Of a stretch of 33,664 bases of DNA, positions 1 through 33,664 are shown in pieces (position 1 is the first letter of the stretch; each line of letters begins with the position of its first letter). The notes beneath the pieces were generated by a model. It saw only the letters and a list, made by a program, of their open reading frames with translations, was not told the origin of the DNA and did no database searches. The stretch covers positions 1 through 33,664 of the forward strand of contig JAFYXG010000017.1 in NCBI GenBank assembly GCA_017546265.1, written 5' to 3'. Source of the stretch: Alphaproteobacteria bacterium. GTDB lineage: Bacteria > Pseudomonadota > Alphaproteobacteria > Rs-D84. Position numbers and translations under genes: made by a program.

Positions 1-649
1 CCATTAACATTGCGTGTCCACCGGCCGCCGCTATTTCCAATGCGCGCTTGGCCGCGGCTTGGCCGTGAACGTCCGCCATATCCAGTGCAGAATTTGTTGC
101 GCTTTCTGGTGTGGTCAGTTCCGGCACAGGCAAAATCTGGGTGCCTTTGAAATGGTTAATCAGTTGCACAACGTGAAATGGTGCCAAAATATTATCGTTG
201 TTGGACAGGCAGGCCTCGCCCCCTTGGTTGCCGGGACAGATGATGCCAAACCCGTGTTGTTTGGCCCAGACACTGGCCGGTAAAACCGCATCGGTCTTGA
301 CGATGGCACCACTGAGTCCAACCTCGCCCATGATAACATAGTGCGACAATTCTAATTCGGGCAAGACACCAATCGCACACAATATCCCACACAATATCGG
401 CAGGTCAAAATGAGAACCGCTTTTTTCCACGTCCGCAGGCGATAAATTTACCGTCAATCGCTTGGGTGGCAATGATAAATTCAATGCAGATAAAACATTG
501 CGTATGCGTTCGGCAGATTCTTTGACCGCCCTGTCGGCCAGACCAATAATATTAAACTCGGGCTTGGAAAAACCAGATGCCAATTGAACCTGGACATCGA
601 TGTGCGTTGCGTCCATGCCATTAAAAATTACAGAACTTAGTGATATCAT
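1..649 (-). CDS. comM: ComM/YifB-type Mg-chelatase-like AAA+ ATPase, N-terminal part (3' end outside window)
   Basis: The frame reads from an ATG at 649 down to the window start, giving 216 codons, so the gene is cut at its 3' end. The translation begins MISLSSVIFNG and contains GLADRAVKESAERIRNVL and LTVNLSPADVEKSGSHFDLP, the conserved N-terminal Lon-S5-like domain of the ComM/YifB family; the last residues visible (AAKRALEIAAAGGHAML) lead into the ATPase domain, whose Walker A lies just outside. ComM is known as a hexameric helicase that promotes branch migration during natural transformation; in many genomes its role is unclear. The gene is divergent from lepB. No Shine-Dalgarno is visible: a promoter-like -10 ends only 7 nt before the ATG, suggesting a leaderless message. 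Confidence 0.93.
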   Translation of the reverse strand, partial: MISLSSVIFNGMDATHIDVQVQLASGFSKPEFNIIGLADRAVKESAERIRNVLSALNLSLPPKRLTVNLSPADVEKSGSHFDLPILCGILCAIGVLPELELSHYVIMGEVGLSGAIVKTDAVLPASVWAKQHGFGIICPGNQGGEACLSNNDNILAPFHVVQLINHFKGTQILPVPELTTPESATNSALDMADVHGQAAAKRALEIAAAGGHAMLM

Positions 650-656
650 GCGATAA

Positions 657-695
657 ATATTAGAACTTGCACAAATCTAATTCAAGTTCTAAAAT
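657..695. promoter_or_regulatory. Overlapping divergent promoters of comM and lepB, covered by a 10-bp inverted repeat
   Basis: For lepB I see TTGCAC at 667-672 and TAAAAT at 690-695 with a 17-bp spacer. For comM, on the minus strand, I see TTGAAT (680-685) and TAATAT (657-662), also with a 17-bp spacer. A perfect inverted repeat, TTAGAACTTG at 660-669 and CAAGTTCTAA at 683-692, covers both. The placement suggests an operator controlling both genes; the regulator is unknown. Confidence 0.6.
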
Positions 696-723
696 ACCCA
701 AAACAAAAGAAGGATTTTGCATC

Positions 724-1677
724 ATGCCAGCCAAGAATAAAAATACTGCACGAGAATGGTTTAACACGATATTCTATGGGGGGCTGATTGCTATCATTTT
801 CCGCAGTTTGCTGTTGGAACCGTTTAATATCCCATCGGGGTCAATGATTCCGACTCTGCATGTGGGAGACCACATCTTTGTCACCAAGTGGTCGTATGGA
901 TATTCCAGATACTCGTTCCCATTTGGATCGTGGAAACTGTGGAACGGACGGTTCTGGGCGGACGAACCAGAAATTGGTGACGTGGTCGTTTTCCGTAATC
1001 CAACCGATGAAAGTATGGATTATGTAAAACGTCTGATTGGAAAACCAGGTGATACAATCCAGATGATTAGCGGACGGTTGCATATCAATGGGGAACAAGT
1101 TAAACGTGAAAATCCACGTCCGTATGTGTGGGCGGTTCTGCCAAAAGAAGCAAAGCGTGGCGAATATGAAAACGGAACGTTCGAAATAGACGGAAACAAG
1201 ATTTATGTGGATAACAAACCCGCAGAATTCAACTATACAATTCAATACAGCGATATGTGTCGCAATGAACATAAAAAGGTTATAAACCTGTATATGGGAG
1301 AAGATGGACAATATCTGCCAGAAAGTCAGGCGAACTGGAAACCGTCTGAAATCCCATGCGGTATATTCATCATGACAGAATATACAGAAACGTTGCCAAA
1401 TGGTGTGCAACACAGTATTATCGAAACGTCAGACAACGAATACTATGCGGACGACACAATGATGTTCACGGTGCCTGAAAATCACTTCTTCTTTATGGGC
1501 GACAATCGTGACAACAGTGGTGACAGCCGTATGCACGTGGGGTATGTGCCACGTGATAACGTTCTGGGACGTGTTTGGTTCACGTGGTATTCACATAACT
1601 ATTATGCACCAATGCTGGCCCTGTGGTCGTGGGGCGACAAAATGCGTTGGGACAGATTTGGAATGGATATAAAATAA
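724..1677 (+). CDS. lepB: Signal peptidase I
   Basis: Membrane-bound serine protease that removes signal peptides from exported proteins, acting on the outer face of the inner membrane. The ATG at 724 is chosen because AGAAGGA lies at 708-714; an in-frame TTG at 667 lies inside the promoter. The 317-residue product has an N-terminal membrane segment (about residues 15-31), the catalytic serine in PSGSM (Ser40), the general-base lysine in DYVKRLIG (Lys102) and the C-terminal box GDNRDNSGDSR. These are the family's catalytic Ser/Lys dyad and box E. It is somewhat long for the family, with extra sequence in the middle (about residues 115-240), a common type of periplasmic insertion. The next gene, rnc, starts 2 nt after the stop, so the two are co-transcribed. 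Confidence 0.95.
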   Translation: MPAKNKNTAREWFNTIFYGGLIAIIFRSLLLEPFNIPSGSMIPTLHVGDHIFVTKWSYGYSRYSFPFGSWKLWNGRFWADEPEIGDVVVFRNPTDESMDYVKRLIGKPGDTIQMISGRLHINGEQVKRENPRPYVWAVLPKEAKRGEYENGTFEIDGNKIYVDNKPAEFNYTIQYSDMCRNEHKKVINLYMGEDGQYLPESQANWKPSEIPCGIFIMTEYTETLPNGVQHSIIETSDNEYYADDTMMFTVPENHFFFMGDNRDNSGDSRMHVGYVPRDNVLGRVWFTWYSHNYYAPMLALWSWGDKMRWDRFGMDIK

Positions 1678-1678
1678 A

Positions 1679-2311
1679 ATGCAGATATTGAATTACGTTT
1701 TTACAGATAAAAATTTGTTGACACTGGCACTGACACAAAGTGGTGCAGATGCAGTCAACAACAACGAACGTCTGGAATTTATCGGTGACCGTGTGTTGGG
1801 GTTGGTGGTGGCAGAGATGCTGTTCAATATGTTCCCAGGCGAGGCCGAAGGGGATTTGGCACGCAGGCATGCAATGCTGGTATCAACAGAAACGTTGGCA
1901 CAGATGGCATCTAAAATTGGCCTGACCAAGCATATCAGGCACGGACATATGACCGGGGGACGGCTGCAACACGTTTGGGCCGATGCGATGGAGGCCGTGC
2001 TGGGGGCAATCTTTGTTGACGGCGGATTTGATACCGCACGAGAAATTATAACAGCACTGTGGTATGAAATGGCGTCCGAGATGTTGTCGGCACCAAAAGA
2101 CCCAAAAACCGCACTGCAAGAATTTGTGCAAAAACACGATGATGGGGCATTGCCTGTGTATGAATATCTGGAAGCAAACGGTGCATCGCACAACCCAACG
2201 TTCAGTGTTCGGGTCAGTGCAATGGGAAAATCTGCAATCGGGACCGGCACATCTAAAAAATCTGCAAGTATTTCGGCGGCAGATACATTGCTGAAAATCC
2301 TTGCAATTTAG
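1679..2311 (+). CDS. rnc: Ribonuclease III
   Basis: Double-strand-specific endoribonuclease involved in rRNA processing and mRNA turnover. The 210-residue protein has the signature NNERLEFIGDRVLG at 28-41, supplying acidic metal-binding residues Glu33 and Asp37, and WADAMEAVLGA at 100-110, supplying Asp102 and Glu105. A double-stranded-RNA-binding domain occupies about 143-210, ending in the usual Ala-rich helix (ISAADTLLKIL). The ATG at 1679 immediately follows the lepB stop. lepB-rnc pairing is common in Proteobacteria; here secG follows rather than era. The protein is slightly shorter than the roughly 225-residue norm, mostly at the N-terminus. Confidence 0.95.
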   Translation: MQILNYVFTDKNLLTLALTQSGADAVNNNERLEFIGDRVLGLVVAEMLFNMFPGEAEGDLARRHAMLVSTETLAQMASKIGLTKHIRHGHMTGGRLQHVWADAMEAVLGAIFVDGGFDTAREIITALWYEMASEMLSAPKDPKTALQEFVQKHDDGALPVYEYLEANGASHNPTFSVRVSAMGKSAIGTGTSKKSASISAADTLLKILAI

Positions 2312-2358
2312 GTTCAGGGAATATAAAATCAAAATCAATCAACACATAAGGAATAAAA

Positions 2359-2706
2359 ATGTTTTCAATTTTACTGGTTTTACTGATTATCGTTTCTGTT
2401 TTCATGATTGGTATCATTTTGTTGCAAAAATCCGAAGGGTCAGGTATGTCAGGTTCTTCGGCGGCGACAATGTTCGGTGGTGCGTTGACAGGATCGGCAG
2501 CAGGAAATTTCTTGACCAAGTTGACCGCATGGTTGGCTGTGTTGTTCTTTGTTCTGTGTGGGGCATTGGCACTGGTTGCATCCAAGATGAACGTGACCGC
2601 ACAACAAAGTGATTTGCGTCAGGAAATTATGATTCAAGACGCAACCGCACAGGCAACAGAACCCGTGGCAGACGTGCCTGCGGAACCAACACCGGTGACG
2701 GAATAA
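2359..2706 (+). CDS. secG: Preprotein translocase subunit SecG
   Basis: Small accessory subunit of the SecYEG inner-membrane translocon. The 115-residue protein has two hydrophobic helices (about residues 2-20 and 52-74) separated by the conserved segment LLQKSEGSGMSGSSA, diagnostic of SecG. The C-terminal tail (about 80-115) is rich in Ala, Glu, Pro and Thr and looks disordered, as in many alphaproteobacterial SecG proteins. AAGGAA at 2348-2353 precedes the ATG. The gene follows rnc by 47 bp and is probably the last of the lepB-rnc-secG operon, since a strong terminator comes directly after it. Confidence 0.92.
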   Translation: MFSILLVLLIIVSVFMIGIILLQKSEGSGMSGSSAATMFGGALTGSAAGNFLTKLTAWLAVLFFVLCGALALVASKMNVTAQQSDLRQEIMIQDATAQATEPVADVPAEPTPVTE

Positions 2707-2714
2707 TTTCATGT

Positions 2715-2744
2715 AAAAAATCCGCCAAAATGGCGGATTTTTTT
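2715..2744. terminator. Rho-independent terminator after secG (bidirectional)
   Basis: The stem AATCCGCCA pairs with TGGCGGATT across a 3-nt loop, followed by a run of T. The flanking A run makes it usable from the minus strand too, where the outer-membrane protein gene ends at 2749. Confidence 0.9.
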
Positions 2745-2748
2745 GTTC

Positions 2749-3726
2749 CTAGAACTCGAACCGTATTCCCAGCATTACATTTGCATAGAATACATTTTCG
2801 GCATTAAACCAACTGCGATGACGGGTGTCGTCTGCGTTTGATAAATCCCATTTGATACGTGGCAGATATGTCAGGCGTGCACCAAAATCAAAAAACGCAT
2901 ATTCGGTTATACCATACGAAAAGCCCAAGGCCAACAAGCCAGCCAAATTAGAACTGTCGGTTTCGGAACGATTAAACTGTAAAACGCCGGCGGTTTCGCC
3001 CTCTTCCCCATAGTGTTCACGCAAATCAACATCAGATGACAGGTCGCCATAGGCATCAGTCAATGTCATTACCGTCTTGGAATCAGCATAACCAATACCG
3101 AACCCAACATACGGTATAAATTTGCCAGCAGGTTTGGACAAACCATCAAAGAAATCATAAAACGCCATGGCACTGATGATGTCCGTGGTCACATTTGAAT
3201 GGACCGAGCCAACCTGGGCATTGATAATAACCTCTTCTGCCAGGGTGCCACCGTATAATGGCACATCGCCACTGAACAGTGGGGTGGCGTTATACTGGGC
3301 CTCGCTGATATGATCCCAGCCGATTTCCATACGCCACTGCGGACGATTTGGCAGGGTCATACCGATACTGCCACCGGCAGAGAAAGAAAAACTCTCGTAA
3401 TTTTTGTCGGCTGGTAATTTATCCAATTCCGCAACACCTGCATAACTGTAATTATCACAGTTTTCACATGCCAAATACACACTTTCCGATATGACCTGGG
3501 TCAAGGTGTCGTCAATGTAATAGGCCGATGTCAACGGTGCGGTCTTGTTCTCAATCGAGCCAAACCCAAACGCACCACCGCCACGAAATGACATCACAAA
3601 GCGGGCACCGTCATCTTCATACCAACCATCGCCGATAAATTCCCCATCATACTGCCAATTGGCGTATGACGGCATTGCCATCAAACATGATAATATGGGC
3701 AAAAGTGTTAAATTCTTTATTCTCAT
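2749..3726 (-). CDS. Outer-membrane beta-barrel protein with signal peptide
   Basis: The 325-residue product starts with a signal peptide (MRIKNLTLLPILSCLMAMPSYA, cleavage probably after Ala22). The mature part alternates glycine-rich and aromatic strands (MSFRGGGAFGFG, IPYVGFGIGYADS, LGFSYGITEYAFFDFGARL) and ends in GIRFEF with a C-terminal Phe, the usual BAM recognition signature of outer-membrane barrels. It resembles the broad opacity/OmpA-like or rickettsial surface-antigen type barrels, but I cannot name a family. I choose the ATG at 3726 rather than a longer frame because the signal peptide starts there. A TATAAT lies 7 nt upstream of the ATG, so the mRNA may be nearly leaderless. Two cysteines (about ACENCDNYS) could form a loop disulfide. 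Confidence 0.75.
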   Translation of the reverse strand: MRIKNLTLLPILSCLMAMPSYANWQYDGEFIGDGWYEDDGARFVMSFRGGGAFGFGSIENKTAPLTSAYYIDDTLTQVISESVYLACENCDNYSYAGVAELDKLPADKNYESFSFSAGGSIGMTLPNRPQWRMEIGWDHISEAQYNATPLFSGDVPLYGGTLAEEVIINAQVGSVHSNVTTDIISAMAFYDFFDGLSKPAGKFIPYVGFGIGYADSKTVMTLTDAYGDLSSDVDLREHYGEEGETAGVLQFNRSETDSSNLAGLLALGFSYGITEYAFFDFGARLTYLPRIKWDLSNADDTRHRSWFNAENVFYANVMLGIRFEF

Positions 3727-3769
3727 ACCCGATATTATATCATAAATTAGGGGCAGATAAAAACACATT

Positions 3770-5548
3770 TTACGGGGTGGATATTATTTGACGGAATATC
3801 TCGGCTGGGATTGTGCCACCCGTGACAGACGAATCCATCGGGGTAAAGTCATCGTTTCCTGTCCAGACCCCGATTATCAATTCTGGGGTTGCACCAACGA
3901 ACCAGGCGTCACGGTTTTCATTGCTGGTTCCCGTTTTACCGCCCAGAACATTGTCTGTGCGGGCCCGACCACCCGTGCCACCAGAGGCGACAACGTCCAA
4001 CAGCATTTTCTGCATAAATTCCACCGTTTCAGGCGACAATATTTGTATTGTTTCAGAAGGATTACGTTCATACAACACATTACCAGACACATCGGTTATC
4101 TTGGTAATAGAATATGGGCGAACCGAGTTGCCGTTATTCCATATCACGGCATAGATGTTGGTTAAATCCAACAAACTCATTTCCGAGGCACCAAGAACCG
4201 TCGAATACTCACGACGAAGTCGGGTTCCAACCCCCAAACGGCCTGCCATATTCAAGACGGATTCTATGCCATAGGTTTCGGTCAGTTTCAGTGGAACGGA
4301 ATTTACACTTTTGGCAAAGGCGGTGGCCAATGTGATATCGCCATAATATCTTTCGTTGTAGTTACGGGGGCTGTAATCCCCAATCGCAAATGGGGAATCA
4401 TTGACGTATGAATCTGGCATCATACCGTTTTCAAGTGCAACCAGATACACAACTGGTTTAAACGCACTGCCTGGTTGGCGGGGGGCGGTGACACGGTTAA
4501 ACTGGCTGGCTTGGTAATCAACACCGCCAGACATCGCACGCAATGTTCCATCGGGTTGCATTGCGACAACCGCACCCTGATATGGTGGTGTTTTTTGTGG
4601 TAATATTTCGGCAATACGTTCCTGTAATCTGCGGTCGATTGTGGTATAGACATACAAATCGGTGTCATAATCGCCAAGACGAGATTTAACCTCGTCTATG
4701 ACATAATCGGTCCAATAGCGATACATATTGGTATCTGGCAATGGGGTGGCGGGGGCCAATTGCTGGGCGGATATACGGGCCTGATTCAGGGTAATATATC
4801 CCTGGCGAACCATTTCCTGCAATACAACACGGGCACGGGCAATGTTTTTTTCTGGATTTCTCAGGGGACTGTATGTCGTTGGGGCCTTTAACATCGCAGA
4901 TATTTGTGCGGACTGGGCAATGGTAAGTTCCGTGGCAGGAACCTGAAACAAAACACGAGATGCCGCATCAATACCACGCATTCCACCAACCAGTGACACA
5001 CGGTTCATATACAAATCCAAAACCTGATTCTTGGTAAAGCGATTTTCCAACCAATAGGATAATATAAGTTCTTGAACCTTGCGGGTGATGGTTTTTTCAC
5101 GTGATAAAAATATGTTCTTGGCCGTTTGCTGGGTTATTGATGAACCGCCGGCCGTTATGCGACCATGACGCAGGTTTGATACAATCGCACGGGCAATACC
5201 ACGAAAGTCCAAGGGACCGTGCTGAAAAAAACGTTTGTCTTCAATGGCAACTATGGCCTGCCAGACGTGTGGGGGCAACGTTTCGGTGGATACCGGTGTG
5301 CCCATTATGCGACCCGACGAACGGATTTCGTTGCCGGCAGAATCTAATATCATTATCGCAGGAGAACGTGTTTCGTTTAATATAGAATCCAGCGATGGCA
5401 TACGCAGATAGACATAGCCAACATACCCCAGAACACCCACAACACATATTAAACACAGGTTAAACAGATATACAAAAATACGCCGACGCAACGATGGACG
5501 TGGACGGTCGGTCGGATTGACATTTTGGACATTGTCACGACGTGCCAA
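3770..5548 (-). CDS. Class A penicillin-binding protein (PBP1a/1c-like glycosyltransferase-transpeptidase)
   Basis: Bifunctional peptidoglycan synthase anchored in the inner membrane. The 592-residue product has a basic N-terminus, one membrane helix (about 24-47), a GT51 glycosyltransferase domain with catalytic Glu103 in AIEDKRFFQHG and the GGSSITQQ motif (134-141), and a transpeptidase domain with the SxxK serine in GSAFKP (Ser361), SVN (414-416) and KTGT (538-541). It is compact: the OB-fold insert of gamma-proteobacterial PBP1a is absent. The start is a TTG at 5548, supported by AAGGAG 7 nt upstream; no ATG lies between the promoter region and the membrane helix. It ends 43 bp before the downstream outer-membrane protein gene on the same strand and is divergent from the gene at 5618. 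Confidence 0.9.
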   Translation of the reverse strand: MARRDNVQNVNPTDRPRPSLRRRIFVYLFNLCLICVVGVLGYVGYVYLRMPSLDSILNETRSPAIMILDSAGNEIRSSGRIMGTPVSTETLPPHVWQAIVAIEDKRFFQHGPLDFRGIARAIVSNLRHGRITAGGSSITQQTAKNIFLSREKTITRKVQELILSYWLENRFTKNQVLDLYMNRVSLVGGMRGIDAASRVLFQVPATELTIAQSAQISAMLKAPTTYSPLRNPEKNIARARVVLQEMVRQGYITLNQARISAQQLAPATPLPDTNMYRYWTDYVIDEVKSRLGDYDTDLYVYTTIDRRLQERIAEILPQKTPPYQGAVVAMQPDGTLRAMSGGVDYQASQFNRVTAPRQPGSAFKPVVYLVALENGMMPDSYVNDSPFAIGDYSPRNYNERYYGDITLATAFAKSVNSVPLKLTETYGIESVLNMAGRLGVGTRLRREYSTVLGASEMSLLDLTNIYAVIWNNGNSVRPYSITKITDVSGNVLYERNPSETIQILSPETVEFMQKMLLDVVASGGTGGRARTDNVLGGKTGTSNENRDAWFVGATPELIIGVWTGNDDFTPMDSSVTGGTIPAEIFRQIISTP

Positions 5549-5559
5549 TTGAAATCTCC

Positions 5560-5589
5560 TTGCCTTGGGTGGTATATTGCAACTATAAT
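5560..5589 (+). promoter_or_regulatory. Promoter of the outer-membrane protein gene at 5618
   Basis: TTGCCT (5560-5565) and TATAAT (5584-5589) are separated by 18 bp, about 29 nt upstream of the ATG, with AAAGGAAA as ribosome binding site at 5603-5610. The -35 overlaps the Shine-Dalgarno region of the divergent penicillin-binding protein gene. Confidence 0.6.
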
Positions 5590-5617
5590 AAGTTATGCAC
5601 GAAAAGGAAAGCATTAT

Positions 5618-6268
5618 ATGAAAAAATTTATTTTGATGGTCATGTTGGCAACCGCCCTGCCCGCTGTGGCGGACGAAGAAATCTTGTGGGACGATTATGC
5701 CACAGCCGAAGAACAACAAAAATTCGATAACTATGTCGGGATTCGCCTGCATAAAAACGAACGCATATCGTTTAACTATGACATTCGTGATGGGGCCGGA
5801 ACAACCATCAAGGACGATAATCTGGGGGTCGGGGTTGTGGTTGGAAATCGGCTGGCCGACTTTTTAAGAATTGAATTCGAGACAATGTATAATGGTCTGG
5901 ACGACAGTAAACGTGGTATTGATTTTGACTATGACATTTGGGCAAATATGATAAATGTTTATCTGACACGTGAATATGAAAATATTGTCGCACCATACGT
6001 TGGGGTTGGCATCGGTTTTTCAACAATCTGGGCAGACGTTGGTGGGATTGCACCGCATACATCAGATACAGTTTTTGATTTGTCTTATTCAATAATGGCA
6101 GGGGTCAGTTTTTCTCTGAACGAACGGCTTGATTTAGATATGGGGGTCAAATATCAAAAGTATGGCGATATTGACCACGAAACAAACAACGGGACATACG
6201 CAACAACGGACGCAGATGCGACCGAGTTCTATATCGGGGCCGTGTATCGCTTCGGATTAAATGAATAA
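5618..6268 (+). CDS. Outer-membrane beta-barrel porin-like protein
   Basis: A 216-residue exported protein. The signal peptide MKKFILMVMLATALPAVA is cleaved before DEEILWDD. The mature chain has the alternating pattern of an eight-stranded OmpA/Opa-like barrel, with strands such as YVGIRLHKNERISF, VAPYVGVGIGFSTIW and EFYIGAVYRFGLNE. The last strand contains an aromatic-rich ending but finishes in Asn-Glu rather than Phe. The ATG at 5618 is supported by the signal peptide and an AAAGGAAA site. It is not obviously a paralogue of the protein at 2749-3726, though both are small barrels flanking the penicillin-binding protein gene. Specific function unknown. Confidence 0.75.
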   Translation: MKKFILMVMLATALPAVADEEILWDDYATAEEQQKFDNYVGIRLHKNERISFNYDIRDGAGTTIKDDNLGVGVVVGNRLADFLRIEFETMYNGLDDSKRGIDFDYDIWANMINVYLTREYENIVAPYVGVGIGFSTIWADVGGIAPHTSDTVFDLSYSIMAGVSFSLNERLDLDMGVKYQKYGDIDHETNNGTYATTDADATEFYIGAVYRFGLNE

Positions 6269-6292
6269 AAAATCCCCAAATGGGGATTTTTT
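6267..6292. terminator. Bidirectional terminator between convergent genes
   Basis: ATCCCCA and TGGGGAT form a stem with A and T runs on the two sides. It ends the plus-strand barrel gene and the minus-strand ligA operon. Confidence 0.88.
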
Positions 6293-6299
6293 ATTTTGA

Positions 6300-8641
<2,342 letters not shown>

Positions 8642-9454
8642 TTACTTGTTATCCAGACCCTTTAACAAGATGTCTTTCAAATCGTTTGGTATCATACCCG
8701 TTGTGGAATAGCCACAGTCAACATGATGAACCTCGCCGGTGACGGCAGATGACAGGTCACTGAACAAATAAACGGCAGAACCGCTGACATCGTCCAGGGT
8801 CATATTACGACGTAATGGTGTTTGGTCGGCATTTAAACGCAACATTGCCTTGAATCCGCCAACGCCACTGGAAGCCAGGGTCATAATTGGGCCTGCACTG
8901 ATTGCATTTACACGGATACCGTCACGACCCAGGTCAGATGCCAGATAGCGAACACTGCTGTCCAGGGCGGATTTGGCAACACCCATTACGTTATAATTTG
9001 GAACAGATTTTTCCCCACCATAGTATGTCAGGGTGACTATACTGCCCCCATTGGTCATCAAACGTGATGCACGACGGGTCAGATCAACCAAAGAATATAC
9101 CGATATGTCCATCGTGTTCTTGAAGTTTTCACGGGTCGTGTCAGCATAGCGACCTGTCAATTCGTTCTTGTCTGAAAATGCAATGGCATGCAACATTCCG
9201 TCCAGATGCCCCCACTCGGATTCTATTTTACGAAACAGGTCGTCCATCTGTTCATCGTTTTGGACATTACATTCCTGGACAAATTTGGCACCAATTGATT
9301 CCGCCAGTGGACGAACACGCTTTTCCAATGCAGGCATCGCATATGGCATCGCAATTTCTGCCCCTAATTCATGTGCACGCTTGGCAATTGCCCACGCCAT
9401 AGACCAATCGTTGGCAACGCCCGTGATTAAAATCTTTTTCCCTTGTAATAACAT
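8642..9454 (-). CDS. fabI: Enoyl-[acyl-carrier-protein] reductase (NADH), FabI type
   Basis: Catalyses the last reduction in each round of type II fatty-acid elongation. The 270-residue protein has the FabI-variant nucleotide-binding motif (ITGVANDWSMAWAIA, about 10-24), the NVQNDEQ segment after the third strand, and the catalytic Tyr154-x6-Lys161 pair in NYNVMGVAK, preceded by the paired tyrosines of TLTYYGGE. The C-terminal substrate-loop region (GPIMTLASSGVGGF) matches the triclosan-sensitive FabI class. AAGGAA stands 7 nt before the ATG. It is transcribed alone, with its own promoter and terminator. Confidence 0.95.
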   Translation of the reverse strand: MLLQGKKILITGVANDWSMAWAIAKRAHELGAEIAMPYAMPALEKRVRPLAESIGAKFVQECNVQNDEQMDDLFRKIESEWGHLDGMLHAIAFSDKNELTGRYADTTRENFKNTMDISVYSLVDLTRRASRLMTNGGSIVTLTYYGGEKSVPNYNVMGVAKSALDSSVRYLASDLGRDGIRVNAISAGPIMTLASSGVGGFKAMLRLNADQTPLRRNMTLDDVSGSAVYLFSDLSSAVTGEVHHVDCGYSTTGMIPNDLKDILLKGLDNK

Positions 9455-9493
9455 CTGTGATTCCTTTTTGTTATTTTCTATTGGACAAGTGAA

Positions 9494-9522
9494 AATATAT
9501 CACTAAAATATCCATCCCGCAA
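9494..9522 (-). promoter_or_regulatory. fabI promoter
   Basis: On the minus strand TTGCGG (9517-9522) and TATATT (9494-9499) are spaced by 17 bp, about 40 nt upstream of the fabI ATG. Confidence 0.55.
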
Positions 9523-9546
9523 TTAGAAAAAAGTTTGACAAAGGTA

Positions 9547-9574
9547 TTGACAATTTATTATTTCTGTCTATAAT
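9547..9574 (+). promoter_or_regulatory. Full-consensus sigma-70 promoter
   Basis: TTGACA (9547-9552) and TATAAT (9569-9574) are both perfect, with a 16-bp spacer. It drives the gene at 9614, which has AAGGAG at 9601-9606. This is the strongest-looking promoter in the window, so the unknown protein may be abundant. Confidence 0.85.
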
Positions 9575-9613
9575 ACAAGTGTAAAAATAAAAAAATACGT
9601 AAGGAGTATTAAA

Positions 9614-10960
9614 ATGAAAGCAACAGTTCAAGACGTTAGCGACATGCTGACAACGGGCAAATTGCCGGCGTGGTTTGATACCATTTCTGACGACAGTCAA
9701 AAAAAAGAATTATGGAGACGGTTTAACGATACAATTATCACAGACCAGGGCACTGTTGAAGGCAATTCATTTGTGAACCAAGTGACCTTTGTGACCAGTG
9801 CCCGTGTAAATATGGCAATAGGGTTGTTTAAGATATTGCTTGAAAATGGTGCATTGGCACAATTTAATAAATACGATCAATTGGAAATCTTGTATCTGAA
9901 TTGCAATACATTGGAATTCTTGAACAAGGCAGACCGTGAAACCGTATATCAAGCGATGGTAAAATCTGGTTTGCTGGCCGATTTGGCAAAACGCAAATAT
10001 CAAGCAGAAACACTAAAAAAAGAATTTGATGTTTGGGCACAACTGGCATTACACCGTTGCAGTTTTGCTCAACGCAGCAATGCAACTTGGTTGACCGAAG
10101 CAACTGATGGAAAATTGCTGAAAATATTGAATTGTGTCAGCGAATTTGATAAAGACATCAAAGTTGCCCGTGACATTATTGCTGCGAACATCCAAGCAGC
10201 CAAAGAAAAAGAACGTGCAGACGAAGAAGCACGAAAAAAGGCAGAAGAAGAATTCAGACGTAAATCATTAGAAGCCGAACGTCAAAAACGTGAAGCACAG
10301 GCAAAACGTGAAAAAGAAATCATTGCCGCTTTGCGGGAAAAGGTTTTGCAGGTGGTAAAATCTGTTGACGAAGGCAAATGGACGATCCCGGTAAAATTTA
10401 CTGTAAATGACCAAACATTTGGCCAGGGATATGCGTTCAGCAATGCACTGTCCAAAGAAGAATGGACAACGCTGGTGTCAAAAATCTTGAAACTGGCACC
10501 AACCATCAAGACAGAGGTGGACTTGAAACGCTATGCCCAGACATTAAAGTCAATTGACAACATCAGAATGCACACCAAAATTCCAACACAGCCCGTATCA
10601 CGTGCATTGAACATCAAGGTAAAAAGACAGTTCTTGGATATTTTGGGCATTAAAACAGATGAACTGGACGACAGTCGCTATGGCAAAGACACAGCGTCCA
10701 TCGCACGCAAGGCACAGGTGCGTCAAATACTGAACGAATATGACTGCGTATTTGGTGGGGTCAAGACACTGCTCACAGTGAACTATACAAATCATCTGGA
10801 ACGTGTTCGCAAAAGTTGGAACAATGACCTTGCAACGAAACGCAGTAAATTTGTGCGTAAGGTTGGCGATGTGCTGGTTCCATATGAATTACCACAAGGA
10901 CTGGCAGCGATTGAAGCAAAAATTGCCGATATGCTGTATAAACCAGCCAAGGTAAAATAA
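9614..10960 (+). CDS. Hypothetical cytoplasmic protein with central charged coiled coil
   Basis: A 448-residue protein I cannot assign to a family. There is no signal peptide or membrane helix. The N-terminal part (about 1-190) looks helical and globular; about 190-250 is a highly charged Lys/Glu/Arg/Ala coiled coil (KEKERADEEARKKAEEE and following); the C-terminal part (about 255-448) is basic and mixed, with two segments reading like DNA- or RNA-binding regions by charge only. It has a perfect-consensus promoter, a good AAGGAG site and its own terminator, so it is a single well-expressed gene. Codon use matches the neighbouring housekeeping genes. The next gene (11070) is also unknown and on the same strand. 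Function not inferred. Confidence 0.8.
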   Translation: MKATVQDVSDMLTTGKLPAWFDTISDDSQKKELWRRFNDTIITDQGTVEGNSFVNQVTFVTSARVNMAIGLFKILLENGALAQFNKYDQLEILYLNCNTLEFLNKADRETVYQAMVKSGLLADLAKRKYQAETLKKEFDVWAQLALHRCSFAQRSNATWLTEATDGKLLKILNCVSEFDKDIKVARDIIAANIQAAKEKERADEEARKKAEEEFRRKSLEAERQKREAQAKREKEIIAALREKVLQVVKSVDEGKWTIPVKFTVNDQTFGQGYAFSNALSKEEWTTLVSKILKLAPTIKTEVDLKRYAQTLKSIDNIRMHTKIPTQPVSRALNIKVKRQFLDILGIKTDELDDSRYGKDTASIARKAQVRQILNEYDCVFGGVKTLLTVNYTNHLERVRKSWNNDLATKRSKFVRKVGDVLVPYELPQGLAAIEAKIADMLYKPAKVK

Positions 10961-10970
10961 AAACATTAAA

Positions 10971-10996
10971 ATACCGTCATTTGGCGGTATTTTTTT
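10971..10996 (+). terminator. Rho-independent terminator
   Basis: ATACCGTCA pairs with TGGCGGTAT (one G-T pair) over a 2-nt loop and is followed by a T run. It ends the gene at 9614-10960. Confidence 0.88.
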
Positions 10997-11069
10997 GTGG
11001 AAATTGGCGTTTTTATCGGTAAAATGTAAGTCCAATAATAAAAAACTATAAAAATAGGAAGAAGTAGAT

Positions 11070-11438
11070 ATGAAAACAAATAACGAATTACATGCAACAT
11101 TCTTGCAACTGATAAACAATGTGCCGGTGCATCGCTTTGATGTGTTGCGTGACGGTGTGACAAAAAACGTTCGTGACTATGCATATGGCAAGGGGCACTA
11201 TTCCATCGGCAATGATTTCAAGGCAGAAGTGACATTCACAGATAAAACCGAACAGGTTATCAAGAGCGTAGTTATCAAAAACAAAACATTTAACACAATC
11301 GTTGCAGATTTCCAGTCAGCCGAACATATGGCATCTATTGCACACGCATTGGATACACGTGTTTTGACATCTCGTGTTGCAGGTGCAAAGGGAATTCAGC
11401 AACAGGCCGAATTAAACCGTTTGGCAAATGCACGATAA
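11070..11438 (+). CDS. Hypothetical protein, 122 residues
   Basis: An unrecognised small basic protein with no signal peptide or membrane segment. It looks mixed alpha/beta: a helical N-terminus, a possible strand pair around residues 50-75 (FKAEVTFTDKTE, VIKSVVIKN), and an Ala/Gln-rich helical C-terminus. AGGAAG about 9 nt upstream of the ATG supports the start. The A/T-rich leader (about 11,000-11,068) holds no convincing -35/-10 pair. It has its own terminator. It may work with its neighbours at 9614 and 11494, but nothing in the sequence proves this. Confidence 0.72.
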   Translation: MKTNNELHATFLQLINNVPVHRFDVLRDGVTKNVRDYAYGKGHYSIGNDFKAEVTFTDKTEQVIKSVVIKNKTFNTIVADFQSAEHMASIAHALDTRVLTSRVAGAKGIQQQAELNRLANAR

Positions 11439-11460
11439 AAACATTTGTTTGACTCAAAAA

Positions 11461-11488
11461 AAACAACGCCGATTGGCGGTGTTTTTTT
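11461..11488. terminator. Bidirectional terminator between convergent genes
   Basis: AAACAACGCC pairs with GGCGGTGTTT (one mismatch) over a 4-nt loop, with flanking A and T runs. It can end both the plus gene at 11070 and the minus gene ending at 11494. Confidence 0.82.
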
Positions 11489-11493
11489 TATTC

Positions 11494-12426
11494 TTAATGT
11501 TGGGGTGGCAATGTGCATATTTGCGTCAATATGTTCTGGGTTTTACGCAGTGATTCCTTGATTTCTTTATCAACAGTGGTCAGTTTTAACGCAGTGGCTA
11601 TCTTTTGCTGGGTCTGGGCCAACAGGGCATCGCCATCGTGGGTCTGCCAATATTCACTGGTGCAAAGGGGAACACCACACCACGATGGATAAATATCATC
11701 GTTTATTATTAAACTTTGCAAATACAAGTTTTCTTTGTTTTCACGCCAACGGATATTATAACTGACGACTTCGTGAAAGACATTTATTACCTCTTCGGCC
11801 TTGGATTCTTGAAAGTAATCCGTCATAACAAATTCTGTTGCCTGTTGGGCCAGGGAACCCTGATACAGGTGGCGATATTCAATAAATTTGTGTGCATTGT
11901 CCCCCAATGCCTTGGCAGTGTCATTTTTTGGACCATAAAACGCATTATACTGACGGGGGCTTTCCTTGATACCATGGACGTTTTCATTGTGGGCAACCGC
12001 ACACAGCATAACCGCCAATTTGGCAGGTTGCAAAACCGCCATAAAGAACCGACCACCACGGGCACCGGCATCACTTTGTGGAAAAAACTCGAACATAGGG
12101 ACACCACCACGAGGTTTCTTTTGTCCACGGATAAATCCGTCCGGGGTGGTGGAACCTTCGATTGCGTCAAGAATTGGTTGCAGACCGTTTTTGGAATTTA
12201 CGGCCTTGTGAACCGCCATGGAATCATATACTTCCTGTTTGGTTTGCATTTTGCTGATTAAACTGGAATCTAAAAAACGTTCCAGCAAATCGATAAATTT
12301 ATGCTCGGTGCCAGTGGCATCAATAAAACTGCTGTCTTTATAGACAACAACAAAATTATAGTCAGACAGGTCCGGTGTTTGGACGGACGCAGTTGATTGT
12401 TTTTTTGATTTAGTTGCCTTGGCCAT
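11494..12426 (-). CDS. Hypothetical cytoplasmic protein, 310 residues
   Basis: I do not recognise a family. The N-terminus is Lys/Ser/Thr-rich and probably disordered (about 1-18). The rest is a soluble mixed fold with conserved-looking segments such as GVPMFEFFPQSDAG, GGRFFMAVLQPAK and YPSWCGVPLCTSEYW. No membrane helices are visible. It lies 12 nt downstream of the gene at 12849-12439 on the same strand, and a promoter stands only in front of that gene, so the two form an operon. Codon use is host-like. No catalytic motif can be named. Confidence 0.78.
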   Translation of the reverse strand: MAKATKSKKQSTASVQTPDLSDYNFVVVYKDSSFIDATGTEHKFIDLLERFLDSSLISKMQTKQEVYDSMAVHKAVNSKNGLQPILDAIEGSTTPDGFIRGQKKPRGGVPMFEFFPQSDAGARGGRFFMAVLQPAKLAVMLCAVAHNENVHGIKESPRQYNAFYGPKNDTAKALGDNAHKFIEYRHLYQGSLAQQATEFVMTDYFQESKAEEVINVFHEVVSYNIRWRENKENLYLQSLIINDDIYPSWCGVPLCTSEYWQTHDGDALLAQTQQKIATALKLTTVDKEIKESLRKTQNILTQICTLPPQH

Positions 12427-12438
12427 AATAAAATTCCG

Positions 12439-12849
12439 TTATTTTTGATGCAGTGTGATAATCGTTATACTCTCTACCAGTTCTTGGCGTTTTTCCAGCA
12501 ATCTTTCAGTTGCGATTTTCATCAGGTTTGCACGCTGGGTCGCAGTCATTTGTGACAATACAGACAGTGTTTGTTCCGCCACGGCATAGTCGTTTAGCAT
12601 TTGGGCTATTTGAGAGTTATTAAAACTGCGTTGACCATCGATGATGTCACGGCAGACCCGTTTGATTACAACGGGCACATAGATGTCAAACGTGCGACAT
12701 ACCTGGTCTATTTTTTGTTCGGTCCCCAGGCGGGTGTTCTGCATCATTTTAACCGTCTGAATAAGCCACATTACAATTTCTTCGTCAGATGCAGTTTTCA
12801 GATACGCCTGAACCAGTTGTATTTGTTGTCTTGATTTACTTGAAACCAT
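12439..12849 (-). CDS. Hypothetical all-helical protein, 136 residues
   Basis: A soluble protein that reads as entirely alpha-helical (for example EEIVMWLIQTVKMMQN and LMKIATERLLEKRQELVES). There is no signal peptide or membrane span, and I do not recognise a family. GGGAA precedes the ATG at 12849. It is the first gene of a two-gene operon with 11494-12426. The helical character would suit an adaptor or partner of the downstream protein, which is inference only. Confidence 0.75.
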   Translation of the reverse strand: MVSSKSRQQIQLVQAYLKTASDEEIVMWLIQTVKMMQNTRLGTEQKIDQVCRTFDIYVPVVIKRVCRDIIDGQRSFNNSQIAQMLNDYAVAEQTLSVLSQMTATQRANLMKIATERLLEKRQELVESITIITLHQK

Positions 12850-12875
12850 TTTGTTCCCTTGTTTATTCTACTCTA

Positions 12876-12903
12876 ATTTTAGGACAAAATTCCATAAAGT
12901 CAA
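12876..12903 (-). promoter_or_regulatory. Promoter of the 12849-11494 operon
   Basis: On the minus strand TTGACT (12898-12903) and TAAAAT (12876-12881) are spaced by 16 bp, 26 nt upstream of the ATG at 12849. Confidence 0.65.
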
Positions 12904-12932
12904 TAGAAATTGAAACTTTTAATCCCCTGCCC

Positions 12933-12960
12933 TTTACAAATGATGAAAATGCACTATAAT
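12933..12960 (+). promoter_or_regulatory. Promoter of the HD hydrolase gene, with a long leader
   Basis: TTTACA (12933-12938) and TATAAT (12955-12960) are spaced by 16 bp. The start codon at 13098 is about 130 nt downstream of the predicted transcription start. The leader begins with a small hairpin, GTTGG (12966-12970) against CCAAC (12979-12983), and later has CCATC pairing with GATGG. Confidence 0.6.
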
Positions 12961-13097
12961 AGGTGCGTTGGGTGATGAACCAACATAATCAAAGAAACTA
13001 TTTCCATTTTTCACAGATTTCGGACGACTGAATCCATCGATTTGATGGTGGCGGTGGTGCGTGCGTGGTATGGAATAAAACAATAGGGAGAATATCA

Positions 13098-13646
13098 ATG
13101 AAAGCAAATATATTTGATGCGTTGCAATTTGCAACAAATGCACACAGCGGACAATTTCGCAAAGGAACAAAGATTCCATACATTGTCCATCCGGTCACTG
13201 TTATGCAGACACTGATAGAATATGGGGCATCGGACGATGCGGTTATGGCGGGAATACTGCACGATACATTGGAAGACACACCGACAACAGTCGCAGATTT
13301 AGAACAGAATTTCGGAAAACGGATAACACAACTGGTTATCGGGGCATCGGAAATGGATAAATCTTTGTCATGGGAAGAACGCAAGGAACACACACTGGAC
13401 ACATTGGGCAAGTGTGACGATTTAGATTTGTTGATGGTGACGTGTGCCGACAAATTCAGCAATATTCGCAGTATTATCGCCGACCACAAAAAATTCGGAG
13501 ATGATGTTTGGACACGCTTTAATCGGGGATACGATTTGCAAAAGTGGTATTATGGGGGACTGGGCCAGATATTTGTGCAACACATCGACAAATCACGTTT
13601 GTTTGCGGACTATGCCGATGCAGTGCAACAAATATTCGGGAAATAA
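13098..13646 (+). CDS. Small HD-domain hydrolase, SpoT/MESH1-like alarmone hydrolase family
   Basis: A 182-residue stand-alone HD-superfamily metallohydrolase. It carries the family residues in order: His31 in IVHPVTVM, His55-Asp56 in ILHDTLED with Glu59-Asp60, and Asp118 in CADKFSNI. These are the metal and substrate motifs of the (p)ppGpp hydrolase domain of SpoT and of small alarmone hydrolases. There is no synthetase, TGS or ACT domain. The predicted role is removal of the stringent-response nucleotide (p)ppGpp or a related nucleotide; other HD specificities are possible. The ATG at 13098 has AGGGAG upstream; an in-frame ATG 33 bp earlier lacks such a site. It is convergent with the exchanger gene, with only 4 bp between the stops. 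Confidence 0.85.
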   Translation: MKANIFDALQFATNAHSGQFRKGTKIPYIVHPVTVMQTLIEYGASDDAVMAGILHDTLEDTPTTVADLEQNFGKRITQLVIGASEMDKSLSWEERKEHTLDTLGKCDDLDLLMVTCADKFSNIRSIIADHKKFGDDVWTRFNRGYDLQKWYYGGLGQIFVQHIDKSRLFADYADAVQQIFGK

Positions 13647-13650
13647 AATC

Positions 13651-14580
13651 TTACTTCCCGGCAATCAGCATTACCAAATACGCCAGATATATCAAAACGA
13701 ACACAACCCCTGCCCCACGGGTCAGACGGTGATGACGAACCGTGAACAGCCACAGCAATACAACCGCCAGTAATGCCACAAGGGTATCAAACCAGAACGC
13801 AGGATTAAATGGTATTGGCAATATCAGACCTGCGATTCCCAACACAAACAGTATATTGAATATGTTGGAACCGACAATATTACCAATCGCAATATCTGTC
13901 TGACCATGACGGGCCGCAACAGCACTGGTGACCAGTTCGGGCAAACTGGTTCCAATCGCAACGATAGTCAATCCAATAACACGTTCCGACACACCGATAT
14001 AACGGGCGATGTCTGATGCGGACGATACGGTAATTTTACTGCCCACAACCAATGCGACCAACCCCAACAAGATGAACAAGGCAATTTTAACGGCACCGAT
14101 ATCTTTGTCATCGGGCAATTCACATTCTGTTCCACGGGATACAATAAACAGATACACCAAGAACAGTGCAAAAATACCCAGCATAATCCCTGCCCACAAT
14201 TGCGATACGTTGCCAAAGTGCATTCCAACCCAGCCCAACAGCACGGTTATCGCACCCATAAATGGAATTTCATAACGAACTGTATTTTTCTGAACCGCCA
14301 AGGGCGATAAAATCGCACACAGTCCCAAAATAAAGAAAATATTTACAATATTTGATCCCAGAACATTACCTATTGCAATGGCATTAGAACCGTTAAGTGC
14401 AGATGCGATGCTGACCCCGGCCTCGGGTGCACTGGTTCCCATGGCGACAATGGTCAGACCGATAACAATCGGCGGTATGCACATACGTTTGGCCAACGCA
14501 GTAGATCCTGCGACAAAGTAATCCGCACCCTTGATAAGAAACACAAATCCCAATACCAACCATACAATATTCAGCAACAT
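13651..14580 (-). CDS. Calcium/sodium antiporter, CaCA family (YrbG-like)
   Basis: A 309-residue inner-membrane cation exchanger with about ten helices arranged as two inverted repeats. Each half has the alpha-repeat signature: GTSAPE (48-53) with GNVLGSNIVN (about 72-81) in the first half, and GTSLPE with GNIVGSNIFN in the second. The glutamates and asparagines of these motifs bind the ions in characterised members. The best guess is Ca2+ extrusion coupled to Na+ or H+ uptake. AGGGGG stands 6 nt before the ATG. It is divergent from the protease gene at 14704, with a 123-bp gap between them. Confidence 0.92.
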   Translation of the reverse strand: MLLNIVWLVLGFVFLIKGADYFVAGSTALAKRMCIPPIVIGLTIVAMGTSAPEAGVSIASALNGSNAIAIGNVLGSNIVNIFFILGLCAILSPLAVQKNTVRYEIPFMGAITVLLGWVGMHFGNVSQLWAGIMLGIFALFLVYLFIVSRGTECELPDDKDIGAVKIALFILLGLVALVVGSKITVSSASDIARYIGVSERVIGLTIVAIGTSLPELVTSAVAARHGQTDIAIGNIVGSNIFNILFVLGIAGLILPIPFNPAFWFDTLVALLAVVLLWLFTVRHHRLTRGAGVVFVLIYLAYLVMLIAGK

Positions 14581-14654
14581 TTTATTTCCCCCTGTTATGT
14601 TTTTGCGATGGGAATTATAGCATTATTGGAACTATAAGAAAGAAGTTTTTTACC

Positions 14655-14684
14655 TTGCGTTGCGATTATCGTTTTTGCTAGCAT
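14655..14684 (+). promoter_or_regulatory. Candidate promoter of the protease gene
   Basis: TTGCGT (14655-14660) and TAGCAT (14679-14684) are spaced by 18 bp, with TGC directly before the -10 (extended -10). An AGGGGGC ribosome binding site and the ATG at 14704 follow. Confidence 0.45.
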
Positions 14685-14703
14685 TTGCGTATCAGGGGGC
14701 AGA

Positions 14704-17424
14704 ATGCGTAGATTTTCACTGTTTTTACTGGCAACACTGATGTGTGGTGGGGCATATGCCGGCACCGGCACAGTTGATAATCGTGAATACGTGAACTGGT
14801 CTTCGGCCCCGTATAACAAGATTGTTCGCATTACCCGTGGTGGCGGATTATGCACGGGTCAATATGTTGCCCCTAATTTAATTTTGACGGCGGGGCACTG
14901 CCTGAATATGAGTGAATCCTGGTCTGGTCGTGGTCGCATTGGAAAATCGGATATTGAAATACACCTGGCCGATGGGCGAAGCACGATGGGAACCATTGTT
15001 GATTATGGTCAGAATATTGACTATGACTGGGGGATGGTGCTGATTACGGACAGTGCATTTTATCACGATGGGCCGTTTGATGTTTCGGGGGCAAACGTTC
15101 TGAACACCACCGTCACAAATGCAGGATTTGGATTTATGCGTATTCTGGCAGACAATGAAATCAATGTGTTGCGTGATATCTGGACCCAGACCATGGCGGA
15201 AAACCCCGGCATAAAACGCAGTGATTTTATGCAAATTTTCTATAAAGCATCCGAACGCATAAACCAGGCAATCAGCCAGGGAACAATTTCCAAAGCATTG
15301 GTCGAACCAAAAACATTAAAGGCACACATTGGGTGCAGATTGAAAAACTGGGCATCGGGGGGCGGTTCAACGTTGTTGGTGGAAAGTGACTGCGATACGT
15401 TTAACGGCAATTCGGGTGGTCCGTTCTTTCGTGACAATACCATTTACGGAATCAGTGCGTTGGGCCTGCACACATGGGACAACGACAATAACAGTGCCGC
15501 AACACCGCCCAAGCAATTCTTTAATGCAATACAAACGTTAAAACGCAAATACCCCATTGGAACCACCGCAAGCCAGGTAAATGCATCCGCAGATAATACG
15601 ACCAGTGGGGGGCTGCACATATACGGCAGGGACGACACACCACCACTGTTGCGTGGTGCAGAACGGACCGCTTTTTTCGCAAATAATCTGGACGGTAAAT
15701 TCAGTGAAAATAACACCGTTGACTATCAACAGGTGGCTGATGATGGAAACACACATAACCCAACCAAAACGTCTGATTATTTGCAGGGTGGACTGCACAC
15801 CATAACAACCAGTGACAGTCCACGGGAATATGAACAGGCATGTGAATCTGGTGGGGGCAAGCCCATAACCCGGATTTCTGATGCGGCGATGCAGACCGTG
15901 GGGTGCATCAATCCGTTCGATAAATGGTTGCCAAACACAAACAATACAAGGGGTATTTACAGTGTATCGGTGGACAGCAATACGCCACGGGTGCTGCTGG
16001 ATGAAAAAAATCCGAAACAATTTAATCTGGAATATAAACAGATTTGGCAAGACCAGTGTTTTTCAATGGGACTGTCCACTAATTTCGAACATGAACAGTA
16101 TCAGTTGGCTACATCAACACTGACATGTGGGTCGGTGGTCGCTGCATCCGGTGTCACAGGGGTGGTAGAGGATATTGGGGCATCTGATACTTATTACTGG
16201 GACAATGTGGACCCAACAAAACTGAAAGAATACAAGGAAGATGGAATACACTTCCTAATCGAAAAAGGTATAGAGGCAAAATACAGTGCCGCATGCAAAA
16301 AAGGTGGTGGGGTTTATACTTTCCGTGACAATATAGAAGAACCCTTCTCTATCGGGTGCATAAACCCAGATGGGGACTGGTTGCCAAATAAACGCAACAC
16401 AAACGGACGGGTTCATACGGTCGAATTTGGCCTAGATACACCATACGTGCTGAAAGACGAAGATGACCCAACGATATTTGACTGGGGCTATGGTAATTAT
16501 TGGGTCGAATACTGCGAAAAACTGGGTCTGTCGGCCAGTTCGGCAAATGGCGGACGGATGCTGTTCTGTGGGTCGGTGACAAATGTCGCCGATGGCCAAC
16601 GGACTATGTTCAATATGGCCGATATGCAACGGCAGGCAGAACTGGAATCCAAATTGTTAGCGGATGCAAACCAGATTGATAATATGTCAGATAAAGAACT
16701 GATGCAATTCCTGGGCAATACAGCCGAATATCAATACCTGTTGGAAAAATACAATCTGTATCAAGATGCGTTGGGACAGGAAAATTCCCTGGCTAACCGT
16801 ATGTTGGGGGCGATTGGTATTGGGGCCGGCGGTATCGGTGGAATGATGATTGCATCGGGTATCGCAGAACAACAGGCCGACAAAGATGCCCAAATCGATA
16901 TGCAGGCATATCTGGCAACATTCCGTTGTGACGCAGGAACCGGACAGCAATGGAAAGGTGGTGAAACAAATATCGAACTGCCTGTTGCTGATTTAACCGC
17001 ACTGAAAACAGAATACGTCACACTGGCCGATAGTATAAAGTCACTGAAAGAACAGTTGGGCATGCAACCCGGCATAGAAAGCGAAACAATCGCAGACAGT
17101 GTCAATATGGGACTGTATGATAATGTGGCGGCAACACCGGTCGATGGGGTCTATACTTCGATTGCAAATGCAATTCTGGACGAAAACAGCACCGATGCGA
17201 CCGAGTGGGCCGAACAAAAAGAAAAAACAACAACAAAAATCCAAACAGGAACAACAATCGGCGTGACTGGGGTTGGGGGTGCCATGATTGGTAATATGGT
17301 GATAAATCGGGATATGTATTTCAATAGTAATAAAAATGACGATACTGAATCTGACGATGTCGATACCGATACGTCCCGTGATGTGACACGGCGAACAACA
17401 CGAAAAACAACAAAACGCCAGTAA
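14704..17424 (+). CDS. Secreted trypsin-like serine protease with duplicated Cys module and two glycine-rich hydrophobic segments
   Basis: A 906-residue exported protein. Signal peptide: residues 1-19 (AYA cleavage). A chymotrypsin-fold protease domain (about 30-285) shows the full triad: His65 in LTAGHC, Asp108 in YDWGMVLI and Ser237 in GNSGGP. Two related modules of about 100 residues follow (about 376-481 and 526-625), each with a Cys-x-x-Gly-Gly-Gly-like start, GCINP, a WLPN segment and a closing CGSV. A helical region is next, then a Gly-rich hydrophobic segment (about 700-722), a second one (about 850-866), and a polar tail rich in Asp, Thr, Arg and Lys. The two hydrophobic segments could be membrane spans or a hairpin. 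It may be a surface or envelope protease; the substrate is unknown. Codon use is host-like. Confidence 0.85.
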   Translation: MRRFSLFLLATLMCGGAYAGTGTVDNREYVNWSSAPYNKIVRITRGGGLCTGQYVAPNLILTAGHCLNMSESWSGRGRIGKSDIEIHLADGRSTMGTIVDYGQNIDYDWGMVLITDSAFYHDGPFDVSGANVLNTTVTNAGFGFMRILADNEINVLRDIWTQTMAENPGIKRSDFMQIFYKASERINQAISQGTISKALVEPKTLKAHIGCRLKNWASGGGSTLLVESDCDTFNGNSGGPFFRDNTIYGISALGLHTWDNDNNSAATPPKQFFNAIQTLKRKYPIGTTASQVNASADNTTSGGLHIYGRDDTPPLLRGAERTAFFANNLDGKFSENNTVDYQQVADDGNTHNPTKTSDYLQGGLHTITTSDSPREYEQACESGGGKPITRISDAAMQTVGCINPFDKWLPNTNNTRGIYSVSVDSNTPRVLLDEKNPKQFNLEYKQIWQDQCFSMGLSTNFEHEQYQLATSTLTCGSVVAASGVTGVVEDIGASDTYYWDNVDPTKLKEYKEDGIHFLIEKGIEAKYSAACKKGGGVYTFRDNIEEPFSIGCINPDGDWLPNKRNTNGRVHTVEFGLDTPYVLKDEDDPTIFDWGYGNYWVEYCEKLGLSASSANGGRMLFCGSVTNVADGQRTMFNMADMQRQAELESKLLADANQIDNMSDKELMQFLGNTAEYQYLLEKYNLYQDALGQENSLANRMLGAIGIGAGGIGGMMIASGIAEQQADKDAQIDMQAYLATFRCDAGTGQQWKGGETNIELPVADLTALKTEYVTLADSIKSLKEQLGMQPGIESETIADSVNMGLYDNVAATPVDGVYTSIANAILDENSTDATEWAEQKEKTTTKIQTGTTIGVTGVGGAMIGNMVINRDMYFNSNKNDDTESDDVDTDTSRDVTRRTTRKTTKRQ

Positions 17425-17429
17425 TTCTG

Positions 17430-17453
17430 CCCCCCGAAATCGGGGGGATTTTT
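17430..17453 (+). terminator. Rho-independent terminator after the protease gene
   Basis: CCCCCCGA pairs with TCGGGGGG over a 2-nt loop and is followed by ATTTTT. Confidence 0.88.
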
Positions 17454-17502
17454 ATTGTGCCGACAACCTATAGCACTAGGACAAAAATCTTGCAAAAAAC
17501 CC

Positions 17503-17531
17503 TTGATTTAGACACTGAATACAATCATAAT
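17503..17531 (+). promoter_or_regulatory. Promoter of the HTH regulator gene
   Basis: TTGATT (17503-17508) and CATAAT (17526-17531) are spaced by 17 bp, and AAAAGGAG follows before the ATG at 17575. Confidence 0.6.
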
Positions 17532-17574
17532 GAGAAACATATTTATTTTTCTAAATTTCTTAAAAGGAGAGAAC

Positions 17575-17850
17575 ATGTTGCAACATTCCGCCGTGTGGGG
17601 TGCCATTGATTCATTGGCAATCAACAATAATTTTACCCGATCTGGGCTGGCCAGATTTTGCGGACTGGACGCAACAACGTTTAATGTCAGCAAACGTTTT
17701 GAGCCATCCGGCAAACCACGTTGGCCAGCAATGCTGACACTCAGCAAGATTTTATCCGCCACAGGCACAACAATGACTGAATTTGGACGACTGTGCGATG
17801 AATATAAAAATCTGCACCAAAATCAGGATGCAGGCACAAATGCTAAATAA
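17575..17850 (+). CDS. Orphan helix-turn-helix regulator of the S24/LexA-like type, lacking the peptidase domain
   Basis: A 91-residue protein. Residues 1-75 match from memory the N-terminal HTH of alphaproteobacterial S24-family regulators: VWGAIDSLA, then GLARFCGLDATTFNVSKR, PRWPAMLTLSKIL and ATGTTMTEF. In those proteins the HTH is followed by an autocleaving S24 peptidase domain of about 120 residues; here the reading frame stops after a short Asn/Gln-rich tail. The ATG at 17575 is set by AAAGGAG about 6 nt upstream; an upstream in-frame ATG at 17530 overlaps the -10. It may act as a constitutive repressor, or be the remnant of a longer regulator. Confidence 0.75.
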   Translation: MLQHSAVWGAIDSLAINNNFTRSGLARFCGLDATTFNVSKRFEPSGKPRWPAMLTLSKILSATGTTMTEFGRLCDEYKNLHQNQDAGTNAK

Positions 17851-17873
17851 CTGCCGTTGGGGGGGGCACAGTA

Positions 17874-17990
17874 ATGCACAATCATGATAAATTATGGAAT
17901 GAACTGGTAAAATATGCCGATGAATATCGCCGGCGGATAAACCGCCCCACCCCAGCCCCTAAAAACATAAAACGCCCCCCGGTAAAGTAA
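17874..17990 (+). CDS. Possible small basic protein, 38 residues
   Basis: A short frame starting with ATG at 17874, 23 nt after the regulator stop. It encodes a basic peptide (MHNHDKLWNELVKYADEYRRR, then a Pro/Lys-rich tail ending KRPPVK). A G-rich run about 8 nt upstream could serve as ribosome binding site. The helical, charged N-terminal half and Pro-rich tail look protein-like, and it could be co-transcribed with the regulator. No family recognised; a chance frame cannot be excluded. Confidence 0.45.
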   Translation: MHNHDKLWNELVKYADEYRRRINRPTPAPKNIKRPPVK

Positions 17991-18009
17991 AACGCAGGGG
18001 CAAGTATTC

Positions 18010-18324
18010 TTATTTTATTTTGTAATTGTCGCAGTATTTAACAATTTCGTGTGCCAGTTCAATTGCCTGCTGTATTGCTGTTTTGGGACCTTCATCAAAT
18101 CGGCAAGGTTCGATTCTGCTGGCATCGATTATTTGGGCATTTGGTCCCTTGTATTGTTTGATTGGTTGACCATCGATGGTTGGGCAAAACCAGTCCGAAA
18201 GAAAGTGCGGTTCATTACGATAGAAATAATAAATACCAAATTTGCAATGCTTGTCACAGCCATCGCAAATTGTTCCGTTTGGCCCCGTATGCAGGTTTGT
18301 TTCTTTTTCCTGTGTAAATGACAT
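18010..18324 (-). CDS. Small Cys-motif protein (paralogue of the gene at 18505-18831)
   Basis: A 104-residue soluble protein. The N-terminus has MSFTQEKETN followed by CDGCDKHCKFGIY, a C-x2-C-x3-C motif likely to bind a metal, and the C-terminus ends EIVKYCDNYKIK. The same pattern (MSFxQ, TN, CxGCxKxC, GIY, PTI, EIxKxCDNYK) appears in the gene at 18505-18831, so the two arose by duplication. I choose the ATG at 18324 because alignment with the paralogue starts there. It is the last gene of a four-gene minus-strand run. Function unknown. Confidence 0.72.
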   Translation of the reverse strand: MSFTQEKETNLHTGPNGTICDGCDKHCKFGIYYFYRNEPHFLSDWFCPTIDGQPIKQYKGPNAQIIDASRIEPCRFDEGPKTAIQQAIELAHEIVKYCDNYKIK

Positions 18325-18337
18325 TTTTGTTTGCCTT

Positions 18338-18496
18338 TTATCTGTGTTTGCACAATTCATCTGGCTGGGGCAGGAAATACTCTTTCTTGAAATCATCGGC
18401 CGTATATGGACGGGGTATTCTTTTCGCCTTGGTTATAAACTCGTAGGCCACAGAGTCCAAAAATTTTCCTTTTTTCTGCTTGTCCATTTTGGTCAT
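18338..18496 (-). CDS. Small protein, 52 residues, between the two Cys-motif paralogues
   Basis: A short frame starting at ATG 18496 with AAGGA 6 nt upstream, 8 nt after the preceding stop and 13 nt before the next start. The product (MTKMDKQKKGKFLDSVAYEF and so on) is basic at its N-terminus and contains RPYTADDFKKEYFLP and a single Cys near its end. The tight spacing, the ribosome binding site and protein-like composition make it a probable gene. No family recognised. Confidence 0.6.
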   Translation of the reverse strand: MTKMDKQKKGKFLDSVAYEFITKAKRIPRPYTADDFKKEYFLPQPDELCKHR

Positions 18497-18504
18497 TTTT
18501 TTCC

Positions 18505-18831
18505 TTATCTTGTCTTGTAGTTATCGCACAGCTTGGCGATTTCACGGGCTTTTTGTAAAATCCGTTTTTCGTATTCTTTGCGTTTTATCACATCATCTTG
18601 ATGCAGTAAATCCACATCAAACACAACGGTATTCCAATGACCGTCTTCGTCATAGTAATCATTGATACGATGGTCGGCGATTGTTGGATAGGCAAATTGT
18701 TTGACTTGGCCCAAATTTTTGCTTTTACGTTTTGCCTCGGCCAAGGTTTCTTCATAAATGCCCAATGTGCACCTTTTTTCGCAACCGTTGCACACCTTGA
18801 TATTTGTTTTATTTGCCTGAGAAAACGACAT
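18505..18831 (-). CDS. Small Cys-motif protein (paralogue of the gene at 18010-18324)
   Basis: A 108-residue soluble protein with CNGCEKRCTLGIY near the N-terminus (residues 14-26), a C-x2-C-x3-C motif, a middle part with an acidic, aromatic segment (DYYDEDGHWNTVVFDVD), and a helical Lys/Glu-rich C-terminus ending EIAKLCDNYKTR. It shares its first and last motifs with the gene at 18010-18324, while the middles differ. It lies 9 nt downstream of the gene at 18841-19038. Function unknown; small metal-binding or redox proteins and nucleic-acid-binding zinc proteins are both possible. Confidence 0.75.
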   Translation of the reverse strand: MSFSQANKTNIKVCNGCEKRCTLGIYEETLAEAKRKSKNLGQVKQFAYPTIADHRINDYYDEDGHWNTVVFDVDLLHQDDVIKRKEYEKRILQKAREIAKLCDNYKTR

Positions 18832-18840
18832 CGAACACCC

Positions 18841-19038
18841 CTAGCGTTGCTGGCCCTTTATCATTGAGTGCAATTGGTGCAGGTATCCGATTATCAATTC
18901 TTCACTGCGGGTCGGACTGGCCAGCACACGAAACTTACATGGAAACTTCTCGGGATTGCGAATGCACGTGCCCGGTTTTGTCACTGATTTAGATTTACCG
19001 GGACAATCCTCAAGTTTGATGCAATAAAAATCTGTCAT
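18841..19038 (-). CDS. Small Cys-containing protein, 65 residues, first gene of the four-gene run
   Basis: A basic protein with four cysteines at 6, 12, 25 and 34 (YCIKLEDCPGKSK, GTCIRNP, FPCKFRV) and a helical C-terminus. AAGGGGT precedes the ATG at 19038. The cysteines are spaced like a possible zinc site, but unlike the C-x2-C-x3-C motif of the two paralogues downstream. Its family is unknown. The position and spacing suggest co-transcription of 19038 to 18010. Confidence 0.65.
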   Translation of the reverse strand: MTDFYCIKLEDCPGKSKSVTKPGTCIRNPEKFPCKFRVLASPTRSEELIIGYLHQLHSMIKGQQR

Positions 19039-19160
19039 ATTTACCCCTTATACTTTAACTATATCGTAAATTTAGCACAAACATACGAACAGTCAAGCAT
19101 TTATACCGCCCCTAACCCAGCACATACAAGTGCCACAAAAGATATAAAAAAACACCAAAA

Positions 19161-19535
19161 TTATTTCGCAATAACAGGAACAACAATATTTGCGTCATAA
19201 GTGCACATATTGCCTGCCATACCGTCAACAGCCAAACCTATCAAGCCACCAAATACGATATTGCCAAAAACCCATGGGTTCACACCAGATGACACAATCG
19301 CGTTGGACTGTTGAACCTTTTTATCTTCCATAACATGAACCGTCACCGCAGAACATGATTTTGGCACACTTATCAATGTTGGCAGTGTCAATTCTTGCAC
19401 TCCTGCCTTGGAGATAACCTGTGCATTTACCTTGGCCCCGTTACTGGTCATCAAATTTATTGTATCAGGCCCTCCATCAACAATCGTGGCACAAGCCCCC
19501 AGACCCACTGCGGATAAAACAATTAGTTTTTTCAT
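19161..19535 (-). CDS. Small lipoprotein
   Basis: A 124-residue lipoprotein: MKKLIVLSAVGLGAC with a lipobox (LGAC, lipidated Cys15), followed by ATIVDGGPDTINLMTSNGAKV. The start of the mature part (CAxIVxG, then a strand rich in Thr/Asn/Gly) and the hydrophobic glycine-rich segment near the end (VFGNIVFGGLIGLAVDGMAG, about 88-107) match a common class of small Gram-negative lipoproteins of unknown function, some of which are phage-linked. The ATG at 19535 is preceded by GGGGGAGA. It is transcribed alone as far as I can see. Confidence 0.8.
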   Translation of the reverse strand: MKKLIVLSAVGLGACATIVDGGPDTINLMTSNGAKVNAQVISKAGVQELTLPTLISVPKSCSAVTVHVMEDKKVQQSNAIVSSGVNPWVFGNIVFGGLIGLAVDGMAGNMCTYDANIVVPVIAK

Positions 19536-19557
19536 TTCTCCCCCAATCAAGCAAAAA

Positions 19558-19800
19558 ATTAAACCGCCATGGGATGTTAGGCGGTCGGGGAGTTGGTAAT
19601 CAGTATATCATTGATTCTGTCGCCTTTGGGTTGCCCCTGTTGTATAACGATCAGCCCCCCGACCTGTTTGGTCAGGGATAAATAACGACACAAAACCACA
19701 GGAATGACATCAGATAACGATGCCATACGCAATTTTGCACCGGATATACTGGGCCTACCACAGCCCCGAACCCATATCCCTATGGATTCAATTCACAGTT
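19558..19800 (-). other. Unassigned segment: open frame without a good start, ending in a terminator-like hairpin
   Basis: On the minus strand a frame is open from 19792 to a TAA at 19577-19579 (71 codons, including GKLR-like and VIPVVLCRYLSLTKQ text) but offers only an internal ATG and no ribosome binding site. Its stop lies inside a hairpin, ACCGCC (minus strand, 19585-19580) against GGCGGT (19568-19563), followed by TTTAATTTTTT. The segment also has several small inverted repeats. It could be a truncated gene with its original terminator or a structured RNA. From 19800 to 20050 I see nothing convincing. Confidence 0.35.
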
Positions 19801-20050
19801 TATCATTAAAAATCAAAAATGTAAATTGAATATATCGTTGGATAAATTGTTGTGGGACATGGGGCTTGTTTTTGCCCCGCCCCATCAGGCACACCACCCC
19901 AGGTTGCAACACACCATATTCTCAACACCCGATTCAACCACAGATTGTTATTCGCACCACCAAGCACGTAATTAAAGGCGTATTTTTCTTTATCCTGCAC
20001 ATGGTCTGGGATAAAATTAGCAATAAAAATACAAAAAATAAAAAAAACAC

Positions 20051-20079
20051 TTGAAATGATTTTCAATACAGTATATTAT
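20051..20079 (+). promoter_or_regulatory. Promoter of tRNA-Asn
   Basis: TTGAAA (20051-20056) and TATTAT (20074-20079) are spaced by 17 bp and end 12 bp before the mature tRNA. Confidence 0.7.
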
Positions 20080-20091
20080 AAGCAACGCTAT

Positions 20092-20167
20092 TCGGGCATA
20101 GTTCAGTCGGTAGAACAACGGACTGTTAATCCGTATGTCGTTGGTTCGAGTCCAACTGCCCGAGCCA
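20092..20167 (+). tRNA. tRNA-Asn (anticodon GTT), CCA encoded
   Basis: The acceptor stem TCGGGCA pairs with TGCCCGA, followed by G and an encoded CCA. The D arm carries GTTC...GAAC, the anticodon stem is ACGGA/TCCGT with loop CTGTTAA (anticodon GTT), and the T arm is GTTGG-TTCGAGT-CCAAC. The length of 76 nt is normal. Sequence style changes just after this gene, which suggests that its 3' end was the integration site of an element. Confidence 0.96.
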
Positions 20168-20173
20168 GAATTT

Positions 20174-20196
20174 CCGCAGATTTCTGCGGATTTTTT
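20174..20196 (+). terminator. tRNA-Asn terminator
   Basis: CCGCAGA pairs with TCTGCGG over a 2-nt loop and is followed by ATTTTTT. Confidence 0.9.
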
Positions 20197-20350
20197 ATTG
20201 TTTTCTACATACTGGGAAATGGCCCAAAATTGTCCAAAAATGGATTAAATAGCGTCTTATACCATCTCATACAATTACATAATCACACAGAATCACACAG
20301 AAAACGCCGGTAGATTTCTATGTAGATTTCATTATGATTTCATTTTTTTA
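20197..20350. other. Probable left boundary of an integrated element, with short direct repeats
   Basis: No gene is visible here. The stretch contains AATCACACAG twice in tandem (about 20,279-20,298) and TAGATTTC twice (about 20,312-20,332), followed by a related TGATTTC. Short repeated sites beside a tRNA 3' end are typical of integrase arm-binding regions. The assignment is inference; no integrase gene lies in the window and the second att copy would be outside it. Confidence 0.4.
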
Positions 20351-20352
20351 CA

Positions 20353-20385
20353 TCAAAAAACCGCCCGGATGGGCGGTATTTTTAT
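20353..20385. terminator. Terminator of the minus-strand membrane-protein operon
   Basis: ACCGCCC (20360-20366) pairs with GGGCGGT (20371-20377) over GGAT. On the minus strand it is followed by a T run. It closes the operon ending at 20401; the plus-strand side also has T residues, so it may act both ways. Confidence 0.85.
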
Positions 20386-20400
20386 CAGCACTCAATTGCC

Positions 20401-20976
20401 TTATTCCCAATAATTATATGCATTTGTCTGTTTCTTAGACTCTTCCTCAAGCATGCTCTCTATTTCCTTCTTGATTTTCTTAGCTTGTGGAAGAACATCT
20501 GCGTCTTTTTCCACTTTGATTATCGTGGCCAAAGAACTAGAAATAGCCTTCAGTACCAATTCTCTGTCTATTTCTTTATCTTGGAAAGATTCAGTAGAGC
20601 AATACAGTTTAGCAGCAGCTCTGATCTTCTGTGAAAGTTTGGGATATTCCTCATCATATTCTGACATTATCACATTCAATTCTCTTTCCAGATCCAACTC
20701 TCTTATCTCTGTCTGATATCTTTGGTCATTTTTTATTTTAGTATAATTTTGCTGGGTCTTTTGCTCGTTTCCATCGGAAAATGCTTTTTTAATTTCTGGC
20801 CACCACCAAAAGAGTAGCCCCAATATTCCTGGCACAAAACCACATATAACCAGGTACTGGAAGCCATCATGTTGGCAGAAAGAACGTTCAAATATTTCTT
20901 TACAAGTGGAATAATCTGATAACACCATTATCGCTATAATTTCATAGATTGCCAAAAATGTTACAAGTTTCTTCAT
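20401..20976 (-). CDS. Membrane protein with two N-terminal helices and a cytoplasmic coiled coil
   Basis: A 191-residue protein with hydrophobic segments at about 4-20 and 41-60, then a long charged, helical C-terminal part (about 65-191; for example ELDLERELNVIMSEY, KAISSSLATIIKVEKD and EIESMLEEESKKQ). It is the last of three membrane-protein genes on the minus strand, 14 nt after the previous stop. I do not recognise a family. Codon use (many GCT, TCT, AGA) differs from the genes left of the tRNA and resembles the Hsp70 operon opposite. Confidence 0.75.
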   Translation of the reverse strand: MKKLVTFLAIYEIIAIMVLSDYSTCKEIFERSFCQHDGFQYLVICGFVPGILGLLFWWWPEIKKAFSDGNEQKTQQNYTKIKNDQRYQTEIRELDLERELNVIMSEYDEEYPKLSQKIRAAAKLYCSTESFQDKEIDRELVLKAISSSLATIIKVEKDADVLPQAKKIKKEIESMLEEESKKQTNAYNYWE

Positions 20977-20990
20977 TTTATTTTCCTTTT

Positions 20991-22001
20991 TTATTTATTG
21001 TCTGTCTTGTCGACCAATTTTTCGGCACATGTTAAAGTAGCTTTAGTGCCGATTTCTTCTCTGATTCTGGACATTTCGTCTTCATCATCTAAATTTGCAT
21101 CTGGATATCCTTTAATTCTGTCGTTTTCAAAGTCTATCACATTATACATCTCTTCTGCATAACAACCGCAAAATTCTTCGGCAGTCTTTATTATCTCAGT
21201 TCTTGCAACTACGTCAGCCTCAATTTCAGGTGACATATCTTCTACAAAGCCCCGATAGCATTCAGTATATATATTGTTCTTAAATTCCGCTTTTTGCTCT
21301 AATGAATAAGGGTAGAAAAGCAGCGCAATAAACATTCCAAGAATAAAGCCGCCAATTGATATCAAAAATGGACGAACAACCCCAATCTTATGCTTTTTAT
21401 ATTCTCTAGCCTTTCTTCTCTCAAACTCCACCTTGATTGATAGGTATAATAATATTACCCATACAATGGTCCAACCGTAATAAACTATAATAAATGGCAT
21501 TGAATACTCGCCGCTACCAAACGATGTAGAGGTTAATATAAAATCAAATGCTTTGAATGCTGCCAAAAACAATAGTGGCCATATTAAACCACGTTTGATG
21601 GAGTACCACAGCGCAAATGAAGCACCGGCAAGCATCAGCATATAACATGCTCTGTAATCAGCACCTATTGTTCTGAAAATAGAATCTAAGAATGCTAACA
21701 CAAATAATATCAACGCCCAATACCTAGGTGATTGATACCATTTTTTTGAGTAGTAGTTCCTTGTGTCATCTTCTATCTCTGTATTTATGTTTTTTTTCAG
21801 AAATCTGCAGTAGCTTAGTAAACCTCCTTTCTTTTCAACAAAAACATACCTGAAGAAACTGACAGCCAGGAATGCTAATATTCCGGCCATCGCACATAAC
21901 ATAGCAACATTGATTATTCCAAGTTTGAACCTATTTCCAAGAACAATCCCACATGCTACGCAAAAGGTTGTAATATAGTCCGTTTGCTTGTTTTTATTCA
22001 T
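20991..22001 (-). CDS. Multi-spanning membrane protein of unknown function
   Basis: A 336-residue protein with about six membrane helices (roughly 28-52, 93-112, 118-135, 138-158, 168-190 and 212-230) and a soluble acidic C-terminal domain (about 235-336) with cysteines in YTECYRG, EEFCGCYAEEM and LTCAEKL. Part of this tail may face the periplasm with disulfides. It lies 12 nt downstream of the gene at 22014-22607 and 14 nt upstream of the next, so the three genes are one operon. No family recognised. Foreign-looking codon use. Confidence 0.78.
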   Translation of the reverse strand: MNKNKQTDYITTFCVACGIVLGNRFKLGIINVAMLCAMAGILAFLAVSFFRYVFVEKKGGLLSYCRFLKKNINTEIEDDTRNYYSKKWYQSPRYWALILFVLAFLDSIFRTIGADYRACYMLMLAGASFALWYSIKRGLIWPLLFLAAFKAFDFILTSTSFGSGEYSMPFIIVYYGWTIVWVILLYLSIKVEFERRKAREYKKHKIGVVRPFLISIGGFILGMFIALLFYPYSLEQKAEFKNNIYTECYRGFVEDMSPEIEADVVARTEIIKTAEEFCGCYAEEMYNVIDFENDRIKGYPDANLDDEDEMSRIREEIGTKATLTCAEKLVDKTDNK

Positions 22002-22013
22002 TGCAGACTCCTA

Positions 22014-22607
22014 TTATTCATTCATTTTCTTATCAAGGAACAAGATTGTTTTTATACTTACTGGTAAAATCAACAGCCAGAATAGAACCCACCACATTGA
22101 TACCGCATCATCGTCATCGTATATAAAATGTTTGTAGTGCATTAAATCTATGAAATTCTGACATTGATCTTTTGTAACAGGAGCCCAATATTTTACACCT
22201 AACCCTTTAACTGTTTCCCTGGCCATTATCAGCTGATAATTAGCTAATTTTTTGTATTCTTTTTTCTTGCATGCAGAATAAATATCTATCGCCGTATTAT
22301 GATTGTTTAGAATTTCTTTATAGGCAACTATGTCTAATACAAAGTCTTCTTTCCAATCCCCTGGCGCATATTTTGCAAATTCTTTTCCATATTTAGTTAC
22401 ATGTATGTATTTACTTCCTGGGGTTCCGGCGACAACAAGAGGAACTCTTTCAAAATCCCCACCATCTATCATAGAAACCATCTCTGCTTTGATTCGTGGG
22501 TTGTCAGAATAGTCATTCACATATCGTGCATATCCAAAGCAAGCAATAGCCATCATCACGCCAAGATACCACTGTATTTTTTTTATTTTTAGCAATACTT
22601 TCTTCAT
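22014..22607 (-). CDS. Bitopic membrane protein with a large soluble middle
   Basis: A 197-residue protein with a membrane helix at about 12-27 and another near the C-terminus (about 169-190, WWVLFWLLILPVSIKTILF). The roughly 140-residue region between them is soluble and mixed; with two helices it lies on one side of the membrane, by charge probably the periplasm (MKKVLLKIKKIQ is cytoplasmic). GGGAGTG precedes the ATG at 22607. First gene of the divergent operon. No family recognised. Confidence 0.75.
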   Translation of the reverse strand: MKKVLLKIKKIQWYLGVMMAIACFGYARYVNDYSDNPRIKAEMVSMIDGGDFERVPLVVAGTPGSKYIHVTKYGKEFAKYAPGDWKEDFVLDIVAYKEILNNHNTAIDIYSACKKKEYKKLANYQLIMARETVKGLGVKYWAPVTKDQCQNFIDLMHYKHFIYDDDDAVSMWWVLFWLLILPVSIKTILFLDKKMNE

Positions 22608-22630
22608 GAATCACTCCCACGATTTGATTT

Positions 22631-22690
22631 ATTTCATAAATCTAGCAACAAAAAATAAATCTTTCAATAAATATCTAATATTTCATAAAT
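22631..22690. repeat. Direct repeats of an 11-bp near-palindrome in the divergent intergenic region
   Basis: ATTTCATAAAT occurs at 22631-22641 and 22680-22690, 49 bp apart, with a variant (TTTCAATAAAT) at about 22663-22673. The core ATTT-CAT-AAAT is palindromic in its arms. The first copy overlaps the -10 of the minus-strand operon and the third lies just upstream of the promoter of the CpXC gene at 22727, so these may be operator sites. Confidence 0.4.
22639..22667 (-). promoter_or_regulatory. Promoter of the divergent membrane-protein operon
   Basis: On the minus strand TTGAAA (22662-22667) and TAGATT (22639-22644) are spaced by 17 bp, with TGC directly before the -10 (extended -10). The ATG at 22607 is 31 nt downstream of the -10. 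Confidence 0.55.
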
Positions 22691-22695
22691 TATTG

Positions 22696-22704
22696 TGTTA
22701 AAAT
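22696..22704 (+). promoter_or_regulatory. Extended -10 element in front of the first CpXC gene
   Basis: TGT followed by TAAAAT (22699-22704) lies 22 nt upstream of the ATG at 22727, which has AAGGGGTG as ribosome binding site. No good -35 is seen, as is usual for extended -10 promoters. Confidence 0.45.
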
Positions 22705-22726
22705 ACATGTAATAAAGGGGTGTGAT

Positions 22727-23155
22727 ATGAGCTTACAATTTGACGCAAATTTGAACTGCAATGTTTGTGGCAACAGTTTTGATGCAAAACTATACAAAAC
22801 AATCTGGGGAGAAATTCCTGAAAACCGTAGACTCGTTATGTCTGATCAGATAAACGTTGTTACCTGTCCTCATTGTGGCAACAGTTCTCATGTTGCATCC
22901 TCCCTGTTTTACACAAATTCGAAGCAGGAATTTGCCGTCTGGTATGAACCCTTTCATGATCCAATGATTGATTCTGATACCGAAGGATATAAAAAGTTTG
23001 GTGGTCCCAATTGCTACTTTGCAACAGCCCCTAGAATTAAAGACTGGGAAGACTTTAAGGATACAATTCGAAAGTTTGAAGACGGTGAGTTCAAAGGAGG
23101 CAGACCCAACTTGTCTTCTGTCCTAAAAGGGATACTGTCAAATTTCAAAAAATAA
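22727..23155 (+). CDS. CpXC-domain zinc-ribbon protein, soluble
   Basis: A 142-residue protein with two Cys pairs, C11-x2-C14 (CNVCG) and C47-P-H-C50-G, matching the CpXC domain (named for its C-P-x-C motif), a likely zinc ribbon. After it comes a segment ending FAVWYEPF (about 69-77) and a helical tail. The protein at 29570-30208 has its four cysteines at exactly the same positions and a matching VVWYRPC segment, but adds a C-terminal membrane helix. This gene has its own promoter and terminator, so it is transcribed separately from the Hsp70 operon directly downstream. The biochemical role of CpXC proteins is not known to me. Confidence 0.78.
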   Translation: MSLQFDANLNCNVCGNSFDAKLYKTIWGEIPENRRLVMSDQINVVTCPHCGNSSHVASSLFYTNSKQEFAVWYEPFHDPMIDSDTEGYKKFGGPNCYFATAPRIKDWEDFKDTIRKFEDGEFKGGRPNLSSVLKGILSNFKK

Positions 23156-23166
23156 TTTTCATTATT

Positions 23167-23191
23167 GCCCCGGCTCGGGGCTTTTTTTTTT
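23167..23191 (+). terminator. Terminator between the CpXC gene and the Hsp70 operon
   Basis: GCCCCG pairs with CGGGGC over GCT and is followed by ten T residues: a strong intrinsic terminator. Confidence 0.92.
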
Positions 23192-23210
23192 CAAAAGTAT
23201 ATTGTTTTTG

Positions 23211-23240
23211 TTGGAAAAATTTCATATTACATGCTAGAAT
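23211..23240 (+). promoter_or_regulatory. Promoter of the Hsp70 operon
   Basis: TTGGAA (23211-23216) and TAGAAT (23235-23240) are spaced by 18 bp, with TGC directly before the -10, the same TGC-TAGA pattern as the divergent operon's promoter. GAGG follows before the ATG at 23284. No CIRCE-like inverted repeat is seen. Confidence 0.55.
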
Positions 23241-23283
23241 ATCAAAATATTAAATCAAAATCCTTATTTCATAGAGGTTATTC

Positions 23284-23619
23284 ATGAATGAAAACACATT
23301 AGATTTTATCCTTGAACTTCAAAGATTGCCAAAAACAATCAACAAAATGCTTATGGTTATGCCCCCTGAAGAACAAAAACGCCACAAGGCACAGTTAACG
23401 TGGTTCTTTAAGAAGGCTGATGAGTTTATTGCTAGCAACGGTTTTTCTTTTGTTGCATGTGAGGGGGTGTATGATGTCGGTTTGCCATATACACCCCTAA
23501 ATTTGTCTGATTTTGACAAAGATGCGGTATTAGTGATTGACCAGGTTATTGAACCAACAATCATGCACAATGGGAAGGTTGTTAAAACAGGAACAGTTTT
23601 ATTAAAAAAGGCGGAATAA
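23284..23619 (+). CDS. GrpE-like short protein, candidate nucleotide-exchange factor
   Basis: A 111-residue protein directly upstream of the Hsp70 gene; the stop abuts the Hsp70 ATG. I see a helical N-terminal half (about 5-50) and a beta-rich C-terminal half. The C-terminal half resembles the GrpE head: a glycine after the helix (NGFSFVACEG, Gly53), then a strand segment, and IEPTIMHNGKVVKTGTVLLKK (89-109), which parallels the GrpE ending of the form kGYklnGrviRpAmVvVak. The long dimerising coiled coil of true GrpE (normally 170-200 residues) is absent. The role is inferred from this weak resemblance and the position grpE-dnaK-(AAA)-dnaJ. It could instead be a novel Hsp70 partner. Confidence 0.55.
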   Translation: MNENTLDFILELQRLPKTINKMLMVMPPEEQKRHKAQLTWFFKKADEFIASNGFSFVACEGVYDVGLPYTPLNLSDFDKDAVLVIDQVIEPTIMHNGKVVKTGTVLLKKAE

Positions 23620-26112
23620 ATGACTTATTTTATTGGTATTGACTTAGGGACAACAAATAGTGCTATTTCATCATACGATGGTGAGAATGTTAAAGTTTGG
23701 AAGAGTTCTGATGGGTTTGATGTTACACCATCTGCTATTTTCGTGGATAAGCGTGGCAATAAGTATGTAGGGTCGAGAGCTTACCAAATGACAGCATCTG
23801 ATCCTGACAATGTTGCAGTAAGATTTAAGCGCATGATGGGTACCAGCACTATGGTTTCTATTCCTAACTTAGGCAAAGAACTAACTCCAGAGGAATGTTC
23901 TGCGGAAGTCCTGAAAACATTGTTCAATTATCTGCCTGATGAGATTCGCAAGGATCCGGACCTGGCAACTGTTATTACTGTTCCAGCAGCATTTGACCAA
24001 AAAGCAAAAGATGCTACATTGGCTGCTGCAAATATGGCTGGCCTTGGCAAGGTGGCTTTGATGCAGGAACCTGTTGCTGCGGTTATGAGCATAATGAAAA
24101 CACGTCCAGAAGATGGTGTATTCCTTGTTTACGATTTGGGTGGTGGTACCTTGGATGTTGCTGTAGCAGAAACAACTAACGGCCGTGTTAGTTTGCAAAG
24201 CCATGGGGGTATTTCCGTATGCGGCGGCCGTGACTTTGACCGTGCTTTAATTGAAAAAGTTGTCTATCCATGGATGCAACAAAGATTTAAACTGCCTGCT
24301 GAATTCTGGTCATTAGATAAATACAAGACCATCGCTGGTGTGATCAATCACGCAACTGAGGAAGCTAAGAAAGTTTTGTCAGATAGAGAAGCAGCAACTA
24401 TCTCTGTACCAGAATCCCAACTACGTGTTCAGGATGAAGCTGGTGAAGATTTGTATATTGACGTAGAAATAACACGTGAAACATACAATCCATTGATAGA
24501 GGAACAAATCCAGGACACAATAAAATCGGTTCGTGACACTCTGGAAGCAGCAGGCTTGAGAACACAAGATGTTGCAAGAATTGTTTTTGTTGGTGGCCCA
24601 ACAAATTATAAACCATTACGAGATAAGGTGTCAGCAGAGTTAGGCATTGCTGCTAATACCGAAGTCAATCCTATGACCGCAGTTTCAGAGGGCGCAAGTA
24701 TATTTGCTGAATCTATTGACTGGTCTACTGATGGACACGCAAAAAAGAACACTCGAGGTTCAATTGAGTCCAATGGCCCTATCAATGTAAAGTTTGACTT
24801 TATTGCACGTACTCCTGACTCCCGTACGAAACTGGTTGTAACCATGCCGGAAGCAAAAAATGGCAGCTATGAATTCCAAATAGATTCGCTGGATACAGGT
24901 TGGTCATCCGGTAAAATCTCAATGAACGAAAAAACTCCTGTGGATTTATTGCTTTCTAAAAATGGAGAAAACACATTCAAGGCATTTGTATTTGATTCAA
25001 CAGGTGAGCTTGTCCCTCTGGAAGAAAATAAAATCGTTATCACAAAGACTGCTGCAACCATTGATTCTATTCCGGCATCACATACAGTTTTTCTGGGTGT
25101 TTTAGATAGACTTGGTGGTACTGCTGTTCCAGAATATTTGGTTAAAGCTGGCGATATGCTACCTAAGCGCACAACCGTTAAGCTGAAGGCCGCTGAAACA
25201 TTGAAAGCCGGCGACATGGCATCCCTGAACTTCAACTTATGGGAAGGAGATATTGTAAATCCAATTGAGGACAATCGTCCTATTGGTAGCATGAAGATAT
25301 CTGGAAAGGATTTTGATGAAGGTGTCATCCCTGCCGGTGCTGAAATAGAATGTATGTTTGAAATGTCTGATGACGGCAATATCAGCATGCAGGTTTCTAT
25401 TCCTAGCATTCGTGGCTCTTTTGATTCAAACAGAAACTTCTACTCTAGACAGGACGGTCAAAAAGACTACACAGAGGCTGCAGGAGAAATTCTAGTTGAT
25501 GCAGAAGAAACTAAACACCGTGCTGACACCCTTGCAGAAAGCATAGATGATCCAGATTTGGATTCCGCTATTAACAAGCTAAACAACGCATCATCCCTGT
25601 CCTCTACAGAAAGGGACCCTGAAAAGGCTCGTGCGGCAGAAGAGCAAATCTTGCAAGCAAAAAAAGACCTGGCTAAGGTACGTAAAAAGCATTTACAAAC
25701 AATCCGTCAGAAGGATTTAGATTCTATTGTCGACTTGTTTGATCCTTTGCGTAAGACAATGACACCAGTTGAAACCAGTGCTGTGGACAACCTGATTGCC
25801 AGCGCAAAAAGAAAAATTGCGGATACAAGTGGTGAATTTGAAACATATCTGTCTGAACTGCGCAGCAAATTATTCACTGTATTGTGGCGACAGGATTGGT
25901 ATATTGTTGGTAAGTTTAAGGCTATTGCTGCACGTCCTGGAGCTGTTTCTGACAAGGCCAAGTTTAAGACCCTGGTTGCGGCAGGTCAAAATGCAATGGA
26001 ACACGATAACATTGAAAGACTTAGAGAGGTTGTTATTGAACTGATGTCCATAAGCTATGCAAGCAGTGTGGACTATGAAGATATGAATATCACAAATATT
26101 GTAAGAGGTTAA
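23620..26112 (+). CDS. Hsp70/DnaK-family chaperone with an inserted beta domain and extended C-terminus
   Basis: An 830-residue ATP-driven chaperone. The nucleotide-binding domain (1-366) is intact: phosphate-1 motif IDLGTTNS (7-14), Lys70 in RFKRMMG, Glu150 in QEPVAAV, phosphate-2 YDLGGGTLD (171-179) and adenosine motif VGGPT (324-328). DnaK normally passes at once into the substrate domain; here about 100 extra residues with beta-domain composition (about 386-478) intervene. A recognisable SBD-beta follows (about 485-610, including RTTVKLKAAETLKAGD, LWEGD and IGSMKISG), then a helical lid-like region and an extra helical extension to 830. It is therefore about 190 residues longer than DnaK and is not the housekeeping copy. 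Codon use is unlike the genes left of the tRNA. Confidence 0.9.
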   Translation: MTYFIGIDLGTTNSAISSYDGENVKVWKSSDGFDVTPSAIFVDKRGNKYVGSRAYQMTASDPDNVAVRFKRMMGTSTMVSIPNLGKELTPEECSAEVLKTLFNYLPDEIRKDPDLATVITVPAAFDQKAKDATLAAANMAGLGKVALMQEPVAAVMSIMKTRPEDGVFLVYDLGGGTLDVAVAETTNGRVSLQSHGGISVCGGRDFDRALIEKVVYPWMQQRFKLPAEFWSLDKYKTIAGVINHATEEAKKVLSDREAATISVPESQLRVQDEAGEDLYIDVEITRETYNPLIEEQIQDTIKSVRDTLEAAGLRTQDVARIVFVGGPTNYKPLRDKVSAELGIAANTEVNPMTAVSEGASIFAESIDWSTDGHAKKNTRGSIESNGPINVKFDFIARTPDSRTKLVVTMPEAKNGSYEFQIDSLDTGWSSGKISMNEKTPVDLLLSKNGENTFKAFVFDSTGELVPLEENKIVITKTAATIDSIPASHTVFLGVLDRLGGTAVPEYLVKAGDMLPKRTTVKLKAAETLKAGDMASLNFNLWEGDIVNPIEDNRPIGSMKISGKDFDEGVIPAGAEIECMFEMSDDGNISMQVSIPSIRGSFDSNRNFYSRQDGQKDYTEAAGEILVDAEETKHRADTLAESIDDPDLDSAINKLNNASSLSSTERDPEKARAAEEQILQAKKDLAKVRKKHLQTIRQKDLDSIVDLFDPLRKTMTPVETSAVDNLIASAKRKIADTSGEFETYLSELRSKLFTVLWRQDWYIVGKFKAIAARPGAVSDKAKFKTLVAAGQNAMEHDNIERLREVVIELMSISYASSVDYEDMNITNIVRG

Positions 26113-26116
26113 AGAA

Positions 26117-27532
26117 ATGATGGATCCCTGGTTGCCAAAAGATTATAAATTTCCTAATGATGTGGAGATTCGAAATCTGATATTTGCTAATGATTCCTGG
26201 CAAATATATAAAACGGCAGATAATAAGAATTTGCTGGTCAGTCGTCAGCCTTTAGTTGACAAGTGGGTTGATCAGGGACTGTTAGAACCAAACGTTTTTT
26301 TCAAGTGTGACTTTGCTGGTGATAAATTCAGTTGTTTGCTATCTTCAGACCGTTTCTTTATGGCACCACTGAATTATAAACTCTTTGAGGTAAACAAGGT
26401 TTCTGCTCTCGCTTTTGCAAAAAGTTTAAAGGAAACTCGCAGAATTCTGAAAAATGTCCCACTAGATGATGCTATATATGTTGAACAATATGCTCGATTG
26501 TTACCTGTATCTGAACTAGCTGGCAGTTTTGTTGATGACAGTTTGCTACTTGGTACCTGGCTAACCGGTGGAGTTGCTGTTCCAACAACATCTATTCGCA
26601 GACTGAAAAGTTTGACAGTCAATTTCTCCAAGCAAGACCTTGAAGAAATTATTGATGAGGCCGGGATAGATCAAAAAATATTGGATGGTCAGGTTGATTC
26701 TGAAGCTGCATTCTTGGATGACAACTCGCCGAGAAAATCATCACCTGCTAAGCCTGGTAAATTCGAGCTGCCAGGTGCTACATACCTGGAACAATTCTTT
26801 CACGAGAATGTTATAGATATTGTTCAAAACCCTGAAAGATACGAATCCATGGGTATCGGGTTCCCATCGCCGATCATTTTATATGGCAAACCAGGTACCG
26901 GTAAAACATATACTGTTGAAAAATTGGCTGAGTTTCTGGATTGGCCTGTATACAGCATAAACTCTAGTAGTGTCGGTAGCCCATATATCCATCAGACTGG
27001 ACAGAAGATCGCAGAGGTATTCAACAAAGCATTTGAGACTGCACCATCAATAGTTATCATTGATGAAATGGAAGCATACCTTTCTAAACGTGAAGGCGCA
27101 CAAGATTTTAAGGTGGAGGAAGTTGGAGAGTTCTTGCGATTGATCCCTGAGGCACCAAAGAACAAGGTTCTAGTTGTCGGTATGACAAACTTATTGGACA
27201 GGATCGATCCGGCTATTTTAAGAACAGGTCGTTTTGATCATAAAATTGAAGTCAAAATGCCAACTGCTGAAGATATTCGTTCCATGCTATATACTGCTTT
27301 AGCCAAGTTGCCTAAGGAAGATAATTTGAACCTGGAGAAAGTAGTCGAGGCACTGACCGACAAACCACGTTCTGATGTGGCCTTTGTTACTAAGGAAGCT
27401 GCTCGATTGACTGCTTTCCGTGGCAAGGATAAGATATCACAACAGGAAATTGATGATGCTTTGCAAGCCAAAGCATTGGCATCAACAACAGAAAAACCCA
27501 AAAGACGTATAGGATTTAACAATGACAATTAA
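26117..27532 (+). CDS. AAA+ ATPase of the FtsH/Cdc48-like single-module type
   Basis: A 471-residue protein with one AAA+ module (about 218-450): Walker A GKPGTGKT (257-264), a possible pore-loop segment around GSPYIHQTG (287-295), Walker B IVIIDE (312-317), sensor-1 Asn358 in VVGMTN, and arginine fingers in LRTGRFD (Arg369 and Arg372). The 200-residue N-terminal domain is not one I recognise; it reads as a mixed alpha/beta adaptor-like domain (for example WQIYKTADNKNLLVSRQ). No protease or membrane segment is present. Located 4 nt after the Hsp70 stop and overlapping the next gene by 11 nt, it should be made together with both. A disaggregase or unfoldase role beside Hsp70, like ClpB with DnaK, is inferred. 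Confidence 0.88.
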   Translation: MMDPWLPKDYKFPNDVEIRNLIFANDSWQIYKTADNKNLLVSRQPLVDKWVDQGLLEPNVFFKCDFAGDKFSCLLSSDRFFMAPLNYKLFEVNKVSALAFAKSLKETRRILKNVPLDDAIYVEQYARLLPVSELAGSFVDDSLLLGTWLTGGVAVPTTSIRRLKSLTVNFSKQDLEEIIDEAGIDQKILDGQVDSEAAFLDDNSPRKSSPAKPGKFELPGATYLEQFFHENVIDIVQNPERYESMGIGFPSPIILYGKPGTGKTYTVEKLAEFLDWPVYSINSSSVGSPYIHQTGQKIAEVFNKAFETAPSIVIIDEMEAYLSKREGAQDFKVEEVGEFLRLIPEAPKNKVLVVGMTNLLDRIDPAILRTGRFDHKIEVKMPTAEDIRSMLYTALAKLPKEDNLNLEKVVEALTDKPRSDVAFVTKEAARLTAFRGKDKISQQEIDDALQAKALASTTEKPKRRIGFNNDN

Positions 27533-29270
27533 AGAAAATCCCTTTTATATTCTAGAAGCCTCCGTACATGACAACAAACAGAAAATCATGTCTTTGGCAG
27601 AAGAAAAGAGCCTTGAAATCGATGAGTCTGTTTGTGCTGAGGCACGTATTGCTTTAACAAATCCTAGAAGACGTCTTTCAGCTGAAATGTCTTGGTTCCC
27701 TGGTGTTGGCGAAAAAGCAACTAAGGCAATGCTCGGCAGAATAAAGTTCGGCTTGATGGAAAAGGAAGACATGAAGAATCTTCCACCATTGGTGGCTTTC
27801 AACCTGTCTGTTAATAGTTTGTCCTCCACTAAGTTATCTGACTCCAAGCTTGAACAGGAGCTTTTTGATATTGCGGTCCTGTATAGCAAAATCAACCCAA
27901 ATACTCTGTTGAATGCTATCAATGAAGATAGAGCTGTATCTGGCTTTCCAGAAATCACGGATACGTCTTCAATCCTAGAAGAACTAGAGATTATTCGCAC
28001 CCAGTCTATGCAAACAATCGAGGGCATTTTAAATAAACGCCCATTACAGGCACAAAACAAGATTATGCTTAGTATCTTAAATAAGGAACAAAAACATTCT
28101 GGTGCATTGGATCTGGTTCAAGACTACATTGAAAAGATTTATGCGATGTCTGTTCAAAAAGAAATGGGAGAGTTAAAATCTGGCCTAATGGACCATATTG
28201 AAAAGATCAAAACTACAGCGAAACGCAAAAATGTTACTGTTTCACAGGTTGGAACACTGGTAGATAAATTCCTGATCGACTTGACCGAATTCGACACAAT
28301 TATGCAGCCTATGCAAGTTAGCACTCAAAACCGTGGCTTGGAACATTCAGATAGTCGTGAGATAGCAAGAGAAACTAGATCCTTGGCTATTTATTTGAGT
28401 AACACCTTAGATGATTTAAGCCTTTCGGAAAAAATTGTCCGTGTAGGTAAAAAGCTATTTGCTGAAGTTGGTTCTGCTGACCAAGCATTTCAGGAGGACA
28501 TAGATACATTATTCCGCATTAAAGAAAATCAAAAAGAACATGATGCGAGTATCACATGCACGGTTCATAATTCATACTCTTGGGACAATCGTGCCTTATC
28601 TATTTCCCCTAAAGGGGTTACCTATGGTAATACTAAAATAAAGTTGGAAGATATTACCTGGATTCGTTATGGGACGACCATTAAGTTAAACACCTGGACA
28701 ACTGATGTAGACACGTATGTGGGTTTGGGTGATGACGAGAACGTCCTTAGAATTACCTGGTTAACAGAGAAGGACTTCAAAACATTCACAACATGTCTAT
28801 GGAAAGCAGTTGGCCCACGTATTATCATGAACATGGTTGATCAGTTGGCTCTGGGCAATTCGCTTTATGGCATTATTTATGACAATAAGGTAAAGCTGGC
28901 GAAACAAGACGATTGGGGTCCTACGGAAATAAAGTTCTTTAAGCTTTCAGATATTAGAGTTGGGGTTGCAGCTGGCCATATGATTATAAGCGCAAAAAGC
29001 GATCCAAAGTTCAAAGTTGACCTGTCTTTCCAGGATGCTGACAACGTTCAAGCATTGTATCTGCTGCTTGACGTATTTCTTTCTCGTGGTGGCAACAGTA
29101 TCAGTAAGGCTTTTGATGTGACTCCACAGGATGCTAAGAAACGCAAACAAGTTGATTTCAGCACTCCGATCGAATTAGAAAGCTATATGTTTATATGGAA
29201 TTGGATTAAGGCAATATTCTGGTCAGTATTCATTGGTGGCATACTTCTACTTGCTATGTTCGCAGATTAA
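27522..29270 (+). CDS. J-like co-chaperone with tandem PH/GRAM-like segments and a C-terminal membrane anchor
   Basis: A 582-residue protein. The N-terminus (6-56) has the shape of a J domain: NPFYILEAS, a helix with AEEKSLEID, and a closing ARIALTNPRRRLSAEM, matching the end of J domains where residues read like LTNPxxR. The diagnostic HPD is absent; the equivalent position reads LEID. A long helical middle follows (about 60-340), then two beta-rich segments each resembling PH/GRAM folds (about 345-430, and about 445-540), and a C-terminal membrane helix (about 556-578). Its start overlaps the AAA+ gene by 11 nt. I infer that it recruits Hsp70 to a membrane or to a lipid-associated target; the missing HPD leaves stimulation of Hsp70 ATPase open. 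Confidence 0.72.
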   Translation: MTIKENPFYILEASVHDNKQKIMSLAEEKSLEIDESVCAEARIALTNPRRRLSAEMSWFPGVGEKATKAMLGRIKFGLMEKEDMKNLPPLVAFNLSVNSLSSTKLSDSKLEQELFDIAVLYSKINPNTLLNAINEDRAVSGFPEITDTSSILEELEIIRTQSMQTIEGILNKRPLQAQNKIMLSILNKEQKHSGALDLVQDYIEKIYAMSVQKEMGELKSGLMDHIEKIKTTAKRKNVTVSQVGTLVDKFLIDLTEFDTIMQPMQVSTQNRGLEHSDSREIARETRSLAIYLSNTLDDLSLSEKIVRVGKKLFAEVGSADQAFQEDIDTLFRIKENQKEHDASITCTVHNSYSWDNRALSISPKGVTYGNTKIKLEDITWIRYGTTIKLNTWTTDVDTYVGLGDDENVLRITWLTEKDFKTFTTCLWKAVGPRIIMNMVDQLALGNSLYGIIYDNKVKLAKQDDWGPTEIKFFKLSDIRVGVAAGHMIISAKSDPKFKVDLSFQDADNVQALYLLLDVFLSRGGNSISKAFDVTPQDAKKRKQVDFSTPIELESYMFIWNWIKAIFWSVFIGGILLLAMFAD

Positions 29271-29283
29271 AAAAGGATGAAGA

Positions 29284-29568
29284 ATGAATAAAAATACTTG
29301 GTATACTATTTGTATTATTATGCTAGGATTGGCAGTTCTGCCGATTATGCCCTATGGGTATTACATGCTTTTACGTGTTGTTATATGTGGAGTTTGCTTA
29401 TGGCAAATAATTTCTGAATACAACAAAAAGGCTACATTGCCTGTTGGTTTATGTTTAATAGCATTGTTATACAACCCAATATTCAGCATCAGTTTAACAC
29501 GACCAGTGTGGACCATTTTTAATGTAGCAACTCTGGTATATTTTCTTTCTGTTATGAAAAAGGATTAA
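29284..29568 (+). CDS. Small multi-spanning membrane protein
   Basis: A 94-residue, very hydrophobic protein with three or four helices (about 5-24, 26-43, 51-68 and 72-89). The segments YGYYMLLRVVICG and LLYNPIFSISLTRPVW resemble a widespread class of small uncharacterised membrane proteins with a YYxLLRxVxCG and NPixxixLxR pattern; I recall this from memory and cannot name a function. AAGGATGAAG stands before the ATG at 29284. It is embedded in the operon, between the J-like protein and the membrane CpXC protein. Confidence 0.72.
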   Translation: MNKNTWYTICIIMLGLAVLPIMPYGYYMLLRVVICGVCLWQIISEYNKKATLPVGLCLIALLYNPIFSISLTRPVWTIFNVATLVYFLSVMKKD

Positions 29569-29569
29569 A

Positions 29570-30208
29570 ATGTCTTGTCAAGTTCATGTATTTGTTGTTT
29601 GTGAAAACTGTGGCCATAAGCATGAGGCCATTCTAGACAGTCGAATAAACGGGTCTGTCATGGAGGACACACAAAAGATTGGAACAGATACATTGAACAT
29701 GGTTACCTGTCCGAATTGTGGGTTTGAATCCCGTGCAAAGTTTCCTGTTCTATACGAGAACTTTTATACAAAAACAGTCGTTTGGTATCGCCCCTGCAAA
29801 GGCACAGATGATTTCTTTGAAATGGTCGAGGACTTCTACATTAACAACAGAGCTGAAGCATATAAAAAGAATCTCCTGCATATCAAAACGTGGAAGAAAT
29901 TTAAGGAAATATTTTCTAAAGACATTTTGAAGAATTCTATGGATATGGCATTTGACACCTCTTCAGGTGAAGAAATGGGAAAAGAGCTATCAAAACGACG
30001 GATGGCAAGTTTACTACTAGAACTTGGAACTGCAAAGCTGTTGAAAGAACATACAAATCTTCTGCTAGACGTACCAGAATTTACCCTGCAGGAATCATCT
30101 TGTATTTATACAGGTCATTCGGAAACGCCTGAGTCAGCACAAGTACTTAAATTTGTAGCGGTAATTGTTTTAATTCTATTTGCAATCGTTATCCTTGCTG
30201 CATTATAA
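29570..30208 (+). CDS. CpXC-domain zinc-ribbon protein with C-terminal membrane helix
   Basis: A 212-residue protein with C11-x2-C14 (CENCG) and C47-P-N-C50-G, the same four positions as in the protein at 22727-23155. The match continues through VTCPxCG, a strand pair, and VVWYRPC. The middle (about 80-185) is helical and charged, and the last 25 residues form a membrane helix (VAVIVLILFAIVILAAL). It follows the small membrane protein by 1 nt, so it is the last gene of the Hsp70 operon. With the J-like protein and the small protein, three of the operon's products are membrane-associated. The function of the CpXC module is unknown; metal-dependent protein binding is a guess. Confidence 0.8.
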   Translation: MSCQVHVFVVCENCGHKHEAILDSRINGSVMEDTQKIGTDTLNMVTCPNCGFESRAKFPVLYENFYTKTVVWYRPCKGTDDFFEMVEDFYINNRAEAYKKNLLHIKTWKKFKEIFSKDILKNSMDMAFDTSSGEEMGKELSKRRMASLLLELGTAKLLKEHTNLLLDVPEFTLQESSCIYTGHSETPESAQVLKFVAVIVLILFAIVILAAL

Positions 30209-30229
30209 TTACCTGCAACAAGTAAATTA

Positions 30230-30258
30230 TTGATTTTTTCATTAAATTGTGATATAAT
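30230..30258 (+). promoter_or_regulatory. Promoter immediately upstream of two tandem terminators
   Basis: TTGATT (30230-30235) and TATAAT (30253-30258) are spaced by 17 bp. Transcription from here would begin near 30265 and reach the first terminator after about 30 nt. A small stem, CTTG-TTAT-CAAG (30260-30271), lies at the predicted start. Confidence 0.65.
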
Positions 30259-30273
30259 ACTTGTTATCAAGCG

Positions 30274-30297
30274 GACGGTTTTAAGCCGTCTTTTTTT
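30274..30297 (+). terminator. First of two tandem intrinsic terminators
   Basis: GACGGTT pairs with AGCCGTC (one G-T pair) and is followed by seven T residues. It can end the Hsp70 operon as well as any transcript from the promoter at 30230-30258. Confidence 0.85.
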
Positions 30298-30301
30298 ATT
30301 C

Positions 30302-30329
30302 AGCCCTGGCACTGTGCTGGGGCTTTTTT
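30302..30329 (+). terminator. Second of two tandem intrinsic terminators
   Basis: AGCCCTGGC pairs with GCTGGGGCT (two G-T pairs) over ACTGT and is followed by six T residues. It stands 17 nt before the methyltransferase start codon. Confidence 0.85.
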
Positions 30330-30345
30330 CTTTGTAGGAGATGTG

Positions 30346-31152
30346 ATGCAAAAACAATGTGCAAAATTGCTGCGTGCCAAACTGGCCAGGAACGATGAGT
30401 TCTATACCCAATATGCTGATGTTGAATCTGAGTGCGACCATTATCGGTCGCATTTTTTGAATAAGTGCATTTACTGTAATTGTGATACAGCTGACAGTGC
30501 CTTTGTTAAATACTTTACCAAACTAAAGTCCCAGGGGCTGATCAGGGATGTGTGGTTTAGCGGCGGTCTGGGTGGCACCGACTTTCGTAGTCCCCAGGCC
30601 ATTGAGTTGCTACAACGGGCGGACGTGGTTGTTACCAATCCGCCTTTTTCTTTGTTTCGGGATTTTATGGATTTACTGATTGAATATCAAAAGCCGTTCC
30701 TGGTCATTGGCAACAAAAATGCTATTGCCCAGCGCAAAGTGTTTGATTTGGTGAAAAGGAATAAAATCTGGCCTGGCGTTCGGAGATGGGCCGGTGGTAT
30801 GCGGTTCATTGTTCCTGATGATGCTGATACCAAAGAAGTGCCGGCAATATGGCTTACCAATTTGCCGCATTCCCACAGACCATTGCCAATCCCATTGTCG
30901 GTATCTTACAATCCGAAACTGTTTCCTAATTACGACAATGCTGATGCAATAAATGTAAATCGCACAGCGGATATTCCGTTTGATTATGATGGGATTATGG
31001 GTGTGCCAATCAGCTTTATTGAACGTTATAATCCGGCACAATTCGAGATTCTGGGATTGGATAAGGACTTCACTTCCGATACTGCTGCATGTTCTGTGCT
31101 TGGTCAACGGATTTATACCAGAGTGTTCATCAGAAAAAGACTTGCCAATTAA
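30346..31152 (+). CDS. EcoRI-type adenine-specific DNA methyltransferase, shortened form
   Basis: A 268-residue N6-adenine methyltransferase of the M.EcoRI family: RNDEFYTQYADVE near the start, YCNCD (about 41-45), the catalytic NPPF motif (98-101) followed by SLFRDFMDLLIEY, then VIGNKNAIAQ, the WFTNL-like IWLTNLP, YDNADAINV, IPFDYDGIMGVPISF and QFEILG. All match family landmarks. Compared with full-length members as I remember them (about 300-370 residues), 40 or more residues are missing between the CNCD region and the NPPF motif. AGGAG precedes ATG 30346 (a GTG stands one codon earlier). No restriction endonuclease gene is adjacent, so it may be a solitary, phage-type protective methylase. 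Confidence 0.82.
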   Translation: MQKQCAKLLRAKLARNDEFYTQYADVESECDHYRSHFLNKCIYCNCDTADSAFVKYFTKLKSQGLIRDVWFSGGLGGTDFRSPQAIELLQRADVVVTNPPFSLFRDFMDLLIEYQKPFLVIGNKNAIAQRKVFDLVKRNKIWPGVRRWAGGMRFIVPDDADTKEVPAIWLTNLPHSHRPLPIPLSVSYNPKLFPNYDNADAINVNRTADIPFDYDGIMGVPISFIERYNPAQFEILGLDKDFTSDTAACSVLGQRIYTRVFIRKRLAN

Positions 31153-31176
31153 ACATGATTGTTTCATACTGTCAAC

Positions 31177-32202
31177 ATGTTTAAGCGTATCAGGATTTTA
31201 TTCTTGTCCGTTATCGCAGTCTTGAGTCTGTCGTGTTCCTGTTATGCGTTTGAAATTTCCGACCTGTCTAACTACAGTGCAATTGCCGTTAAGACTATGA
31301 AAAAAACGGACACTATTCGTCCCGATAAAAAGCATACATTGGAAATTACTGGCACCAAAGGTTTGGAATCTGTTCTGGGAAAAGAGAAAAAGTCGTTTGA
31401 AACGCTGTATGTTTACATTGGCAAAAAGACCATCAAGGAATACAGTTCCGCCAAATGGTATTACTATTATCAAAAATCTTGGAATGGCCGTGGTCGTGGC
31501 AAATTGCATTACAAGCGCAATGACGTAATGAAGTCCGCCGCTGTAGGTGATATGTTGGTTGTTGCACGCAAACCCAATGATGAATTGTTGATGCTGGTTA
31601 TTAAGGACGGTAATGATGCCAAGGATGCTGTGCTGGCTCATGTCGGCATGCAACCTGACAAGCCTGCGGAAGAGCCATCATTCTGGTCAAAGCTATGGGG
31701 GGCGGCTGAAACAAAGACCGAAGAATATGATGTTGAACCAGCTGCTTTGCCAATTCCACCTGTTTCTGAAAAGTCTTGGGTGCGTATCTATTTTACCCCT
31801 GGAACTGACTGCGAAGATAGCATTGTAAATGAGATAGAAAAAGCCAAGAAAATGAATATTGCGGTTTATTCTATTACCAATCGCAAAATAGTTGATGCCA
31901 TCCTTGCTGCGCACAAACGTGGTGCAAAGGTTCGTGTTATAACTGACAGAACAATGGCTGGAAATAAATATTCGTTAGATGAGGAAATGGCTGCTGCTGG
32001 CATTCCAGTTGTAATTCATAAAAAGCATAAAATTATGCACAACAAGTACGCCATATTTGATGGCAAAACTGTTGTCACGGGTTCATATAATTGGACAGCA
32101 TCTGCCACAAAAAGCAATGCTGAAAACTGTACATTCTTTGAACAGCCCAACAAAGAATATTCTATTAACTTTAACGAACTGTGGGACTCGTATACAAAAT
32201 AA
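31177..32202 (+). CDS. Secreted phospholipase D-family nuclease-like protein
   Basis: A 341-residue exported protein. The signal peptide is about residues 1-25 (MFKRIRILFLSVIAVLSLS, then CSCYA). The C-terminal half (about 200-341) is a single PLD domain with the HKD motif: His288, Lys290 and Asp295 in HNKYAIFDG, preceded by KIMHN and followed by GSYNWT. One HKD per chain is typical of Nuc-type nucleases that act as dimers. The N-terminal domain (about 40-150; for example KLHYKRNDVMKSAAVGDMLVVARK) is unassigned; it has a faint likeness to effector domains of some restriction enzymes, which I would not rely on. The ATG at 31177 is preferred because of the signal peptide; no clear ribosome binding site is seen. 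Confidence 0.82.
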   Translation: MFKRIRILFLSVIAVLSLSCSCYAFEISDLSNYSAIAVKTMKKTDTIRPDKKHTLEITGTKGLESVLGKEKKSFETLYVYIGKKTIKEYSSAKWYYYYQKSWNGRGRGKLHYKRNDVMKSAAVGDMLVVARKPNDELLMLVIKDGNDAKDAVLAHVGMQPDKPAEEPSFWSKLWGAAETKTEEYDVEPAALPIPPVSEKSWVRIYFTPGTDCEDSIVNEIEKAKKMNIAVYSITNRKIVDAILAAHKRGAKVRVITDRTMAGNKYSLDEEMAAAGIPVVIHKKHKIMHNKYAIFDGKTVVTGSYNWTASATKSNAENCTFFEQPNKEYSINFNELWDSYTK

Positions 32203-32221
32203 AACTAAAAGGATTTATATC

Positions 32222-33475
32222 ATGGAAGGTGTTGTTGTTATAATTTTATTACTATTTGTTGCCTTTTTAATTGTAATTTCTAATGCTGGTGAAAAAACAA
32301 AAGCAGAGCCTACTTTAGAAAACTCACTACGTGGCAATCCTATGGCCAGACTAAGTGATGCGCTAAGCCCCATGTTTGCACCTAATCCCTTTGACAAAGT
32401 TGATTGGGGAAATGTTTCTTTGGCAGAAATCAAAAGAATTGTAGAATCTGGTGCTGATGTCAATATAAGGGGCAAAATGCTTAAAACATATCCAAATGGA
32501 GGAGTAGCCATTGGTTTGTCAAACTCCCCCTTAGATTTTGCCTCAACTGCTGAAATCGCAGAATATCTAATCGAGCAAGGTGCTGATGTTAATTCAGAAG
32601 ATAATGGCTCACATACTACTCCTCTACATTACTCTTCAAGTCCTGAAGTTGTTGATGTATTATTAAGGCATGGGGCTGACATAAATCACAAAAACAAGGA
32701 CGGAGAGACTCCATTGATCTCTGCCCTTACATCCAGTAGATTTGATGTGGCAGAACATTTGGTAGAACGGGGTGCAGATATAAATGTGATAGAAAAAAAG
32801 ACGGGAAAAACACCCTTGTGCTTTTTTGTTTCTGTTGAGTTTAATGAAAAGTTATTAAAAATGGGTGCTAATCCAAATGTTGTAGTTGAGGAAAAGCATG
32901 GAAAGTACACCCCACTACATTATGCAGCGATTTATGGTTACACTGATCATGCTCAACTACTAATAGACTATGGTGCAGACGTAAACAGCCTTGCCGCAGG
33001 TAAAGCACCTTTATGTAGTGCGCAGAGTCCCGAGATGGTTAACTTTTTACTAGATAATGGTGCGGATATAGAAATTAAGGATGACAAACAAGAAACGCCC
33101 CTCTTTTATGCTGTTTTTGGAGATGTAGATGTTGTTCAGGCTTTAGTTAAGAGAGGTGCTAACATACATGCCTTGGATAAGTCAGGTAATACGATTTTGC
33201 ATTATCAGTCAGATCCAAAGATTACAACTTATTTGCTTATGCATGGTCTTGATCCCAATGCACGGAATAACATAAATGAAACACCATTACACAACGCTGT
33301 AATTGACAGTAATCTTGATGAAGAAAATTTAAGAGATAGTGCATTGGAAACAATTAGGGTTCTATTAGAATACGGAGCCAATGTATCGATTAAAAACGAT
33401 TTTGGTGAAACACCTATTGATGTTGCAAATTCGGAAGATATAGAACTAATCGAGTTATTAAAAAGCCATCTGTAG
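32222..33475 (+). CDS. Membrane-anchored ankyrin-repeat protein
   Basis: A 417-residue protein with an N-terminal membrane helix (about 2-20, VVVIILLLFVAFLIVIS), a short linker, and then about nine or ten ankyrin repeats filling residues 60-417. The repeats show the usual TPLHYA, LLxxGAD and VN/IN pattern, for example in HTTPLHYSSSPEVVDVLLRHG and YTPLHYAAIYGYTDHAQLL. The AAAGGA site lies about 7 nt before ATG 32222. Ankyrin repeats mediate protein-protein contact; the orientation of the helix would place them in the cytoplasm or periplasm. It follows the PLD gene by 19 nt and is probably co-transcribed with it. An immunity or partner role is possible but not shown. Confidence 0.88.
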   Translation: MEGVVVIILLLFVAFLIVISNAGEKTKAEPTLENSLRGNPMARLSDALSPMFAPNPFDKVDWGNVSLAEIKRIVESGADVNIRGKMLKTYPNGGVAIGLSNSPLDFASTAEIAEYLIEQGADVNSEDNGSHTTPLHYSSSPEVVDVLLRHGADINHKNKDGETPLISALTSSRFDVAEHLVERGADINVIEKKTGKTPLCFFVSVEFNEKLLKMGANPNVVVEEKHGKYTPLHYAAIYGYTDHAQLLIDYGADVNSLAAGKAPLCSAQSPEMVNFLLDNGADIEIKDDKQETPLFYAVFGDVDVVQALVKRGANIHALDKSGNTILHYQSDPKITTYLLMHGLDPNARNNINETPLHNAVIDSNLDEENLRDSALETIRVLLEYGANVSIKNDFGETPIDVANSEDIELIELLKSHL

Positions 33476-33478
33476 TTT

Positions 33479-33664
33479 TTAGTCACAAAGCCGGTCATAG
33501 ACGATGTTGTTTGCATCGATTTGTTCTATGGTTTCGGCTGTGTCATTGGTGTAGTCCGCATATATCGGACGGTATAACAGGCAGTAATCACCGCCTGTTA
33601 TATTTTTTGTGCAACCGTTGCACAACATCAGGATTATTAGCAACAGAATCCCTAGCTTTATTAG
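33479..33664 (-). CDS. Small phage-type lipoprotein, Rz1/outer-spanin-like (5' end outside window)
   Basis: The minus-strand frame enters from the right edge and stops at 33479-33481; 61 residues are visible. The N-terminal part is a signal peptide ending LMLCNGC, a lipobox-like sequence, followed by YCLLYRPIYADYTNDTAETIEQIDANNIVYDRLCD. The pattern of aromatic-Arg-Pro-Ile-Tyr, Asp/Thr, Thr-x2-x-Ile and a final Cys matches short lipoproteins seen beside holin and lysozyme genes in alphaproteobacterial prophages. If so, lysis genes should lie just right of the window. It is convergent with the ankyrin gene. Confidence 0.65.
   Translation of the reverse strand, partial: LIKLGILLLIILMLCNGCTKNITGGDYCLLYRPIYADYTNDTAETIEQIDANNIVYDRLCD

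What the first reader, a model, noticed from the sequence alone, without database searches (positions are those of the whole stretch)
23284..30208. A self-contained Hsp70-AAA+ chaperone operon with membrane partners on a mobile island
In one tightly spaced operon I see a GrpE-like protein, a divergent Hsp70, a single-module AAA+ ATPase, a J-like protein ending in a membrane helix, a small membrane protein and a membrane CpXC protein. The order grpE-dnaK-AAA-dnaJ resembles the chromosomal chaperone operon plus a disaggregase, but all parts are non-housekeeping forms. It sits on an island beside tRNA-Asn with phage-type genes. I infer a membrane-tethered protein-remodelling machine, possibly a phage-defence, anti-defence or envelope-stress module. 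The cluster does not match any defence system I can name.
Basis: partly seen in the sequence, partly recalled or inferred. Interest (0 to 1): 0.92.

Follow-up and report, generated by a model that had tools for sequence, protein, structure and literature searches.

The report
Mobile membrane-tethered Hsp70–AAA+ defence-island operon
Many bacteria share a roaming set of four or five genes for a second, altered protein-unfolding machine fixed to the cell membrane; it sits among anti-virus genes, has no name in the libraries searched, and is also found in E. coli, so its role can be tested directly.

Summary
Starting from the Hsp70 alone, 90 non-duplicate loci in about a dozen phyla were collected. 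The small GrpE-like gene lies directly upstream in 82/83 scorable loci, the AAA+ gene directly downstream in 76/83, the J-like gene downstream in 56/57; all four in order in 52/56. A fifth gene, a membrane protein often with a peptidoglycan-binding end, accompanies 67 loci; the window lacks it, and its J-like protein carries its own membrane helix. ATPase residues of Hsp70 and AAA+ are invariant, but the J-like protein lacks the HPD motif and the Hsp70 lacks the arginine (DnaK R167) that HPD binds: a co-lost contact. The operon is rare (2 of 397 other phylum genomes), crosses phyla, rides Tn7-like elements and plasmids, and its flanks hit 90 defence models against 4 in matched control regions. 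No PADLOC or NCBIfam system matches. E. coli HeN100 carries an apparently intact copy beside RADAR. Best reading: an envelope-tethered Hsp70/AAA+ remodelling machine, probably serving anti-phage defence. Activity and target are untested.

The parts
20092..20167 (+). tRNA-Asn(GTT), probable insertion site at the left edge of the low-GC island
   Evidence: ARAGORN; GC drop after it; no second copy of the 3' end in the window, so the right edge is not defined
23284..23619 (+). GrpE-family small protein, 111 aa, predicted nucleotide-exchange factor for the Hsp70
   Evidence: PF01025 in 25/50 homologues; colinear with housekeeping GrpE; directly upstream of the Hsp70 in 82/83 loci
23620..26112 (+). 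Hsp70, 830 aa: intact ATPase domain (1-366), about 115-residue insert (366-480), substrate-binding beta domain (about 482-590), long C-terminal part
   Evidence: Pfam; catalytic residues invariant 86/86; DnaK R167 position is Ala in 85/86, N170 position is Gln in 86/86; SBD-beta aligns with DnaK 388-481, P 9e-4, insert unmatched
26117..27532 (+). AAA+ ATPase, 471 aa: N-terminal domain of unknown kinship (1-185) and one classic AAA module (about 230-455)
   Evidence: PF00004; Walker A Lys, Walker B Asp-Glu and arginine fingers invariant 76/76; model matches p97, proteasomal ATPase and FtsH modules
27522..29270 (+). J-like protein, 582 aa: HPD-less J-like N-terminus (7-56), helical middle (64-344), PH-like domain (346-443), second beta domain (456-522), C-terminal membrane helix (554-581)
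   Evidence: AlphaFold2 pLDDT 92.5; PH-type matches Rtt106, Spt16/Pob3, FERM at Z 8.0-8.7; residue counts; J alignment with controls; TM scan
29284..29568 (+). DUF6804 small membrane protein, 94 aa; subclade-specific companion
   Evidence: PF20619 E 9e-19; homologues follow the J gene in the window's subclade only
29570..30208 (+). CpXC protein with C-terminal membrane helix, 212 aa; local addition
   Evidence: PF14353 E 3e-11; not among the gene families recurring in three or more loci

Best explanation
This is one copy of a widespread but rare, horizontally moving chaperone module: an Hsp70 with its own GrpE-type exchange factor and its own AAA+ unfoldase, tied to the inner membrane by a dedicated J-like adaptor. 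Shown by sequence or model: four co-inherited genes; intact ATPase sites in both motors; membrane anchoring, by a helix on the J-like protein (window subclade), by fusion (Aminobacter), or by a separate transmembrane protein with a tagged N-terminus and often a peptidoglycan-binding end; loss of both halves of the canonical J-Hsp70 contact; location in defence islands. Inferred: the J-like protein, through its helical and PH-like parts, recognises a protein or complex at the cytoplasmic face of the membrane and hands it to its private Hsp70 through a rewired contact; ATP hydrolysis traps it, GrpE resets the cycle, and the AAA+ ring, working like ClpB or p97, threads and unfolds it. The likely targets are foreign proteins acting at the membrane during infection or DNA entry, so the outcome is anti-phage or anti-mobile-element defence by protein disassembly, without a nuclease or toxin in the core.
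For: Gene order fixed in 52/56 fully visible loci, fetched mainly through the Hsp70 alone. Invariant catalytic residues. HPD-less J with R167-less Hsp70 (contact described in PMC8215388). Model and membrane helix. Anchor protein in 67 loci. Tn7-like and plasmid carriage, a copy between Zorya and BREX genes. Flanks: 90 PADLOC models hit in 112 flanking proteins against 4 in 110 proteins from control regions of the same contigs; type I RM, Gabija, Shango, Hma, Druantia-like and other models; Hachiman hamA-hamB directly downstream in two loci; RADAR rdrB beside the E. coli copy. Sporadic: 2/148 and 3/398 genomes, own genome included in each; phyla intermixed in the Hsp70 tree.
Against: No activity has been measured. 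Defence islands also collect non-defence cargo. PADLOC models are redundant, so 90 against 4 counts models, not proteins. No effector enzyme is present, unusual for a defence system. The core was not found in phage records, and 2 of 5,426 E. coli genomes is very rare. The GrpE and J assignments rest on weak profile scores plus position; the J-like fold was not itself matched to a solved J-domain.
Confidence: 0.58

Rival explanations
1. A mobile protein-quality-control module: the Hsp70/AAA+ pair rescues or clears damaged proteins at the membrane under stress, in the spirit of HscC-DjlB/DjlC or mobile heat-resistance islands, and is in defence islands only because they collect accessory genes.
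For: All core parts are chaperone-like and no nuclease or toxin is encoded. Tail-anchored J proteins serving a second Hsp70 at the membrane are known (HscC with DjlB/DjlC, cadmium phenotype, PMC8215388).
Against: Strong defence-gene enrichment against control regions of the same contigs; tight co-direction with hamA-hamB; no recurrent linkage to recognisable heat-shock genes among the recurring neighbour families.
Confidence: 0.17
2. A helper for other defence systems: the machine assembles, activates or recycles large neighbouring restriction or Hachiman complexes rather than acting on foreign proteins itself.
For: Operon-like linkage to hamAB in two loci and to type I RM genes upstream in one.
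Against: The neighbours vary (RM, Gabija, Hachiman, Zorya, BREX, Shango, RADAR), so no single client is conserved.
Confidence: 0.15
3. A module of the mobile element itself: it promotes transfer or establishment, or disarms host defences (anti-defence), by unfolding host membrane or immune proteins.
For: Carriage on conjugative and mobilizable plasmids and Tn7-like elements.
Against: Most fetched loci are not on known plasmids and have defence genes beside them; no conserved link to transfer genes appears among recurring neighbours.
Confidence: 0.1

Closest known systems
DnaK-DnaJ-GrpE with ClpB (canonical bi-chaperone disaggregase)
   Same: Hsp70 plus J-type factor, GrpE-type factor and AAA+ ATPase; Hsp70 keeps NBD, substrate-binding beta domain and catalytic residues
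   Different: J-like protein lacks HPD and is membrane-anchored; Hsp70 lacks R167 and has a 115-residue insert; AAA+ has one module of the p97/proteasome/FtsH type; the genes form one mobile operon beside defence genes
HscC with DjlB/DjlC of E. coli
   Same: second Hsp70 with tail-anchored membrane J proteins (PMC8215388)
   Different: DjlC has a working J domain; HscC is thought not to use GrpE (PMC8215388); no AAA+ partner is described there; here a GrpE-type gene and an AAA+ gene are near-constant neighbours
GAP1-N2 GTPase conflict systems with Hsp70, GrpE and DnaJ-FNIII (Kaur et al. 2020, PMC7159879)
   Same: Hsp70, GrpE and a J-type protein in a predicted conflict system
   Different: built around GTPases in actinobacteria and firmicutes; no GTPase in this core, an AAA+ ATPase instead, mainly other taxa
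CoCoNuT Hsp70-like CnuD (PMC11090510)
   Same: Hsp70-like NBD/SBD in an anti-invader context near RM, BREX and Druantia
   Different: CnuD belongs to McrBC systems and has degenerate ATPase motifs; here no McrBC and the ATPase residues are invariant
IetAS (IteA AAA+ ATPase with S8 peptidase)
   Same: AAA module similar to IetA/IteA (PADLOC E 7e-28, NCBIfam E 7e-26)
   Different: far below the NCBIfam cut-off (91 against 510 bits); no S8 peptidase partner in the window

Membership tests
DnaK/DnaJ/GrpE/ClpB bi-chaperone | Hsp70 with intact ATPase residues and substrate-binding beta domain | tested here: met
   86/86 invariant catalytic residues; SBD-beta aligned, P 9e-4
DnaK/DnaJ/GrpE/ClpB bi-chaperone | J domain with HPD motif | tested here: not met
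   position-by-position counts in 78 sequences: H and P absent, Asp kept in 69
DnaK/DnaJ/GrpE/ClpB bi-chaperone | Hsp70 R167, the HPD-binding arginine | tested here: not met
   Ala in 85/86; own-genome DnaK has Arg in the ungapped alignment
DnaK/DnaJ/GrpE/ClpB bi-chaperone | GrpE-family exchange factor | tested here: met
   PF01025 in 25/50 homologues, colinear profile alignment; the window protein alone is below detection
DnaK/DnaJ/GrpE/ClpB bi-chaperone | ClpB-type AAA+ with two AAA modules and M-domain | tested here: not met
   one PF00004 module in 471 aa; best folds are p97/proteasome/FtsH modules
HscC-DjlB/DjlC | tail-anchored J protein | tested here: met
   helix 554-581 at the C-terminus, though HPD-less
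HscC-DjlB/DjlC | Hsp70 not dependent on GrpE | not testable with these tools
   a GrpE-family gene is adjacent in 82/83 loci, which suggests the opposite; dependence needs biochemistry
IetAS | AAA protein above the IteA cut-off | tested here: not met
   91.2 bits against 510
IetAS | S8 peptidase partner | tested here: not met
   none among the ten ORFs scanned in 22727-33475 by Pfam
GAP1-N2 GTPase conflict system | GTPase in the core | tested here: not met
   no GTPase among the ten ORFs scanned in 22727-33475
CoCoNuT / McrBC | McrB GTPase and McrC | tested here: not met
   no McrB or McrC hit in the ten ORFs scanned in 22727-33475
Any system in PADLOC-DB 2.0.0 | Hsp70, J-like and GrpE-like core proteins match a model | tested here: not met
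   0 hits for Hsp70 and J-like, one insignificant hit for GrpE-like
Anti-phage defence system (function) | protects against phage or plasmid | not testable with these tools
   context only

The most novel reading that the evidence does not exclude
A new class of immunity that works by protein disassembly: a membrane-tethered, self-contained Hsp70-GrpE-AAA+ machine, with a rewired J-Hsp70 contact, recruits interchangeable envelope anchors through a shared N-terminal tag (GF[SA]GLSxLxSD) and unfolds foreign proteins at the inner membrane.
Probability: 0.33. Interest if true: 0.92.

Novelty: new variant of a known kind. Interest (0 to 1): 0.76.

Why it matters
Known defence systems mostly cut nucleic acids, deplete metabolites or break membranes; one that acts by unfolding proteins with a private Hsp70/AAA+ machine would be a different principle. 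It also offers a natural test of how an Hsp70 can be driven without the HPD-R167 contact, which the review cited here treats as required in every system tested. An apparently intact operon in an E. coli chromosome makes both questions testable in standard laboratory strains.

Tried and rejected
Kinase-like N-domain of the AAA+ protein: suggested by strand and helix order in the model, but no support from Pfam over 55 members, PDB sequences or profile alignment against bacterial kinases, where control segments scored as well or better. IetAS membership: rejected on score and partner. Phage-encoded operon: no J-like match in 50,697 phage records; six IMG/VR contigs carry the Hsp70 but their viral nature was not checked. 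CpXC as a core part: rejected, not recurrent. HHalign of six GrpE-like sequences against one GrpE failed; the larger alignment was needed. The PDB second look for the J-like model lists mostly helical bundles and PH domains; no J-domain appears there, which excludes nothing. Literature searches found no description of this operon; only open-licence PMC papers are held.
Full report
Observation. The six ORFs are present at 23284-30208, same strand, spaced -11 to +13 bases. They encode a 111-aa GrpE-family protein, an 830-aa Hsp70, a 471-aa single-module AAA+ ATPase, a 582-aa J-like membrane protein, a DUF6804 protein and a CpXC protein with a C-terminal helix. The same genome has housekeeping DnaK, GrpE and DnaJ elsewhere. 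The genome is a small draft of 958 kb; its nearest named relatives in the search are alphaproteobacterial bins from sheep gut.

Conservation. The C-terminal 500 residues of the Hsp70 were used to search 84,980 species genomes; 226 stretches encode relatives and the best 80 were kept, with six more from IMG/VR; plasmid copies came from separate searches with the J-like and GrpE-like proteins. Because the main search used only the Hsp70, the other genes are an independent result: GrpE-like directly upstream in 82/83, AAA+ directly downstream in 76/83, J-like downstream in 56/57, all four in 52/56. Identity between distant members is about 50% for Hsp70, 37-44% for AAA+, 23-30% for J-like. The operon is accessory: 2 of 148 relatives and 3 of 398 phylum genomes, the window's own genome counted in each, and 2 of 5,426 E. 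coli genomes, one of them truncated. The Hsp70 tree mixes phyla, with near neighbours in Acidobacteriota, Verrucomicrobiota and Alphaproteobacteria, and the window groups with a Clostridia bin and a Puniceicoccales bin; draft-bin contamination can add to this.

Anatomy. Hsp70: catalytic residues (D8, K70, E150, D172, T177) invariant in 86 sequences; the position of DnaK R167 is Ala in 85/86 and of N170 Gln in 86/86. A beta domain at about 482-590 aligns with the DnaK substrate-binding domain, P 9e-4, after an unmatched insert of about 115 residues. AAA+: Walker A, Walker B and arginine fingers invariant in 76; module of p97/proteasome/FtsH type; N-terminal 185 residues of unknown kinship. J-like: N-terminal helices align with J domains end to end (P 0.004; control segments 0.05-0.12); H and P of HPD are gone, Asp34 kept in 69/78. 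The long helical middle is followed by a PH-like domain (Z 8.0-8.7 over 75-83 residues to Rtt106, Spt16/Pob3 and FERM domains), a second beta domain and a membrane helix. In DnaK-DnaJ the HPD Asp binds R167, and HPD changes abolish stimulation in every system tested (PMC8215388), so loss of both sides points to a rewired contact or an inactive J.

Membrane anchor. In 67 loci a further transmembrane protein family accompanies the core, most often between the AAA+ and J genes. In Aminobacter the same domain is fused to the J-like protein and the AAA+ gene is missing. The window and its closest relatives lack it, and their J-like proteins have a C-terminal helix instead; a few other loci have both. 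Many anchors begin with a short motif, GF[SA]GLSxLxSD; it occurs in 46 proteins of 37 loci, in none of 400 kb of control DNA, in one place in 194 kb of other DNA, and in no shuffled set. It heads several proteins whose later parts are not detectably related. This suggests a docking tag for the machine; that is inference.

Defence context. Annotated plasmid copies lie in Tn7-like elements and between Zorya and BREX genes. Among 283 flanking proteins, PADLOC models for type I RM, Gabija, Hachiman, Shango, Hma, BREX-type helicase, Druantia-like, DRT and others are hit. As a control, one 20-kb region was taken from each of the same 20 contigs away from the operon: 4 models hit in 110 proteins (mad3, RtcR-type, SspA, DndA, kinds that have housekeeping relatives), against 90 models in 112 flanking proteins at the same E-value limit. 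The 90 are redundant models and overstate the number of genes, but the contrast is large. In two loci hamA-hamB follow the operon in the same direction within a few bases of its last membrane-protein gene. In E. coli HeN100 the operon sits in an island with RADAR rdrB and a dptF remnant; its proteins are annotated only as Hsp70 family, ATP-binding or hypothetical.

Mechanism and rivals. The anatomy supports a tethered Hsp70/AAA+ remodelling machine (my estimate about 0.85). That it serves defence is inferred from context (about 0.6 together). Rivals are membrane protein quality control, a helper of neighbouring systems, and an element-borne transfer or anti-defence aid. No nuclease or toxin is in the core, so if it is a defence system it probably works by taking proteins apart.

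Known systems. It is not DnaK/ClpB (HPD, R167 and ClpB architecture not met), not HscC-Djl as described, not IetAS (score and partner not met), not the GAP1-N2 or CoCoNuT systems that also use Hsp70-like proteins (PMC7159879, PMC11090510). PADLOC 2023 and NCBIfam 2026 have no model for it. Papers outside the open library were not searchable.

Limits. The GrpE and J assignments are weak on single sequences and rest on family-wide profiles, position and model. Defence enrichment was measured on 20 contigs. The right edge of the island was not found and no integrase was seen in the window.

Noticed in passing
window 22727-23155 and 29570-30208: Two CpXC zinc-ribbon proteins flank the operon, one soluble upstream and one with a membrane helix downstream.
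   Followed up: no
window 30343-32202: An EcoRI-type adenine methylase homologue is followed at once by a secreted-looking PLD-family nuclease; a methylase of this family also follows the operon in the same-genus relative (L010, L016). Possible restriction-like pair.
   Followed up: partly
window 32057-33475: Ankyrin-repeat protein with a membrane helix near its N-terminus, resembling PADLOC candidate PDC-M72A.
   Followed up: no
window about 18000-18350 and 19515-19835: Two stretches left of the tRNA recur at about 70-86% DNA identity in many same-genus genomes, several copies in some; dispersed repeats or a repeated gene family.
   Followed up: no
L025:14648-21123 and L027:14637-20877: Hachiman hamA-hamB lie directly behind the operon and two tagged membrane proteins, as one apparent operon.
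   Followed up: partly
L013:9447-14885: Aminobacter plasmid variant: J-like protein fused to a membrane helix and peptidoglycan-binding part, then GrpE-like and Hsp70, without AAA+.
   Followed up: partly
37 loci, e.g. L004:10153 and 14821, L075:12932 and 16971: Short N-terminal motif GF[SA]GLSxLxSD shared by membrane proteins with unrelated C-terminal parts, sometimes two per locus.
   Followed up: partly
window 20401-22607: Three divergent membrane-protein-like genes without a significant Pfam match lie between the tRNA and the operon.
   Followed up: no
window 14704-17424: A 906-aa protein with an N-terminal trypsin-like domain lies just left of the island.
   Followed up: no
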